The notes beneath the pieces are model-generated. The model made no database searches. It was not told where the DNA came from and saw only the letters and a program-made list of their open reading frames with translations. This document shows, in pieces, positions 1 to 64,000 of a DNA stretch of 64,000 nucleotides. A program made the position numbers and the translations under genes. How positions within the stretch are numbered: the first letter of the stretch is position 1; every line of letters begins with the position of its first letter. The stretch is from Reichenbachiella sp. 5M10 (GTDB taxonomy: Bacteria > Bacteroidota > Bacteroidia > Cytophagales > Cyclobacteriaceae): assembly GCF_002742335.1 (NCBI RefSeq), contig NZ_MDGR01000007.1:1988501-2052500 (forward strand). Direction: 5' to 3'.

Positions 1-1
1 C

Positions 2-481
2 ATCATCTATGGCCCAAGACCTCTATATGTGGCAGCAGCGGTATTGGTGGTTATGCTTTTGTTCGTTGTGCTGGGGTACAAAGAACTGTACTTGACGACT
101 TTTGACCCGGCCTTTGCTTCAGCAATAGGCATATCCACTGCAGTGTGGCACTACTTGCTCATGAGTGCTGTATCCATCACTACGGTCGCTTCGTTCGAAT
201 CTGTGGGTGCAATCTTGGTAGTATCCCTACTGATTGCTCCGCCAGCTACAGCCTACCTACTCACCGAAAACCTCAAAGTCATGATGCTCATCACTGCACT
301 CCTTGGTATACTCGTCTCAGTGACGGGTTACTATTTGGCGGTAGCGCTTGATGGGTCTATTGCAGGGGCCATGTCTACGATGGCAGGAGTCTTCTTTGCC
401 CTTGCTTTTGTGTTTTCTCCAAGTGGGGGGCTGTTATCCAGAGTCTTCAAAAGCAACCATCCACTCCCTACAAAACAATAA
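2..481 (+). CDS. Metal-ion ABC transporter permease (ZnuB/TroC/MntB family), C-terminal part
   Basis: This is the C-terminal end of an inner-membrane permease of the ABC-3 family, which moves zinc, manganese or iron. The reading frame is open to the left window edge, so the 5' part is missing. Hydrophobic segments alternate with short loops, including the family-typical stretches TFDPAFASAIGI and LLIAPPATAYLLT. The latter lies in the helix region that lines the metal path in this family. The ATPase and the metal-binding lipoprotein would be expected upstream, outside the window. Metal specificity cannot be told from this fragment. Confidence 0.85.
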   Translation: MIYGPRPLYVAAAVLVVMLLFVVLGYKELYLTTFDPAFASAIGISTAVWHYLLMSAVSITTVASFESVGAILVVSLLIAPPATAYLLTENLKVMMLITALLGILVSVTGYYLAVALDGSIAGAMSTMAGVFFALAFVFSPSGGLLSRVFKSNHPLPTKQ

Positions 482-554
482 TGCCAATGGTTACATTGTA
501 GCGTATAAACCTTATCTTTCTATAACGGCCACTGCGCCTTCAAAATATCCCGCC

Positions 555-1394
555 ATGCATCATCCTACTGTACACAAACTATTTCTTTTTTCGTTTGCAT
601 TAGTTTTGGGTAGCTATTCCACGACCTGGGCCTTGTCCCCATCCAAAACTTACACCACCCTACCCCATGATCATCACCTCAAGTACGAAGCATTGACCAT
701 ACCCACCACTGACGGGGCATCACTGCAAGCATGGTATTTCCCTGCCCAATCAGGAGACAAAATCATCGTCATGAGTCACGACGGAGTGGAAAACATGGGA
801 GCCTATTTGGCGAGAATCAAACTATTTGTCAAATATGGGTTTCATGTGATGGCCTACGACTATCGAGGTTATGGACACAGCAGTTCTTTTGTCATCAACC
901 CTTTGCAATACGTCTACCCAGAATTTTTTACGGATTTTGATGCAATCATCGATTTCGTATCAGAAAACTACCAACAAGACATCATCGCTTACGGTTGGGG
1001 GATTGGTGCTGGTATTTCGATCACCCGTGGCTATCGCAGACCAGAGATACAGGGGATCGTGGCGGATGCCCCTTTTTTGGATTTGAAAAGATTACCTCAC
1101 CGGTTCGAAGAGATACATGCTGTCATGACCGTCCCAAAAGCTTTGTTTGCACTAGACTACAACACATTGCACAGCGTATCACAACCGGCTCAGCCCAAAC
1201 TGAGAGGTATATTGTATTTGCATGGCCCAGGCAATTATTTGTTTCAAAAAAGTGATCTCCTAGAACTCTACCAAAAGACACTCTACGATCGAAAAGAATT
1301 GTACGTTTTTGAGAAATCAGGACACATGGATAATTTCACCGCCAATGAATCCGAGTATGCTCGACAGTTGTACATGTTCGTCATCAACCTCTAA
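555..1394 (+). CDS. Secreted alpha/beta-hydrolase-fold protein lacking the nucleophile serine
   Basis: The protein is 279 aa with an N-terminal signal peptide (start MHHPTVHKLFLFSFALVL), followed by an alpha/beta hydrolase fold. The start at 555 is chosen because it begins the signal peptide; an upstream start at 348 would add a non-homologous extension overlapping the permease gene. Fold landmarks are SHDGVENMGAYLARIKLF, YDYRGYGHSSS and a late His in EKSGHMDN. The nucleophile elbow, normally GxSxG, reads GWGIGAG, so the catalytic Ser is Gly. The region where the acid usually sits reads LHGPGNY and also lacks a clear Asp. A pseudo-enzyme or binding role is therefore as likely as hydrolysis. 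The fold assignment is firm; the function is unknown. Confidence 0.75.
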   Translation: MHHPTVHKLFLFSFALVLGSYSTTWALSPSKTYTTLPHDHHLKYEALTIPTTDGASLQAWYFPAQSGDKIIVMSHDGVENMGAYLARIKLFVKYGFHVMAYDYRGYGHSSSFVINPLQYVYPEFFTDFDAIIDFVSENYQQDIIAYGWGIGAGISITRGYRRPEIQGIVADAPFLDLKRLPHRFEEIHAVMTVPKALFALDYNTLHSVSQPAQPKLRGILYLHGPGNYLFQKSDLLELYQKTLYDRKELYVFEKSGHMDNFTANESEYARQLYMFVINL

Positions 1395-1415
1395 GCACTC
1401 TGAATCAAAAAGAAA

Positions 1416-2231
1416 CTACTTGGCCAATTTGAATTTTTGACGCTTCGGTTTGGCAAACTCGGCAGACAAATCGAGAATTGTCACATTTTCGTTGCTGAGT
1501 TGGTAGGACAATGCAAATTTCATGGTGGTGAGATTGATAAATGTCGTGTACAGTGTACCGCCTGTTCTGCCTTGATCATCTGCTCGTGGCGGTTGAGCTG
1601 CCTGTCCCATGAGATTGCCTACTCGTTGCAAATTGGCTTCTCCACCCTCCTGTTCGAGCGCATCTATTCTTTTGTGTATGGACTCGTATCTATAACAAGG
1701 GTAATTGCCTTGTGTGGTGTCCGAGAGCAAGAAATTGGTCATCACCAAATGCCCATCAGATATCCAGTGTATTTTCTTTTCGCCATGGACCCATTCGACG
1801 ATAGCAGCTTGACCGTGTTTGTCTCCAAACATAAAATGACTTTGCGTCAAAGCAATTTTGTGTCTTTCGAGATAGGCAATCGCTTCGTCTACCGTACTAC
1901 AGTGAGCCAGCAATTCATCTCCTAAGTTGCTCTCAGGGTGATGATAACCAGGTATAGCCTCTTGCTCTGGCGTGACAGCTACGTCAAAAAACAGGCCCGC
2001 TTCGTTGACCCCTCCCTGCGCAAACCGATCCCAGCCATACCATAGCCTCGCCCATTGATCCTCAGAAGAGGGTTCGACCCACAATACGGCCTTCACATCA
2101 TACCAATAGTCTTCGTGGTTCACCACATAAACCTGACCCGTCACTTGATCAATATAGTAGAGAACAGAGCAAGCCCATGATTGGCATGGGATAATACAAA
2201 CACAAAATATAAGGAGGAAACGCATCTTCAT
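1416..2231 (-). CDS. Exported Ntn-hydrolase of the penicillin V acylase / choloylglycine hydrolase group
   Basis: The predicted product has a signal peptide (MKMRFLLIFCVCIIPCQSWA) directly followed by Cys. In N-terminal-nucleophile hydrolases of this group the Cys freed by processing is the catalytic residue. The mature start CSVLYYIDQVTGQVYVVNHEDYW and the later NEAGLFFDVA, WVHGEKKIHW and GGTLYTTFINL blocks fit the linear amide C-N hydrolase family, which cleaves non-peptide C-N bonds such as N-acyl amides. An alternative start ten codons upstream (2261) is possible, but the inner start gives the better signal peptide. It converges on the hydrolase-fold gene on the other strand. The true substrate cannot be inferred. 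Confidence 0.75.
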   Translation of the reverse strand: MKMRFLLIFCVCIIPCQSWACSVLYYIDQVTGQVYVVNHEDYWYDVKAVLWVEPSSEDQWARLWYGWDRFAQGGVNEAGLFFDVAVTPEQEAIPGYHHPESNLGDELLAHCSTVDEAIAYLERHKIALTQSHFMFGDKHGQAAIVEWVHGEKKIHWISDGHLVMTNFLLSDTTQGNYPCYRYESIHKRIDALEQEGGEANLQRVGNLMGQAAQPPRADDQGRTGGTLYTTFINLTTMKFALSYQLSNENVTILDLSAEFAKPKRQKFKLAK

Positions 2232-2280
2232 GATTTTAGTGTAACCTAGATTGGGAACCACGGCATTGACACTAAAATGC

Positions 2281-2304
2281 TAGGCAACCCATGAGAGTTG
2301 CCTA
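2281..2304 (-). terminator. Hairpin between the small Lys-rich gene and the Ntn hydrolase
   Basis: A perfect 8-bp inverted repeat (TAGGCAAC / GTTGCCTA, loop of eight) lies downstream of the minus-strand gene ending at 2382. There is no strong T-tract, so it may be a weak terminator or an operator. Confidence 0.35.
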
Positions 2305-2381
2305 TGTACTTTGGTTTAGGATCGGCTTTGCGTTGGGGGTGTCTGTTGGGACATTCCCTTGGTCTAGTAAGATTGATTGTG

Positions 2382-2642
2382 CTAGGCTGATTTTTTCTTT
2401 TTAGCAGCTTTTTTCGCCTCCAGTTTGGCTTTCTTTTCTGCCTCCTTTTTGGCCAACTCAGCCTCTTTCTTGGCTTTCTTTTCTGCCAAAATCGCCTGCT
2501 TCTTTTGTTCTTCCTTGACCTTTTTAGCCAATTCTATTGTTTTGTACAACCCTTCTTGGTTCTCCTTCGAAATCTTTACGATCAACTCTTTGGGCTCGGA
2601 CGCAAACAGCCCTCTGATGAATTTACCTAATGATTTAAACAT
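2382..2642 (-). CDS. Small Lys/Ala/Glu-rich helical protein of unknown function
   Basis: This is an 86-aa predicted protein. The first 30 residues (MFKSLGKFIRGLFASEPKEL) look like an amphipathic, possibly membrane-associating segment. The rest is a charged helix dominated by KKA/KEAE blocks that could form a coiled coil, ending in a Lys-rich tail. No enzymatic domain is visible. The low-complexity composition means a chance ORF cannot be excluded, but the ordered N-terminus and its placement between same-strand genes favour a real gene. Confidence 0.55.
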   Translation of the reverse strand: MFKSLGKFIRGLFASEPKELIVKISKENQEGLYKTIELAKKVKEEQKKQAILAEKKAKKEAELAKKEAEKKAKLEAKKAAKKKKSA

Positions 2643-2788
2643 AACTATATGATAATTCTAATGATTAACCTGTTCTTGTAAAGGCAATAATAGAACCTCT
2701 TGTGCAAGAAAAGAAAGACGCTCACAATTATTTCATCAAATCCCTTGAGGATCATCGATACGCGTCCCTCCTAGCCCACTCAATTGAG

Positions 2789-3361
2789 TTACCCCAGACG
2801 CTGACCCAATCGCTCTATCCGTTGCAACCACTTGTCCCGAAATGCCGCACTGGAGTGCTTGATTGGTGCGATATAGGTGACACGGACTGGGTCAATCCCA
2901 CAAAACTGCAGGGTTCCTTTTTTGAACTGATTGAGTGCCGGGCTCCTCATCCATAGATAATCATACCATCGAGGCGTATCGGCGGTGACTATGATACGTG
3001 CTGACTTCCCTTTCAGTATTTTCTTAGGCAACACTTTTCCTTCTTCAAATTCAAACGCATGACCTGGCAAGAATGTCCGGTCTATGAATCCCTTCATCAG
3101 CGCAGGGTAACTGTACCACCACATCGGAAAGACCCACACCAAATGGTCTGCATCTTTGATTTTCTGCCATGCTTTTTTCAAATCCGGTTCCAAGTCTGTC
3201 CGCTTTCTATAACCGTAGTTGAGGTTGGGATCAAACACTAAATCAATCAAGTTCAGTTGATCCAAAGTGGCATGAGCAGCCCCTTTTTGATAAGCCTCAG
3301 CCAAAGCATAATTAAAGCTTTCTTTGTCCGGGTGACCGTTGACAATCAAAATTCGTTTCAT
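2789..3361 (-). CDS. NAD(P)H-dependent quinone reductase-like flavoprotein
   Basis: This 190-aa flavodoxin-like protein belongs to the NAD(P)H dehydrogenase (quinone)/MdaB/KefF group. Such soluble FMN- or FAD-binding enzymes transfer two electrons from NAD(P)H to quinones or electrophiles. Diagnostic parts are the first strand and phosphate loop MKRILIVNGHPDKESFNYAL, the central WVFPMWWYSYPALMKGFIDR block that packs on the flavin, and the GKSARIIVTADTP strand. The length is typical. It lies 51 nt upstream of the next minus-strand gene's stop (a Crp-like regulator), so a link to oxidative or electrophile stress is plausible but inferred. Confidence 0.85.
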   Translation of the reverse strand: MKRILIVNGHPDKESFNYALAEAYQKGAAHATLDQLNLIDLVFDPNLNYGYRKRTDLEPDLKKAWQKIKDADHLVWVFPMWWYSYPALMKGFIDRTFLPGHAFEFEEGKVLPKKILKGKSARIIVTADTPRWYDYLWMRSPALNQFKKGTLQFCGIDPVRVTYIAPIKHSSAAFRDKWLQRIERLGQRLG

Positions 3362-3412
3362 GTTTTTTTTACAAATAAAGAGGCGAAACGATGCTACAGA
3401 AAGGACATATGT

Positions 3413-4000
3413 CTAAATCGATATCGACTTGCGTATGCGGCTCAAATGTCGCTGTGTAATCCCGAGGTAAGAAGCGAGGTAACGGAGAGGCACCAGTTGC
3501 AGATACTCAGGTTGATTGCGGAGCAAGTCTTCGTAGCGCTTTTCTGCACTTTCGCGCTGGAGCAAAAACACTCGTCTCTCCATGTAGATGTACTCTTGCT
3601 CGGCCATCTGCTTGAAAAATTTGAGCCAATTGATGCTAGTCTGTTCGAGTAGTCCAATTTGCTCCCGCGATAGGATCAGCAACTCAACTTGCGTCAATGC
3701 TTGGATATTCTCAGTAGATTTCTCTCCCGATATGAATGCCGAGTAGGCCGTCACAAATGAATTTTTGAAGCGAAAGCAATAGGTCACATCTTCTGAGTCA
3801 GACGAATAGTAAAAGGAACGTAGGACTCCCGAAAGAACAAATGCCACTTCTCTGCAATCTTCTCCTTCTCGAATGTATAACTCTCCTTTCTTTAGTGTTT
3901 TAGGCTTCAAAAGACGGACCAAGGCATCTTGCTCTCTGTCTGACAACAGCCCAAAAGTATGAAGGTAGTCTTTGACTGCTGTGGTCTGAGAGAAACTCAA
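3413..4000 (-). CDS. Crp/Fnr-family transcription regulator
   Basis: The 195-aa product has an N-terminal cyclic-nucleotide-binding-type beta roll (KKGELYIREGEDCREVAFVLSG through FVTAYSAFISGEKS, about residues 35-115), a long helix, and a C-terminal helix-turn-helix (LVPLRYLASYLGITQRHLSR). This architecture is common in Bacteroidota Crp-like regulators, many of which do not bind cAMP. There is no Fe-S Cys cluster typical of Fnr. The start codon overlaps the stop of the upstream TerB gene by 4 nt (ATGA), so the two are translationally coupled. Confidence 0.85.
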   Translation of the reverse strand: MSFSQTTAVKDYLHTFGLLSDREQDALVRLLKPKTLKKGELYIREGEDCREVAFVLSGVLRSFYYSSDSEDVTYCFRFKNSFVTAYSAFISGEKSTENIQALTQVELLILSREQIGLLEQTSINWLKFFKQMAEQEYIYMERRVFLLQRESAEKRYEDLLRNQPEYLQLVPLRYLASYLGITQRHLSRIRKSISI

Positions 4001-4344
4001 CTCAACAGTCTTTTTCGGAAGCGATCGATGAGATCCTTTTCGGCAGTGATCACTCCATCATGTGCATCGGCGACTTCTTCGAGCAAATCCAAAAACTCCT
4101 CGTAGTGCTTGCGTACATCGTAGCGATCAAAAACCTCCATCGCCGACTCAAATATCGCTTCTGCCTCGGTATCTATAAACCTCTCGATCTCAAAGGACAA
4201 TTCCAATTCTTGTGCCCATTCATTGTGATCAATTACTCGACGAACCACATCTATTTCTTCTTCCTGCACTCTACCATCTACCTTTGCTACTGCATAAAGT
4301 ATCTTTCCAAAAGTGTCAATCAGTTCTTTGTTTAAATCAATCAT
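3997..4344 (-). CDS. TerB-like (tellurite-resistance family) protein
   Basis: The product is about 115 aa, all-helical and acidic, with the paired-helix pattern of TerB/DjlA-like proteins: FGKILYAVAKVDGRVQEEE near the start and a second copy-like ADAHDGVITAEKDLIDRF near the end. The conserved Asp-Gly in each half is characteristic of the fold and may bind metal. The start at 4344 (MIDLNKEL) is preferred over one five codons upstream. It is coupled to the downstream Crp-like gene. The molecular function is not known. Confidence 0.7.
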   Translation of the reverse strand: MIDLNKELIDTFGKILYAVAKVDGRVQEEEIDVVRRVIDHNEWAQELELSFEIERFIDTEAEAIFESAMEVFDRYDVRKHYEEFLDLLEEVADAHDGVITAEKDLIDRFRKRLLS

Positions 4345-4483
4345 AATTGTAAATCGCATAATGCACGCAGTAAAGATAATCGGATTATAAAATCCCGAAC
4401 TGCATACCTCCTAGAATTTGGATCATCACCCGATATCTACAAAAACTACTTAGAATAAAACAATACAAACTGACGAATCTTAA

Positions 4484-5386
4484 CTAAAAATAGATTTCTT
4501 GCGCTGCTTTGAAAGTATTGGCGTGAGCAGCTACGATATCTGAGAGACGATGTGAATAGCCACCTCCCATGCTTACCGCCACAGGGACACCATGTGATTG
4601 ACAGATTTCAAACACCCATTCATCCCGCCTCCTACAACCTTCACGAGTCATGGACAGTCTTCCGAGCTTGTCGGTAGAGATGACATCCACTCCACTTTGA
4701 TAAAACACCACATGTGGTCGTACTTGCTCCATCAACTCAGGCAAGGTATCCCTCAAGATACGGAGGTATTCTTGGTCCCCCGTATGGTCAGGCAAACCTA
4801 TATCCAGGTCCGACTTTTCCTTCTGGAGCGGATAGTTGTGCTCACAATGCATACTGAACGTAAATACCCGAGCTTCATTCTCAAAGAGCTTGGCTGTCCC
4901 GTTGCCTTGATGCACATCCAAATCGACAACAAGTATTCGTTCCACTACACCAGCATGGAGCAGCTCAGTGGACGCAATCGCTATATCGTTGAAAATACAA
5001 AAGCCCTCTCCTCGGTCCGCATATGCATGATGTGTTCCTCCTGCCACATTGAGCGATACCCCATCATTCATCGCATGGTAGGCACACTCCAGAGTCCCAC
5101 TGGCAATGTACCTACCCCGTTCAACTAGACGAGGATGAAAAGGGAAACCTGTATTGCGAATCTCCTTTTTGGTCAACTCTCCTGTTTTGAGTTTGTACCA
5201 ATAGTCAGAGGTATGTGTCCTCAGGATTTGTTCTTCTGTGAGTCTTTTGGGATGAAAAAAATCCTTTTGTGTCAAGGTTCCCTCATAAAGCAACTGCTGC
5301 GGCAACAAGTCGTACTTTTCCATCGGAAAACGATGGCCTTCCGGCAACTGATCGTATCGATATATCGGGCTAAATGCAACTTTCAT
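4484..5386 (-). CDS. Histone-deacetylase-family amidohydrolase (zinc deacetylase)
   Basis: The 300-aa protein is of the arginase/deacetylase fold; bacterial members deacetylate small amines or lysines using zinc. Active-site features are visible: the tandem His in GGTHHAYADRGEGFC, the zinc-ligand block LVVDLDVHQGNGTA, the later Asp in YQSGVDVISTDKLGRL, and the Gly-rich VSMGGGYS. The start at 5386 (MKVAFSPIYRYDQLPEGH) matches the family N-terminus; the longer open frame to 5557 adds an unrelated 57-aa leader and is rejected. It is divergent from yaaA. The physiological substrate is unknown. Confidence 0.9.
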   Translation of the reverse strand: MKVAFSPIYRYDQLPEGHRFPMEKYDLLPQQLLYEGTLTQKDFFHPKRLTEEQILRTHTSDYWYKLKTGELTKKEIRNTGFPFHPRLVERGRYIASGTLECAYHAMNDGVSLNVAGGTHHAYADRGEGFCIFNDIAIASTELLHAGVVERILVVDLDVHQGNGTAKLFENEARVFTFSMHCEHNYPLQKEKSDLDIGLPDHTGDQEYLRILRDTLPELMEQVRPHVVFYQSGVDVISTDKLGRLSMTREGCRRRDEWVFEICQSHGVPVAVSMGGGYSHRLSDIVAAHANTFKAAQEIYF

Positions 5387-5625
5387 ATTGTGTGGTTTTC
5401 GCCAGGACGGCAAATCAACAGAAGAATCGGCAAAAGCACCGCCTATCCGACTCCTTTTGCGCAGCTCCTCCAAGACAACGATCCATTGAGAGAAAGAATA
5501 TACACGCAAATCAAGCAACCAATCGCTCATGATCATTAGCATCGATTCGTGCATCAAACAAATCTATGGTAGCACTTCGTCCAATCTATCGTTGTATCCT
5601 ATCTTCGCAGCAAATCAATAGACAT

Positions 5626-6390
5626 ATGATCGCAGTAATTTCCCCCGCTAAGACCTTAGATTTTGAATCAACCACTCCTTTCGAGCATACCTTGCCTCGA
5701 TTCCCAAAGGAAACAAAAAAACTGGTCTCCGTCTTGAAACAAAAGTCCAGCGAGGACTTGCAATCTCTCATGGCTATCAGTCAAAACATCGCTGACCTCA
5801 ACGTCAGTCGTTACAAAGGCTTCAAAGCCACCCACAACGAAAAAAACGCCAAAACTTGTTTGCACGCCTTCAAAGGAGACGTTTATCTGGGACTAGAGGC
5901 AGAAACTCTAGATTCGAAAGGCTTAGAATTTGCACAAGAGCATCTGCGTGTCTTGTCTGGACTCTACGGACTACTGCGTCCATTGGACCTGATTCAACCG
6001 TACCGCCTAGAGATGGGGACGAGATTGGCTTTTGACGACTATACTACTCTATACAACTACTGGGAAGATAAGATTGTCAAACTACTGCACAAAGACCTCA
6101 AAGCGCAAGGTGATAACATCGTCTTGAACCTCGCCTCCAACGAGTATTTCAAATCCATCCAACGAAAAAGCCTCAAAGCAACTATCATAGAGACGGAGTT
6201 CAAAGACAACAAAGATGGGCAATACAAACTGATTTCCTTCTTTGCCAAACGCGCTAGAGGGCTCATGGCTCGCTACGTCATCGACCATCAGATCAACGAC
6301 GTAGAAAGTCTCAAGGCATTCGACTATGACGGCTACTACTTCGACCCCAAAGACTCTACAGAGACCAAACTAGCTTTCAAGAGAGGGTAA
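5626..6390 (+). CDS. yaaA: Peroxide stress protein YaaA (DUF328/UPF0246)
   Basis: The product is 254 aa, the usual length for YaaA. Family motifs are MIAVISPAKTLDF at the start, the MAISQNIADLNVSRYKGF region, GLYGLLRPLDLIQPYRLEMG and NLASNEYFKSI. In E. coli YaaA lowers free iron during hydrogen peroxide stress and binds DNA; the same role here is inferred from family. The start at 5626 is chosen over 5566 because it begins exactly at the conserved motif. It is transcribed divergently from the deacetylase gene across about 240 nt. Confidence 0.92.
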   Translation: MIAVISPAKTLDFESTTPFEHTLPRFPKETKKLVSVLKQKSSEDLQSLMAISQNIADLNVSRYKGFKATHNEKNAKTCLHAFKGDVYLGLEAETLDSKGLEFAQEHLRVLSGLYGLLRPLDLIQPYRLEMGTRLAFDDYTTLYNYWEDKIVKLLHKDLKAQGDNIVLNLASNEYFKSIQRKSLKATIIETEFKDNKDGQYKLISFFAKRARGLMARYVIDHQINDVESLKAFDYDGYYFDPKDSTETKLAFKRG

Positions 6391-6473
6391 GACAACACCA
6401 TTGAATTGAAAATCATCGTTCAGTAGACGCGCTTGGACGGTCTTGACTCTTGGGTCTACACAGTACAGCCCTC

Positions 6474-7490
6474 CTACGAAGGGATCTCTTCTCTGCCGTC
6501 GGCATGCTGTGCAAATCTACCCCGCATAGGGTCATGTACTTGCTCCGATTTGGGCCATGGCCATCCACCAAACTGCGTACGACCATACTCGAGCATGGTT
6601 TGATGTATCTGTTCGTGGGTATTCATCACGAATGGACCGTGCTGTACGACCGGTTCATGGAGTGGCTTGCCCTGCAACAGGAGTACATAGCAATCCGAAC
6701 TCCCTCCTTCGAGTGTTAGTTCGGTTGTACTATCCACATCCACCAGATGGTAGTCGTTGATCTCCCGCCCTTCAATTTTCAGCCCTGTGCCTTGGTAGAA
6801 ATACAAGGTACGATTTGCTTCGGCGCTTTGTGCGCCAGGTAGCACTAACTTGGCGTTCGGCTCTAGCTTGATCGTCCAAATCGCCACCTCATGTTGATCA
6901 TCCGCTGCCCAAGAATCTGGAGCAGGTGTCAAGGCCTGCTGATCGCCAAATGCTCCCGCGATCACACGCAACTCGCTTTTCGCTCCGTCAACAGTTTGTG
7001 CTACAACCGGAATTCGCTCATGCCAAAACATGGAAAAATAGGGTTCTACCATTTTGCTCTTCGCAGGCAGGTTGAGCCATATCTGAAAAATCTCCAAAGT
7101 GTTTTCTTGATCTTGATGAAGAAGTGGAAACATCTCCGAATGCTGTACCCCTTTGCCTGCGGTCATCCATTGTACGTCTCCATCCCCAAAGCGACCTGCT
7201 GCACCCATGGAATCCGAGTGATCCACCGTGCCTTCTTTGGTGATAGTCACCGTCTCAAAACCACGGTGCGGGTGAGAAGGAAAACCAGGCACTGTCATAC
7301 CATGATACATCCTGAAACCATCTTTTATAGTGAAATCTGCTCCCATGTTTCGACCAGACAGACTCACTGCTGGCCCATGGTTTTCATTGCCTTTGGGGTA
7401 TTCGTCTCTATGGTGTGCACAAAACAAAAAAGGGTCTTGTGTACGCCAAGGGAATTGCATAGGCTCTATGTTAAGAATTTTCTCTGACAT
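6474..7490 (-). CDS. Pirin family protein (bicupin)
   Basis: This 338-aa protein has the pirin bicupin organisation. The N-terminal cupin carries the metal-binding block GFPSHPHRGFETVT and the second ligand set in WMTAGKGVQHSEM, which together supply three His and one Glu in characterised pirins. The C-terminal cupin (about residues 190-300) lacks an obvious metal site. Bacterial pirins include quercetin dioxygenases and redox-responsive cofactors; which applies here cannot be decided. An imperfect dyad lies just upstream of the start (7499-7527). Confidence 0.9.
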   Translation of the reverse strand: MSEKILNIEPMQFPWRTQDPFLFCAHHRDEYPKGNENHGPAVSLSGRNMGADFTIKDGFRMYHGMTVPGFPSHPHRGFETVTITKEGTVDHSDSMGAAGRFGDGDVQWMTAGKGVQHSEMFPLLHQDQENTLEIFQIWLNLPAKSKMVEPYFSMFWHERIPVVAQTVDGAKSELRVIAGAFGDQQALTPAPDSWAADDQHEVAIWTIKLEPNAKLVLPGAQSAEANRTLYFYQGTGLKIEGREINDYHLVDVDSTTELTLEGGSSDCYVLLLQGKPLHEPVVQHGPFVMNTHEQIHQTMLEYGRTQFGGWPWPKSEQVHDPMRGRFAQHADGREEIPS

Positions 7491-7498
7491 GATTGTAC

Positions 7499-7527
7499 TG
7501 TATATTGTATGTTACAACATATATACA
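7499..7527 (-). promoter_or_regulatory. Dyad upstream of pirin
   Basis: TATGTT-AC-AACATA (7508-7521) is an exact 6-bp inverted repeat nested in outer arms TGTATA and TATACA, 9-37 nt upstream of the pirin start codon. The position suits a repressor operator or 5'-UTR site; the regulator is unknown. Confidence 0.35.
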
Positions 7528-7548
7528 AAATCAAAGCGATAGGGTTGT

Positions 7549-8742
7549 CTACCCGTCACTCTTTTTTTCGAAAATATCTCTATAATCCTCCTTGCGCATC
7601 AGGTCCAAACGTCTAGTCATTTGATCAAACTGCATTTGATACTTGGGGTTGGCGGCTCGACTATGCATGTAGTCAATGATGGATTGAAATTCAGCCCGTA
7701 GTTCTACCCCACCTCCAAGCTGAGCTATCCACTCGATATGAGCCTCCAGCTTGGTTTGGGCATTGTCCTTATCTTTGAGATGAGTGATGTTATAAGCCAA
7801 AGGACGTTCGAGTAGATTGAGGTAGATCCCACCCAATGGTATCAATTGCTTATCGAAAAAGTAGCGGTGTATGGCTCCCAACTCCATCACGTTAAACACA
7901 CTGACAGTGGGAGCAATCTCTACTTGCACATGTGGGCATTCGTTTTGGACACGTAGGAGGTTGTCAAGCAGTTGGTTCCACTTCAGCCCTTTGCGTATAT
8001 ATTCGGCCTGTTGTCCCAAAGCATCAATGCTCACTGACAATTGTACCTTATCAAATTTCTGCCATAGGGGAATCACTTCCTGAGACTTGAGTTGGAGTAC
8101 ACTCAGATTGGTATTGTAGCGGATCAGTGGTTGTTGTCTTTGGTCCAGCAACCGCTCCAGCAATCGGTAGTGCTCCTCCATCATGAGCGGCTCTCCTCCT
8201 GCAAAATAGACTTCTTCGATCTCATCGGCCTGATCCATGACCTCTGCAATCAATGCGGCATTGTCAGTCGTCGCACGGATGATGGCTTGCTCCCCCGCCG
8301 TATTCTTCAGTTGTTTGGCTTCCTCATACCAACTCGAACTCGCCCCGTGCCAGCACGTACGACACTTCAAATTACAGATATTGGAAAAGCGAATATCTAA
8401 GTAGATAGGACGAATGCTACCATCGATGAGCTGCTCGTCTTGGATCTTCTGCGCGAGCACAGGGTACTTGGAGAGCGTTTCTGTACGCATGCTACTCTTG
8501 CCAGCCACCTCACGATGAAGGCAAGCCGTGCAGCGTCGGTCGACACCAGAGGTGAGTACCTGCTGCCGAAAATTGCCCATCGCTTGTCCCTGCCATATCT
8601 CCTGGATCGAATTCTTGGACAAATCCCCAAAGGTCACACTCGTACTACAGCATGCTTTGACCAGCCCTTGGGTATCGACATGGAGATGCAACCATGGCAT
8701 GGGGCAAAATTTATGGTCTGATATTTGATCTTTCTCTGTCAA
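7549..8742 (-). CDS. Twitch-domain radical SAM protein
   Basis: The 397-aa protein carries the radical SAM signature CNLKCRTC (Cx3Cx2C, about residue 127), which ligates the [4Fe-4S] cluster that cleaves S-adenosylmethionine, followed by the YFAGGEPLMMEEHY strand typical of the core barrel. The N-terminus has a separate Cys-rich segment (KFCPMPWLHLHV, KACCS, RRCTACLH) resembling a shortened SPASM/twitch module for an auxiliary cluster, placed before rather than after the SAM barrel. This matches the twitch-domain radical SAM group seen in Bacteroidota. Its substrate is unknown and no short precursor peptide gene was seen next to it. Confidence 0.8.
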   Translation of the reverse strand: MTEKDQISDHKFCPMPWLHLHVDTQGLVKACCSTSVTFGDLSKNSIQEIWQGQAMGNFRQQVLTSGVDRRCTACLHREVAGKSSMRTETLSKYPVLAQKIQDEQLIDGSIRPIYLDIRFSNICNLKCRTCWHGASSSWYEEAKQLKNTAGEQAIIRATTDNAALIAEVMDQADEIEEVYFAGGEPLMMEEHYRLLERLLDQRQQPLIRYNTNLSVLQLKSQEVIPLWQKFDKVQLSVSIDALGQQAEYIRKGLKWNQLLDNLLRVQNECPHVQVEIAPTVSVFNVMELGAIHRYFFDKQLIPLGGIYLNLLERPLAYNITHLKDKDNAQTKLEAHIEWIAQLGGGVELRAEFQSIIDYMHSRAANPKYQMQFDQMTRRLDLMRKEDYRDIFEKKSDG

Positions 8743-8834
8743 TTTGGATTATAGATTGGGAACATTTAGATTCAAAACAAGTTTAAACCATCCGAAACAA
8801 TTTGATTATTCTTGGGACAATAATTAATGGCAGC

Positions 8835-9641
8835 ATGAAACGAAATCTCATTCCATCACTTCTCTTGGCACTCTTCATTTTTGGAGGTTCTACCTTGGCA
8901 CAATCTAGTGGCACGGACGATACGCTCACCAAAATGAAGGTTCAGAATCTCCGATACAAATTCAAAGTCGGCTGGTTCAATTTGGGCGGTGGAGACATGT
9001 TTTTTGAAGAAAACACTATGCTCATCAACAACCAATACCATCATGTAGTCAAGGCATATGCTTACACAGACGGCATGGCGGCCTTTTTTACAGAGATGGA
9101 CGACAACTACATGTCTATCATCAACAGCAGCAACCTACACCCCTACCTATCCGAAAAGCACGTGACAATCAAAAATGGTTTTTGGGATCAATGGAACACT
9201 TTTGATTATGAAAAAAAGGAAATCACTGTCAAGGCCAAAAGAACCAAACGCGGTGAAAAATCAGACAGAAACTGGACAGTCAACATGACGCCAGACAGCT
9301 ACGATATCGTGAGTACTTTCGTTTATTTCATGGCCGTAGACTGGACCAAGCACACCATCGGTGATACGGTCACAGTCATGACTCATTACAAGAAGAAGGT
9401 CTACCCTGTCTCTCTCATCTACAAAGGCAAAGAGAAAATCAAATACAACGATCAAAAAGTCGACACCTATTTGACCCAGATCTACTTACCTGCAGATACA
9501 GAATACACCTACGGTAGACCCGTCAATGCGTGGCTATCTGCTGATGGGCGCAACGTCCCGCTGATGATCCAATGCAAGTTGGCGTTTGGCAATGCCCTCT
9601 GCGAACTCACAGAAATGAACGGCGAAGAACCTCACTTCTAA
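8835..9641 (+). CDS. Exported DUF3108 family protein
   Basis: The 268-aa product has a signal peptide (MKRNLIPSLLLALFIFGG) and then a beta-rich domain beginning LRYKFKVGWFNLGGGDM, the hallmark of DUF3108. Other family-like stretches are ISTFVYFMAVDWTK-type regions in the middle and NAWLSADGRNVPLMIQCKL near the end. DUF3108 proteins are predicted envelope proteins without known activity. The start at 8835 gives a clean signal peptide and is preferred to 8802. It converges with the operon to its right, with only 13 nt between stops. Confidence 0.8.
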   Translation: MKRNLIPSLLLALFIFGGSTLAQSSGTDDTLTKMKVQNLRYKFKVGWFNLGGGDMFFEENTMLINNQYHHVVKAYAYTDGMAAFFTEMDDNYMSIINSSNLHPYLSEKHVTIKNGFWDQWNTFDYEKKEITVKAKRTKRGEKSDRNWTVNMTPDSYDIVSTFVYFMAVDWTKHTIGDTVTVMTHYKKKVYPVSLIYKGKEKIKYNDQKVDTYLTQIYLPADTEYTYGRPVNAWLSADGRNVPLMIQCKLAFGNALCELTEMNGEEPHF

Positions 9642-9654
9642 TCCGAAAGACAGT

Positions 9655-10599
9655 CTAGAGATCCATCTCCATCCCCCCCACTTTGGAACGAATGTTAAAG
9701 ATCACTCCCAACTGGAAACGATCCTGTGACTCGATCGTACTTCTTGAGTCCGTATTGTAAGCTTGCGACAGCACAAAATTGTATGTCCCCATCAGCATCA
9801 CTGGTCCTACAAAAGCCTGGAGTCCCACATTGCCCATCCATGCATGCCCCCCCGTATTGACTTGCTTGAACCCCTCGTCGGTATGCATCTCTGACTGCTC
9901 GTAGGTCACCCCTACATAGGGCAACAAGCTATAGTTGGGCTGAATGAATGCATAATAGAACTTGGATGCGCTATTGAATTGATTCCCAAAATGATAATCA
10001 AGCTTATTGGTCGTATTCATCTTGTACGTTGATTCGATGTTGAGTCCAAAACTCTTGTATTTGATGGTATATATTCCCGACAGGAGATAATCCAAACTAC
10101 CTGTTCCCAATTGGAAATTTCGGTTGATTATCTCGTCATTGTCTTCTTCATCGAATTTTCCCAAAGGGAATTTAAGTCCTGCACCAAGAATCAAGGAATG
10201 ATTGAGGTTTCTAAAGGCTTCTGTACTCGTATTCAACACGTTGAAATAACTCAATAAAACCGGATCACCAATCCCAGACACGCTCACTTGCTGACTGTTG
10301 CCATCCATCTCGTTGAAACTGTAGGGTATGATCCCGGATACCTGCCAGCGCTTGCCAATCACATAGCGTCCCATAAGCTCCAGCATGTTGTATGTGTCAT
10401 GCGAATACTCATCAGGCAGCGTCTCATTGTCTATATAAGCCCTAAACTGCGCTTGGTTGTAGCGAACCCCAATAAAGTGTGTCGGATTTTGAGCCAAAAT
10501 CCCAAACGAATACCCGCCCAATTGGCACCCACAGATATCACACGCCCATGCGCTGGACACTATGAAGGACAGGAAAAGTACAATGCTTAGCTTTCTCAT
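9655..10599 (-). CDS. Outer-membrane beta-barrel protein with CDICGC N-terminus, MbnP operon
   Basis: The 314-aa protein has a signal peptide ending at about AWA, so the mature protein begins CDICGCQLGGYSFG. A CxxCxC motif at the very N-terminus suggests metal or haem-independent copper binding. The rest is a run of amphipathic beta strands ending in Phe/Leu, like transporter-type outer-membrane barrels. Its start overlaps the peroxidase stop by 4 nt, making it the last gene of the operon. A role in copper handling or transport is inferred from the neighbours. Confidence 0.7.
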   Translation of the reverse strand: MRKLSIVLFLSFIVSSAWACDICGCQLGGYSFGILAQNPTHFIGVRYNQAQFRAYIDNETLPDEYSHDTYNMLELMGRYVIGKRWQVSGIIPYSFNEMDGNSQQVSVSGIGDPVLLSYFNVLNTSTEAFRNLNHSLILGAGLKFPLGKFDEEDNDEIINRNFQLGTGSLDYLLSGIYTIKYKSFGLNIESTYKMNTTNKLDYHFGNQFNSASKFYYAFIQPNYSLLPYVGVTYEQSEMHTDEGFKQVNTGGHAWMGNVGLQAFVGPVMLMGTYNFVLSQAYNTDSRSTIESQDRFQLGVIFNIRSKVGGMEMDL

Positions 10600-11621
10600 G
10601 GTGCAAAAAATAAAGGGTTAGACACGAACTCTTCATCGGTCAGGGTTTCCAAAAATGCTACAATATCCGCCTGCTGCTGTTCGCTGAGCGGTATACCCAA
10701 AACGCCCGCTGATTGTAGCAATGGGTCCAGCGTGGCAGACGGTTGCACTCCACTATTGTAGTGCTCCAGTACCGCTTCCAATGTCTCGAATCGTCCGTCA
10801 TGCATATAGGGAGCTGTCAGTGCAACATTGCGTAGGCTCGGCACTTTGAATTTGGCCAAATCTTCGTCTTGTTGGGTGATCAAGTAGCGCCCGACATCCG
10901 TGACTTCAGCGTCTAGCCCGTTGTTGCGAAAATTGCGATCTGTGAATAGATTGCCTTCGTGGCAAGCCGCACAGTTGTCCTCAAAAAGTGCTAATCCACG
11001 CAGCGCAGAAGCACTGAGCACTTCACCTTCCAGGAGATACCGATCATAACTAGAGTTCGCCGATACCATCATCACCATAAACTGCGAGAGTGCGTGCAGC
11101 ATGCGTGCACTGTTGATCTCTGTCCCCTCACCGAATGCTGTAGCAAACTTCTGCTGATACAAGGCACTGGCCTGCATTTTCTCAATGACAACTGCTATAT
11201 CCTGATCCATCTCCACGGGATTGGCAATCGGATTGAGCGGGATGAAATCCACATGGGTCACTCCCCCATCCCAAAAGAACTCATTGACGAAGGCCAAATT
11301 GAAAATAGGCGGTGCATTGCGTGCTCCGACCTGTGCATCGATCCCGATGCTGAGTCTATGCTGAGGATCAGCGAATGCCACTCTCTGGTCGTGGCACGAA
11401 GCACAAGATACCGTACTGTCTCTTGACAAAAGAGGATCGTTGAAGATGAACTTACCGAGTTCGAATCCCTCCTTTGATATCGGGTTGTTGTCCAATGTAT
11501 ATGTCGCTGCTGGAAAATGCTCCGGCTGTACAAAGCCAAAAGGAAGCTCTCCTTTATCTCCGTCACAAGCCATCAATAGCCCTAGCACTCCCAAAAACAA
11601 CACCAACTTCTTACTCATCAC
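10596..11621 (-). CDS. Di-haem cytochrome c peroxidase / MbnH-like lipoprotein
   Basis: This 341-aa lipoprotein (signal ending LLMAC) has two c-type haem motifs, CASCHDQRVAF at about residue 75 and CAACHEGNLF at about residue 220, as in the MauG/CcpA family. The C-terminal YMHDGRFETLEAVLEHYNSG is also typical. In methanobactin operons the family member MbnH oxidises a Trp of MbnP to kynurenine. Because two MbnP-type genes lie directly upstream in the same operon, that modification role is more likely here than simple peroxide removal. It overlaps both neighbours by 4 nt (ATGA). Confidence 0.88.
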   Translation of the reverse strand: MMSKKLVLFLGVLGLLMACDGDKGELPFGFVQPEHFPAATYTLDNNPISKEGFELGKFIFNDPLLSRDSTVSCASCHDQRVAFADPQHRLSIGIDAQVGARNAPPIFNLAFVNEFFWDGGVTHVDFIPLNPIANPVEMDQDIAVVIEKMQASALYQQKFATAFGEGTEINSARMLHALSQFMVMMVSANSSYDRYLLEGEVLSASALRGLALFEDNCAACHEGNLFTDRNFRNNGLDAEVTDVGRYLITQQDEDLAKFKVPSLRNVALTAPYMHDGRFETLEAVLEHYNSGVQPSATLDPLLQSAGVLGIPLSEQQQADIVAFLETLTDEEFVSNPLFFAP

Positions 11622-12430
11622 AAGGGGTTGTTGTGTACGTGATCAAAACGAAACATCTCGGAGATGTTGTCTGCATAATCTGCTCCTGTCACGGCATCAT
11701 GGATACTGTTGCGCTTCGAAAAATCAAACGCCAAGCCCCCATCGATGAACTCCGCTATGTCAATGACCAGATGAATCTCTGGTTTGTAATCTGGCGTGAT
11801 CAGTATCTCATCCATCGCTAGGGTTATCTCTCTCACGTTGTTGGGGGACTTCCATCCACCGATGTGGTAGCCAAACCCATGCGGATTGGTCTCTTCTATC
11901 GTATCACCAAAAGCCTCTCCTGCCGAAGCGGAGGACTGTCCTTCGATTTTCATCCCGATGTATCCTGAGCTCCATGCCCAAAACATGCCATCCAAAATGA
12001 TACTGGCCCCTTGATCTACCCCTTCTTCTTCGATCCCTATCTTGAATGATATCTGATCGTACACCCCTGGTGTGATCTGATCTACAGTCAAGGTCTGACT
12101 GCTCAGATTCGATTCATCAATCAAGTAGTACCCCATGACATCATCTCCTGAGATAGATAGTGGGACAGCATAATGTGCCCCATCGGATCCTTCCAAGACG
12201 ATCTCACTGACGATGTATTTGACCAGTGTCAAATTGTAAGCCTGACCGAGCGCATTGGTATAGGGGTAATCCTCATTGCCTGGATTAGCCAGTAGTCCTG
12301 CCTGTATGTCTCCCACGACATTGTCAAATTTGATCTCTACGGTACCCGTCGTAGCACCATTGTCCTCTTCAGCACACTGGCTGAAGAGGACGATAGTGGA
12401 TACCAAAAGCGTATAAACTGCTTTTTTCAT
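11618..12430 (-). CDS. MbnP family copper-binding-type lipoprotein, copy 2
   Basis: The 270-aa lipoprotein (signal ending SQC) consists of one MbnP-type domain: the opening GTVEIKFDNVVGD strand, the NALGQAYNLTLVKYIVSEI block, and the conserved Trp-containing motif FWAWSSGYIGMKIEGQ. In characterised MbnP a Trp is converted to kynurenine by the partner haem enzyme and is needed for copper binding. This copy has an extended acidic/Ser loop after the motif. It lies 10 nt downstream of its paralogue and overlaps the peroxidase gene by 4 nt. Confidence 0.85.
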   Translation of the reverse strand: MKKAVYTLLVSTIVLFSQCAEEDNGATTGTVEIKFDNVVGDIQAGLLANPGNEDYPYTNALGQAYNLTLVKYIVSEIVLEGSDGAHYAVPLSISGDDVMGYYLIDESNLSSQTLTVDQITPGVYDQISFKIGIEEEGVDQGASIILDGMFWAWSSGYIGMKIEGQSSASAGEAFGDTIEETNPHGFGYHIGGWKSPNNVREITLAMDEILITPDYKPEIHLVIDIAEFIDGGLAFDFSKRNSIHDAVTGADYADNISEMFRFDHVHNNPL

Positions 12431-12440
12431 TCCTTTGTGA

Positions 12441-13295
12441 TTAGTGTGCGTGTGTTGCTTCCGCGTCGTTCTCGACAGTAGTCACGGCAAAAGCACTCAT
12501 CAGGTTGTTTCCGATCGGTTGGCTGGCAGCTGGTGCATGAGCACTAGACAAGGTCGTGAAGTCAATGTCTGTCTCTCCCGTCAGGGCTTTCAACACATCA
12601 GAGGTGATCGTCACTTCAGAAGCAGACGCACTGCTGATCATGACGTGTGTATCCATGTCCAACGTGATGGTTTTGATGTTGCTAAAATCCTCCCCTTCAC
12701 CGCCTAGGTGGTAAGCAAGAGATGCAGCTTCACTTTGTCTGCCGTGATGCTCACTTACTGCCCCATGTGCTGCAGCACCTTCGAGCTTGTATCCGATGTA
12801 GCCAGAGTTCCAGCTCCACACGTATCCATTGGCCTCACTTAGTGCACCACCTTGAGCACCCTCTGAGAGGTAGTCCATGCTCACACCGAGAGTAAAAGTC
12901 ACCCCCGTGTAGTGCCCTACAGGTACATCCTTGAGCATGATCATGTTGCCAGAGATACCATCAACCGTCTCTTCTACAAGGTAAAAACCAAGCGGCTCTT
13001 CTGCACTATACACGACTTCATCTATGTAATCTTCCGTACCTTCCATGCCTGTCAGCTTGATCTCTGAGATATAATACCCGAGCAAACCTACATTGAATTC
13101 TTGACCCAGTGCATTGGTCAAGTTGTAGTGGGTCGAGGCGTCCGCTTCGAAGCTAAGATCCTCATCTCCTGCTACATTGTCAAACATCAGCGTCACCGTA
13201 CCAGGCATGTCCATTTCGCTACCTTCGTCCTCATTGTCACACGCACTAAAAAATACAATTGCAGCCAGTGCAATCACTATATTGTAATATTTCAT
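12441..13295 (-). CDS. MbnP family copper-binding-type lipoprotein, copy 1
   Basis: This 284-aa lipoprotein (signal ending FFSAC) is a paralogue of the downstream gene with the same landmarks: GTVTLMFDNVAGDEDLSF, NALGQEFNVGLLGYYISEI and VWSWNSGYIGYKLEG. After the Trp motif it has a His-rich insert (AAAHGAVSEHHGR), and the protein ends ATHAH. These extra potential metal ligands are absent from the second copy. It is the first gene of the four-gene operon. The intergenic region upstream (13296-13539) should hold the promoter; no strong motif was identified. Confidence 0.85.
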   Translation of the reverse strand: MKYYNIVIALAAIVFFSACDNEDEGSEMDMPGTVTLMFDNVAGDEDLSFEADASTHYNLTNALGQEFNVGLLGYYISEIKLTGMEGTEDYIDEVVYSAEEPLGFYLVEETVDGISGNMIMLKDVPVGHYTGVTFTLGVSMDYLSEGAQGGALSEANGYVWSWNSGYIGYKLEGAAAHGAVSEHHGRQSEAASLAYHLGGEGEDFSNIKTITLDMDTHVMISSASASEVTITSDVLKALTGETDIDFTTLSSAHAPAASQPIGNNLMSAFAVTTVENDAEATHAH

Positions 13296-13539
13296 TATTT
13301 CGAATTGATTAAATGTATTGATAATTTCATTGAGCCCAATGACTCGGGTGGGACGATGCTAGAGCCTAGACTTTAAGAAACAAGACATTAGATCTAGATG
13401 TTAGACTTTAGACAATAACTGTAGTTCAAGCCCTTCGCCTGTGACACACAGACCATGCAGTGTGACCAAAAACCAAACTAGAACCGTCAGCCGTGATAAT
13501 CAATCTAACAATCCTTCCCACAAACAATAAATAATCAAT

Positions 13540-13923
13540 TCAACCCCGAGGTGGTGTAAAAACCTGCTGTAGATAAGCCGTATAATTCAAGATGCTAGGC
13601 AGCACCTGATACATGTTTTGGATGAGATCGATAGGCTTGTCAAAAGCAATCGTCTCCTGCGCCTGACTAAAGAAGAAAGGTGCAGACTTGATGTTGATTG
13701 TTTCGTTCTCCTGCTCTTGTTGTTCTTGCGCTGCTTGCAGTTTTTTGGCGAGGTAGCATTTGCCATCACAGTGGAGCATGGGCTTGTCTCTGTTGATACA
13801 CAGCACCTCAGCGATGTAGTCCCGACGCATCCCAAAATCCATATAGATCAGCGGCACAGCCAACGTACTGGCGAGCGTATTGAGCGCCAGCAAATAGATC
13901 AATATATGTTTGACGTGCTGCAT
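13540..13923 (-). CDS. Small Cys-rich membrane-anchored protein, possibly copper-linked
   Basis: The 127-aa protein has an N-terminal hydrophobic helix (LIYLLALNTLASTLAVPLIY), then the Cys motif LCINRDKPMLHCDGKCYLAKKL, a Gln/Glu-rich linker and a conserved-looking C-terminal tail. The spacing of the three Cys with HCDGKC is suited to soft-metal binding. From memory, small proteins with this motif accompany copper or TonB genes in Bacteroidota, but this was not checked. It sits 245 nt upstream of the MbnP operon on the same strand. Confidence 0.65.
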   Translation of the reverse strand: MQHVKHILIYLLALNTLASTLAVPLIYMDFGMRRDYIAEVLCINRDKPMLHCDGKCYLAKKLQAAQEQQEQENETINIKSAPFFFSQAQETIAFDKPIDLIQNMYQVLPSILNYTAYLQQVFTPPRG

Positions 13924-13993
13924 TGCCGCAAAAATGAATCAGTACACCCCAATTAGCAAGTGAGACAAGGTTTTTAATTTGGATTTGGTCAGA

Positions 13994-15547
13994 TCAGAGT
14001 TTCACCATTTTGCGTCGACGCAAATACTCCACGACCTTACTGACAGGAAGTTTTTCGCTCGCAGGACCACTTCGAATGTAAAATACCTCTTCTCCCACCT
14101 TGGGTTTCAAATAGGCCGCTGCACTCGCAGGTCGCACCTGCACATAGACCACCTCCTGCCCATCGATAGGTTTCATGCCAAAATCAATAAATTGGAAGTA
14201 ACTCGGTCCAATGTGCTCTTTGATCAGGTTCTTGACATGCAGCAAACATTTGTCCACACTGGGGAATCTATCCGCTGACAAACCGATCACCTCTCCCTCA
14301 TCGTTGACTCCCATAAACAACACTCCGCCTTGGCTATTGAGAAATGCCACCACGCCTTTGAGCCAAGCCAATTCGATTTCTTTGCCTGGGTTATTGGAGT
14401 GCAGGTTCATTCGCACTGTACTTTTAAACTCTATTTGCGACCCTTCCCCTTTGGCGATGAAAGCCTTGGCACTTGCTTCGAAATTTTGCATGTCCAATTC
14501 GATGGTTCGATTCTTCGGACGAGCCCGGTACACCAGCGCATAGGCTCCCATGATACCCAGCAAGATGATCAAAGCAGAGACCGATCCTACGGTCGGAAAA
14601 TTACTCTCCAATACCGAAAAGAAGTTGTCCTCTTTGGAAAAAGAGGCCAGCCAGATGCTATGCTGTGTGATGTGCAAAGGCTGAAGCCCTACCCAATACT
14701 TGGACCCAGACCAATCAAAGGACTGACTTTGGTAGTCAATAGAGTCATTCCATGCGCCCAACACCTTTTGAAAATACTCATCCAGTTCGCTGCTCGCCAC
14801 GAAAAACTGTGGAGCACGCTCCGGATCAAAAACCTCTTCTTGGTCATTGAACAAGAAGACTTCGGACTTTTGGTTTTCGCCAAATTTGGAGATCGTCGTA
14901 AACAACTCCTGCAAAGGAATATCCACCGCGGCGACTACTGTATCTCCTTCGCTATCGGTCCAACTGACCACACCACTCACTCCCCACCGCTGTGTATGAT
15001 GAAAAGAATAGGCCTCCGTCCAGATCGGCTTCTTGCGATGCAAGTGCTTGAGTCCCTCTTCGAACCACAGGCGTGTACGCGGATCGTATGAGAGCGTATC
15101 TTGCCAAGTATCGACTTCCTGCCCTGCACTATCGAGACGTATCCACTTGAACTCGTTTTGATCGATGAGATGGTAGCGAAACACCCATGAATTCTGCTCC
15201 TGATACACATAGTAGGAGTAGCCGTGTTGGTCGGCAATCGAGAGACCGGAGAGCGCTGGATTCTCCCGCAGCAGCGGGATCAGCTGTGCACTGAGCCGCT
15301 TGGGCTCGTCGATCAACAATATCTCCTCCTTGCCCCAATCTTTGAGCACAGCCGCGATGTGCTCGATCGGTGTATAAAATGCCGTAAAGTGCTCCAACGA
15401 ACGTTCAGAAAGTTGCTGGATCGCTTCCTTGGCCAGCTCTGTACGGGCCTCCTGCACCGATACCATCACAAATCCCAACAACGAACCCACCACTACCACG
15501 ATCAGTAGCGAGAGATTCAAAAACAATTTCCTAAAGCGTGGTTTCAT
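13994..15547 (-). CDS. Membrane sensor (dCache-like) fused to AlbA_2/Schlafen-type domain
   Basis: This 517-aa protein has an N-terminal transmembrane helix (about 10-30), a periplasmic Cache-like sensor region (about 35-310, with LSYDPRTRLWFEEGLKHL and VVAAVDIPLQELF typical of dCache), a second helix (about 320-345), and a cytoplasmic AlbA_2 domain (about 375-510). The last shows GEGSQIEFKSTVR, VVAFLNSQGGVLFMGVNDEG and FYIRSGPASEKLP. AlbA_2 domains occur in Schlafen-like and regulatory proteins and bind nucleic acid or nucleotide. No kinase or cyclase output is present. It is the left neighbour of the CRISPR locus, and its relation to it is unknown. Confidence 0.8.
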   Translation of the reverse strand: MKPRFRKLFLNLSLLIVVVVGSLLGFVMVSVQEARTELAKEAIQQLSERSLEHFTAFYTPIEHIAAVLKDWGKEEILLIDEPKRLSAQLIPLLRENPALSGLSIADQHGYSYYVYQEQNSWVFRYHLIDQNEFKWIRLDSAGQEVDTWQDTLSYDPRTRLWFEEGLKHLHRKKPIWTEAYSFHHTQRWGVSGVVSWTDSEGDTVVAAVDIPLQELFTTISKFGENQKSEVFLFNDQEEVFDPERAPQFFVASSELDEYFQKVLGAWNDSIDYQSQSFDWSGSKYWVGLQPLHITQHSIWLASFSKEDNFFSVLESNFPTVGSVSALIILLGIMGAYALVYRARPKNRTIELDMQNFEASAKAFIAKGEGSQIEFKSTVRMNLHSNNPGKEIELAWLKGVVAFLNSQGGVLFMGVNDEGEVIGLSADRFPSVDKCLLHVKNLIKEHIGPSYFQFIDFGMKPIDGQEVVYVQVRPASAAAYLKPKVGEEVFYIRSGPASEKLPVSKVVEYLRRRKMVKL

Positions 15548-15763
15548 ACAAATGCGTCAAAGTCGCAAATATAGAAAGATAGCCCAGACCGCAGTAAAGT
15601 CTCGATGAAATTGGTCAGCACTCCGGCTGATGCATTATTATTTTTGATTTACCACTTTTAGCATTAGTTTAACTGTCCGATCCATTCAGCACGGATCACA
15701 GCACATCTCGAGAAAATCAATTATTGGACAAATCAAGCAGAAATGCTTGGAGAGTTGGGGTAT

Positions 15764-15792
15764 AAAAAAAGCCCCACGGAGTACGCAGGGCT
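15764..15792 (-). terminator. Rho-independent terminator of tracrRNA
   Basis: On the minus strand, AGCCCTGCG pairs with CCGTGGGGCT-type sequence around a TACTC loop (15792-15770) and is followed by seven T (15770-15764). It also forms the last stem of tracrRNA. Confidence 0.9.
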
Positions 15793-15845
15793 AAGAAAAA
15801 TCTTCGGCTTATAGCCTTATTGTGATATGTTAACAAATTGGTATT
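15764..15845 (-). ncRNA. tracrRNA
   Basis: Read on the minus strand this region has all tracrRNA parts. The anti-repeat at 15845-15819 matches the array repeat at 22 of 27 positions and so can pair with crRNA. It is followed by a nexus-type hairpin (GGCT-ATA-AGCC), a small AAGA/TCTT stem, and a 9-bp terminator stem with a run of seven T. The orientation implies that crRNAs are transcribed from the minus strand and begin GTTGTGATTGG in the repeat. It is transcribed divergently from cas9, whose start codon is 28 nt away. The exact 5' end is inferred from a promoter-like sequence at 15848-15878. Confidence 0.9.
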
Positions 15846-15847
15846 GA

Positions 15848-15878
15848 CTAAAGTAGAGTAAATAATTGATATATGAAA
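15848..15878 (-). promoter_or_regulatory. Predicted tracrRNA promoter
   Basis: On the minus strand, TTTC, 19 nt, then TACTTTAG approximates the Bacteroidota consensus TTTG-N19-21-TAnnTTTG with one mismatch in each box. It would start transcription at about the first base of the anti-repeat. It overlaps the cas9 start codon region. Confidence 0.45.
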
Positions 15879-18800
15879 AGAACAATTGGAATTGATTTGG
15901 GTACTAATTCAATAGGTTGGGCTATTAGAGAAGAAAATCAACGACTCGAAAATCAAATCATAAACAAAGGTGTTTTACTATTCGACAAAGGAGTAGCCTC
16001 TGACAAAGGAAACGAATTCCCTAAAGTTCAAAAACGTACGGAAAGTAGAGGTAAAAGACGAAACTATCAAGCAGAAAAGTATCGTAAACACCAACTCCTA
16101 CAATATTTGATCGAACGCGATATGTGTCCTCTATCCATGGATGAACTAGATCAGTGGAGAAAATACAGAAAAGGGGAGAAAAGGCAATATCCACAGTCTA
16201 TCAAATTCATTAACTGGCTCAGATTTGATTTTGACGGAGATGGTAAACCTGATTTTCATCTTTTGAACAAAGACAAATACGACAGCTATTATGCATTTCG
16301 AGCTCTAGCCATCGACGAGCAGTTTAAGGATGTTTTTGATTCAAATCCTCACATTCTTGGTCGTGTCCTATATCAACTAGTACAAAGAAGAGGATTCAAA
16401 GGAAGAGACGAAGAAGAAGCGAAAACGATGCTGACTGGTTCTAAAAAGACAGGTACAGCTGGTCGTGATGAAATCGCATCTTACATTGATACACACAAAT
16501 CACTAGGTGCTGCGCTGTATTACTACCAAAAAGACAAAGGGGTCACCACACGAATTCGTCAACGTTACAACCTTAGAAAAGATTATGAAAATGAGCTAGC
16601 GGAAATATGTCGCGTTCATGGGATCAATGAATCTGACCAAAAGAAACTCTGGAAATCCATCATTTGGCAAAGACCTCTCAGGACGCAAAAAGGATCGGTA
16701 GGATTATGTACCTATGAGAAAAATAAAAGAAGAGTCAGCTTAAGTCACCCTCTTTACCAAGAATTTAAGACTTGGGTACTTATAAATAATCTAAAAATAA
16801 TTGCCCCAGCAGGATTAGACCAATCTACATACCTCAAAAATAACATCTATCCCCTATTCATAAGAAAATCAGATTTTGAAATCACTCACATTGTGAAACA
16901 GATAGAAAAAGACGGTGGACGCATGGACTCAAAATATGCTTCAACCAAGCAACAGAAGACTAAAGTAGTTTCACTTAGTAACTTCTATGATTTCGAACAA
17001 CTATTTGGTTCAGACTGGAAGGGTGTCTTAAAATTCGAAACGAGCATACACGATAGACCTTCACAGCAAACCAAACAAGTAAAACCTGAATATACTATTG
17101 AAGATATTTGGCATGTACTTAACACATTTGACGATAAAGAAAAACTGATCGAATTCGCTACCAACAAACTAAACTTAGATCAAAAAAGCGCGATTCGATT
17201 CTCTGAAATCAGGTTGAATGGTGGTCATGCCACATTGAGTCTCTCGGCTGTCAAGAGAATCCTTCCATACCTCAAGCAAGGCATCCCATACAGTAGCGCA
17301 GTATATCTCGCCAATATGCCAAAAGTTTTAGGTAGTAACTCCGTATCAGCTGACCTTATCCAATTCTTTATTGATGAGGTATCTCTTATCAATGAAAGGG
17401 TAAGTAATACTAAAACATTGAATCAAACAGTCAATGGATTAATCAAAGAACACATGAACGATGACAATCGTTATTTTATCGACAACAACCGCGAATTGGA
17501 TCCAGAAGAACACCAATTAATTGAAGACAAACTTTCAAATAATTTTGGAGTCAAGACATGGACAGATTTAGATAAAAAAATGAAAGAGCAATACAGCAGC
17601 TATGTTGCCGATCATTTTAAGAGTTTTCTACAAAAACGCATCACAGACAAAAAAGACATATTCCTACCTGCTCCACGGTTTCACCAAGAATTGTTCAATG
17701 CACTACAAGAGAAATATGACATACCGGATGAAAACATAAAACATCTCTGGCACCCCTCAGAACAAGAAAAATACAGCAATGCCAAATTGCACCACAAATT
17801 CAGCCTACATGGCAAAATACTGTTTATTGAAGAGGATCAAATAGAAAAATTCACTTCAAATAATCCAAATGCAGAAAATGAATTGATAGCACTCAAACTT
17901 TTGGGTAACCCAGAACCCATCAGTCAAGGATTCAAAAACCCAATGGCATTAAAAACCTTGTATCGTCTCAAACAACTGATCAATTATTTACTACAAACAG
18001 ATCAAATAGACGAAGACACTAAAGTAGTCATCGAAATAGCGCGAGAGCTGAACGACAACAATATGCGAGCTGCCATTCGGAGATATCAAAATCAGAGAGA
18101 ACGCGAGAACAAAAAATATGCAGCACAAATCGAAGAGATCAACCAAGAATGCGGAACCACTTTTGATCCAAATGACAAAAAACTCCTCAATAAAATACGG
18201 CTCTGGAACGAACAGAATAAACAGTGTCTCTATACAGGAGCTACTATCCACCTATGTGATATTCTCGACGGGAATAAATATGACTTTGAACACACAGTCC
18301 CTGCTAGCATGAGCTTTGATTCTGAGCTTAAAAACCTAACAATTGCCAATACCACATTTAACCGAAACGTGAAGAAAAAACGGCTCCCATCTCAACTTGA
18401 AAACCATGAAGACATTCTGCAAAGAATTGAATTTATGAAAGAGAAAGTCGAAAAATTAGAAAGGGACCTAAAGAATAAACTGAGAGATACCAAAACCTTA
18501 GTAGACAAAGGAAAAAAGGATATGGCTATTCAGGATCGCCACTTGATCAAATTTGATCTCGACTACTGGAAGAAAAAATACGAATCGTTCACCATTGAAG
18601 AGTACAAGCCACAGTGGAGAAATAGTCAGCTCAGAGATACGCAAACAATGACCAAATACGCCCTGCCCTATTTGAAAACAGTATTTAGAAACGTAACCGT
18701 ACAAAAAGGTAGTGTTGTCAATGATTTCAAATACATATACAAAGTCCTGTTAGACGAAAAGAAAGACCGAAATAAACACGCTCACCATGCACAAGATGCA

Positions 18801-19994
18801 GCTATTTTAACCTTGATACCTAATGCTTTCCACAGAGAAAAGGTTTTAGAACAATACAATCTAGCCAAAGAAGAATACCGCACATATCATACAAGCCCAA
18901 TTGGATGGAATAATTTCAAAGCATCATATATCATTGATATAGAAGATGAAGTACTCGCTAATAATCTAGTCGATGACCGCACACTCACACAGACATACAA
19001 AAGAGTGAGAAAAAGAGGCCGTATAGTTAGAGATGAGAAGGGCCGATCGAAGTGGTCAACAGGCGACACGATCAGAGGACAATTACACTCTGAGTCATTC
19101 TATGGTGCCATCAAACAACCATTAAAGGATGAAGATGGTAAAGTCCAATTTGACAAGAATGGTCATATGAAGCTAGAGGATGAGATCAAAATGGTCATCA
19201 AGCGCAACTTAAAATACAAAGTCAATCCTGATGATGATGGTTTTAAAACTTTGGACGAACTCGGTAAAGTAATGGTTGACAAAGTTCTTTTTGAAAAAAT
19301 CAAGAAGCAAATAGGTAGCACCCCTTTCAGAGAAGCACTCGAAAAAGGAATATGGATGACAGATAGACAAAGCAATCCAGTAAATAAAATTAGGCATGTG
19401 AGGTGCTTTTTTAATGCCCTGAAACACACTTCTGCTCTGCCTATTCATGAGCACACTTACGCATCAAATAAATCATATAAAAATACCACATATTCAAAGA
19501 ATAAAATGAATGCTTATTGCCTTTACTACGAAGGGGAATCAAAAGGAAAAATTGATAAGTCCATAGAGATCATCAGTCTATTAGAATTATCAAAACTAAA
19601 TTTAACAAATTCGCAAGAGCTATACACCCTTCCATTATACCAGTCAAAAGAGACCAAAAAGGGGACTTTGCCTTTGAGAAAGATTCTTAAGTCAGGAGAT
19701 AAATTCTTGCTATACAAAAATCATAAACAAGAACTTCAAGAACTTAATGTAAAACAATTGTCTCAACGATTATATACGGCCTACGAATTTGAAGCAGATG
19801 GTAGAATCAAGCTAAGACATCACTTACTCGCTGGTGATTTGACGGTAGCCAAAAAGCAATACCCTGAAGCATCTGCATTGAATTTTGGCTCCTATACTCC
19901 ACTTTATAGAATAAGTAAAGGAAATTGGAATTTTGCCATAGAAGGAATTGATTTCAATATTCAAATCGATGGTCAAATCGAATTCCTATTCTAA
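15873..19994 (+). CDS. cas9: Cas9 endonuclease, type II-C
   Basis: The RNA-guided DNA nuclease is 1373 aa, at the long end for II-C and typical of Bacteroidota. RuvC-I is IGIDLGTNSIGWAI with D8. An Arg-rich bridge helix follows (RTESRGKRRNYQAEKYRKH). RuvC-II is VVIEIARELN with E721. The HNH domain has CLYTGATIH and DFEHTVPAS with H807, followed by NTTFNRNVKKKRLPS. RuvC-III is NKHAHHAQDAAIL with D975. All catalytic residues are present, so it should be active. The C-terminal third would hold the PAM-interacting region. The gene is distinctly more A+T-rich than cas1. No csn2 or cas4 is present, which defines II-C. It is divergent from tracrRNA. Confidence 0.97.
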   Translation: MKRTIGIDLGTNSIGWAIREENQRLENQIINKGVLLFDKGVASDKGNEFPKVQKRTESRGKRRNYQAEKYRKHQLLQYLIERDMCPLSMDELDQWRKYRKGEKRQYPQSIKFINWLRFDFDGDGKPDFHLLNKDKYDSYYAFRALAIDEQFKDVFDSNPHILGRVLYQLVQRRGFKGRDEEEAKTMLTGSKKTGTAGRDEIASYIDTHKSLGAALYYYQKDKGVTTRIRQRYNLRKDYENELAEICRVHGINESDQKKLWKSIIWQRPLRTQKGSVGLCTYEKNKRRVSLSHPLYQEFKTWVLINNLKIIAPAGLDQSTYLKNNIYPLFIRKSDFEITHIVKQIEKDGGRMDSKYASTKQQKTKVVSLSNFYDFEQLFGSDWKGVLKFETSIHDRPSQQTKQVKPEYTIEDIWHVLNTFDDKEKLIEFATNKLNLDQKSAIRFSEIRLNGGHATLSLSAVKRILPYLKQGIPYSSAVYLANMPKVLGSNSVSADLIQFFIDEVSLINERVSNTKTLNQTVNGLIKEHMNDDNRYFIDNNRELDPEEHQLIEDKLSNNFGVKTWTDLDKKMKEQYSSYVADHFKSFLQKRITDKKDIFLPAPRFHQELFNALQEKYDIPDENIKHLWHPSEQEKYSNAKLHHKFSLHGKILFIEEDQIEKFTSNNPNAENELIALKLLGNPEPISQGFKNPMALKTLYRLKQLINYLLQTDQIDEDTKVVIEIARELNDNNMRAAIRRYQNQRERENKKYAAQIEEINQECGTTFDPNDKKLLNKIRLWNEQNKQCLYTGATIHLCDILDGNKYDFEHTVPASMSFDSELKNLTIANTTFNRNVKKKRLPSQLENHEDILQRIEFMKEKVEKLERDLKNKLRDTKTLVDKGKKDMAIQDRHLIKFDLDYWKKKYESFTIEEYKPQWRNSQLRDTQTMTKYALPYLKTVFRNVTVQKGSVVNDFKYIYKVLLDEKKDRNKHAHHAQDAAILTLIPNAFHREKVLEQYNLAKEEYRTYHTSPIGWNNFKASYIIDIEDEVLANNLVDDRTLTQTYKRVRKRGRIVRDEKGRSKWSTGDTIRGQLHSESFYGAIKQPLKDEDGKVQFDKNGHMKLEDEIKMVIKRNLKYKVNPDDDGFKTLDELGKVMVDKVLFEKIKKQIGSTPFREALEKGIWMTDRQSNPVNKIRHVRCFFNALKHTSALPIHEHTYASNKSYKNTTYSKNKMNAYCLYYEGESKGKIDKSIEIISLLELSKLNLTNSQELYTLPLYQSKETKKGTLPLRKILKSGDKFLLYKNHKQELQELNVKQLSQRLYTAYEFEADGRIKLRHHLLAGDLTVAKKQYPEASALNFGSYTPLYRISKGNWNFAIEGIDFNIQIDGQIEFLF

Positions 19995-20046
19995 TGTACT
20001 GTTCAAATCATCAAAATCGGAGAATAAGAATAACCACGAACAAGCC

Positions 20047-20079
20047 AGACCTGAGAGGTTTTAGAAACCTCTCAGGTCT
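20047..20079. repeat. REP-like palindrome after cas9
   Basis: Two perfect 15-bp arms (AGACCTGAGAGGTTT and its complement) flank a TAG loop. It lies 53 nt after the cas9 stop. It lacks a T-tract but would form a strong RNA hairpin and may limit cas9 readthrough. The sequence resembles palindromic repeats common in Bacteroidota genomes. Confidence 0.85.
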
Positions 20080-20123
20080 AAGAGATAAATCAGTACCAAA
20101 CAAAAAAACAGTTTCAAGCAAAA

Positions 20124-20355
20124 CAACCCCTACAGCCCAAAAAACAAGTACTGACAACAGGAAAACAACTATCTACAGACAAAAAACAAGTACTGACGAG
20201 CAACAAACGACCCTGTGCAATCGACAAACAACCACTTACATCCAAAAAATGAACGCTTTCAATCAAAAAACAACCCCTTGCAAGAGAAAAAGGCCTCCTG
20301 ACTTCTAAAAAACGACTATTTGCATCCAAAAAATGATAAGACCATACAGGCAAAA
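20124..20355. repeat. Degenerate 21-bp tandem repeat with phased A-tracts
   Basis: Eleven units start at 20124, 20145, 20166, 20187, 20208, 20229, 20250, 20271, 20292, 20313 and 20334. All are exactly 21 bp except the last (22). The approximate consensus is CAACnnCTtACAnnCAAAAAA. The A-run is the most conserved part while the rest drifts. A 21-bp period is two helical turns, so the A-tracts face the same side of the helix. The region 19995-20398 otherwise holds only the REP at 20047. Short frames here on both strands show 7-residue periodicity caused by the repeat and are not called as genes. Confidence 0.85.
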
Positions 20356-20398
20356 TGAGAAAAATTGGTTGTCATTTTTTTTAACTAAAACAAAAGTC

Positions 20399-21040
20399 AT
20401 GAATCAAAGACAAATTAATCACCTTGAAATGTTCCAAACCACCAACGACTACCTAGAAAAACAGGCAGCTGTATGGAACGCCATCCCTATCATTGGCAAC
20501 TACAAAAACCAACTCAACACCACGCTGTTGGCAATCAAACAGATGGCTGCCGATCAGGCTGATGCCCAAGTGTACATCGGCAAGTCGGTCATGGGTTTCA
20601 AAAAAACCATCGCAGAGAAGATGGATTATCTAGACGACCTGTTGGAGGCCTATGGAGAAGATGTCGGCAATGCCGAACTGGTCTCACAGGCCCACAACTC
20701 CAAAACAGACTATATCGCACTCCCCTACGAAAACTTCGAAACCAAGGTAAAGCAGGTCATTAGCCTGCTCGAATCAAACCTAAACGACATGACTGACTAT
20801 GGACTCACTGCCGAACAAATAGAAGATGTCAAACTCGATTTGGATCAATTTCTCACTTCACGCGGCAAACCTCGCGCCTATCAAGTAGCCAGTCGACAAG
20901 CCACCCAAAGCCTAGAGTCTCTCTTTGATCAAGGCAAGGAATGTATAGAAAAACTCGACCGAGTACTCAAGCGGTACAAACGTGCCAACGCCAGTTTTCA
21001 CAACGGATACCTCTCTGCGAGCAAAGTGGTGAATGATTGA
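20399..21040 (+). CDS. Helical protein of unknown function inserted in the cas operon
   Basis: The 213-aa protein is predicted almost entirely helical, soluble, with no signal peptide or visible catalytic motif. Landmarks are MNQRQINHLEMFQ, AVWNAIPIIGNYKNQLN, KPRAYQVASRQATQSLESLFDQ and the C-terminal FHNGYLSASKVVND. From memory it resembles a family of roughly 200-aa helical proteins scattered in Bacteroidota genomes and not tied to CRISPR; this is unverified. The start at 20399 (MNQRQ) is chosen over 20333 because the upstream part overlaps the tandem repeat. It lies between cas9 and the REP-associated transposase. Confidence 0.75.
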   Translation: MNQRQINHLEMFQTTNDYLEKQAAVWNAIPIIGNYKNQLNTTLLAIKQMAADQADAQVYIGKSVMGFKKTIAEKMDYLDDLLEAYGEDVGNAELVSQAHNSKTDYIALPYENFETKVKQVISLLESNLNDMTDYGLTAEQIEDVKLDLDQFLTSRGKPRAYQVASRQATQSLESLFDQGKECIEKLDRVLKRYKRANASFHNGYLSASKVVND

Positions 21041-21060
21041 TACACTAAATCTTAAACATC

Positions 21061-21093
21061 AACTTTTCCAAAGTTTGAAACTTTGGAAAAGTT
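21061..21093. repeat. REP palindrome copy 1
   Basis: Perfect 16-bp arms (AACTTTTCCAAAGTTT and its complement) surround a single G. It lies 24 nt upstream of the transposase start codon and matches the copies at 21318 and 21708. Confidence 0.95.
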
Positions 21094-21117
21094 CACCCCA
21101 AAACCACAACCAACACC

Positions 21118-21693
21118 ATGCAACCCGAAACCTACTACCATGTCTACAATCACGCCAACGGAAGCGAAAACCTCTTCCGCTCAGACGAAAACTATCGTTA
21201 CTTTCTCAGGCAATACAAAAAACACATCTCTCCTATTGCCGACACTCTTTGTTATTGTCTGATGTCTAATCACTTTCATTTTCTATTGAAAATTAAGGGA
21301 CAAAATGAACTGTCTCAAACTTTTCCAAAGTTTGAGACTTTGGAAAAGTTAACTCCACATCTAAGCAAGCAATTTTCCAACCTATTCAGCTCTTACACGC
21401 AAGCTTTAAATAAACAACTAAATAGAAAAGGCAGCCTGTTCATGAAAAACTACAAAAGGAAAAAAGTTGATGATGAAGTCTACTTGAAAAAATTGATACA
21501 CTACATCCATTATAATCCAGTGCAGGCGCAATTGGTGATCAATATGGAAGATTGGAAATTCTCTTCTTACCAGGCGATTGTATCCAATTCCCCAACAGGT
21601 ATCCTAAGAGAAGAAGTCATCGCCCATTTCGATAATCTAGAAAACTTTGAATACTGTCATAAACACCCTCCCCATCTCACAGGGATTGAATGA
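21118..21693 (+). CDS. REP-associated tyrosine transposase (RAYT, Y1_Tnp/IS200-like)
   Basis: This 191-aa HUH endonuclease-type transposase is related to IS200/IS605 TnpA. It begins QPETYYHVYNHANGSENLF. It carries the HUH motif in LMSNHFHFLLKI (about residues 42-53) and the helix with the catalytic Tyr in KLIHYIHYNPVQAQ (about residue 125-135). RAYTs are thought to mobilise REP palindromes. Here matching 33-nt palindromes lie just before the start, just after the stop and inside the coding region (21318-21350, coding for TFPKFETLEK). The gene interrupts the cas operon between cas9 and cas1. Confidence 0.92.
   Translation: MQPETYYHVYNHANGSENLFRSDENYRYFLRQYKKHISPIADTLCYCLMSNHFHFLLKIKGQNELSQTFPKFETLEKLTPHLSKQFSNLFSSYTQALNKQLNRKGSLFMKNYKRKKVDDEVYLKKLIHYIHYNPVQAQLVINMEDWKFSSYQAIVSNSPTGILREEVIAHFDNLENFEYCHKHPPHLTGIE
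21318..21350. repeat. REP palindrome copy 2, inside the transposase gene
   Basis: The sequence equals copy 1 except for one base in the right arm (GAGAC for GAAAC). It is in frame within the transposase gene and translated as part of TFPKFETLEK, so the coding sequence itself contains the mobile palindrome. Confidence 0.95.
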
Positions 21694-21707
21694 AGTAGCT
21701 CAGCTTG

Positions 21708-21740
21708 AACTTTTCCAAAGTTTCAAACTTTGGAAAAGTT
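21708..21740. repeat. REP palindrome copy 3, before cas1
   Basis: Perfect 16-bp arms as in copy 1, with C instead of G in the centre. It starts 14 nt after the transposase stop and ends 31 nt before the cas1 start codon, so it may act as a hairpin between the two halves of the cas operon. Confidence 0.95.
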
Positions 21741-21771
21741 AGAGAAAGTAGAACCAAAACACCCTAAACCC

Positions 21772-22689
21772 ATGATCAAACGAACCCTATACTTTGGCAA
21801 TCCCGCCTACCTCAGCACCAAAGACCAGCAGCTAATCATACGGTTTCCCGAAGGGGAAAAAGACAACGTGACCATCCCCATCGAAGACATCGGCGTAGCG
21901 ATACTCGATCACTATGGCATCACGATCTCCCAGGGACTGATGCATCGCCTGATGGAAAACAACGTCGCACTCATCAGCTGCGACGACCGCCACCTCCCCA
22001 CTGGACTCCATCTCAACCTCGCCGGACACACCCTCCAGTCCGAACGCTTCGCTGCACAGACGACCGCCACCGAACCTACCAAAAAACGTCTCTGGCAGCA
22101 GGTCATCTCCTCCAAAATCAAAAACCAAGCTGCTCTACTAGAAGCCATCTGCTACGACCATGACAACATGCTCCGCTGGGCGGGCAAGGTACGCTCTGGT
22201 GACCCAGACAACTACGAAGCACGAGCGGCGGCCTACTACTGGAAGCACCTCTTCGCCGCGCACACCGATGACTTCAAGCGTGGACGCTACGAGGACGAGC
22301 CCAACAACATGCTCAACTACGGCTATGCCATCCTGCGCGCCATCACCGCACGATCCCTCGTCGGTTCGGGGCTGCTCCCGACTTTTGGGATCCACCACCA
22401 CAACCGCTACAACGCCTACTGCCTCGCCGATGACATCATGGAGCCCTACCGCCCCTTCGTCGACGAACTCGTCCTCTCCATCATGGACATGGAGGACATA
22501 GACATCTATGACCTCTCTCCCGATCTCAAAAAACACCTGCTCCAACTCCCCGCCATCGATGTGATGCTGGGCAAAGAAAGACGCCCACTCATGATCGCCA
22601 TGCAATACACGACTGCCAGCCTGGCGGACTGCCTGATGGGCAAACGAGACAAGCTCAAACTCCCCGAGAGATGCAAACCCATCGCCTAA
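21772..22689 (+). CDS. cas1: Cas1 integrase, type II-C
   Basis: The 305-aa spacer-integration nuclease forms the Cas1-Cas2 complex. The metal-binding residues are recognisable: Glu in [14 protein letters not shown] (about residue 147), His in [14 protein letters not shown], and the acidic block [14 protein letters not shown]. The start at 21772 ([15 protein letters not shown]) matches the family; a TTG start at 21730 would lie inside the REP palindrome and is rejected. The gene is markedly G+C-rich, with many C-ending codons, unlike the A+T-rich cas9. Its end overlaps cas2 by 19 nt. Confidence 0.97.
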
Positions 22690-23009
22690 ACCAATACAGA
22701 ATCATGTGGGTAATGGTGTTTTTTGATCTCCCGACCGATACCAAAAAGGACAGACGCAATGCGGCCAACTTCCGAAAAAAGTTGTTGAAAGATGGATTTA
22801 GGATGTTTCAGTTTTCGATCTACCTGCGCCACTGCCCCAGTAGAGAAAACGCAGCAGTACATATCAAACGTGTCAAGATGAACCTGCCTCCCGATGGCTA
22901 TGTGGGCATCATGGTGATCACCGACAAACAATTCGGTAATATGGAACTCTACTTTGGCAAAAAGGAAAAGGAATTGCCTGCTGTACCGCAGCAGCTGTCC
23001 CTATTTTGA
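22671..23009 (+). CDS. cas2: Cas2, type II-C
   Basis: The 112-aa protein is the structural partner of Cas1 in spacer acquisition. It has the ferredoxin-like start [17 protein letters not shown] with the conserved Asp at the end of strand 1, then [20 protein letters not shown] and a C-terminal strand region ending VPQQLSLF. The ATG at 22671 overlaps the cas1 stop by 19 nt; an internal start at MWVMVFF would give a shorter form closer to other Cas2 N-termini. Either way translation is coupled to cas1. Confidence 0.95.
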
Positions 23010-23034
23010 CCATAGCCTGAATCAATCGATCAAA

Positions 23035-23056
23035 TAGGGAGGGCAATACCTCCCTA
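23035..23056. other. Hairpin downstream of cas2
   Basis: Perfect 8-bp arms TAGGGAGG / CCTCCCTA around GCAATA, 26 nt after the cas2 stop. There is no T-tract. It is the first of three successive dyads between cas2 and the array. Confidence 0.6.
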
Positions 23057-23086
23057 AATTCGGCAGACAACTTCGGCACGGATTGA

Positions 23087-23119
23087 TCCCTTGTCCTCGC
23101 TGCGAACGAGAACAAGGGA
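23087..23119. other. Second hairpin between cas2 and the array
   Basis: TCCCTTGTCCTCG pairs with CGAGAACAAGGGA with one mismatch over 13 positions; the loop is CTGCGAA. It could be a REP-like element or a structured end of the cas mRNA. Confidence 0.6.
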
Positions 23120-23133
23120 CACAAATCAATAAA

Positions 23134-23167
23134 AAACCCGACAGACTTTTGAAAACCTGTCGGGTTT
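23134..23167. repeat. REP-like palindrome / likely cas2 terminator
   Basis: AAACCCGACAG and CTGTCGGGTTT are perfect 11-bp arms. An A-run before and TTT after allow bidirectional termination. The sequence resembles a palindromic repeat common in Bacteroidota. Confidence 0.7.
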
Positions 23168-23234
23168 ATATAGCATTTTTTCACCACCCAACTCCCCTTA
23201 AAACACAACAGCACAGATAGTTACGACTACCTGT

Positions 23235-25574
23235 GCTGTTAAAAATACCAATTCGTTAGCCAATCACAACAGGTAGAAGATCTATATGAAGTAGATGGAA
23301 GCTGTTAAAAATACCAATTCGTTAGCCAATCACAACCGGGTAAGCGGCCATGGATTCAATTGTATCGCTGTTAAAAATACCAATTCGTTAGCCAATCACA
23401 ACACGGCAACGTGTTAGTAGTCCCTGCAACAGGCTGTTAAAAATACCAATTCGTTAGCCAATCACAACATGGAAATGTCTTAGTAGTCCCTGCAACAGGC
23501 TGTTAAAAATACCAATTCGTTAGCCAATCACAACTGTTGACCATTCGCACCCTCGGCTATTCCAGCTGTTAAAAATACCAATTCGTTAGCCAATCACAAC
23601 GAAACCATGCTAGAAGAAATTATCAACTCCGCTGTTAAAAATACCAATTCGTTAGCCAATCACAACTAATAGCTAAGTATTTCTCGGGTATGAAAAGCTG
23701 TTAAAAATACCAATTCGTTAGCCAATCACAACCGCACTCGGGGTTTTTTACCCACATCTCAAGCTGTTAAAAATACCAATTCGTTAGCCAATCACAACAG
23801 ATTCTCAGTGATTTTCACCTCTATTTTGGCTGTTAAAAATACCAATTCGTTAGCCAATCACAACCTACCATCAGGTAGTCATGAAAGAAGAAAAGCTGTT
23901 AAAAATACCAATTCGTTAGCCAATCACAACTATGCAAGTTGTCATTCGCTTCTAAGATCGCTGTTAAAAATACCAATTCGTTAGCCAATCACAACCGGTC
24001 ATACGCTCCTAGCTTGAGCATGATGCTGTTAAAAATACCAATTCGTTAGCCAATCACAACTGTCCAGCCCTAGATGCCAAGTCTGACGGTGCTGTTAAAA
24101 ATACCAATTCGTTAGCCAATCACAACTCATTATAGATGCTGAGCAGCTCAATAAGAGCTGTTAAAAATACCAATTCGTTAGCCAATCACAACAATGATAC
24201 AGTATCAATACATGGAAACTCCGCTGTTAAAAATACCAATTCGTTAGCCAATCACAACACCAGAGACTGGATGTGATCCTGTGTACCTGCTGTTAAAAAT
24301 ACCAATTCGTTAGCCAATCACAACTATGAAAATGCGATGTCATATTTGGTTCAGGCTGTTAAAAATACCAATTCGTTAGCCAATCACAACCATAAGAAAC
24401 GACAAAAAGAACTCTTTCCAGCTGTTAAAAATACCAATTCGTTAGCCAATCACAACTTGATCACATAAGCCTTGATCAGTCTTTGCGCTGTTAAAAATAC
24501 CAATTCGTTAGCCAATCACAACAGCGATCGCAGACGAAGTTCAGTCGCGGGGGCTGTTAAAAATACCAATTCGTTAGCCAATCACAACTGCTCTGTGATC
24601 ATGTCATTATTCTTTTTTGCTGTTAAAAATACCAATTCGTTAGCCAATCACAACTGTCGCAGCAACAGAAGAGCCGAATGGACAGCTGTTAAAAATACCA
24701 ATTCGTTAGCCAATCACAACTGTGCTGCTTTGTTGTACTTCAAGGTCGTGGCTGTTAAAAATACCAATTCGTTAGCCAATCACAACTGACGGGGTTTCCT
24801 TAAACTGCTCACTGCGCTGTTAAAAATACCAATTCGTTAGCCAATCACAACTTTCTCTCTTGATGTATTCTTATTCTCTTAGCTGTTAAAAATACCAATT
24901 CGTTAGCCAATCACAACCCAAGAGTGGAAGAATAGCATTTCTACCTGCTGTTAAAAATACCAATTCGTTAGCCAATCACAACCGTCAAGCAATTGGAACT
25001 GAATGTGAACGGCTGTTAAAAATACCAATTCGTTAGCCAATCACAACCGCCACAGCATGTTATCGTCTTGATCGCCCGCTGTTAAAAATACCAATTCGTT
25101 AGCCAATCACAACCGGTCATACGCTCCTAGCTTGAGCATGATGCTGTTAAAAATACCAATTCGTTAGCCAATCACAACTCAGATGTGCAAAATCATCCGT
25201 GAACCTATGCTGTTAAAAATACCAATTCGTTAGCCAATCACAACAGCTCAAGCAAGTGCTAGAAATCGAGCCCTGCTGTTAAAAATACCAATTCGTTAGC
25301 CAATCACAACTTTAGATGCCTCACAATGGAACGACTTGCAGCTGTTAAAAATACCAATTCGTTAGCCAATCACAACCCGCGTGGTTGGACCCGAATAGTA
25401 CGGAGCGCTGTTAAAAATACCAATTCGTTAGCCAATCACAACTCAAGTGCATGATAGTTTGACTACTGACATGCTGTTAAAAATACCAATCTGTTAGCCA
25501 ATCACAACCCTGGCAGGGAAATGATGAGAATAGGATAAGCTGTTAAAAATACCAATTCGTTAGCCAATCACAAC
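23235..25574 (-). CRISPR. Type II-C CRISPR array, 36 repeats and 35 spacers
   Basis: Repeats are 36 bp; on the plus strand they start GCTGTTAAAAATACC and end CCAATCACAAC. Spacers are 30 nt except six of 29 nt (after repeats 11, 12, 24, 26, 27 and 29). All repeats read as identical except number 35 (25473-25508), where TC is changed to CT. The tracrRNA anti-repeat shows that crRNAs are made from the minus strand, i.e. towards cas2. Spacer 12 (23996-24024) and spacer 29 (25114-25142) are identical. Spacers 3 and 4 are near-identical. A decayed partial repeat follows at 25600. No other array lies in the window. Confidence 0.99.
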
Positions 25575-25791
25575 CAATGAGTACAAAGTATTACAAAGGG
25601 CAGTTAAAACACCCCATACATTTGTTCATCGCAAGATATCTCTTCTCCGATCTTATCCTGAAGTTCACCTAGCAAATTCTGCAGTTCACCGAAACTCACT
25701 TGAAGACGTGAGCAAAAGCCTCTATCCTTGTCTTGTAATTGATGAAAACAACAAGCGAGTAATCAATCACAGAGCTGAAAAGCTCCACTGA
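25565..25791 (+). pseudogene. Possible truncated gene remnant abutting the array
   Basis: One plus-strand frame stays open from within the last repeat to a TGA at 25789, with protein-like content in its second half (PCLVIDENNKRVINHRAEKL). It has no ATG, GTG or TTG start that makes sense and is followed 37 nt later by a plus-strand terminator. It may be the 3' end of a gene cut by array growth or deletion. The opposite strand is also open here, so coding status is uncertain. No family was recognised. Confidence 0.3.
25600..25615 (-). repeat. Decayed terminal half-repeat of the CRISPR array
   Basis: GCAGTTAAAACACCCC resembles the plus-strand start of the repeat (GCTGTTAAAAATACC) and lies one 25-nt spacer-like interval beyond the last full repeat. 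Together with the mutated repeat 35, it suggests this is the old, leader-distal end. Confidence 0.5.
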
Positions 25792-25827
25792 AATAGAATA
25801 GTAATTTAGTCTTTCATAATCATGCTT

Positions 25828-25866
25828 AAGCTGCTGATCCGGACGGGATGAGCAGCTTTTCTTTTT
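25828..25866 (+). terminator. Rho-independent terminator right of the array
   Basis: AAGCTGCT and AGCAGCTT enclose an inner ATCC/GGAT stem, followed by TTTTCTTTTT. It reads on the plus strand although no intact plus-strand gene precedes it. Confidence 0.8.
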
Positions 25867-26119
25867 ATAGGCTATTGACAAATCCTATTGGCCCTTACGG
25901 ATCACGCCGTATTTCTGGGGCATTGATCCAAGATCACTTCGAAATTCAACAGTCATGGTTCGACATTCATCATTACTTTTTTGCTAAACAACCACCTACT
26001 ATGAGTCTTTGAACCAATGTATACACAATGGAAAGCATGAATATCCAATGCGCCATGTCGAATATTGATTTGGATTCCTCTATTTACGGACTCATCCGTT
26101 GGTACTGGAGGCCGACATT
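25867..26119. other. Intergenic region without a recognisable gene
   Basis: Between the terminator and the MFS gene stop only short frames without family resemblance are seen. The sequence may be decayed coding DNA. No repeat or RNA structure was recognised. Confidence 0.4.
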
Positions 26120-27289
26120 TTACAATATACTCGATTGACCCTTTCGTTGGTTTCGGATCAGAATCACACCCCATGCGATCAATACGCCCGAACTGGCCAT
26201 CGCAGCACCGACGAGATCGGCAGAGGTCAATCCATAGCCCAAAGCAATGGGTAAGCCTGCAAAGTAGGCACCACTGGCATTGCCCATATTGAATGCGCTT
26301 TGGTTGAGCGAGGAGCCTAGGATTTCTGAACCTTTGGCGGTATTGATCATCACCATCTGGATGGGAGTCCCCACTGTGAAAGCCACTACACCAATCACAA
26401 AAGTCATCACCAGTACCCAGGTAGGATCATGTGCCAGGAAGGTATTGATCACCAAGAGCAGAGCCATCGTGGCGAAGCTCACGATCACCGAGTGAATCGG
26501 CGACAGGTAATCGATCATCTTGGCTCCTAGTATGTTGCCAAGTACCATACCCAAACCTGCCAAGGTCATGGCATAGCTCACTACATGATCTGGGTGACCT
26601 GCCACTTCGGTAATCAGGGGTGCGATGTAGCTATACCAGGCAAATAGTCCTCCAGTCCCTACTGTGGTGAGCATGATCACTGCCCATAGTTCGGGGTTTC
26701 GAAACAGCTTGATATCCTGCGCAAAACCCGCAGCAGAGGACTTGGGCAACGGTGGCATCCAGGCTTTGATACTGGCCAAAGCCAACAAGCCTACACCTCC
26801 CGTAATCATGAAAGCAAGACTCCAATGGAAATGATGCCCGAGGTAGGTGCCGATGGGTACACCGATGACATTGGCCACTGTGAGACCGCCAAACATCATG
26901 GCAATGGCTCGTGCAGACTTGCCCGGCTTGCACACTTGTCCTGCCACCACAGCGCCAATTCCAAAAAAGGCCCCATGAGGCATCCCTGACAAAAAGCGCG
27001 TGACCAGCAGTACCGCGTAGCTCTCCGAAAAGGCAGACAGCGTATTGAATACCGTAAACCAAATCATGAGGAGCATCAGCACCACATGCGAAGGCCAGCG
27101 CCCTCCTATTGCCGAAAACAACGGAGCGCCTACCACCACCCCGAGGGCATATGCCGCTATAAAATGTCCCGCTTCGGGAATCGTCAAGTCCAAGGCTGTG
27201 GCCACATCTGGCAAGATCCCCATCATCACAAATTCGGTCATTCCAATCCCAAACCCTCCTATCGCTAGGGCCAACAATGCTTTGTTCAT
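26120..27289 (-). CDS. MFS exporter of the DHA1 (AraJ-like) type
   Basis: The 389-aa protein has about twelve hydrophobic segments and the features of DHA1 drug or sugar efflux transporters: an N-terminal GFGIGMTEFVMMGILPDVA, the motif-A-like GRWPS loop after helix 2, VTRFLSGMPHGAFFGIGAV in helix 4, and ANVIGVPIGTYLG in helix 5. Such proton-driven inner-membrane exporters act on diverse small molecules. The substrate cannot be predicted. It is monocistronic in appearance. Confidence 0.9.
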   Translation of the reverse strand: MNKALLALAIGGFGIGMTEFVMMGILPDVATALDLTIPEAGHFIAAYALGVVVGAPLFSAIGGRWPSHVVLMLLMIWFTVFNTLSAFSESYAVLLVTRFLSGMPHGAFFGIGAVVAGQVCKPGKSARAIAMMFGGLTVANVIGVPIGTYLGHHFHWSLAFMITGGVGLLALASIKAWMPPLPKSSAAGFAQDIKLFRNPELWAVIMLTTVGTGGLFAWYSYIAPLITEVAGHPDHVVSYAMTLAGLGMVLGNILGAKMIDYLSPIHSVIVSFATMALLLVINTFLAHDPTWVLVMTFVIGVVAFTVGTPIQMVMINTAKGSEILGSSLNQSAFNMGNASGAYFAGLPIALGYGLTSADLVGAAMASSGVLIAWGVILIRNQRKGQSSIL

Positions 27290-27416
27290 ATTTCTTCCAT
27301 TCAGGGTACAAGATTAGAGGATTGCTTGCACATAATCACCATTCAGACCCTATACGATTCGCTGTGATTTGACAGTGCTTTACCTCAGGTGTGATTTCCC
27401 CACCTGGACGCTATTG

Positions 27417-27455
27417 CACACAAAAAAACCGGCCAATGACCGGTTTTTTTGTGTG
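27417..27455 (-). terminator. Bidirectional terminator after the YceI gene
   Basis: A near-perfect palindrome (CACACAAAAAAACCGG and complement around a CCAATGA-type loop) with A and T runs on both sides lies just downstream of the YceI gene and upstream of the MFS promoter region. Confidence 0.9.
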
Positions 27456-27468
27456 CTTGCTTCCTGTA

Positions 27469-28098
27469 TCAGGGTTTCGCTACGATATCCAACTTGATCG
27501 TGATGTCATCTGACAAAATCATGTCTTCCATATAGTGTACCCAGCTCACCTCATAGTCCTGACGGTCAAATACCAAGTCAGCCGAAGCGGTCAATCCTTC
27601 TGGAGTAGCTGTCAAAGAAGTGATGGTGGCTGTTTCTTCTTTGGTGATCCCTCTCACAGTCAAATCACCTGTCAAGGTGTTGCCACTGTGCGATTTGATC
27701 ACGAAGGTAGAGGTCGGGTTTTCTTCGACCATGAAGAAGTCCTCGGTAGACAAATGCGCCACCAAGTCAGAGGCAGGGTGCTCTTCCGAATAAGAAGCCG
27801 AATCCAAAGGCTGAATGGTGGTCATGTCGATGACCACTGTACCTCCTACGATCGAATCCCCAACAGTGCTCACTGTACCTTCAGCGATACCGATCAAGCC
27901 GTTGTGGCCATATACGCCTGCTACTTCGCCAGACCAATTCACTGTAGAGGCACTTTGATCCACGGTGTATGTCATGGCCTTGGCCTCAGAGGCCACCGCA
28001 TCGGTAGTGGCTTCTTCTGTCGTACTTTTCTTTCCTCCACAAGCAGTCAGAATGGCTGCCGAGAGGATAGTCATCATCAATGTATTTCTCGTATTCAT
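27469..28098 (-). CDS. YceI-family lipocalin-like lipoprotein
   Basis: The 209-aa lipoprotein has a signal ending LTACGGKK, a Thr/Ala/Glu linker, and a YceI domain from about residue 42 (TYTVDQSASTVNWSGEVAGVYGHNGLIGI) to the end. YceI proteins form a lipocalin-like barrel that binds isoprenoids or similar amphiphiles and respond to stress or pH. The domain shows the typical FMVEENPTSTFVI and LTGDLTVRGITKE repeats. The start at 28098 (MNTRNTLMM) gives a normal lipoprotein signal; the longer frame to 28215 is rejected. It is downstream of sodC on the same strand. Confidence 0.88.
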   Translation of the reverse strand: MNTRNTLMMTILSAAILTACGGKKSTTEEATTDAVASEAKAMTYTVDQSASTVNWSGEVAGVYGHNGLIGIAEGTVSTVGDSIVGGTVVIDMTTIQPLDSASYSEEHPASDLVAHLSTEDFFMVEENPTSTFVIKSHSGNTLTGDLTVRGITKEETATITSLTATPEGLTASADLVFDRQDYEVSWVHYMEDMILSDDITIKLDIVAKP

Positions 28099-28215
28099 GG
28101 TAATAGTTTTTGTTTGCTTTAAAGCTAACAAATAACTACAGGAATAAATATATGTCACAACATGCAATTGAAGAAATATACAGCGATCAGTCGAAAACCA
28201 CCCTGCACAAGACAC

Positions 28216-28854
28216 CTACTCCATAGGCTGGGCTACTACGACACCACAGGCCACCCGCTCTCCCGCTGCACCAGAGGGTTGTGAGGAAAAATCATCTGCC
28301 CCTGCATGGAGGATCACGGCTCGGTCTACGATATTGCTCCGGTCTGCGCCACCGATGGTCCAGCCTTGTATGCTCAGCGTCAGTGCCGCTTGACCTTGTG
28401 CGTTGGCAACTAGATTCGCGACATCCCCTTGATGAAAGACATCGCTCCCGCGCTGACCGTGAGGGCTATCTGTCGGGTTCCAATGCCCCCCTGCTGATTG
28501 GGCATCTGTGGCGCTACAGTCCCCATTTTCGTGCAGATGGAGTGCGTGTTTGCCTGGGCTAAGGTTGCTCACCTTGACCTGCATTTCGACCGTGCGCGCA
28601 CCCGTCTGAACAAAAAGCACCTCCCCCTCTACTTCGCTACCACTCGCACTGTAGAGGATGGCTTGGGCCTGTGTGGGTGCCGCGGGTGACTCCAAGACTT
28701 CCACATGCTCTTTCGTCACTATTTGATCCTTGCTCTGTAGGTCGCGTTGCTCTTTGTTGGGGGATTGACAGCTGAGCACCACTAGGGATACGCACATGAG
28801 CCCACACAAAGCCCCTCTCTTGGTTCTGCTACTCGTTTGATTCAAATGTTTCAT
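28216..28854 (-). CDS. sodC: Cu/Zn superoxide dismutase lipoprotein
   Basis: The 212-aa envelope enzyme dismutates superoxide to oxygen and peroxide. The N-terminal lipoprotein signal ends VVLSCQSP. Metal ligands are clear: HLHENGDCS (Cu His pair), GGHWNPTDSPHG with the bridging and Zn His, VILHAGADDF, and the disulfide Cys of GERVACGVVV matching the earlier Cys. The linker between lipid anchor and domain is about 40 residues. It probably shares a transcript with the YceI gene 117 nt downstream, giving an envelope oxidative-stress pair. Confidence 0.93.
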   Translation of the reverse strand: MKHLNQTSSRTKRGALCGLMCVSLVVLSCQSPNKEQRDLQSKDQIVTKEHVEVLESPAAPTQAQAILYSASGSEVEGEVLFVQTGARTVEMQVKVSNLSPGKHALHLHENGDCSATDAQSAGGHWNPTDSPHGQRGSDVFHQGDVANLVANAQGQAALTLSIQGWTIGGADRSNIVDRAVILHAGADDFSSQPSGAAGERVACGVVVAQPME

Positions 28855-29028
28855 GGTTTGATTGTTTTGATGTATCTACCTCTAGGGTTGAAATAACTAT
28901 ACCAACATACAAAATCCTCCCTGACCGCCTCAAATCCACTGTATGGCCGTGACACCAGCCCCACCACTGTAGAAACCAATACACACATTGTGCAAAACGA
29001 ATACCACCCCAAAAGACATGTACGCAAC

Positions 29029-29059
29029 AAAAAAAGGCGACCCTTTCGGATCGCCTTTT
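29029..29059 (-). terminator. Terminator of the pectate lyase gene
   Basis: On the minus strand GGCGATCC-GAAA-GGGTCGCC is followed by seven T, starting 36 nt after the lyase stop. Confidence 0.9.
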
Positions 29060-29094
29060 ACAAAATGCCGGCATGACTTGCCGTGGTATAGGGG

Positions 29095-32000
29095 TTATTG
29101 TTTGATCACAGCATGAGTATATGTCCCTTGTGTGGTGTACACACGGACCAAATAATGTCCACGTTGTAAATGACTCACATCTACCCCTTCGAAGTGCTCA
29201 CTGACGCGGTGAACCAAGACTCCCGTCAAACTATAGATTTGCACCTCCTGTATCTCATCCGAAGAAGCGATCGTCAGTTGCTCTACAGCAGGATTAGGAT
29301 AGACAGCAAGCGTGGGGCGTTGCTCCTCCAGATCATCGATCCCTAGAGTACGTGCCGACGAGACATCATACGATACGCTCATGTAATAGAGGTTGCCCGT
29401 ATCGTCCTTGGTCAGTTCGTAAGTACCCGCAGGTAGTGCCAAACTCAACACCCCAGAAGTGACTCCATGGCTGGTACCGTTGACTTTGATCTCGTCTTGG
29501 AAGCTGTCGTTGAAAACTAAGGTCAATGTAGCTGCCGCTTCGGTCTCGAAAGCAATCGACGTGCTGGACTCGATTTTGAGGCATTGCGTCAGGGTGAGCC
29601 CCTCATAATACACTGTCCCCTTAGAAGTGGAGAGGTTGCCCGTGATGCTAAAGAAATCACTACTCATTCCTGACTCAGTAAAGTTGTGAATCTCATCGCC
29701 TGGCGCCTCTACAGCTATTTCCACGAATGTGGCCGTCACGTTCTTGTCGGCATCCATCACGACAGTAGCCGTGGTACCCGTGTATCCACCACTCCAGCTA
29801 TCGAATACCCAGCCACTGGCAGGAGTCGCCGTGACCGTCACAGCAGTCCCTTCTGCATACACACCTGCACCTGATACTGTGCCTGAGCCATTGACCGTAG
29901 TTGTCAAAGTGTACGAGTTAGGGACAACCACCGCGTTGCAGTCTGCAGCTGCTACACCGTCACCAGATACAGTGATGTAGTCGATGTTGCCCAATCCACT
30001 AGCGCTCGTTGCTTCTAGTCGGATTTCGTTGATGCCGTTGGACAAGTTGATGCTTGTAGATACTGATGACCATGTCGTCCATGCCCCTGTGGCTGGCATA
30101 TTCAGTACAGCCACAGCGGTACCGTTGACCAGGACATTGGCTGGACGGTCGGTAGCACTGGCATACTGTACGGATAGCGTCGCTGAGCCTGCCGAAGCAT
30201 TGATTTTGTAGTCTACTCCTTCGCCCAAAGCGTTGGTCGTATTGGCAAAGCCATCTCCCGTGTAGCCCGCATTGTTGCTGTCCACAGAGCCATCTACCCC
30301 ACAGAATCCCAATGTACCTTCTTGAATGGTGACTTCATTGCCTCCAGAAGTAGGTTGTACGGTCACATTGACCGTGAGATAGTAGGTGCCACATGCGTCA
30401 GAAAACGCCGCTACATAGTTGCCTGCTTGGCTCGGTTGTACACCCGTCAAAGTCACTTCTCTCCAATCCGCAGTGAAGCCATTTGGCCCTGTCCAGCTCC
30501 AGGTCCCTCCTGTAGAAGGTTGCGGCCCGAACTTGACATCATCTCCTGCAGTCAAGGCAACTCCAGTGGTTTCGGTCCAAGTCCCTCCGTTGATTTGCAC
30601 ATAAGAGGTCAATGGCACAACCTCACAGGTGACAGGCAGTTCGGAGAAATTGGCGGTGATGTTTTTGTTGGCATCCATCACGACAGTCGCAGGATTGACT
30701 GTCGATCCACCGCTCCAGTTGTCGAACTGCCATCCGGCCGCTGGGGTAGCAGTCATGGTGACTGTAGTACCTGCCGCATAGGTACCGTTGCTTGGATTCA
30801 CGCTACCTGATCCGTTGATGGTGGTAGTCAATGTATAACTCACAGGAGGTTGGTCGCCGTATTCGATAGCTCCCAGATCCAAAGTACCGTTACCAGAAAC
30901 TCCTGATGCCGAACAGCCGGCATTGACCAAGGGGCTAGTGGCTTTCAAATTCAAGAATCCATTTGACGTAGGGTTAGCATCTGGACCTGGTGTCATCGTC
31001 ACGAAATCAGACGCAGAAGCGGTCAGGTTCCAATCGATCTCGTCTTCCGTCAAGGCATTGCATGACGCAGACGCATTGCCGACGATACGATCCGTGCTCG
31101 ACCCATCAAAAGAGATACAGTTGATGAATGTATGGCTTGCATTGTCACGTGTGTGAAAATTGTAGTCTCCATTGTCATATGACGTCAAGTTGTAGAACTT
31201 GATGTTCCCCACGTTCCCATTGTCGGTGAACCCATGTTTGCCATTGCTGTAGGCAATACACCTTCTCAACTCGTGATTGATGTTGTGTGCAGATGAACCT
31301 AGTTTGAACCCGTTTTTGTCACCACCACCGGAGGTGTTTCCATCCGTCAATACGCCGTTGTTGTGGGCTATACAGTCTTCGAAAATCACTATACCGATGG
31401 GGCCCGTGTCTGATTTAGTATATAAATCCCAACCGTCATCGATGTTGTGATGAGCGACACATCTACGGAAGATATTGCCTGTCCCACTGGTCAATTTGGC
31501 GGCAAAACCATCTGCATCTTCGCTATCACTGTCTGCGTTATCAAAAGCCTCACAATCGACGATCAGGTTGTTGGATGGCCATTCGCTGATCTCATCCGCA
31601 TCGGTGTAATATCTACTCAACTGCAAACCTGTATCGTGGTTTTTGCGGAATATACACTTCTCGATGGTGTTGTTGTTGCCGGATAGCAACATCCCGTTGT
31701 CCCCTGCTTTTTCGATAGTGATGCCTTTCCAGTGCCAGTAGTCGCCTTCCTGAACAATCCCACGGCTCGATGACACTTCTACGTCATCAAAACTCAATAC
31801 TGGCACTTCATTGCCGTAAGCAAATACATGAATGTTGGCGCTAGCCGTTCCATTTTTGGTGATCACGACCGACGGTACGGTCATCACGTGAGTCCCGCCA
31901 CGCACATAGATATAGTCGCCTGCAGAAACCTCTTCGATAGCCTTCTGCAAGGTCTTGAACGGACTGGAGACAGACGTGCCCGAATTGGAGTCACTGCCAT

Positions 32001-34524
32001 TCGTCGCTACGAAATAGCCATCCCCTACGACGACTTCTTCTGCCTCGAAAGTCGCCGTGATGCTCTTGTGACTGTCCACAGTCAAGACGAGTGGATTGCT
32101 GTTGCCAGAGGCAGCACCACTCCACCCACTGAATGTATAGCCACTAGCGGCCGTCGCACTCAAAGTCACCGAGCTACCTTCGGCATAGGTGCCTGCGCCT
32201 GAGACAGCCCCTTGTCCCACTGTAGAAGTAGAAACGGTATACGTCGTACCCGACACGATTGCTGAGAAGTTGGCGGTGATGGTCTTGTTGTCATCCATGA
32301 CGAAGGTCGCAGATGACCCCGTGTACCCGCCGCTCCAACTGTCAAACTGCCATCCGCTCGCTGGAGTGGCCGTCACAGTCACAGAAGTACCCGCACCAAA
32401 TGAACCACTGCTCGGGTCTACCGAGCCCTGTCCGTTGACATTGGTCGTCAATGTATAGGTCGTAGGCTCTTCTCCTCCATCACCTAAGTCTAGACTCATG
32501 AAGTACAAGTTGCCAGAATCCCCTTTGGTCAAAGTGTGTGACCCTGCACCCAAGGTGACTGTGAGCAGCCCACCCGAAACACTCTGATTGGCTCCATCGA
32601 CTTTGAAGTTGCCACTCCATCCGTCATTGAACACCAGAGTCAAAGTACCTTCTGCCGATGTAGAGAAAGAAATAGACGTGCTCGACTCGATTTTGAGACA
32701 TTGCGTCAAGGTCATTCCTCCATATGAAACCGTACCCTTCGAAGTAGACAAGTTGCCAGAGATACTGTAGAAGGAACTACTTGTACCCGAGGCAGTGAAA
32801 CTGTGGTCGTAATCTCCTGGATCGACAGGGTCCGTGGGATCATTTGGATCTGGGTCCTCTGGGTCGGGGTCTTCGGGATCCACGATAGGACCACTGCCCT
32901 CTCCTTGCACATAGTTCAAAAGAGTACTGTAGCTTGTCAGTGCATTTTTGAGACTTGTATTGACATCATACGATGTATCATCCACGGAATTGTCAAAGGT
33001 CCAGTCAAAATCACCACCGTTCATACGCCCCGCGTATTGCATGACGGTATTGCGTGCGGCCGCCGGTGATTGTGCGGTATAACTGTACATGACAGAAGAT
33101 GTATTGAAGTTGTCGTGCGTATTGCTACCATAGACAGACCGAACACTGCTCGGCATGTTGTCCGTTGCACTGTTGACCACATACGCATCAAAATCCACGG
33201 TTGAATTGGCATAGTTGGCATCTCCATACGCCACAAATCTCTTCTGACCAGTCATGTAGTTGTTGACGGCTTTGATGCTCCCTCCATCTTCTTTAGAAAA
33301 GGTTGGCATGTCGCTGTAGTCATTCTCATTTTCACTCTCATCAAATACATCGGATCCCTGCATAGAGGTCAAAATCGGATATTTGCAATTTCGAAAGTAG
33401 TTGCCCTCTACCAATAGTGAAGAACCCTCAGTAGCACCTACACCATACTTGGCAATACCATCGTAGTAGTTGTTGTACACGTGTGCCGAGTAGTATCTCA
33501 CCCGAGGATGTCTCGAATCTGAGTGGTCGTACCAGTTGTGGTGATAGGTAATCAAGAGCTCATCCGAGGCACTTTCACTCAATCCCAACAGGTTGGATTT
33601 TCCTGAATCCCAGAAGTGGTTGTAAGAGAAAGTGACGTAGTTAGACTTCTTGCAATCCAAGGCTCCATCTCCTTTGGCTTGGTCAGAGTCTCCACCTGCC
33701 CCTCCATAGAAGAAGTCACAGTGGTGAACCCACACATAATCGTTGTTTTGTTGTAGACCGATGTTGTCTCCTTCACTGCTATCGCAATTCATGGTACCAA
33801 TATTGCGAATTTCGATGTTCGAGGCATTCTTGACACGAATCCCCCAGCCGTCTGCAGTAGCATCCTCTCCTACACCTTCGAGGGTGATATAGCTCGAAGC
33901 GTTGTTCTTGTTTTCGATGACGATGTCTCCTTTGTCCATCACCTCAAAATCCGTGATTTGTCCTACCATTCGCACAATCAATGGGCGCGTCTCCTGCCCC
34001 TTCTTGTAGCCCAACAGGATGTTTTGCAAACCTACACAAGGATTCTCGTTGGCTCCTGTCACATCCAGTGAAATGGTGTTTTTGGTATTCTCTGTGATGT
34101 AGAGAATGACCGCTCCGCTCTTTGGTGTACCGTCCGCTTTGTACGCTCCCGGCACTCTCCCGTTGTGGAAGGCAAAGCCTGTTCGGTCCTGTGCCATGAC
34201 TGTGACCGCAGTACTGACACTAGGGTTCCCTTCAGTACCGTTGATCACCGGGGCAACTTTGAGTGTATACGATCCGGCTTTTAGCCCAAGTACATCTGCA
34301 CGAAAATATGATCCGTAGCTACGGATAAGCTGTGAATCAATCTGCTGATCATTGACCCCTTGACCGCTATAGTACACGTTGTAACTCTCTGCGTTGGCCA
34401 CAGGCTGCCATGTGATATAGGCAGATTCCAACCAACCCGAAGCTTGGCTGATGTTGACGGATTGGGCCCACATCATGGTAGACCCCAGCAATATTGCTAT
34501 TGCTGATAGTAATAGTCGTTTCAT
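29095..34524 (-). CDS. Secreted modular pectate lyase with PL1-like and PL9-like modules and T9SS sorting domain
   Basis: The 1809-aa protein has a signal peptide, then a fibronectin-like domain (about 20-110). A PL1-type beta-helix follows (about 115-545; GDGALDCKKSNYVTFSYNHF, NLLGLSES, DHSDSRHPRVRYYSAHVYNN with catalytic-type Arg). Next come a Pro/Asp linker, a carbohydrate-binding-like module, and two InlB-type bacterial repeats. A PL9-like beta-helix (about 840-1230) contains EDADGFAAKLTSGTGNIFRR and NIDDGWDLYTKS. Then another repeat, an Ig-like domain, a CBM6/35-like domain (GYTGDGFANTTN), a fourth repeat, a second copy of the first binding module, and a C-terminal type IX secretion sorting domain (YPNPAVEQLTI, LQRGHYLVRVYT). 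PL1 and PL9 enzymes both cleave polygalacturonate by beta-elimination, so this is predicted to be an extracellular two-engine pectinase. Confidence 0.9.
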   Translation of the reverse strand: MKRLLLSAIAILLGSTMMWAQSVNISQASGWLESAYITWQPVANAESYNVYYSGQGVNDQQIDSQLIRSYGSYFRADVLGLKAGSYTLKVAPVINGTEGNPSVSTAVTVMAQDRTGFAFHNGRVPGAYKADGTPKSGAVILYITENTKNTISLDVTGANENPCVGLQNILLGYKKGQETRPLIVRMVGQITDFEVMDKGDIVIENKNNASSYITLEGVGEDATADGWGIRVKNASNIEIRNIGTMNCDSSEGDNIGLQQNNDYVWVHHCDFFYGGAGGDSDQAKGDGALDCKKSNYVTFSYNHFWDSGKSNLLGLSESASDELLITYHHNWYDHSDSRHPRVRYYSAHVYNNYYDGIAKYGVGATEGSSLLVEGNYFRNCKYPILTSMQGSDVFDESENENDYSDMPTFSKEDGGSIKAVNNYMTGQKRFVAYGDANYANSTVDFDAYVVNSATDNMPSSVRSVYGSNTHDNFNTSSVMYSYTAQSPAAARNTVMQYAGRMNGGDFDWTFDNSVDDTSYDVNTSLKNALTSYSTLLNYVQGEGSGPIVDPEDPDPEDPDPNDPTDPVDPGDYDHSFTASGTSSSFYSISGNLSTSKGTVSYGGMTLTQCLKIESSTSISFSTSAEGTLTLVFNDGWSGNFKVDGANQSVSGGLLTVTLGAGSHTLTKGDSGNLYFMSLDLGDGGEEPTTYTLTTNVNGQGSVDPSSGSFGAGTSVTVTATPASGWQFDSWSGGYTGSSATFVMDDNKTITANFSAIVSGTTYTVSTSTVGQGAVSGAGTYAEGSSVTLSATAASGYTFSGWSGAASGNSNPLVLTVDSHKSITATFEAEEVVVGDGYFVATNGSDSNSGTSVSSPFKTLQKAIEEVSAGDYIYVRGGTHVMTVPSVVITKNGTASANIHVFAYGNEVPVLSFDDVEVSSSRGIVQEGDYWHWKGITIEKAGDNGMLLSGNNNTIEKCIFRKNHDTGLQLSRYYTDADEISEWPSNNLIVDCEAFDNADSDSEDADGFAAKLTSGTGNIFRRCVAHHNIDDGWDLYTKSDTGPIGIVIFEDCIAHNNGVLTDGNTSGGGDKNGFKLGSSAHNINHELRRCIAYSNGKHGFTDNGNVGNIKFYNLTSYDNGDYNFHTRDNASHTFINCISFDGSSTDRIVGNASASCNALTEDEIDWNLTASASDFVTMTPGPDANPTSNGFLNLKATSPLVNAGCSASGVSGNGTLDLGAIEYGDQPPVSYTLTTTINGSGSVNPSNGTYAAGTTVTMTATPAAGWQFDNWSGGSTVNPATVVMDANKNITANFSELPVTCEVVPLTSYVQINGGTWTETTGVALTAGDDVKFGPQPSTGGTWSWTGPNGFTADWREVTLTGVQPSQAGNYVAAFSDACGTYYLTVNVTVQPTSGGNEVTIQEGTLGFCGVDGSVDSNNAGYTGDGFANTTNALGEGVDYKINASAGSATLSVQYASATDRPANVLVNGTAVAVLNMPATGAWTTWSSVSTSINLSNGINEIRLEATSASGLGNIDYITVSGDGVAAADCNAVVVPNSYTLTTTVNGSGTVSGAGVYAEGTAVTVTATPASGWVFDSWSGGYTGTTATVVMDADKNVTATFVEIAVEAPGDEIHNFTESGMSSDFFSITGNLSTSKGTVYYEGLTLTQCLKIESSTSIAFETEAAATLTLVFNDSFQDEIKVNGTSHGVTSGVLSLALPAGTYELTKDDTGNLYYMSVSYDVSSARTLGIDDLEEQRPTLAVYPNPAVEQLTIASSDEIQEVQIYSLTGVLVHRVSEHFEGVDVSHLQRGHYLVRVYTTQGTYTHAVIKQ

Positions 34525-34610
34525 ACTAGTTTTTAGTTTAGTGAATTATTTGTCTTTCGAAAAACAATTTATCACAATGCCAGTATGAGCCGCATGGATG
34601 CGACATATAT

Positions 34611-34699
34611 GACTATTCAATGAATATTTAGGAATAGACTATGTTGAAAAATGAGTGAATTGGAGTGTTATTGGGGTTCAAAAATCTCATTGAATAGTC
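34611..34699 (-). promoter_or_regulatory. Long-range 13-bp inverted repeat upstream of the pectate lyase
   Basis: GACTATTCAATGA (34611-34623) and its exact complement (34687-34699) are separated by 63 nt in the 319-nt gap 34525-34843 upstream of the lyase start. The dyad may be two operators for a looping regulator. Nothing else was recognised in this gap. Confidence 0.45.
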
Positions 34700-34843
34700 C
34701 ATAAAAATCCTTATACCTCTGTATATTAATTAGTTACGACTAGATTACAAACACAGCAAAAGCACATTCTCCCTCAGTCGATGCACATGCGCTGAGTATC
34801 AACTTGCCCATTGCCCTCAATACCCGAGTCTCTGCTATATTGA

Positions 34844-35266
34844 TTACTCGGTATCTTTGGCAAACACCTCGCTCTCGTCCGTAAAGGACTTGAACTCCAG
34901 CGGGTTGCCACTATAATCAAACACAAACATGGTCATCTGTTCTCCTGTTTGACCGGCGTACCTCTTTTGTGGCTTGACTACAAACTCCACTCCGGCGTCT
35001 TCCAGTCGCTGCTGTATTTGCTCGAACCTATCGACACTGAGCAAACAACCGAAATGTGGAATGGGTACACGAACACCATCGACCTGGCCACAATAATCCT
35101 GAGCAGGCATGTCGTCACTGACATGAGCAGACAGTTGATGACCAAAAAAGCTAAAATCCACCCACGTATCCGTGGATCGCCCTTCTTCACAGCCAATCAG
35201 TTCTATATAGAATTTGCGTGTAGAGGTCAGATCCTTGACCTTGAATGCATAATGGAATATATTCAT
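34844..35266 (-). CDS. VOC-family (glyoxalase-like) protein
   Basis: This protein of about 140 aa has the vicinal-oxygen-chelate fold. It begins MNIFHYAFKVKDLTSTRKFY with a metal-ligand-type His, has PHFGCLLSVDRFEQI in the middle, and ends FDYSGNPLEFKSF with the family-typical Glu ligand. Members include dioxygenases, glyoxalases and resistance proteins; the specific reaction is not predictable. The start at 35266 is chosen because the conserved strand begins there. It lies downstream of the lipid kinase gene. Confidence 0.85.
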   Translation of the reverse strand: MNIFHYAFKVKDLTSTRKFYIELIGCEEGRSTDTWVDFSFFGHQLSAHVSDDMPAQDYCGQVDGVRVPIPHFGCLLSVDRFEQIQQRLEDAGVEFVVKPQKRYAGQTGEQMTMFVFDYSGNPLEFKSFTDESEVFAKDTE

Positions 35267-35292
35267 ATTTATCAAATTGGGGCAATTACTAT

Positions 35293-36189
35293 CTACTGCA
35301 AATTTAAGTTGCCACGATGAGAAATCAACTGGACGGCACTTGGGAGAATTTCTACTTTCAAGTGTTTGAAAGTGCCGATCACCTCCCCATCCAACTGCAA
35401 CAATCTCGGTGTATCGAACTCAATCTCCGCATACTCCGTGACCAACATACGTCCGTCTTGGAAGTTAAAGTAGGTCTCATCGAATTTGGCCAAACCGGCC
35501 TTGATAAGCGATCCCGCATTGAGCTGATTGATCAGGACCAATTCAAACTTACCATCCATCGGGTTGCCGGTGACATTGAGCGGGACGCCGGTTCCATACT
35601 TGCGCGCATTGCAGATACCGATCATACAAATCTCTTCGTGATACGTGCTATCATTGGCATGGACTGTGACCCCAAAAGGCTCCATACGCGTGAGTTCGTC
35701 CACAAAATACTTGGCATATGTGGCCATCCCTCTGTTGGCATCTTGCTCGTACGACGCTACGATTTGGGCATTGACCCCCACATCTCCTAGATGTATACAG
35801 TAGTGTTCGTCGTTGATCTTGAGCAAATCAACGCCTGTGATCAAGTGAGACAGCAGTGCGTCGGTGAGCGCCTTCATCGGTTCAGGATTCACATAGAGTT
35901 CTGTCGCCATGCCGTTGGCTGACCCGAGAGGTATGATGCCTATCGGGTAGTGTTTGCCCAACAAGGCCTTGGCAGTAAACAACGTCGTGCCGTCTCCTCC
36001 CACTGACAATACTCGATCGGGAGCGTACTCCCCCAATACCTCGAGCAGTTGCTTTTCGTCCTTGTTTCCAGTGGTCTTGAATACATGACAATCTATCCCG
36101 TACTTCTGACAGTAGGATTTTGCCTCGCTCAAAAAGGGTTCCTTATCGACCCCTCCAGAAATTGGATTGACTACAAAAAGTACTTTCAT
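35293..36189 (-). CDS. Diacylglycerol/lipid kinase family protein (YegS/DgkB-like)
   Basis: The 298-aa protein starts MKVLFVVNPISGGVDKE and has the nucleotide-binding VLSVGGDGTTLFTAKALL and GIIPLGSANGMATELYV motifs (canonical GGDGT and GTxN-type). The C-terminal beta domain carries ICNARKYGTGVPLNVTGNPMDGKFELVLI. Family enzymes phosphorylate diacylglycerol or related lipids at the membrane. It overlaps the upstream phosphatidate-phosphatase-like gene by 4 nt, so the two opposing activities are co-translated. Confidence 0.9.
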   Translation of the reverse strand: MKVLFVVNPISGGVDKEPFLSEAKSYCQKYGIDCHVFKTTGNKDEKQLLEVLGEYAPDRVLSVGGDGTTLFTAKALLGKHYPIGIIPLGSANGMATELYVNPEPMKALTDALLSHLITGVDLLKINDEHYCIHLGDVGVNAQIVASYEQDANRGMATYAKYFVDELTRMEPFGVTVHANDSTYHEEICMIGICNARKYGTGVPLNVTGNPMDGKFELVLINQLNAGSLIKAGLAKFDETYFNFQDGRMLVTEYAEIEFDTPRLLQLDGEVIGTFKHLKVEILPSAVQLISHRGNLNLQ

Positions 36190-37127
36190 ATGTTTTCAGG
36201 GATTAATTGTTTCATTTCTTCATCAATGTCTAACTCCTCGTCTGAAGTAAAGTACTTGACGGGAACTGCCGTATCGGTCAAAACTCGCATCATCTCTATT
36301 TGTCGACTGGAAACCCTGTCCTTGGTTTGTCTAATGTATACTTTGAGTATGCGATTGGGGTATGACTTCACCACCTTGGCATAGACCTCCATGTCACGTT
36401 GGCTATCGTCCCCAAACAGTACGTAGGGTTTGCCCCCCGTATTGTCGAGCAAATACCGGATGTTGTCCAATTTGAAATCCACCCCTTTTTTGGGATTGAA
36501 AAGCTGACCAAGCCTCAAATAAGGTGTCAAAAACAAAACGCCATTGGGCAATTGATTGTGAGCAATGAAAGCCGCCAACATCCCGAAGAGATTGCCTTCG
36601 CTCTTGGATACATAACAAAAGCGTGCACGACGCGCCTCGATAGCCGCAAACATTTTTTGCGTGTATCCGATGACTTTTCTACGATGTGGAGACCGAAAGA
36701 CCAGTGTACTCACGCGCTTCCATAGGTCAGCAGTATTGGAGAGAATGATCGTATCATCTATATCGGAGATGACATCATAGTAGCCTGTGGTGTTTTCAAA
36801 TATCAATGGATAGCTCTGCGCCACTTCCAAGGGGTGGGGTTCATCGGGCAAGTAAACTTTCGGTTCATCATGAGGCACACCCTCCGCTACAAAACGAAAA
36901 CTCCCATCACTCCCTGTCCATACTTGCATACGTTCCTTACCGGCATCTACGATGAGTTCGCGATTGGCGTAGACTTTCGTCAAATAGGAACGACCTATTT
37001 TCAAGAGGTTGTTCCATCTGCCGACTTCTCTGTCAAATTGATAAGGCGAACGCGACAGTACGATTCCTGCATACAAAGTCTTGTTGTCGACGAGATGCAG
37101 GGCAGAAAATTGCCAAACGATAGGCAT
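36186..37127 (-). CDS. App1-family (DUF2183) phosphatidate phosphatase-like protein
   Basis: The 313-aa protein has an N-terminal beta-rich region (about 1-115) and a HAD-like catalytic domain. The domain starts YDVISDIDDTIILSNT (DxDxT nucleophile motif, about residue 121) and continues with FCYVSKSEGNL (motif II Ser), KLDNIRYLL with a candidate motif III Lys, and YVLFGDDSQRDMEVY (motif IV acids). The fungal member App1 dephosphorylates phosphatidic acid to diacylglycerol. With a lipid kinase gene overlapping its stop, a phosphatidate/diacylglycerol cycle is the natural reading. Substrate is inferred. Confidence 0.88.
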   Translation of the reverse strand: MPIVWQFSALHLVDNKTLYAGIVLSRSPYQFDREVGRWNNLLKIGRSYLTKVYANRELIVDAGKERMQVWTGSDGSFRFVAEGVPHDEPKVYLPDEPHPLEVAQSYPLIFENTTGYYDVISDIDDTIILSNTADLWKRVSTLVFRSPHRRKVIGYTQKMFAAIEARRARFCYVSKSEGNLFGMLAAFIAHNQLPNGVLFLTPYLRLGQLFNPKKGVDFKLDNIRYLLDNTGGKPYVLFGDDSQRDMEVYAKVVKSYPNRILKVYIRQTKDRVSSRQIEMMRVLTDTAVPVKYFTSDEELDIDEEMKQLIPENI

Positions 37128-37205
37128 TGTTTGCTTTTGTTTTTTTGGTTTTCAAACCTAAATCTAAACAATTCTGTTTAGTCCATATACTACACGGACA
37201 ACAGG

Positions 37206-38507
37206 CTAGCCTTGCTGCTCTCTCAAATACGTAGCGAGCAATTTTTCCAACAATTCGTCCTTGGAGAGATGCATCAATTGCCCCTTAAACTCCTTTTTGG
37301 TTGCTTCGTCCAATTTGTCTCCAACTGGTTTCTCTTTGGCTATTTTAGCCCCCCATAGAATGGCTTTGTTGACCAACTGATCCTTGACACTCGGTATCGG
37401 TTGTTGCTTGAGTTGAATATGAAGTTCACCTTCGAGTATTTTGAGCTTATCGAGCTCTTCGGGAAACACGAAGGTCAAACTCGTTCCCGTTTTGCCGGCA
37501 CGTGAGGTACGGCCACTTCTATGAGTATATGCTTCAGCCGTATCTGGCAAGTGATACTGAATCACGATCGCGACATCCTCTACGTCCACACCACGAGCAG
37601 CAACATCCGTTGCTAACAGTAGGTCTATGTAGCCTGCACGGTATTGTTCCATGACCTTGTTTCTGAGGCCTTGTGGCAAATCTCCGTGTATTGCTCCGCT
37701 ACTGATTTTCTTTGCTGACAGTTGTTTGTACAACTTCTGCACTCCTGATTTGGTTCGACAAAAGATAATCCCCTTCTGACCTTGATACAATTTGAGATAA
37801 TGTAAGAGCACATTCATTTTGTCCTCTGCAGGGACGATGATGGCTTGATGCCGTATGCCTTGATTGCTTCGGTCTATTGTCCCTACTTGTACCCTGACCA
37901 GTTCCTTGTGCAAGTACTTTTGAATGATACCACTGATTTCATCTGGCATGGTCGCCGAAAACAGCCACGTGGCATAGTTTCGCTGAGCTGTTGCCAAGAT
38001 CTTGTCAATATCCGTACGAAAACCTTTCAACAACATTTCGTCTGCTTCATCAAACACGACGAAGTGCAATGTCTCTAGATGTACGACTTTGCGCTGGACG
38101 AGATCCATGAGGCGCCCAGGAGTAGCAACGACTACCTGTGTCCCATTGCTGAGGTCATGAATTTGGGCTTTGAGAGACATCCCTCCGTAGATGGACTCTA
38201 TTTTTAGCTCAGTCATGTACTGAGCCAACCCCATCAGCTCCTGTCCTACTTGCTCACAGAGTTCGCGTGTCGGCACTAAAATCACCGCTTGTACCTTACC
38301 ACTCTTCGTATCGATACGGGACAAGAGCGGAGCACCGTATGCATAGGTCTTGCCAGTCCCTGTCGCGGATCTACCTATGAAGTCCCCGGAGTGTGTCAAT
38401 AGGATGGGTATTGCCTTGGCTTGAATCTCACTAGGAGCATCGATTCCCTTTTCGAGGAGTGCCTTGATGATCTCTGGGTGTACCTGACTGGTAGAAAATT
38501 TATCCAT
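37206..38507 (-). CDS. DEAD-box ATP-dependent RNA helicase
   Basis: The 433-aa helicase has all core motifs in order: GRSATGTGKTYAYG (motif I), VPTRELCEQ (Ia), TPGRLMDLV (Ib), VFDEADEMLLKGF (II, DEAD), FSATMPDEI (III), GIIFCRTKSG (IV), LLATDVAARGVDVEDV (V) and HRSGRTSRAGKTG (VI). A short C-terminal extension of about 60 residues follows. Such enzymes remodel RNA in ribosome assembly, cold adaptation or decay. It is 10 nt downstream of a second helicase gene, so both are likely co-transcribed. Confidence 0.95.
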   Translation of the reverse strand: MDKFSTSQVHPEIIKALLEKGIDAPSEIQAKAIPILLTHSGDFIGRSATGTGKTYAYGAPLLSRIDTKSGKVQAVILVPTRELCEQVGQELMGLAQYMTELKIESIYGGMSLKAQIHDLSNGTQVVVATPGRLMDLVQRKVVHLETLHFVVFDEADEMLLKGFRTDIDKILATAQRNYATWLFSATMPDEISGIIQKYLHKELVRVQVGTIDRSNQGIRHQAIIVPAEDKMNVLLHYLKLYQGQKGIIFCRTKSGVQKLYKQLSAKKISSGAIHGDLPQGLRNKVMEQYRAGYIDLLLATDVAARGVDVEDVAIVIQYHLPDTAEAYTHRSGRTSRAGKTGTSLTFVFPEELDKLKILEGELHIQLKQQPIPSVKDQLVNKAILWGAKIAKEKPVGDKLDEATKKEFKGQLMHLSKDELLEKLLATYLREQQG

Positions 38508-38517
38508 ATCTTATGCC

Positions 38518-39873
38518 CTATCGGCGTTTTTTCTTGAGTTTGTTTTGATTCTTATCACCACGAGTCCTCGCTTTCTTGTACTTCTGCTCCAACTTCCTTT
38601 TGTATGAGCCGCCCAGATTTACTTTTTGATTCTTTTCCTTTTTCTCCTGTTCTCCGACTGGTTCTGTCTTGATTTTCATGTTGCGATTGTAGTTGCTCTC
38701 AGCTACTCTCGTACGTTCTTCAGGGATGAGTTCATTGTTTATCTCTACCTCTTCGGGGAAATCTGCCTCTGGGATATGGTAGTTCATCAACTCCTCTATG
38801 GCTATCTTGGCAGACTCTTCTTTCTCTGTAAAAAAAAGGATGGATTTCCCCTCTTGCTCTGCACGTCCTGTACGACCGATACGATGCATGTAGTTTTCGG
38901 GATACGTCGGCACATCAAAGTTGATCACGTGTGAGATTCGGTCCAAATCCAAGCCTCTCGAAATCACGTCGGTTGCGATCAAAATACGCTTGCTACCTTC
39001 TTCGAATTCCTCCACAGAGCGTATCCGGTAGTTCTGCGATTTATTGGAGTGTATGATACAAATCGCCGAGCGAAATTGCTCCTCCAAGATATCGAATAGT
39101 CTATCGGCAATTTTCTTGTTGGACACGAACACCAGTACTTTGCTAAACTGGCTCTTGTCCATAAGGAGGTGGGCAACTAAGTTGGCTTTTGTATGAAAAT
39201 TTTTGACTGCATAGCATTGCTGTGAGATGTTTTCGAGAGGAGTCCCACTCACCGCAATCGAAATACGCTCCGGAGCTACGAAATACTCGTCCATCAATGC
39301 ATCCACCTCGTCTGTCATGGTTGCTGAGAACATGATATTTTGTCTTCTCGGTGGCAACAACTCAAAAAGGTTGGTCAGCTGAGTACGAAAACCCAAATCC
39401 AACATGACATCCACCTCGTCTATCACCAGTTGGCTTACATCACGTAGTTTGACCGCCTTGGATACCGCCAAGTCAAAGAGTCTACCAGGAGTAGCGACAA
39501 GGATGTCTACTCCCTCGAGTAGTTTTTGTTTTTGAATATTGATGTTGGACTCTCCATAGACTCCCAGTGTACGGACATTCATATACTCGGTGAATCCACC
39601 GATGTTGGAGACCAACTGATCAACCAACTCCCGGGTAGGCACGAGGATCAAAACACGCGGCGTTACTTGTTTCGAAAACTTGAGCTGTTGCAAAATGGGC
39701 AACATGTATGCAAAGGTCTTGCCCGTACCTGTCTGTGCAATTCCGACGACATCCTTGCCAGAGAGGACGACCGAAAAGGCCTCTTCCTGTATAGGAGTAG
39801 GACGCTCATATCCCAAATCAGCAATTGCAAAACGTAAGGCCTTGGAGAGGTTAAAATTCTCAAAAGTATTCAT
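38518..39873 (-). CDS. DEAD-box-type RNA helicase with DEVD motif II
   Basis: The 451-aa helicase has GIAQTGTGKTFAYM (motif I), VPTRELVDQ, TPGRLFDLA, LVIDEVDVMLDLGF (motif II reads DEVD instead of DEAD), FSATMTDEV, VLVFVSNKKIA, LIATDVISRGLDLDRI and HRIGRTGRAEQEG. The C-terminal tail of about 90 residues is very basic (Lys/Arg/Gln/Asn), as in RNA-binding extensions. The Ala-to-Val change is conservative and unlikely to abolish ATPase activity. It is the upstream member of a helicase pair. Confidence 0.95.
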   Translation of the reverse strand: MNTFENFNLSKALRFAIADLGYERPTPIQEEAFSVVLSGKDVVGIAQTGTGKTFAYMLPILQQLKFSKQVTPRVLILVPTRELVDQLVSNIGGFTEYMNVRTLGVYGESNINIQKQKLLEGVDILVATPGRLFDLAVSKAVKLRDVSQLVIDEVDVMLDLGFRTQLTNLFELLPPRRQNIMFSATMTDEVDALMDEYFVAPERISIAVSGTPLENISQQCYAVKNFHTKANLVAHLLMDKSQFSKVLVFVSNKKIADRLFDILEEQFRSAICIIHSNKSQNYRIRSVEEFEEGSKRILIATDVISRGLDLDRISHVINFDVPTYPENYMHRIGRTGRAEQEGKSILFFTEKEESAKIAIEELMNYHIPEADFPEEVEINNELIPEERTRVAESNYNRNMKIKTEPVGEQEKKEKNQKVNLGGSYKRKLEQKYKKARTRGDKNQNKLKKKRR

Positions 39874-39944
39874 TCAATCAATCTTTCGGCAAAGCTAGCC
39901 ATATAATTGATAGCAACTGGTCACTACATGTGAGAACTACCCTG

Positions 39945-41393
39945 CTACTCCTGCTCCCTATCGTCATGGAGCTTGTTGAACTGCTCCTTTTTTCGGATTT
40001 TGATCAATGCATCAAATTTACGTTTGACCGACAGGTTATTTTCTATGAGATCATTGATCACTCGGTATGGAATCGACAAGAGTTCTAAGTCCGTATGCGC
40101 GATGACCGTACCTTCGTTGGCCGTATTATTGAGCAATTCCATCTCTCCAAAGAGCTCTCCTTTTTTGGCCATTCCCACAAAAACACTTTCTCCTTCCGAC
40201 TCTACATATATATCAACCTTGCCTTTGATGATCAGATGTACATGATTGGATCGCTCCGATTGCTGCACAATCACCTCTCCTTTGCCGAATATATTGAAGT
40301 CCGACTTTTTGATGAACTCCTTGAGATAGGATACACTCAGACCAGAAAATACTGGAGACCCTAGTATCAACTGACTCTTGGACAACAAATAGTTCTCCTT
40401 ATTGAACTCCTCTTTGGTCCATGGCTTGCCATAGGATACTGGGTTGGGCAATCTGAGATTGTGTCGCTTCGCTCCATACCAAATCTTGGTATACAATTCG
40501 TCTTTGATCAATTCGGATTCCCAAAAGTCATCAATGAAATACAGCACCTCATAGTCTACCTTGTGGTTATCAAACTTTATAGTTTTGACTTCAAAAGGAG
40601 GGTCTTTTCGGATGTTTTCAGTACTGAGGATGATGTCTTCGATGATAGATTTCACTTGATTGGGAGGCTCCTCGTTGTTGAAGGACACCTGGAGACTCTC
40701 GGCGTGGAATTTATTGGGTCGAGAATAGTTCAAAAAAACCTGTTTGCCCAAGTACGAATTGGGGATGGTGATCATGTCGTTTTGACGGTTGACGATACGT
40801 ATAGCACGCCAATTCATCTCCACGATCTTGCCGTAGTGACTATCGATTTGGATCCAGTCCCCTGTGTGAAAGGGACGTTCGTATAGCAGTGAAATCCCAG
40901 AAAAAAGATTGCCTAAGGTATCTTGTAGCGCCAAGCCCAGCACCAGTGAGGTCACCCCCAAAGCAGTAATCAAACTCCCCAAATCCGAGCCCCAAATCTC
41001 TGATGCGATCACTGCAAAACCAATAGCGATTACGATCATACGCATGATTTGCTGTAGCAACTTCGGGACACGAGTTTTGCGATCCTCTCCTACGTCAGAA
41101 TCTGTAAAAAATATCTGATTGACGAAATTGATAAACAAATACAATCCTACAATCCAAAGTGTCGTCTCGTAGAGTTTGAGAAACACGGCAGGAAAATCAT
41201 AGGGGATGATTTTGACCAATGTCAAATAAACCGTCACCAAAGGCAAAAACACGTTTTTCAGTACAGAGACAGTCGCCACTGAAGGATGATTGATCTTCTT
41301 TAGGCGGTAGTTGATCTCACTGATCAGAATGGCCAATAAGGGGTACAATGTAGCTATCAGTACGCCCCAAAATGTAATGCTATCCTTGTTCAT
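39945..41393 (-). CDS. MscS-family channel with C-terminal cyclic-nucleotide-binding domain
   Basis: The 482-aa protein has about four transmembrane helices, the MscS pore/beta region (LITALGVTSLVLGLALQDTLGNLFSGISLLYERPF, given in part as QDTLGNLFSG; then DWIQIDSHYGKIVEMNWRAI), a soluble vestibule, and a cNBD (about 345-465; FGKGEVIVQQSERSN, GELFGEMELL). In the phosphate-binding cassette the usual Arg-Ser/Thr-Ala after FGExxLL is absent (NNTANEGTVIA), so cAMP binding is doubtful. Its ATG shares one base with the stop of the cyclase gene (TAATG). Confidence 0.9.
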   Translation of the reverse strand: MNKDSITFWGVLIATLYPLLAILISEINYRLKKINHPSVATVSVLKNVFLPLVTVYLTLVKIIPYDFPAVFLKLYETTLWIVGLYLFINFVNQIFFTDSDVGEDRKTRVPKLLQQIMRMIVIAIGFAVIASEIWGSDLGSLITALGVTSLVLGLALQDTLGNLFSGISLLYERPFHTGDWIQIDSHYGKIVEMNWRAIRIVNRQNDMITIPNSYLGKQVFLNYSRPNKFHAESLQVSFNNEEPPNQVKSIIEDIILSTENIRKDPPFEVKTIKFDNHKVDYEVLYFIDDFWESELIKDELYTKIWYGAKRHNLRLPNPVSYGKPWTKEEFNKENYLLSKSQLILGSPVFSGLSVSYLKEFIKKSDFNIFGKGEVIVQQSERSNHVHLIIKGKVDIYVESEGESVFVGMAKKGELFGEMELLNNTANEGTVIAHTDLELLSIPYRVINDLIENNLSVKRKFDALIKIRKKEQFNKLHDDREQE

Positions 41394-43525
41394 TATTCTG
41401 CTATCTCTCTATTTATCGCATGGCTTACATTCCACACATCTACCCCTTCAAAATCCTTGATTCCTGTCTTCTCTTCCATTTCGAAAATATCGACCAAGTT
41501 TTCGTGTATTGTTTGATTGACTAGAATCTCCCCTTGATCGGCATGATCACACAAAAATTTGGCTGTACTGACTGCTTCACCCCACACATCATACTTGACC
41601 TGGTGCCTACCTACCAATCCTGCAAACACATCTCCAGAACTGACCGCCACGGCTAGACCTAAGTTCAAGTCATGTGTATCACTATACTGACGTACGATTC
41701 GTCTCATCTCCAGTGCAAAATTGACGATGGTCGTATTGTGGTCGAGCTTAGGCATCTCTACACCACTCACCGCGAGATAATTGTCTCCTATGGTTGTGAC
41801 TTTTTCTATGTCATATTGCTTGCCCAGCGTATCGAAGGATTCGATGATGTCATTGAGCACACGAATCGACTCCTTGGGCGGTACCTCACGTGAGAGTGCC
41901 GTGAACCCTGTAATATCTGCATACAATACAGTCACGTTGCTTTGCCGGATGATCAAGTCTTGTTCACCGTTTTTCCATCTTCCACCAAACATGTCCGGCA
42001 TGAGAGTAGACACCAATTCATCAAATCGATTGGTGAGTTTGGTCAGTTTCTTATCGTATTCAAATATAGTATCTCCGATTTTGTTGAAGGACTTAGCCAA
42101 TACTTCGTATTCGTCGAAGGTCTGGATCTTCACTTTGGCTTGGAGGTCACCCTCACTGATCTTGCTTGCACTCTCTATCAATTTGAAAATAGGCCGTGTA
42201 AATAGCGATGAAGACAACATCCCAATCGCCGTAAATAGAATGATAGCCACTACCAGAATGATAATCACAAACTGTCTGTAGCGATGTAATTCTCTGAGTC
42301 CTTCGTCTGCATCCTGCTCGGCAATGATCGCCCAGTTGAGTCCAAATTTTTCAAAAGGAGCATAAGAACTCAGGACCTCTTCACCTCGGAAGTTTTCAAT
42401 TCGCTTGTGGCCCGTGATCCCAGCTAACGCTTCGGTACTGGCTTCTGTCTCGACATGCTGAAAAAACACCGATGTTTTGAAGCGCTCTATCATCTGTATA
42501 CGCGTCTGTTGGTCATCGACATCCTTGATGGTTTCGATGTATTCATCAAAATCCTCCAAAACCATTCGGTTGTCGTTTCGCATCATGTTGTCCGATCCAA
42601 CCAAATAGATCTCTCCAGTTTTGCCTAAGCCATCGTCTTCCCAGTCCTCTCCCGCGCTCATGATCTGATTGACACGGTGAATGGACATCTGTAGCGCGAT
42701 AACCCCTACGAAATCATCGTTGTTGTACACTGGAGCTGCCACAAACGACGCTGGGGCGCCATATGAAGGACGGTACAGTTCAAAATCAACAAATTTGCCC
42801 CCATGTATGTCTTTGTTGTCCAAAATTTCTTGTACCAGATGACCCAAGTTGCTGCTGCTGTATGGCCCATCTTTTAGATTGGTCGCAAAATCAGCCTCCT
42901 TTTTGACAGTATATACCACATTGCCTTTGGGGTCAATAAGTAGCACATCGTAAAACTTCATTTCCTCCATGAAATTCTTGAGTCGGCGGTGTACCCCCTC
43001 TGCGATTTTGTCATAGCGAAAACCACTTTCTACCCTAAGCAGATTCTGCTTTTCTCCAATTGGATTTGGGTTGTTGGCCAAGTACTGATACTGCAAATAT
43101 TTACCAACTCGTGTTTTAGGCAAGTACAGTTTCTTGCTGTTGTATATCTCAATATTTGACTCAAGTATGGATAAGTAGTCATTGTAAAAATCGTCCAAGA
43201 CATCACTTTGTGCCCGGTTTAATCGCATATAATTGAGTTCATCGTATGCCGGTCCAAAATCACGCAACGAAACCGACACTATCGAATCCTTACTGATGTA
43301 CTCTACTTGATCTTTGATACTGGCAAAATACCCATCGATATGGTACTCCCTACTGCTTCGCAAAGAGGTCAACTGAGCGTATACACCCGAGACGATCGCA
43401 TTCTTGGCGCGGTTGTAACTAAACAAAGAAACAATAAGGGTACTCACAATACTCACGAGCACCACAATGACTGTCAATTTGGATTGTATACTAATCGATA
43501 CCAATCCTCTCGAATCTTTAAACAT
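41393..43525 (-). CDS. Receptor-type class III nucleotidyl cyclase (dCache-HAMP-CHD)
   Basis: The 710-aa membrane protein has a TM helix (about 17-38), an extracytoplasmic dCache-like sensor (to about 415), a second TM helix (IIILVVAIILFTAIG), HAMP (SASKISEGDLQAKV), and a cyclase homology domain from about 520. The metal Asp residues are present (VLYADITGFTALS; TIGDNYLAVSG). The adenine-selecting Lys/Asp pair is also present (EKVTTIGD, VKYDVWGE). The transition-state Asn and Arg, normally VNxAxR, are replaced (VSTAKFL). It is coupled by one base to the MscS-cNBD gene. Confidence 0.9.
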   Translation of the reverse strand: MFKDSRGLVSISIQSKLTVIVVLVSIVSTLIVSLFSYNRAKNAIVSGVYAQLTSLRSSREYHIDGYFASIKDQVEYISKDSIVSVSLRDFGPAYDELNYMRLNRAQSDVLDDFYNDYLSILESNIEIYNSKKLYLPKTRVGKYLQYQYLANNPNPIGEKQNLLRVESGFRYDKIAEGVHRRLKNFMEEMKFYDVLLIDPKGNVVYTVKKEADFATNLKDGPYSSSNLGHLVQEILDNKDIHGGKFVDFELYRPSYGAPASFVAAPVYNNDDFVGVIALQMSIHRVNQIMSAGEDWEDDGLGKTGEIYLVGSDNMMRNDNRMVLEDFDEYIETIKDVDDQQTRIQMIERFKTSVFFQHVETEASTEALAGITGHKRIENFRGEEVLSSYAPFEKFGLNWAIIAEQDADEGLRELHRYRQFVIIILVVAIILFTAIGMLSSSLFTRPIFKLIESASKISEGDLQAKVKIQTFDEYEVLAKSFNKIGDTIFEYDKKLTKLTNRFDELVSTLMPDMFGGRWKNGEQDLIIRQSNVTVLYADITGFTALSREVPPKESIRVLNDIIESFDTLGKQYDIEKVTTIGDNYLAVSGVEMPKLDHNTTIVNFALEMRRIVRQYSDTHDLNLGLAVAVSSGDVFAGLVGRHQVKYDVWGEAVSTAKFLCDHADQGEILVNQTIHENLVDIFEMEEKTGIKDFEGVDVWNVSHAINREIAE

Positions 43526-43700
43526 TTAGATCTAGTTATAATATTATTGGATAAAGCTAGCTTGAATTGAAAGCAAATTAGATAAAAGTGATCAATTGTT
43601 TAATTCTGCCTGAGAAAAACTATACCGAACAGTTCGGTTTTGAGCACTTAGAATTGAAGTATATTCTTTCCAATCCAAGCAATGAGAAAAGTAGAGCTGT

Positions 43701-43734
43701 AAAAAAACCAAAACCCGGCTTCACCGGGTTTTGG
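43701..43734 (-). terminator. Terminator downstream of the histidine phosphatase
   Basis: A perfect 11-bp stem (CCAAAACCCGG and complement, loop CTTCA) is followed by seven T on the minus strand. It lies 205 nt past the phosphatase stop and upstream of the cyclase promoter. The rest of 43526-43938 shows no gene. Confidence 0.85.
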
Positions 43735-43938
43735 GCTGAGCAGGTACAAGGACCAATTCTCTACCATTGTCGATCGAACCGTGCCGATCCTATGAGTTAA
43801 ATTTACAAAATAAGTTTCTGAATTCTAGCAATTTAATGAATAAAATTCTCCTTGTACAACTCCACAACTCACTCTTGTTTCACTTGGCTCCTACCTCCCC
43901 CATTTTTATAGAAATCTCAAGTGCCACGTTTCGATAGG

Positions 43939-44562
43939 TCATGCGATCAGGTGAGCCAGATGTGCTACATCAGCTTGACGGATGATCTCATACTGCCCGT
44001 CATGATAGTGCAGCTGGTAGAGACAGAGATTGGCATGAGGAAAATCCTCAGAACGAGACAATGGCAAGCCCATCATCCAGCACAACTGTATGCGCATCGC
44101 TCTGCCATGTGTAGCAATCAAGACATGCTCCTCGTCTCCCTCGAGCACATGATTCATCGCTTCTTGCTGACGTGCAGCTACTTCGATGGGCGTATCTCCT
44201 CCCCCTACTCGGTAGTCAAGATTCCCTTGACTCCATTGTTCGATCCCTGCCAAGTACATGGCGTGCCGCTCTTTGTCATAAGCTAAGCCCTCATGATCCC
44301 CCCAACTGATCTCATCAAACCCCGAGAGCTGCTCATATGGAACTCCTTGGTCGATAAAGCCTTGTACAGACTGCACCGTTCTTTTGAGCGATGAAGTATA
44401 TATTTGTCCGAAAGACACCTCTCGATAGGCTTGATAAAAAGCCTCAGCTTGTCGTCTCCCGAGTGCATTGAGATCCGAATCTATGCCTCGACCCTGTACA
44501 CGTTTCTGTTTGTTGAAATCCGTCTCTCCATGACGGATGATGTATATATTTTTGCTTTTCAA
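43939..44562 (-). CDS. Histidine phosphatase family protein (phosphoglycerate-mutase-like)
   Basis: The protein is about 207 aa with the catalytic signature IYIIRHGETDFNKQKRVQGR (phospho-acceptor His in RHGE), the SSLKRTVQSVQ helix, the acid in DEISWGDHEG, and the second His in LIATHGRAMRIQL. Such enzymes dephosphorylate small metabolites or proteins. No ATG precedes the motif in frame. A TTG at 44562 gives the natural N-terminus MKSKNIYIIRHGET and is chosen over a TTG at 44622. Confidence 0.88.
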   Translation of the reverse strand: MKSKNIYIIRHGETDFNKQKRVQGRGIDSDLNALGRRQAEAFYQAYREVSFGQIYTSSLKRTVQSVQGFIDQGVPYEQLSGFDEISWGDHEGLAYDKERHAMYLAGIEQWSQGNLDYRVGGGDTPIEVAARQQEAMNHVLEGDEEHVLIATHGRAMRIQLCWMMGLPLSRSEDFPHANLCLYQLHYHDGQYEIIRQADVAHLAHLIA

Positions 44563-44818
44563 TCGAATTGTGGTTTTGTTTGCTGACGCACGAAAATAAG
44601 GGGTAAAACCTGAATAATACAATTCGGCAACTACATAGAGGAATGATATGAGTCAATGGGTTTGGTTTCAACGAGATGAGAAAATGCAAGAGTATACATG
44701 GACTCATGCTCGAAGTAAGAATTCCTTGGATACATGGATGCAAATTTGGCCAATCGAACCGCACGATCCTTCCCTTCGGTTTGGCGTAAACCAGAATCGG
44801 TACTAAACGAAGTTTTTT

Positions 44819-45241
44819 ATGTTCAAAGAAATCTTTACACTGGACGTCATCAATGATTTTTCAAAAAACACGCTTGTAGAGCATGTTGGAATCCAGTTTA
44901 CCGAAATTGGGAGTGACTACATCGTAGCGACCATGCCCGTAGATCACCGTACCCACCAACCGATGGGGCTCTTGCACGGTGGGGCATCAGTAGTACTCGC
45001 AGAATCCCTCGGCAGTGTAGCTGCTACCATGACTCTCGATCACGATGCCCAGTATGCTGTAGGTCTTGACATCAATGCCAACCACATCAAAAGTGCCCGC
45101 GAAGGCGTCGTGACAGGCAAAGCCTCCCCCCTACACATTGGCAAAAAAACCCATGTCTGGGAAATAAAAATCCATAACGAAAACGGTGATCTGGTCTGTG
45201 TGAGTAGAATCACAATGGCAATCATAGATAAGAAGAAGTAA
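44819..45241 (+). CDS. menI: Hotdog-fold thioesterase, probably DHNA-CoA thioesterase
   Basis: The 140-aa PaaI/YdiI-type thioesterase has the helix with the catalytic Glu in GLLHGGASVVLAESLGS and the C-terminal strands GKASPLHIGKKTHVWEIKI. Placed at the head of a menF-menD-menB operon, it most likely hydrolyses 1,4-dihydroxy-2-naphthoyl-CoA in menaquinone synthesis. The assignment rests on context and family, since related thioesterases act on other acyl-CoAs. Its stop shares a base with the menF start (TAATG). Confidence 0.85.
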   Translation: MFKEIFTLDVINDFSKNTLVEHVGIQFTEIGSDYIVATMPVDHRTHQPMGLLHGGASVVLAESLGSVAATMTLDHDAQYAVGLDINANHIKSAREGVVTGKASPLHIGKKTHVWEIKIHNENGDLVCVSRITMAIIDKKK

Positions 45242-46461
45242 TGAGTGCATTGAAGGACATCAAAAAAAACACCCCACATCAGACTTTCGTCGAAAACTTG
45301 ACGCACCTGTTTCACACCGCACTGACTTTGGATCGTCCTTTGGCGATTTGGCGCAAGCCACAGGAGACCGAGATCCATGCCATCTGTCAGATCAGTGATT
45401 TTGACCATCACATCAGTGAACTCGAAGGGGCTCCCGAAGGTTTCATATTCAATCGCTTCCAATCCAACACGGACGGTGAGCACAATTTCATCCGTTCGGA
45501 GATCAAACTATCGCAAACCAACAACGGGTTTGAGATCCATCCCAATGTGCAGAACCTAGAGTCTGAAACAAGCCGCTTCTTTGAAACCTACGCCGCAGTG
45601 CAACAAAACAAAGATTTTCGTTTCACTCAGTACCTACAAGTGGCGCCTACCTGTGACGAAGACAAAGAAAGCTTCGTAAACCTTGTCAAACAGTGCAAAC
45701 AAGCCATCGAAGAAGGATACTACCAAAAGATTGTTCCTTCTAGACGATCCAAATTCAAATACCACGAAGATTTTCACCCTGTCACTGAGGTAGCCAAGCT
45801 CTGTACCGCCTACGAAAACGCATTTGTATCTTTGGTCTTCATGCCAGGCAGAGGTTTATGGATAGGTGCCACACCCGAATTGCTCATTGCCACCGAAGGC
45901 AAGCAGTTTAGAACAGTTTCACTGGCAGGCACCCAAGGGGTGCCGCATGATTTTGACCTTTCACAGGCTGCTTGGAGACAAAAAGAAATCGAAGAACAGG
46001 CTTTGGTGAGTCGCTACATCATCAACTGTTTCAAGCAGATTAGGCTGAGAGAATATGACGAACAAGGACCCAAAACCGTCAAAGCAGGCAATTTAATCCA
46101 CCTCAAGACAAGTTTCGTGGTAGACATGGAACAGACGCGATTTCCCGAACTCGCGACCACCATGCTGGAGCTACTCCACCCTACCTCAGCGATCTGCGGG
46201 ATGCCCATGAAGCCCGCTGCATTGTTTCTCGAACAGCACGAAGGCTATGATCGAGAATACTTCAGTGGCAACCTCGGGCCCGTCAATTACGACAACAAAA
46301 CTGCGATATTTGTCAACCTACGCTGTGCCAAACTGCACAAAAATGGTGGGCTGGTCTTCGCAGGGGCAGGTATCACCGAAGACAGCATCCCCGATCTTGA
46401 GTGGAGCGAGACCGAAATCAAATACCAAACCTTACTCAACGTATTCGCCGTTCGTCCATGA
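45241..46461 (+). CDS. menF: Isochorismate synthase
   Basis: The 406-aa chorismate-binding enzyme converts chorismate to isochorismate, the first menaquinone-specific step. Recognisable blocks are the GYYQKIVPSRRSKF helix with the general-base Lys region, WIGATPELLI, LAGTQG, KEIEEQALV, LLHPTSAICGMP and EYFSGNLGPV, followed by the late Glu-containing GAGITEDS motif that binds Mg. The first 130 residues are less conserved, as usual for this family. It is coupled to menI by one shared base and to menD by a 4-nt overlap. Confidence 0.95.
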   Translation: MSALKDIKKNTPHQTFVENLTHLFHTALTLDRPLAIWRKPQETEIHAICQISDFDHHISELEGAPEGFIFNRFQSNTDGEHNFIRSEIKLSQTNNGFEIHPNVQNLESETSRFFETYAAVQQNKDFRFTQYLQVAPTCDEDKESFVNLVKQCKQAIEEGYYQKIVPSRRSKFKYHEDFHPVTEVAKLCTAYENAFVSLVFMPGRGLWIGATPELLIATEGKQFRTVSLAGTQGVPHDFDLSQAAWRQKEIEEQALVSRYIINCFKQIRLREYDEQGPKTVKAGNLIHLKTSFVVDMEQTRFPELATTMLELLHPTSAICGMPMKPAALFLEQHEGYDREYFSGNLGPVNYDNKTAIFVNLRCAKLHKNGGLVFAGAGITEDSIPDLEWSETEIKYQTLLNVFAVRP

Positions 46462-48140
46462 ACCTCCAGCCCATCTTTGATATCCCAGAACTCTGCCACC
46501 AACATGGTGTCGTACATGCCGTCATCTCACCGGGTTCGCGCAATGCCGCACTGACGATTGCTTTTGCAAGACATCCACGTATCCAATGCTACAGTATTCC
46601 GGATGAGCGTTCAGCAGCTTTCATTGCACTTGGTCTATCCCTACACACACACCACCCCACTGTACTCATCTGCACTTCTGGGTCAGCAGGTCTCAACTAC
46701 GCACCTGCAGTAGCAGAGGCTTATTTCAACCAAGTCCCCCTGCTCGTCTTGACAGCCGATCGTCCTCCCGAACTCATCGGCAAACGGGATGGACAGACCA
46801 TCTATCAGCGAGCCCTCTTTGGTCCCCATGCCAAGGCCTATTTTGATTTCCCCTCTTTCGAGGAAACTCCCGGGAACGCATGCATCCAATCAGCACTACA
46901 CACCACTACGTCTCAAGCTCCAGGCCCTGTGCATGTCAACATCCCCTTTCGTGAGCCATTTTACCCCGAGGCAAACAAGGTATATCGCGCTACACCAGGG
47001 CTCCAAGTCACCCCAATTGCTCCCCCTGACTGTCCGACACCACCAGTTGATACAGCTGCTTTGGACTCAATCCAAAACTACCAAAAGACCATCCTCATCG
47101 TAGGGCAAGGCACTTGTGATCCTCGTACTGTTGCGCTTCTCAACACACTGAGTGAGCAGCTTCGCATCCCCATCATAGCAGATGTCATCAGCAATGCTCA
47201 TCGCGTAACACACGCCATACAACATCAAGACCTATTTTTGTCCCAAAATGATCCAGCATTAAGGCCAGATCTCGTACTTTCTATGGGACTTTCGGTGGTC
47301 TCCAAAAATCTCAAACTATACCTAAAAAGTATAGAAGGGCTCATACACTGGCACATCACACCAAACGACGATGCGGCAGACACATATGATTGTTTGTCAC
47401 AAACCATCCCTACGACTCCCGAAGATTTTTGTCAAACTTGGATCTCCAAACACTCATCGCCAAGCATAGAAAGGGAAGCATTTTACAACAAATGGCAAGC
47501 GGCGAACCAAAAAGCTGCCCAAGTGATCCAAAACTTATCCACCCGGACCTGGACGGAAACATCCCTCTATCACGAACTGCTCTCTCAACTACCTGTTCCA
47601 TTGGACCTCCATCTAGCCAATAGTATGGCCGTGCGCTATGCCAATGTCATAGGTGTGCAAGACCCGAATATCCAAGTCTACTGCAACCGAGGAACTAGTG
47701 GCATAGATGGCTCCAACAGTACCGCTGTGGGCACATGCTTGGCTTCAGGGAGAAACACCCTACTACTGACAGGGGACGTTGCCTTCTTGTACGACCGCAA
47801 TGCCTTTTGGCACAACCACCTTCCGGACAATTTCAAAATCGTAGTATTCAACAACAATGGAGGGGGGATATTTCGGATGATCGAGGGGCCATCGGCACAG
47901 CCCGAGCTCAAACCATTTTTTGAAACAGATCAGCAATCCAATGCCTCACATGTCGCTGGGGAATTCGGGTTTCGCTACTATGGTGTAGATGACTACACCG
48001 CTTGGGATGATCAGCTCACGGATTTCCTTGACTACAGTCAAGGGCGAGCCATTCTAGAAATCCACAGTGATGCGCAGCAAAACAAAATTGCTTACAAACA
48101 ATTATTTAAAAACATGAAAGAATTAGCCCTCAGCCATTAA
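46458..48140 (+). CDS. menD: SEPHCHC synthase MenD
   Basis: The 560-aa thiamine-diphosphate enzyme joins 2-oxoglutarate and isochorismate. The N-terminal domain has [20 protein letters not shown] and [19 protein letters not shown]. The ThDP-binding C-terminal domain has [20 protein letters not shown] and [16 protein letters not shown] followed by [14 protein letters not shown], the GDG...NN-type motif. The start at 46458 begins [13 protein letters not shown] and overlaps the menF stop in an ATGA. Confidence 0.96.
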
Positions 48141-48165
48141 TTTTGAAACCCTAAATAACAAAAGC

Positions 48166-48987
48166 ATGAGCACATTCAACTGGGAAACCATAAAGGAATA
48201 CACCGACATCAAGTTCGATTTCTTCGAAGGAATCGCTAAAATCACCATCAACCGCCCGGAAGTCTACAACGCCTTCAGGCCAGAGACCAATTTCGAAATG
48301 CTCGACGCGATGGAAATCGCTCGTGAGCGTGCAGACATTCGCGTAGTGGTCTTCACTGGGATCGGAGACAAAGCCTTCTGTTCGGGAGGAGATCAAAATG
48401 TAAAAGGAGTCGGTGGCTACATCAGTGAAAATGGCGTACCGCGTCTCAATGTCCTCGATCTGCACAAGTCGATCCGGTCACTCCCCAAGCCCGTCATCGC
48501 GATGGTCAATGGATATGCAATCGGTGGAGGACACGTTTTGCACGTGGTATGTGACATCACGATCGCTTCGGACAATGCCAAGTTTGGTCAAACAGGGCCA
48601 AAGGTAGGCAGCTTCGATGCTGGCTTTGGCTCATCTTACCTTGCACGCCACGTCGGCCAAAAGAAAGCCCGTGAGATTTGGTTCCTCTGTGAACAATACA
48701 CTGCCAAAGAAGCCGAAGACATGGGGATGGTCAACAAAGTAGTCCCTCTAGCAGACCTGGAAGCCACTACCGTAGAATGGTGCCGTACGATGATGAAGCG
48801 TAGCCCAATGGCTCTCCGAATGATCAAGCGCGGACTCAATGCCGAACTCGACGGTCAACGTGGTCTCATGGAATTTGCCGGAGACGCAACACTCATGTAT
48901 TACCTCATGGAAGAGGCACAGGAAGGCAAGAATGCTTTCTTGGAAAAAAGAGACCCTGATTTTGACAAATACCCGAAATTTCCGTGA
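48166..48987 (+). CDS. menB: 1,4-dihydroxy-2-naphthoyl-CoA synthase
   Basis: The 273-aa crotonase-fold enzyme closes the naphthoquinone ring of o-succinylbenzoyl-CoA. Family signs are [33 protein letters not shown] (oxyanion/CoA site), [36 protein letters not shown] and the C-terminal [18 protein letters not shown]. The length is typical. menC and menE are not next to it and must lie elsewhere. Its TGA overlaps the start of the following lipoprotein gene. Confidence 0.97.
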
Positions 48988-49541
48988 TCCTCACGAAAAA
49001 ACTATGGATTGGAATATGGTTGATCACCCTAGCATATGGATGTGCTCCTGCTAGGGTGATTGATTTTGTCAACGAAGACATGGATTTTAGTGACTATGAG
49101 AGTTATCGCTTGATCAACTTCCGCACCGAGGACAAGTCATTTGATGAAGAAGGGATGGTCTTTTTCAGGCAGATAGAAAACGAAATCGATCTCAATATGA
49201 AACTCAAAGGCTTTGAAGCACAGCACCAAAGTCCAGATTTGATCGTTCGCTACGAAATCATGTCTACAGTCACGACCGAAACCCAAACAAACTACAACTA
49301 CTACGACCCCTACTTCTACTATTCACCTCCCTCACGTACGGTTCGCTATACGGAAGGGCTATTGCTGATCGAATTTCGAGATCGTAAAAAGCAAAAACTT
49401 GTCTGGCAAGCCAGTCTAGACCTGAAATATAGCCGCAAAGAATCCCCCGCACAGATCGTCAAAAAGACAGTAGACCGCATCTTCACCACGTACCCCTACC
49501 GTGCGGGTTCCAATGCTAGGCTGGAGGATTCAGACAAATAA
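48984..49541 (+). CDS. DUF4136 family lipoprotein
   Basis: The 185-aa product has a lipoprotein-like signal ending LAYGCAP, the DUF4136 opening [12 protein letters not shown], an [15 protein letters not shown] helix, a Tyr-rich turn ([13 protein letters not shown]) and the strand [19 protein letters not shown]. The apparent start is GTG overlapping the menB stop (GTGA), so it is translationally coupled to the menaquinone operon. The function of the family is unknown; it is a periplasmic or outer-membrane protein. Confidence 0.8.
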
Positions 49542-49724
49542 CAAAGCCGTCATTTTGTAATCTTCCCCTAGTTTTAAGCATTCAAAACTAATGATTTTCA
49601 ACTACTATAATGACCCTGTTGGAATGTGGAAAACTTCCCACGGTATAAGTTTAGGGCAAAAAATATCAAACAATGAAAAGCCGACAATTCTCACATTACA
49701 AATAACGGCTTATTGCCCACTGAC

Positions 49725-50225
49725 TTACTGCATCAATGCATTATCATATTTATTGGTAGGGTATAGTTTAATCCAACAATTTAAAATGCTATCCCCTTCA
49801 TTCTTTTCAATTTCCAATGCAACCGCTTCACCCCCTACTTCGACTTTATACTCATACACAACAGAGTCGTTCTCAAAAAAATATTCTCTTTTCAACAAGC
49901 TCCTAAAGGAATCGTGTTTTAAAGCGTAAAAATCAAATTCATAAACCAGTTCCCCTTTTCTGGTATTGAAGTATTTGCTCAAATGAATACGAGTATCTCT
50001 GATCGAATCAGGTGTAACCCAGGTTTGTCTTCTAATAGCTCCTTTCTTCTTTTCCACAAAATATTCTTCGATCACAGGTTGACCAATTTTTATCCTAGTT
50101 TGATTGTAATCAGGCCCATACCCTTGATAAAAATACGGGAGATAGTGCCAATTATAACTCAGGTACAATACCAAAACATGAATAGCAATTACCACAAGAA
50201 ATATGACTTTTCTAGATACACGCAT
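49725..50225 (-). CDS. Membrane-anchored protein of unknown function
   Basis: The 166-aa protein has one N-terminal hydrophobic helix (VIFLVVIAIHVLVLYLSY) and an extracytoplasmic domain rich in Tyr, Phe and charged residues with alternating beta-like patterns (GELVYEFDFYALKHD, NDSVVYEYKVEVGGEAVAL). No family was recognised. It is A+T-rich relative to the men operon. The upstream 183-nt gap 49542-49724 contains nothing recognisable. Confidence 0.6.
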   Translation of the reverse strand: MRVSRKVIFLVVIAIHVLVLYLSYNWHYLPYFYQGYGPDYNQTRIKIGQPVIEEYFVEKKKGAIRRQTWVTPDSIRDTRIHLSKYFNTRKGELVYEFDFYALKHDSFRSLLKREYFFENDSVVYEYKVEVGGEAVALEIEKNEGDSILNCWIKLYPTNKYDNALMQ

Positions 50226-50316
50226 AACTCTTTTGATAGAAAGAACCTTGTATTATTTTAAGCCAGTTAGAATAACTCATTTCATACAGACTCATCATTG
50301 TTCATAGTGCTTTTAA

Positions 50317-51042
50317 TTAACGAATAAGTCGGGTGAATCTGTACCACAAACCGCGAGGACTCCATTTGGTAACACATATCTCCCCTAGCACATCTACATT
50401 CAGTTCCATTTCTAGAGTGAATGCCTCTGATTTTGGAAGAGTAGACAGCTCTATTTCCTTGCTTTCAAAACCGATAAATGCAAACACTAATACACCTGAG
50501 GACATTCTATCCTCATCAAGCTCTAAACAAAACCTCCCTTCCAAATCTGTGACCGTACCAAGGTTACTCCCTTTCAAGTATACACTTGCTCCAGGGAGTC
50601 CCAATTGATCTTGCGAATCAATCAACATCCCCTTTAACACTCGCTTATCTCCTGCTATAACCTGAGCATCTTTATTAACAACTTCAGAGGGTAGTAATTT
50701 ATGATGTACCTCAGAATCAACACTTCGATTTTGGGCCTTCACCCCATTCGCAAAGAAAACAGACAAGACCCCTACAGTCATCGCAAACACTCTTTTCCGT
50801 CCTATAGATGTTTGCCTATAATTCTCTAATCTACCCAGTTGATGTGGTCTCAGTCTTCCACAAATTTTACCAGTAGACTTACTAAAGTAAACTGAAAGTT
50901 CTCTACTGCTAAACCCTGTAAAATCAATAACATCCCTCTGGCAACTGTCACAAAAACCACCTGTTGATGTTTGTTCAAAATCCTGATAGGATTGAGCACA
51001 TGGCGTCTTTACTGTAATATGTATATTGTCTTTGCTCCCCAT
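50317..51042 (-). CDS. Membrane protein with Cys-rich N-terminus and carboxypeptidase-regulatory-like domain
   Basis: The 241-aa protein has a cytoplasmic N-terminal segment with four Cys (TPCAQSY, GGFCDSCQRDVIDF, KICGRLRP), resembling a small metal-binding domain known from Bacteroidota proteins. One TM helix follows (about 88-105), then a CarboxypepD_reg-like beta-sandwich (VLKGMLIDSQDQLGLPGASVYLKGSN, GTVTDLEGRFCLEL, LVFAFIGFESKEI). Such sandwiches usually mediate interactions in the envelope. The function is unknown. Confidence 0.75.
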   Translation of the reverse strand: MGSKDNIHITVKTPCAQSYQDFEQTSTGGFCDSCQRDVIDFTGFSSRELSVYFSKSTGKICGRLRPHQLGRLENYRQTSIGRKRVFAMTVGVLSVFFANGVKAQNRSVDSEVHHKLLPSEVVNKDAQVIAGDKRVLKGMLIDSQDQLGLPGASVYLKGSNLGTVTDLEGRFCLELDEDRMSSGVLVFAFIGFESKEIELSTLPKSEAFTLEMELNVDVLGEICVTKWSPRGLWYRFTRLIR

Positions 51043-51105
51043 GTCTTTGCCATATTTTCAACTATTCCTATAGGTAATTTAAGGAGAAATTGTAATTCGC
51101 ACATT

Positions 51106-51567
51106 TCAGTTCACCTGTGTCACAGCCGTAGTTCTAAACAGCACTTTTCTTGCATCCGCTTTGCGGAGTTTGGATTGTATATCAGCGATGAGTCCCATCT
51201 TGACGTATTCGTCTGCACGAAGCATGACAATCATTTGATCACGCTGCGACTCGGGCAAGCTATTCTTTTGTTCAAACACCCATTGCGACACCTCTTCTAT
51301 ATCCAACAACTTGCCTTCCGAAGAAATGCGTGCTTCAGTTCCAAGAGCATCAGACTTTGGGAACCCTACTACCAGCTCTCGAATCAAAGATCTTTGATCT
51401 ACTTTCGTGACTGCTCTGGCTTGAGGTGACTGTACAGTCAATTGGTCATCATTGGTATTGATCGTCGCTGTGACCATAAAGAAAAACAACAGCAAAAAAA
51501 CGATATCTGGCAATGAAGCCGTAGAAATCTCCGACTTAGACACATTCTTGATTTTAAACTTTTTCAT
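51106..51567 (-). CDS. ExbD/TolR-family biopolymer transport protein
   Basis: The protein of about 153 aa has one TM helix with the functionally essential Asp (LPDIVFLLLFFFMVTATI) and a periplasmic domain with the pattern of ExbD (VIMLRADEYVKMGLIADIQSKLRKAD-type region near the end, given in part as YVKMGLIADIQ). ExbD partners ExbB to energise TonB; no exbB or tonB lies in the window. The start at 51567 (MKKFKIKN) is preferred over 51582. It lies 26 nt downstream of a second exbD. Confidence 0.88.
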   Translation of the reverse strand: MKKFKIKNVSKSEISTASLPDIVFLLLFFFMVTATINTNDDQLTVQSPQARAVTKVDQRSLIRELVVGFPKSDALGTEARISSEGKLLDIEEVSQWVFEQKNSLPESQRDQMIVMLRADEYVKMGLIADIQSKLRKADARKVLFRTTAVTQVN

Positions 51568-51593
51568 GATACATGGTTTCAATTAAACAAGTC

Positions 51594-52148
51594 TTATTGA
51601 TTGAGCGCATCTGGCTCTGCAATGGATATATTCATCGGGATATTGGCCTTCCCTCTCTCGTGCAAAATACGCTGTTCGGCGACTGACTGATCCAGTTTGC
51701 GGTACTCAGCGGCACTCATCCCCACACGCTCACCATATATGGTATAGTAGGACTCTTTGACTTCATCGAGCAGCGCAATAAACATCTTGTAATCTGTCCC
51801 CCGATCCGTTTTGATAGACACTACTGCATCCTTGGGGGACTCTGACAGCCGATCGTTGTGCTTTTTGTTGAGAATGAATTCAACCAACTCGGATTGTAAT
51901 CCAGTCAAATCAGTCCGTACTTCGTTTTCAATCAGAAATTGATTTTTAGAATTGACCCTTATATTAAACACATTTCGGTCCTTGATTTTGACTGTAGTGG
52001 GATCTTCTACATCTGGAGGCAATTTGAGCATCAATCCCTTTTCTTGAAGGATGGTCGTGCTGACCAAAAAGAAAATAAGTAACAGGAAAGCAATGTCTGC
52101 CATCGAACCCGTATTGATGCTTTCGGCTTGTAATTTTTTCGATCTCAT
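51594..52148 (-). CDS. ExbD/TolR-family biopolymer transport protein, longer paralogue
   Basis: The 184-aa paralogue has the TM motif MADIAFLLLIFFLVSTTI with the critical Asp, and a periplasmic domain with VSIKTDRGTDYKMFIALLDEV. It carries a C-terminal extension (about 45 residues) rich in charged residues that the shorter copy lacks. Tandem unequal ExbD pairs are common in Bacteroidota, where they work with one ExbB; that gene is probably elsewhere. Confidence 0.88.
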   Translation of the reverse strand: MRSKKLQAESINTGSMADIAFLLLIFFLVSTTILQEKGLMLKLPPDVEDPTTVKIKDRNVFNIRVNSKNQFLIENEVRTDLTGLQSELVEFILNKKHNDRLSESPKDAVVSIKTDRGTDYKMFIALLDEVKESYYTIYGERVGMSAAEYRKLDQSVAEQRILHERGKANIPMNISIAEPDALNQ

Positions 52149-52252
52149 GGGCTTTTTTGTTTGTACAATCCCGCCGCAATCGAATAGTCACAATTATTTG
52201 CTGCATTTTTGCGGAGTATGTCATGACTCACGATGTACTCCGCAGGTATATT

Positions 52253-52834
52253 TTAAGCAAGTGCCTTCTGGATCAAAGCAAGATCTTCTGGCAAATATTC
52301 CAACTGCAATGCACGGTTGTGCCCTTTCTCAGTCATCTTGGCCCATGTTTTTTGCACGATATCAATGATTTTATCTTCGTCATGCTTCGCCGCAAAATCA
52401 TGAAAATAGTATTGAAGAAAAACCAAACAAACCACATCCTCCAAATCCTTGGACTCTTGATCTGTTTTCAATTTCTTTTTGTTGACCAACTCTACTACTT
52501 TATCTATCGAATCGGGTTCAAACCCTTCATTTTGCATGATTCCTGACAACACCTCTCCATGATATATCTTGAGCATGGTACGCCACTTGAGGTAACCTTT
52601 GCGATCCATTGGGTACTCAGAGCGCGGGATATGCCATCTTTTGACATGCTGTCCACGTGCCGCAATTTGCAATTCCACACTTGCCTCTCCCTCAAACTCC
52701 TCCAACATTTGTGTCATTCGCTGACCATATATCCACTCCTTCGGGACCGCGTCCCCTTCCACCACTTCTTTGTTGGGATCTTGACGATTGATTGCGTCTA
52801 TTTGCGCGAAAATTTTTTCTAGTTTACTGTGCAT
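52253..52834 (-). CDS. DUF4202 family protein
   Basis: The 193-aa soluble, mostly helical protein has the family features PKEWIYGQRMTQMLEEF, ELQIAARGQHVKRWHIPR and KIYHGEVLSGIM, and several conserved His (RGQHVKRWH, YFHDFAAKH) that could bind metal in an HD-like arrangement. The function is not known. It is divergent from nirB across a 337-nt region and may share its control. An association with nitrogen assimilation is inferred from position only. Confidence 0.8.
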   Translation of the reverse strand: MHSKLEKIFAQIDAINRQDPNKEVVEGDAVPKEWIYGQRMTQMLEEFEGEASVELQIAARGQHVKRWHIPRSEYPMDRKGYLKWRTMLKIYHGEVLSGIMQNEGFEPDSIDKVVELVNKKKLKTDQESKDLEDVVCLVFLQYYFHDFAAKHDEDKIIDIVQKTWAKMTEKGHNRALQLEYLPEDLALIQKALA

Positions 52835-53171
52835 GACACAAAGTTAAACTTGGATACTTCCCGAACAAACACATATAGCACAACATTGTTGGAACACTAC
52901 TCTTCTGGCAGGCGAGGATAAACCTCATCAAAACTAAGTACTACCTGTCTAAATACTGAAGCATGAACAAATAGGACTACCTGAGGTCAACATATCTATT
53001 TGAAGTCGATTGACAGTCTAATAGATCTTCCGTATATATACCCATTCCTGTCATTCATCAGATTTTTTACTAATATTATTACGTAGTTTATGTAGTTTTT
53101 TCAACATATAGTACGTAGTTTTGTTCGTATACATCTATTTAATACGTAGTTTTACGTAACCAAATAAGAAT
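52835..53171 (+). promoter_or_regulatory. nirB upstream region with four TACGTA sites
   Basis: TACGTA occurs at 53080, 53112, 53143 and 53153, with start spacings of 32, 31 and 10 nt, close to whole helical turns. Three copies extend to TACGTAGTTT. A TAGTTTTG at 53116-53123 matches the TAnnTTTG -7 box and overlaps the second site. The sites are good candidates for operators of the NarL-type regulator encoded downstream. The left part of the gap shows nothing else. Confidence 0.55.
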
Positions 53172-55664
53172 ATGGAGAAAATAATTGTAATCGGAAATGG
53201 AATGGTAGGCTATAAGTTTTGTGAAAAGCTACGAGCCAAAGCAGGAAAAGAGCAGTTTGAAATCACTGTCTTCGGCGAAGAGCCACACCCGGCCTACGAT
53301 CGAGTCCACTTGAGCGAATACTTCACCAACCCATCAGTAGAGCACCTAGAGATGGCTCCTCGATCGTGGTACGAAGAAAATGACATCCGGCTCATCTCTG
53401 GAGAAATGATCACTGCCATCGATCGCTCCAGCAAAAAAGTAGTTTCCCACACTGGCACGGAGCTCCCCTACGACAAACTTGTCTTGGCCACTGGGTCCAG
53501 TGCATTTGTTCCTCCTATCAAAGGTGTAGAAAAGGAAGGTGTATTTGTCTATCGCACGATCGAAGATCTCGACGCTATCATCGAATACAGCAAAAAAACC
53601 AAAAAGTCAGCCGTACTGGGTGGAGGACTTTTGGGACTAGAGGCAGCCAAAGCCATGATCGACCTCAAACAAGAAACTCATGTAATTGAATTTGCACCAC
53701 GTCTGATGCCGAGACAATTGGACAATGCAGGTTCGGATGCCCTAATGACTAAAATGGAAGAATTAGGGATCAAATTGCACCTAAACAAAAACACTAGCAA
53801 CATCGCTGGCGAAGGGAAAATCGAAGGAATGGAATTCGCCGATGACTCTGAGCTCGATGTTGACATGCTCGTCATCTCTGCAGGTATCAAACCGAGAGAC
53901 GAGTTGGCTACTCAATGTGGCCTGGCTGTAGGACAAAGAGGAGGAATCGTAGTGAACGATCTGATGCAAACAGACGACACGGAGATATTTGCGATTGGTG
54001 AATGTGCTTTACACAAAAACTTCATATACGGACTCGTCGCGCCAGGATATGAGATGGCTGATGTAGTAGTCAACCAACTGGTCCGTGGTGAAGAGAAGCT
54101 TTTTGAGAGCTATGACATGTCTACCAAGCTCAAATTGATCGGAGTAGATGTAGCGAGTTTTGGAGATGCGCTTTGTGAAAACGAAAGTCATAAACCTATC
54201 GTATTCGAAGACAAACACGCGGGCATCTACAAGCGAATCAATATTTCGCCAGATGGCAAAACTCTGCTAGGTGGTATCCTAGTCGGTGATGCAGAAGCCT
54301 ACGGCATGCTGCTCCAGGTCACACTCAACGGCATGGCCCTCCCTCCTAATCCAGAAGATCTCATCTTGGGAAGTCGTGGTGGTGAAGAAACGAAAATGGA
54401 ATTGCCAGACACGGCGCAGATCTGTTCGTGTGAAAACGTCACCAAAGGGGACATATGCCAAGCCGTGATTGACAATGAATTTGACAATGTCGAGCAAGTC
54501 AAAACATGCACCAAGGCAGGTACCGGCTGTGGTGCATGCAATCCGATCGTCAAAGATATCTTCAACGAGCAATTGGCGAAGATGGGGAAAACCGTCAAAA
54601 ATGTCATTTGTGAGCACTTTGACTACTCCAGACAAGAACTACTGGACATTATCAAAATCAAGAAAATACAGGATTATGACGAATTGCTCGATGCGCACGG
54701 TTCAGGAGATGGATGCGAAACATGTCGTCCTTTGGTGGCCTCTATCCTCGCCAGCACCTGGAATGAGATGATTCTGGACAAAGGAAAGGACGCCATCCAA
54801 GACACCAATGACAAATACCTCGCTAACATTCAAAAGGGTGGTTCGTACTCTGTCGTCCCAAGAATACCTGGAGGAGAAATCACTCCGGACAAGTTGATCG
54901 TCATCGGTCAAGTAGCCAAAAAATATGACCTCTATACCAAAATCACGGGCGGTCAACGAATTGATCTCTTCGGTGCACAGATTCACCAACTCCCCGACAT
55001 TTGGGAAGAACTCATCGATGCAGGTTTCGAAAGTGGACATGCCTACGGAAAATCCCTGCGTACAGTCAAAAGCTGTGTAGGTTCTACATGGTGTAGATAC
55101 GGTTTGCACGACTCGGTATCCTTCTCTATCGAAGTAGAGGAGCGATATAGAGGGTTACGCTCTCCTCACAAACTCAAGAGTGCCGTCTCTGGATGTAGAA
55201 GAGAATGTGCCGAAGCACAAAGCAAAGACTTTGGCATCATAGCAACAGAGGTAGGTTGGAATCTCTACGTATGTGGAAACGGTGGCTCGAACCCACAACA
55301 CGCACAACTGCTAGCAGGAGACATCGACTCGGAGACGTGTCTCAAATACATCGATAGATTTTTGATGTTTTACATCAAAACTGCCGAACCACTCAACCGA
55401 ACAGCCACGTGGCTCAATAAACTAGAAGGTGGAATGGACTATCTCATCGACGTGGTGGTCAATGATTCACTTGGAATAGCTGCAGATCTCGAAAGAGAAA
55501 TGGATTTCATGGTAGACACGTACAAGTGCGAGTGGAAGGAAGTGGTCAACAACCCTGAATTAAGAAAAAGATTTACACATTTTGTGAATACCAATATTCC
55601 AGATCCTACCATGAAATTCGAAGACATGAGAGGCCAGAAGAAACCAGTGGAATGGAACGTTTAA
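53172..55664 (+). CDS. nirB: NAD(P)H nitrite reductase large subunit
   Basis: The 830-aa cytoplasmic enzyme reduces nitrite to ammonium. The N-terminal FAD/NAD-binding oxidoreductase (IIVIGNGMVGYKFCEKL; AVLGGGLLGLEAAKAM) is followed by two BFD-like [2Fe-2S] regions (CSCENVTKGD...GCGACNP and GDGCETCRP). The nitrite/sulfite reductase half carries the siroheme-[4Fe-4S] Cys set (SCVGSTWCRYGLHDS and SGCRRECAEAQ). The length is typical. It overlaps nirD by 13 nt. Confidence 0.96.
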   Translation: MEKIIVIGNGMVGYKFCEKLRAKAGKEQFEITVFGEEPHPAYDRVHLSEYFTNPSVEHLEMAPRSWYEENDIRLISGEMITAIDRSSKKVVSHTGTELPYDKLVLATGSSAFVPPIKGVEKEGVFVYRTIEDLDAIIEYSKKTKKSAVLGGGLLGLEAAKAMIDLKQETHVIEFAPRLMPRQLDNAGSDALMTKMEELGIKLHLNKNTSNIAGEGKIEGMEFADDSELDVDMLVISAGIKPRDELATQCGLAVGQRGGIVVNDLMQTDDTEIFAIGECALHKNFIYGLVAPGYEMADVVVNQLVRGEEKLFESYDMSTKLKLIGVDVASFGDALCENESHKPIVFEDKHAGIYKRINISPDGKTLLGGILVGDAEAYGMLLQVTLNGMALPPNPEDLILGSRGGEETKMELPDTAQICSCENVTKGDICQAVIDNEFDNVEQVKTCTKAGTGCGACNPIVKDIFNEQLAKMGKTVKNVICEHFDYSRQELLDIIKIKKIQDYDELLDAHGSGDGCETCRPLVASILASTWNEMILDKGKDAIQDTNDKYLANIQKGGSYSVVPRIPGGEITPDKLIVIGQVAKKYDLYTKITGGQRIDLFGAQIHQLPDIWEELIDAGFESGHAYGKSLRTVKSCVGSTWCRYGLHDSVSFSIEVEERYRGLRSPHKLKSAVSGCRRECAEAQSKDFGIIATEVGWNLYVCGNGGSNPQHAQLLAGDIDSETCLKYIDRFLMFYIKTAEPLNRTATWLNKLEGGMDYLIDVVVNDSLGIAADLEREMDFMVDTYKCEWKEVVNNPELRKRFTHFVNTNIPDPTMKFEDMRGQKKPVEWNV

Positions 55665-56053
55665 GCGAAATAGACATGACGGAATTAATAACAGAATACA
55701 AGACAGTAAAGGAAAGTGAAGTAAAAGTGTGGTACAAAGCCGCAGAAATGGATGCATTCCCAGACAACGGAGGTGCGGCCATAGAATACAAAGGTTTGCA
55801 AGTAGCCATCTTCAACTTCTCTAGAAGATCAGAATGGTATGCTAGTCAAAACCTCTGTCCACACAAACAACAGATGATTTTGTCGCGAGGCATGCTGGGG
55901 TCCGAAGGCGAAGAACCAAAGGTAGCTTGCCCTTTCCACAAAAAGACTTTTTCGCTCAAATCCGGAAAAAATCTGAATGGAAGCGAATGCGACTTAGCTA
56001 CCTACCCCGTCAAAATCGAAGACGGGTACGTTTACGTAGGATTTTCGCAGTAA
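55652..56053 (+). CDS. nirD: Nitrite reductase small subunit (Rieske-like)
   Basis: The product is about 125-133 aa with a Rieske fold. Unlike many NirD proteins, it keeps a ligand-like pattern CPHKQQ and CPFHKKTF (CxH...CxxH), so it may hold a [2Fe-2S] cluster. The ATG at 55652 overlaps nirB; an alternative ATG at 55676 (MTELITEYKTV) is also plausible. It completes the NirBD complex. A TACGTA also occurs near its 3' end (56033) within coding sequence. Confidence 0.92.
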   Translation: MERLSEIDMTELITEYKTVKESEVKVWYKAAEMDAFPDNGGAAIEYKGLQVAIFNFSRRSEWYASQNLCPHKQQMILSRGMLGSEGEEPKVACPFHKKTFSLKSGKNLNGSECDLATYPVKIEDGYVYVGFSQ

Positions 56054-56090
56054 GCTGCGTAATTTCACCTAATATTGCACTTTATACGAT

Positions 56091-57473
56091 TTGTCATTGA
56101 GAAGTACAAAAACATTACGCCAGCTGGGCTATTCAGGCCTAGGTTCTTTCATCGGTGTGGTCACGGCCATCCTGTTAGGGCAGTACTATATCCTGAGTTT
56201 TAGCCAAGAAAAAAGGGGACTTATTGATCAAGAGGTAGTATTCATCGTATTGATCATACTCCTGATCGCGTTCATATTTTTCGTGATTTTATTTCCTCGT
56301 TATCAAAAAATTTACGCGTCCTATTCGGAATTGATCAAGTCTGAAGGAGACGCCAAAACCATGGCGTCTCAAGTATCGAAACTGTACGACGAATTGGGTA
56401 GGTCTTATCAAGACTTGGAGGCCATCAACCACATCCCCGAAGAGCTTACAATTTTGTTCAAAGCAGATCTTAATGGAGACATCACCCAGACCACAGAGCG
56501 ACTCAAAGACGTCCTACTTTACGAAGGTACATTTCATAAGAATATGTACGACTGGTTGGCAGAGGAGTCATACAAGGACGATTTCATCGAGCAGCTGCGC
56601 AGTTTAGTTTTGACCAAAAAACCATGGAATGGAGAACTTAAAGTCAGCAATGGAGAAGGTGATTTCGTTTGGTTGGATTTGGTGATTCAACCTCTCCCTC
56701 TCAACAAGGAGAAAACACACTACGGCTTGGTCGCTATTGGCAGAGACGTCACAGAAATCAACGAAGCAAGACAACGTTCGAGAGAGATAAATCATGAGCT
56801 AGTTGACAAGCGAGTCAAAGAACAACAGTACCGATCTGCTCTGATTCTAGAAGGGCAAGAAGAAGAGCGAAAAAGGATCGCGCAAGAGATTCATGACGGC
56901 ATAGGTCAACTACTCACTGGACTCAAACTTAACCTTGAAGGCATTGTCCCATCCAGTTCTCCACACATGAGACAACGGATGAGTGATTCAAAGCATCTGC
57001 TCAAAAGCATCATCAAAGAAGTACGTAGAGTTTCATTCAACCTAGCTCCTAGTAGCTTGGTAGATTTCGGTATTGTTCCTGCTCTGAAAAAAATCAGTCA
57101 AGAAACAACATCATTGACGGAGACTCAAGTGACTTTCGTGAACAAAACTGGATTCATCAACCGACTTGACAGAAACACTGAAACCAACCTTTACCGTATT
57201 ATACAAGAAGCAGTCAACAACGGCATCAAGTATGCCAAAGCCAATCAAATAGAGATTTCATTGAGTCACTCAATCAATCAGTTGCACATCGAAATCAAAG
57301 ACAATGGAAAAGGCTTTGACATGCAAAAACTTGAAAACATTGGTCATTTTGGAGCCTCTGGTCATGGTATATTCAACATGAAAGAAAGAGCTGCATACAT
57401 CAATGCAAAATTTGAAATAGATACAAAAATTGGAAAGGGCACAAATGTCATCATCATATTGCCTTTAACATGA
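56091..57473 (+). CDS. NarX/NreB-type sensor histidine kinase
   Basis: The 460-aa kinase has two N-terminal TM helices with a very short extracytoplasmic loop (about 12-75), a coiled coil, a PAS domain (about 120-225), a HisKA_3 dimerisation helix with the phospho-accepting His (ERKRIAQEIHDGIGQLLTGL), and HATPase_c (EAVNNGIKYAKAN, DNGKGFDM, GHGIFNMKERA). The start is TTG. It forms an operon with the response regulator 7 nt downstream. Lying between the nitrite and nitrate reductase genes, it most likely senses nitrate, nitrite, oxygen or redox state. No Cys cluster for iron-sulfur sensing is visible. Confidence 0.92.
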   Translation: MSLRSTKTLRQLGYSGLGSFIGVVTAILLGQYYILSFSQEKRGLIDQEVVFIVLIILLIAFIFFVILFPRYQKIYASYSELIKSEGDAKTMASQVSKLYDELGRSYQDLEAINHIPEELTILFKADLNGDITQTTERLKDVLLYEGTFHKNMYDWLAEESYKDDFIEQLRSLVLTKKPWNGELKVSNGEGDFVWLDLVIQPLPLNKEKTHYGLVAIGRDVTEINEARQRSREINHELVDKRVKEQQYRSALILEGQEEERKRIAQEIHDGIGQLLTGLKLNLEGIVPSSSPHMRQRMSDSKHLLKSIIKEVRRVSFNLAPSSLVDFGIVPALKKISQETTSLTETQVTFVNKTGFINRLDRNTETNLYRIIQEAVNNGIKYAKANQIEISLSHSINQLHIEIKDNGKGFDMQKLENIGHFGASGHGIFNMKERAAYINAKFEIDTKIGKGTNVIIILPLT

Positions 57474-57480
57474 GCCACCT

Positions 57481-58155
57481 ATGAGTAAGATTAAAGTAAT
57501 ATTAGCAGACGATCACATCATCGTCAGAAACGGAATCAAGATTCTGTTGGAGAGCAACGGTGATGTAGAAGTAATAGCCGAAGCGTCAAATGGAGAGGAA
57601 GCCTTGGAAAAAGCACGACTTCTACAGCCTGATATTCTCATATCAGATATTCGTATGCCTATCATGACAGGGATCGAGGCTACGGCCAAACTGAAGGAAT
57701 TTGCTCCCAACACCAAAGCACTCATCCTTTCTATGCACGATGACGAAGAATACATCATCAAATCCATCGAAAGTGGAGCCTCAGGATACTTACTCAAAGA
57801 CACAACCAAAGAGGAGTTTTCCAAAGCATTGCATGCAGTGATTGAGGGACAAAAGTATTTTAGTGGAGACATCTCCAACATACTAGTCAACTCCTACCTC
57901 AACATCAAAGACGGCAAACCAGTCAGCACCAATTCGCGCAACACCATCGAACATGACTACCATATCACAAAACGTGAAAAGCAAATATTACAGCTCGTAT
58001 ACGAAGGAAATAGCAACAAAGAAATTGCGGACAAACTCAGTAAGAGTGTCCGTACAGTAGAGACTCATCGATTCAATATCATGAAAAAATTAGGAGTCAC
58101 CAACATCACGGAGCTCTTGAGAAAAATAGACGCGGAACCTTACATTACACAGTAG
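57481..58155 (+). CDS. NarL/FixJ-family response regulator
   Basis: The 224-aa regulator has a receiver domain (IKVILADDHIIVRNGIKIL with the acidic pair, phospho-Asp in ILISDIRMPIMTG, switch Lys in GYLLKDTTKEEF) and a C-terminal LuxR-type HTH (ITKREKQILQLVYEGNSNKEIADKL, VRTVETHRFNIMKKLGV). Its kinase is the preceding gene. NarL-type proteins bind short inverted sites; the TACGTA clusters before nirB and nasA are the obvious candidates. Confidence 0.94.
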   Translation: MSKIKVILADDHIIVRNGIKILLESNGDVEVIAEASNGEEALEKARLLQPDILISDIRMPIMTGIEATAKLKEFAPNTKALILSMHDDEEYIIKSIESGASGYLLKDTTKEEFSKALHAVIEGQKYFSGDISNILVNSYLNIKDGKPVSTNSRNTIEHDYHITKREKQILQLVYEGNSNKEIADKLSKSVRTVETHRFNIMKKLGVTNITELLRKIDAEPYITQ

Positions 58156-58181
58156 CCCCTGCTTCAACAAACACTACATTC

Positions 58182-58211
58182 AAACCACTGCACAAAAACA
58201 GTGGTTTTTTT
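58182..58211 (+). terminator. Terminator after the response regulator gene
   Basis: AAACCACTG and CAGTGGTTT with a CACAAAAA loop are followed by a run of T. It separates the nirBD-kinase-regulator unit from nasA. Confidence 0.92.
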
Positions 58212-58231
58212 ATGTCATTTGACATACTAAT

Positions 58232-58303
58232 TACGTAGTTACTAACATATTTTATACGTATCAATACTTATTTATTTAATGTATTAGACTATATTTGTAC
58301 GTA
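58232..58303 (+). promoter_or_regulatory. nasA promoter with three TACGTA sites
   Basis: TACGTA occurs at 58232, 58255 and 58298. TATATTTG at 58290-58297 is a perfect TAnnTTTG -7 box directly abutting the last site, giving transcription from about 58304. The two upstream sites lie roughly 45-70 nt before that start, a good place for an activator. Confidence 0.6.
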
Positions 58304-58305
58304 TA

Positions 58306-58326
58306 AGGTTGGTCAAATTCCAACCT
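58306..58326 (+). promoter_or_regulatory. 5'-UTR hairpin of nasA
   Basis: AGGTTGG and CCAACCT (perfect 7-bp stem, 7-nt loop) lie at the predicted start of the nasA transcript. It may stabilise the mRNA or be part of leader control. Confidence 0.45.
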
Positions 58327-58362
58327 GCTTACTGTATCAGCATATTACTTATTCAAATTCAT

Positions 58363-61300
58363 ATGAGTTCTACTTTCAACAGCAGAAATATCACAAAAGC
58401 GAATACTACTTGTTCATATTGTGGAGTCGGTTGTGGTATTGAAGTAAGTATAAACAAGAAAGGTAAAATAGAACTCGAAGGTATCGAGGACCATCCTGTC
58501 AACAGGGGAATGCTGTGTTCGAAGGGAAGAAACCTGAACTACGTAGTTCAGGATCAAACCGACAGACTGCTGCACCCTCAGATGAGATGGTCCAAGAACC
58601 ACCCTTTGCAAAAAGTAACTTGGGACACAGCCATCAATCGTGCAGCAGCAGTATTCAAGACATTCATAGAAAAACACGGCCCAGATTCGGTAGGATTTTA
58701 CGTCTCTGGACAATGCCTTACCGAAGAATACTACCTGGTCAACAAACTGACCAAAGGATATATCGGCACCAACAACGTAGACACTAATTCACGCCTCTGC
58801 ATGAGTTCGGCTGTCATGGGCTATGTCAAAACACTCGGAGAAGACTCCGTACCGATCTCATACGAAGACATCGAGATAGCCGACACTTTCCTCATCGCGG
58901 GAGCCAACCCAGCATGGTGCCATCCTATCCTATTTAGACGCATCGAGCAACACAAAGAAAAAAATCCTGAAACCAAAATCATCGTCATAGACCCACGAGT
59001 CACTGACTCCTGTGCACTAGCAGATCTACACCTGCAGCTCCGTCCTGGGACAGACATCACGCTACTCCAAGCGATCGGCAGAGTGCTTATCGAAACAGGC
59101 AACATTGACTTGGACTTCATCCAAAACCACGCGGACGGGTATGAAGCCTACAAAGAGGAAGTATTAAGTACGAGTCTCGAAGACGCCTCTAAAACATGTG
59201 ATGTACCCGTAGAGGATATCAAACAAGCAGCTCAATATATAGCAGAAGCTAAAGGATATCTATCGCTATGGACCATGGGCCTCAATCAAAGCACCCAAGG
59301 TGTCAACAACAATCTTGCACTCATCAATCTCAACCTCATCACAGGACACATTGGTAAACCTGGGTCGGGACCATTCTCACTGACAGGTCAACCCAATGCC
59401 ATGGGAGGCCGTGAGGTAGGTGGTATGGCCTCTCTCCTAGCAGCACACCGCAAGCAAGGCAGTGCAGAAGACAGACAGGAGGTAGCGGACTTTTGGGGAG
59501 TGGAATCTGTCCCCGACAAGCCAGGATTGACCGCTACGCAGATGTTTGACGCCCTTGATTCAGGGCAGCTCAAAGCCATATGGATTATCTGCACCAACCC
59601 ATCGGTGAGTATGCCCGATGCTACACTCGTCGATCGCGCCATGAAAAAGGCCAAGTTCGTCATCGTACAGGACATCTCTAGTAGATCTGACACAGTCAAG
59701 TACGCCGATTTAGTATTGCCCGCAGCGGGGTGGCTAGAAAAAGAGGGTACCATGACCAACTCAGAGCGACGTATTTCTTACCTACCCAAAGTAGTCGATG
59801 CTCCGGGAGAAGCACTTCCCGATAGTGAAATCCTATTGCGATTTGCGAAAAAAATGGGCTATGCAGGGTTTGATTTCGAAAATTTAGAAGCCATATACAA
59901 CGAGCACTGTGCCTTGACCAAAGGCACCAACATCGATATTTCAGGCTTGAGCTATGATCGCTTGAAAAACGAAGGGACATTACAATGGCCTGTCCCCTCT
60001 ACCAACCACCTTGGTACTGCAAGGTTATTTGAGGACAAGGTATTTTACACCCCAAACAAGAGAGCTCAGATACTCACCACTGGCGTCTCCAACGAAGCAG
60101 ACATGCTCTCAGATGATTTTCCACTCGTACTGACGACAGGACGTATTAGGGATCAGTGGCACACTATGACCCGTACAGGAAAAGTCAGTAAGCTCAACAA
60201 ACACATCGCCAAGCCTTACCTCGAAATCCACCCAAATGACGCAAAGAAAAGAGGGCTAACAGAAGGCACTCCTGTAGTAGTCAAAGGAAGCCGAGGTGAA
60301 GTCAAAGTCACTGCTACCCTCACGGAGAAAATCAAAGAAGGTGTCGTATTCTTGCCAATGCACTGGGGGAAAATATTGAATGACAGTTTTGGACGTGCCA
60401 ACAACCTAACCAACAAAGCGTTTGACCCTATATCCAAACAACCTGGATTCAAATACTCCGCTGTACAAGTAGAGAAATACGTAAAACCGAATCAAAAAAT
60501 AGTCATCGTAGGTGCTGGAGCTGCAGCTTATCGTTTTATCAATTCTTATCGATCTTTCAACGAGCAAGACGAAATCCATGTCTTCTCCAAAGAGAAATAC
60601 CCATTCTACAACCGGGTGTTGCTCCCAGAGTATGTCAACCAACACAAAAACTGGGAAGATCTGCTCAAATTCAAGTATGGAGAATTCGAGGAACTCAACG
60701 TCAACCTGCACATCTCATGTAGCATAGACAAAATCAACCGAGAAGACAAAACCGTAGTGGATCAGTTTGGGACTGAGCATGACTATGACATTTTGATATT
60801 AGCAACGGGATCACGTGCTTTTGTACCTCCCAACATCCCCATGGACAAGCCTGGTTTATTCACTATGCGTGATCGTACCAGTGCCGACGCGCTCAAAGAG
60901 TTCACCGGCAACCAAGGGCATGTGGTCATCGTCGGCGGTGGATTGCTTGGCCTAGAACTCGCTTCTGCCTTGCGCGAAATCGACGTAGAAGTATCCATCA
61001 TCCAACTTTCCAACCGTCTCATGGAGCGGCAACTAGACAGTATGGCCAGTACCCTTCTACGTAACCTTATGGAGGACATGGGCATCAACGTGTACACCAA
61101 CGACGAGGTACAAGCCATTCGATCGTTTGAAAAAGAAAAACGAGTAGAGACCGATCTCAAAAGTGGTAAAACTCTTCACTGCAATGCGGTAGTATACGCC
61201 ATCGGTACACGTCCCAATTCGGAAATGGCTCGAGAGATTGGCTTAGAATGTGGAAGAGGTATATTGGTGAACGACTACTTACAGACCTCCGACCCTTCGA

Positions 61301-61905
61301 TCTATGCCATCGGAGAGATTGCAGAGTTCAAACGCATGCTCAATGGTACCACCGCCGCAGCAGAAGACATGGCAGACATCTCGGCGAGACACATTGCGGG
61401 AAACCTAACTGCCCTCTATCAAGGTACTGTACCTATGAATATTCTCAAGTTCCCTGATCTAGACCTCTGCTCGATTGGTATGCCCGATCCTCCACCGAGC
61501 ATGAAGGATTTCGAGGAGATACTTTTCATTGACAAGTCTCAGAAATACTACAAGAAATGCATCATACACAACGACAAGTTGATCGGAGCAATCTTAATGG
61601 GGGACAAATCAGAATTTGCGGAATTCAAAGAACTCATCGAAAACAACGTCGAACTCTCCGACAAACGCAAAGAGCTACTCCGCTCTGGTGATGCAGGGGA
61701 ACCAATGATTGGCCAATTGGTCTGCTCTTGCAACAACGTAGGTCAAGGCAACCTCCAAAATGCGCTAGATGCAGGCTGCAACACACTCATCGATATATGT
61801 CAAGCAACAGGTGCTGGACTAGGATGCGGCAGTTGCAAAGGTGAGATTCAGCAAATGCTCAAAGCACATCAAAATCAAAACATACCCGAAAGCGTGGAAG
61901 CATAA
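58363..61905 (+). CDS. nasA: Assimilatory nitrate reductase fused to NAD(P)H-dehydrogenase-like half and BFD domain
   Basis: The 1180-aa fusion has three parts. Residues about 1-700 are a molybdopterin oxidoreductase with an N-terminal [4Fe-4S] motif (TTCSYCGVGCG...GMLCSKGRN) as in NasA/NarB; LTGQPNAMGGREVGG and RIRDQWHTMTRTG are typical. Residues about 705-1090 are an FAD/NAD(P) oxidoreductase like NasB or the NirB N-terminus (IVIVGAGAAAYRF; VVIVGGGLLGLELASAL). The end is a BFD-like [2Fe-2S] domain (CSCNNVGQGN...GCGSCKGE). It should take electrons from NAD(P)H and reduce nitrate in one chain. The start MSSTFNSRN at 58363 is preferred over a TTG at 58309 that lies within the leader hairpin. 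Confidence 0.93.
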   Translation: MSSTFNSRNITKANTTCSYCGVGCGIEVSINKKGKIELEGIEDHPVNRGMLCSKGRNLNYVVQDQTDRLLHPQMRWSKNHPLQKVTWDTAINRAAAVFKTFIEKHGPDSVGFYVSGQCLTEEYYLVNKLTKGYIGTNNVDTNSRLCMSSAVMGYVKTLGEDSVPISYEDIEIADTFLIAGANPAWCHPILFRRIEQHKEKNPETKIIVIDPRVTDSCALADLHLQLRPGTDITLLQAIGRVLIETGNIDLDFIQNHADGYEAYKEEVLSTSLEDASKTCDVPVEDIKQAAQYIAEAKGYLSLWTMGLNQSTQGVNNNLALINLNLITGHIGKPGSGPFSLTGQPNAMGGREVGGMASLLAAHRKQGSAEDRQEVADFWGVESVPDKPGLTATQMFDALDSGQLKAIWIICTNPSVSMPDATLVDRAMKKAKFVIVQDISSRSDTVKYADLVLPAAGWLEKEGTMTNSERRISYLPKVVDAPGEALPDSEILLRFAKKMGYAGFDFENLEAIYNEHCALTKGTNIDISGLSYDRLKNEGTLQWPVPSTNHLGTARLFEDKVFYTPNKRAQILTTGVSNEADMLSDDFPLVLTTGRIRDQWHTMTRTGKVSKLNKHIAKPYLEIHPNDAKKRGLTEGTPVVVKGSRGEVKVTATLTEKIKEGVVFLPMHWGKILNDSFGRANNLTNKAFDPISKQPGFKYSAVQVEKYVKPNQKIVIVGAGAAAYRFINSYRSFNEQDEIHVFSKEKYPFYNRVLLPEYVNQHKNWEDLLKFKYGEFEELNVNLHISCSIDKINREDKTVVDQFGTEHDYDILILATGSRAFVPPNIPMDKPGLFTMRDRTSADALKEFTGNQGHVVIVGGGLLGLELASALREIDVEVSIIQLSNRLMERQLDSMASTLLRNLMEDMGINVYTNDEVQAIRSFEKEKRVETDLKSGKTLHCNAVVYAIGTRPNSEMAREIGLECGRGILVNDYLQTSDPSIYAIGEIAEFKRMLNGTTAAAEDMADISARHIAGNLTALYQGTVPMNILKFPDLDLCSIGMPDPPPSMKDFEEILFIDKSQKYYKKCIIHNDKLIGAILMGDKSEFAEFKELIENNVELSDKRKELLRSGDAGEPMIGQLVCSCNNVGQGNLQNALDAGCNTLIDICQATGAGLGCGSCKGEIQQMLKAHQNQNIPESVEA
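58533..58552. promoter_or_regulatory. Perfect 20-bp palindrome with ACTACGTAGT core inside nasA
   Basis: CCTGAACTAC is followed directly by its exact complement. The central ACTACGTAGT extends the TACGTAGT core of the upstream sites. It encodes NLNYVVQ in the nasA product. It may be an intragenic operator, or chance shaped by codons. Confidence 0.4.
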
Positions 61906-61909
61906 AGAA

Positions 61910-61982
61910 ATTGTCAAAATCTGTTCGAAGTGAATATGCCGTTTTGTGTCCTCAAAAAAGAATTCACTTCGTTCAGAATGAC
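61910..61982. repeat. Degenerate REP-like inverted repeat between nasA and the rubredoxin-fusion gene
   Basis: CGAAGTGAAT (61926-61935) and ATTCACTTCG (61962-61971) are perfect arms within a longer imperfect dyad whose outer parts read TTGTCA and TGACA. It resembles a palindromic repeat common in Bacteroidota intergenic regions. Confidence 0.55.
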
Positions 61983-62032
61983 ATAATGAAATACTTTATA
62001 CTTGTGAAGAAAACATTGAATAGGTAATAGGA

Positions 62033-63463
62033 ATGAAGAAAAAGGATCTTGTCAGAGTATTTGTCAAAGGGGGGATATTGTCAACCGGTGATTTTTTTAA
62101 AATCATCAAAACAGCACATCAGTTAGGAAGTGACTACATCCATTTAGGGTCTAGACAAGACATACTTTTTCCTGTCAAAGAGAAAAGCAAAGCGGTGCTC
62201 GATGAGACATTTGCAGCAATTCAAACGGATTATCAAATCAATGAGTTTACCCACCAAAACATTCTCAGTTCATACGTAGCTCTAGACGTAATGCCACACC
62301 GGGTTTGGCTGGTTCCTCATGTATTTCATCACATCTTGGACAGTATAGAGGTCAAACCTAAATACCGGGTAAACATCGTCGATCCACTACAAAGTATCGT
62401 ACCACTATTTACTGGCAACATCAATTTCATTGCTTCTAAACAGGACAACTATTGGTATCTATATTTGCGTTTCAAGAACCAAGACAACAAACCTGTCGCC
62501 TACTCCAAAATCATCTACGGCTATGAATTGCATAAGGTCATCTCACTCATAGACAAGATGAATGTCGTCGAAGACAACGTCTCTACACAAGAGATCTTTG
62601 AAGCCATTGATCGCCTCGACCTTACCAAACAAAACCCCCTTGAGGAGTTACAATATCCAAAATCCAACTTCCCCTATTACGAAGGTCTCAACAGAGAGCC
62701 TGGGGGTAGCTATTGGCTTGGTCTCTATTGGAGGAATAATAAATTTTCCATCAATATACTGGCTGACATTTGTCAGCGATGCATCGACACCAATGTGGGC
62801 CGTGTGAGCCTTACACCTTGGAAGTCTTTCATTGTACAAGGCATACAAGAAAAACACCTCATCGGTTGGGACAAACTCATGGGAAAATCAGGCATGAACC
62901 TGAGACACTCTTCACTAGAGCTCAACTGGCACTTACCCGTACTCCACGAGGATTGTCTCGAACTCAAAAACTACCTCGTACGAGCGTTGGACCAGCAGGA
63001 TATCAGCACCTCTGGTTTGACTTTCAGCATCAAACCCAACGACGACATTCACCTATTCACTTCGGTGGTTATCGAGTTTGATGAGAAGGTCAGCAAGTCA
63101 GAGAGAACCTACAACATCCAATACTCGACAGACTTCAACCCGAACTCTGGTGAGTACCAGACATACGTCGAAAATGTCCCTCAAGAAATCTTGCCCGCGC
63201 TGTTGATCGAGCTCAGTCACTTGTACTACGAGCAACTGGAAGAAATCCCAATGGACAACAAAAAGCCAACCGACACCTCTAGTGCGACTACTGGCACCTC
63301 CATAAACTTCCAATGCGAAAGCTGTCTCACAATCTATGATGAGTCATATGGGGATGAGTCTCAAGACATCGCTCCAGGCACACCGTTTGAGAAATTGCCA
63401 ATCAACTATCTCTGCCCTACTTGTGGAGATGACAAATCCCATTACCACGAACTGAAGAAATGA
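62033..63463 (+). CDS. Nitrite/sulfite-reductase-like protein lacking siroheme Cys, fused to rubredoxin
   Basis: Most of this 476-aa protein (about 1-400) resembles the ferredoxin-like and 4Fe-4S halves of nitrite/sulfite reductases (LGSDYIHLGSRQDILFP; VGRVSLTPWKSFIVQGI). The Cx5C...Cx3C siroheme/cluster motif is not present; only scattered Cys remain (ICQRCIDTN, HEDCLELK). The last 50 residues form a rubredoxin: CESCLTIYDESYGDESQD, APGTPFEKLPINYLCPTCGDD, with two CxxC iron ligands. It probably carries electrons or assists assembly for the neighbouring nitrate/nitrite reductases. No catalytic reaction should be assumed. Confidence 0.8.
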   Translation: MKKKDLVRVFVKGGILSTGDFFKIIKTAHQLGSDYIHLGSRQDILFPVKEKSKAVLDETFAAIQTDYQINEFTHQNILSSYVALDVMPHRVWLVPHVFHHILDSIEVKPKYRVNIVDPLQSIVPLFTGNINFIASKQDNYWYLYLRFKNQDNKPVAYSKIIYGYELHKVISLIDKMNVVEDNVSTQEIFEAIDRLDLTKQNPLEELQYPKSNFPYYEGLNREPGGSYWLGLYWRNNKFSINILADICQRCIDTNVGRVSLTPWKSFIVQGIQEKHLIGWDKLMGKSGMNLRHSSLELNWHLPVLHEDCLELKNYLVRALDQQDISTSGLTFSIKPNDDIHLFTSVVIEFDEKVSKSERTYNIQYSTDFNPNSGEYQTYVENVPQEILPALLIELSHLYYEQLEEIPMDNKKPTDTSSATTGTSINFQCESCLTIYDESYGDESQDIAPGTPFEKLPINYLCPTCGDDKSHYHELKK

Positions 63464-63563
63464 TCGAAAGCATGTCTCTCGATAACTGACATTGAGAGTT
63501 GCAACGGGTTCTCTGTAAGCCTAGCCTTTTTGCCTGAGTATGCCCACCAACTTTACTGAACCA

Positions 63564-64000
63564 TCAACGAAAGTAATCCTTGACTACAATGTACAAGGCA
63601 AACAAGACAATGACTAAAGTGGCTGCTCCAAAGTTCTGAATGGTTTCATCCTCCTTGGCACGTAAAGTCAAGACCGAAGAAAAGATAAGTATCACAGGTA
63701 AAAATGAAAACCAAGAGTACATGAAATTACTCGTCTCTGCCAGAACACCCTGCCTCTTCAAGTAAATCTTCTTTCCAATTCTGCACAAAAATGATTGGGA
63801 GATAACCACCGAATCGCCGGCATGAATTGCATCCAAATGGTAAGGAAATACTTTAATTCTACCTTTCGTTGTATCTATAATCACTTCCTCTTTGGACAAA
63901 CTTCTAGACCGTGGTGTATAGCTGAGCGGTCTATGAGTAGAAATCACCTGTGCCTCACTTGTCACCAAAGGCAAAACCCAATCCAGTACAAAAAAACCAG
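63564..64000 (-). CDS. Membrane protein of unknown function, 5' end outside window
   Basis: The frame is open to the right window edge, so the N-terminus is missing. The visible part has a hydrophobic start (FFVLDWVLPLV), a beta-rich soluble segment (VIIDTTKGRIKVFPYHLDAIHAGD, here shown in part as GRIKVFPYHLD; SVVISQSFLCRIGKK), and two TM helices near the end (WFSFLPVILIFSSVL; AATLVIVLFALYIVV). The layout resembles small DUF3592-like membrane proteins, but no family can be named with confidence. Confidence 0.6.
   Translation of the reverse strand, partial: GFFVLDWVLPLVTSEAQVISTHRPLSYTPRSRSLSKEEVIIDTTKGRIKVFPYHLDAIHAGDSVVISQSFLCRIGKKIYLKRQGVLAETSNFMYSWFSFLPVILIFSSVLTLRAKEDETIQNFGAATLVIVLFALYIVVKDYFR

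Follow-up and report, generated by a model that had tools for sequence, protein, structure and literature searches.

A type II-C CRISPR array in Reichenbachiella sp. 5M10 carries two adjacent spacers, 3 and 4, that are near-copies of one another and differ only at four silent positions on the side predicted to face the PAM. We consider it probable, at roughly 0.6, that this pair records re-acquisition of the same protospacer from a seed variant of one mobile element, after the guide made from spacer 4 had failed on that variant. Near-twin spacers in related bacteria are biased in the same way, which points to older memories being renewed once the invader has changed. All coordinates below refer to the window, the whole stretch of 64,000 nucleotides that was analysed.

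Spacer 3 (23403–23432, minus strand) and spacer 4 (23469–23498, minus strand) are identical, without any shift, at 26 of 30 bases, and the four mismatches are at positions 2, 5, 8 and 11 from the PAM side, exactly as an initial annotation of the sequence had reported. In 300 shuffled spacer sets the best unshifted pair of any set reached 20/30 (median 15), and the match between spacers 3 and 4 is therefore not a chance one; within the array, the next best pair after 3/4 and 12/29 has 17 matches with shifts of up to 8 allowed. Two of the changes are transitions and two are transversions. Both spacers are open on the plus strand in the frame GNVLVVPAT, where no residue is altered: the three complete codons affected are synonymous (GGC/GGA, AAC/AAT and GTG/GTC, correctly read in the annotation), and the fourth change, NAC/NAT, lies in a codon split by the spacer edge and is synonymous for any first base. 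In the minus-strand frame that aligns with the same wobble positions (VAGTTNTLP/VAGTTKTFP), two of the four changes alter a residue. The chance of four differences sharing one codon phase is about 0.023, that of all of them falling within the first 11 positions is 0.012, and that of hitting the first four of the ten wobble sites is 1/210. The pair is genuine and bears the mark of coding sequence.

These features bear on two explanations that would place the origin of the pair inside the array or the assembly. One repeat-spacer unit could have been duplicated within the array, with one copy mutating afterwards. The adjacency of spacers 3 and 4 is in keeping with such an event, and block duplications are present in four of the surveyed arrays described below (L170, L195, L205 and L209). 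Drift within an array, however, would ignore codons and spread evenly, whereas here the four changes share one phase and none alters a residue, and the repeat between the two spacers is perfect; we regard this origin as highly improbable. Error in sequencing or assembling a repeated region, of which surveyed array L046 looks like a case, is more improbable again: 35 of the 36 repeats in the window array are perfect, the changes are silent and of mixed type, and a second genome of the genus (G002) has a near-duplicate pair of its own.

The array (23235–25574, minus strand) consists of 36 repeats of 36 nt and 35 spacers of 29–30 nt, with its crRNAs predicted on the minus strand. Upstream of it, all on the plus strand of the window, lie cas9 (15873–19994; 1373 aa, matching Pfam HNH_4, the PADLOC Cas9 models and NCBIfam TIGR01865 at 309 bits against a cut-off of 100), a type II cas1 (21772–22689; TIGR03639, 301 bits, cut-off 120) and cas2 (22671–23009; TIGR01573, 67 bits, cut-off 24.5). 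A Pfam and NCBIfam scan of the six open reading frames spanning cas9 to cas2 found neither csn2 nor cas4. As judged from the sequence, a locus with Cas9, type II Cas1, Cas2 and a predicted tracrRNA, and lacking csn2 and cas4 between cas9 and cas2, is a type II-C CRISPR-Cas system.

The interval between cas9 and cas1 holds further features. Two reading frames (19994–20308, 104 aa; 20333–21040, 235 aa) gave no Pfam or NCBIfam match, and a third (21118–21693) resembles a REP-associated transposase at 59 bits, under the cut-off of 80 for that model. A 33-bp palindrome, AACTTTTCCAAAGTTT...AAACTTTGGAAAAGTT, occurs before, inside and after the transposase-like frame (21061–21093, 21318–21350 and 21708–21740), and no further copy with up to one mismatch was found in the genome. 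When window positions 15873–22689 were compared with the corresponding locus of a sister species (G001, L038:6298-12490), the repeat was found to be identical, Cas1 to be 89% identical and the flanking genes to be homologous. The Cas9 protein of that species has 1209 aa and shares about 24% identity with the window Cas9 over the aligned part. It seems that cas9 was exchanged while the repeat and the adaptation genes stayed.

The orientation of the guides was assigned by prediction and comparison, the strand of the array being called from the predicted tracrRNA gene and the repeat motif. An anti-repeat complementary to the array repeat lies upstream of cas9 (15819–15854), and the predicted tracrRNA (15763–15854, minus strand) continues from it into a tail that is predicted to form three hairpins, with a terminator-like T-run at the final one. 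The stretch 15763–15856 folds at -20 kcal/mol (z -1.99; 7 of 200 shuffles were equally good), and no Rfam family reached its gathering score within 12000–28000. A tracrRNA on the plus strand would have no space for a tail, as cas9 starts only 19 bases beyond the anti-repeat. With the tracrRNA on the minus strand, the crRNA repeat would read GTTGTGATTGGC... on that strand, and it follows that spacer position 1 would be the 3' end of the guide and lie next to the PAM.

Alignment of the array flanks of four genus genomes revealed a conserved leader-proximal block of about 36 bases immediately before the first repeat (23199–23234, plus strand), at the end where new spacers enter, and no conserved block at the opposite flank. 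The sole changed repeat, number 35 of 36 (25473–25508, minus strand; two changes), is near the far end, consistent with the old end lying there. Taken together, the conserved leader flank and the changed far-end repeat indicate that new spacers enter beside cas2, and hence that spacer 3 is newer than spacer 4. From the strand of the tracrRNA and the side of the leader, crRNA transcription is predicted to run towards the leader. The window orientation agrees with that given for a Flavobacterium II-C system in passages of two published accounts, namely a downstream PAM, transcription towards the leader and a leader-facing PAM end (PMC5524643, PMC8092290). The tracrRNA prediction, the leader and the published II-C orientation thus concur with the initial annotation in placing the crRNAs on the minus strand and the four differences on the PAM-proximal side. 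The annotation had also cast spacer 4 as the one that restores targeting of a variant missed by spacer 3; here the order has to be reversed, since the leader adjoins spacer 1 and it is spacer 3 that would renew spacer 4.

Under the reading that we favour, spacer 4 would have been captured first, from a phage or plasmid protein gene reading ...GNVLVVPAT. The spacer 4 guide would cut poorly a variant that carried four silent changes among the 11 bases nearest the PAM; left uncut, that variant would keep its protospacer intact for capture and would give an advantage to the cells that captured it. Spacer 3 would then have been added at the leader, soon after spacer 4. Had the guide still been cutting, the protospacer would have been destroyed and the cell protected, with little to capture and little to gain. 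That two elements existed, that the spacer 4 guide failed on one of them and that selection followed is what we infer from the pair. Four changes are more than escape needs, and have the look of a relative that had diverged beforehand or of a patch acquired by recombination. Capture from seed variants predicts near-twins in the same register, with differences on the PAM side that are often silent, as in conserved protein genes, and with both partners acquired close in time. The close pairs found in a survey of other arrays fit this prediction.

The survey was prompted by the pairs in the window and in G002. It covered the window array, four further genomes of the genus, of which three had an array, 115 Cas9-gene stretches from the family and class, and 54 stretches from one order of the class, where 94 genomes with Cas9 supplied 40 long stretches and 14 short ones at the expected array site. 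Cas9 searches in the family of G599, the genera of G661 and G590 and the order of G547 added few new genomes, none of which contributed stretches. Altogether 174 loci were examined, 117 of them with usable arrays, giving 125 arrays, 3,136 spacers and 56,507 within-array pairs. Pairs were accepted when matches minus twice the mismatches came to at least 12 at a shift of at most 2, the position of the differences being ignored. Seven of the 85 arrays in the first batch were dropped (six spurious repeats and one overlapping sub-array), as was one in a batch of 37; three L088 spacers stay double-counted. Two out-of-register pairs were excluded: L171 3/13 (shift 11, differences at 12 and 15) and L037 11/12 (shift 2, no difference). 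The latter are adjacent spacers of G002 that overlap with a shift of two bases, and therefore represent one site captured in two registers.

Guides were oriented by the repeat motif, and outside the window the orientation rests on that motif and the side on which cas2 lies. Of the 12 arrays that bear pairs, 11 share the window's arrangement, with the PAM side facing cas2. The remaining array, L198, is flipped relative to cas2 and was kept because a leader-like flank, recognised by eye, lies on its PAM side. A search of the pair-bearing arrays outside the genus for anti-repeats found none in L170, L173, L187, L198 and L205, and mixed strands in the others. PAM-side widths of 8, 10 and 12 were all tried and gave the same direction in each case, the seed length of these Cas9 proteins being assumed.

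Twelve near-duplicate pairs with differences, a small set, were found among the 125 arrays outside L046. Counted from the PAM side, the differences lie at 2, 5, 8 and 11 in window 3/4; 3 and 6 in G002 10/14; 2, 17 and 26 in L125 43/53 (shifted by one); 8 in L158 6/7; 10 in L163 14/21; 3, 4, 10 and 16 in L169 17/19; 1 and 16 in L170 14/27; 4 and 6 in L173 1/3; 3, 9, 12, 24, 27 and 30 in L183 12/20; 7 and 9 in L187 27/30; 2 and 5 in L198 16/18; and 2, 5 and 13 in L205 1/6. The PAM-proximal 12 bases hold 24 of the 32 differences, against 12.9 expected, and the PAM-distal 12 hold 4 (permutation p 5e-5; 0 of 20,000 codon-aware permutations). Because the window and G002 pairs had prompted the survey, the tests were repeated with the window pair removed (20/28 differences in the PAM-side 12, p 0.0005) and with the whole genus removed (18/26; permutation p 0.0016, codon-aware p 0.0006). 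Every one of the 12 pairs has at least one change within 10 nt of the PAM, the mean position of the differences falls in the PAM-side half in 10, and in 7 all differences lie inside the PAM-side 12. The initial annotation had held that seed changes would cost a guide its targeting; the PAM-side bias lends this statistical support, the loss itself being a predicted effect.

The near-duplicates are also enriched for silent change. A stop-free frame in which all differences are silent exists for 8 of the 12 pairs, where 3.0 would be expected if all substitutions were alike (p 0.0002) and 3.8 at the observed share of transitions (p 0.002), the set comprising 22 transitions and 10 transversions; in the other four pairs an amino acid changes even in the best frame. 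The pair in G002, whose array has the same repeat as the window and whose Cas9 is 98% identical, differs at just two positions, 3 and 6 from the PAM side, and in the frame GIPSYQQAS neither change alters a residue. Partners lie close together in their arrays, at a mean distance of 0.13 of the array length against 0.33 expected (p 2e-5). Among 1,776 first-batch spacers no near-match sharing an 8-mer was found between different loci.

The positions of the changes also bear on how the variant arose. A Cas9 cut near the PAM could have been repaired with a copy in a related phage or prophage as template, so that a patch of silent sites was converted and the patched phage was captured again. This would alter the origin of the variant and not the re-capture itself. 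The four adjacent wobble sites that changed, next to six that did not (the 1/210 arrangement), are what such a patch might leave, and repair near the cut may shape where escape changes fall, according to a passage of PMC10132644. Conversion beside the cut nevertheless sits poorly with the five of 12 pairs that have changes beyond the PAM-proximal 12 (two of three in L125, three of six in L183, one of two in L170, one of three in L205 and one of four in L169), and we think it distinctly unlikely.

No protospacer of spacers 3 and 4 was found in IMG/VR, in the genome collection, among phage and plasmid records, or in the genomes of the organism itself and of its relatives. Against IMG/VR, the 19-nt core common to both spacers gave no match, and a pattern degenerate for the encoded peptide gave two, at no more than 22/30 and in neither case with the GNVLVVPAT frame as the longest open one. 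The same pattern had 14 matches in contigs of the genome collection, the best at 23/30 in a Verrucomicrobia MAG, and these were not accepted as protospacers; in five of them (L023, L028, L030, L033 and L036) the GNVLVVPAT frame is the longest open one, but the contigs belong to unrelated bacteria. The whole array matched 91 phage records at E values up to 10, of which 82 are from Vibrio and the best 40 of the 91 represent one weak match in Vibrio phages; among plasmids it matched a single record (E 8). In the organism's own genome spacers 3 and 4 match only the array. The pattern had no match in 58 relatives, and a DNA search of 390 family genomes, the organism's own included, gave matches in 19 that consist of related arrays and weak matches, with no protospacer; two candidate places were scored per genome in that search, so that a protospacer could be missed. 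Corresponding patterns for other pairs gave two matches of at most 22/30 (G002 10/14) or none (window 12/29 and the L183 and L170 pairs), and arrays L170, L183, L163 and L205 had no convincing protospacer in phages. The annotation had traced spacers 3 and 4 to homologous genes of two related phages or plasmids: a protein-coding origin is supported, both by the silence of all four changes and by the excess of all-silent frames in the survey, while the searches yielded no protospacer to identify the genes.

One phage match was of another kind. The II-C array at L183:11496-13744 is matched by ten Riemerella-named phage records, OR089151.1 among them, and by one Shigella-named record. The Riemerella-phage matches run mostly over the repeats, with three pieces in CRP19, and short CRISPR-like runs of repeats may be present in these phages.

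Identical duplicates bring in the question of capture hotspots. In the window, spacer 12 (23996–24024, minus strand) and spacer 29 (25114–25142, minus strand) are identical over 29 nt and lie 17 units apart. The surveyed arrays contain 23 isolated identical pairs, about twice as many as the near-duplicates, and these too are nearer to one another than chance would have it (0.22, p 0.003). Three of them have unequal spacer lengths, which argues for separate capture, and the frequency of identical duplicates implies that repeated capture of one site needs no seed change; hotspots must also play a part and may account for some of the pattern. It can thus be argued that the protospacer of spacers 3 and 4 was simply one that is often captured, and that co-circulating relatives were sampled twice while the first guide was still working. 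Besides the identical pairs, the uneven distribution of F. columnare II-C spacer targets along the phage, reported in part of PMC8092290, and the lack of PAM-side bias in more diverged pairs are in line with this argument. It does not predict the PAM-side clustering in close pairs, however, where 24/32 were observed against 12.9 expected, with only 4/32 in the PAM-distal 12. Resampling of a hotspot is therefore an unlikely account of the pair, if one that deserves to be taken seriously.

The more diverged pairs are 11 in number outside L046 (at least 64% identity, below the cut). With the two L206 rows counted once, 37 of their 91 differences lie in the PAM-side 12, which shows no bias, and none of the 11 has an all-silent frame. 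Some are old divergences and some may be chance matches; those in L174 and L206 look truly related, and the others may have arisen by chance. Our confidence in re-acquisition from a seed variant is lowered because these looser pairs are unbiased and because the silent-frame test is weaker when transitions are weighted.

Array L046 (genome G106, 13500-16508) was treated separately. It has 15 qualifying pairs, 8 of them non-redundant, together with tandem identical spacers and scattered changes in its repeats, and all 14 differences in the non-redundant pairs are transversions. It was left out because of these transversion-only differences and scattered repeat changes, and is probably an assembly or sequencing artefact. 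Taken alone, L046 is unbiased, with 7/14 differences on the PAM-side 12 against 5.6 expected; with its eight pairs added to the survey, 31 of 46 differences lie on the PAM side (18.5 expected, permutation p 0.00015).

Renewal of this kind has a counterpart in a Legionella type I-C array, where a passage of PMC5071653 describes paired spacers of which the older mismatches in the seed or PAM and the newer matches. As we propose for the window, two spacers of one array are there directed at one element, and the pair is read as capture after escape. Measured against memory renewal of the Legionella type, the window has both two spacers of the same array in one register and differences on the PAM side, with the seed length assumed. 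The Legionella system as described is type I, with primed acquisition invoked, a known target and overlapping stretches, whereas the window is II-C, its spacers share exactly the same register and the searches found no protospacer. Near-identical spacers in type I-E and I-G arrays of Bifidobacterium lactis, with differences of a few nucleotides, are sorted by seed location in PMC12915315; these systems are likewise type I, unlike the window, and the passage compared contains no test of position bias or synonymy.

Closer in type is F. columnare, for which passages of PMC5524643 and PMC8092290 describe a II-C system that resembles the window in its leader-ward transcription, its leader-facing PAM end and the addition of new spacers at the variable end. 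Its phages later changed in the targeted protospacers. The four protospacer changes singled out there are non-synonymous, whereas all four in the window are silent, and the passages compared do not describe near-duplicate spacers. Under Cas9 pressure, phage changes were confined to the PAM and seed in the part of PMC10132644 that deals with them; that work concerns laboratory phage populations and SpCas9, whereas the window holds the memory of a wild array. A review of array dynamics treats repeated spacer blocks as duplications and, in the passage concerned, considers it conceivable that the same spacer is taken up twice (PMC8047081). A limited search of open-licence literature, and thus a weak negative, found no systematic account of such renewal in type II systems. 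The principle of memory renewal is already in print for type I; the position bias across II-C arrays may be new.

We advance only tentatively, as a possibility, the wider proposal that type II-C systems of the Bacteroidota regularly renew memory by capturing exactly the same protospacer again from an invader with a variant seed. Because Cas9 destroys a protospacer that it recognises, re-capture at the same site would on this proposal be mostly limited to uncut variants, and the arrays would record seed changes in coding sequence, a natural assay of the mismatches that each Cas9 does not tolerate. If the bias holds, near-duplicate spacers would document how targets changed and memories were renewed, and bacterial genomes would suffice to read them, with no need for the sequences of phages. 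Such spacers would reveal which positions are important to little-studied Cas9 proteins, and would make it testable whether a type II system returns to a site that has changed or does no more than add new ones.
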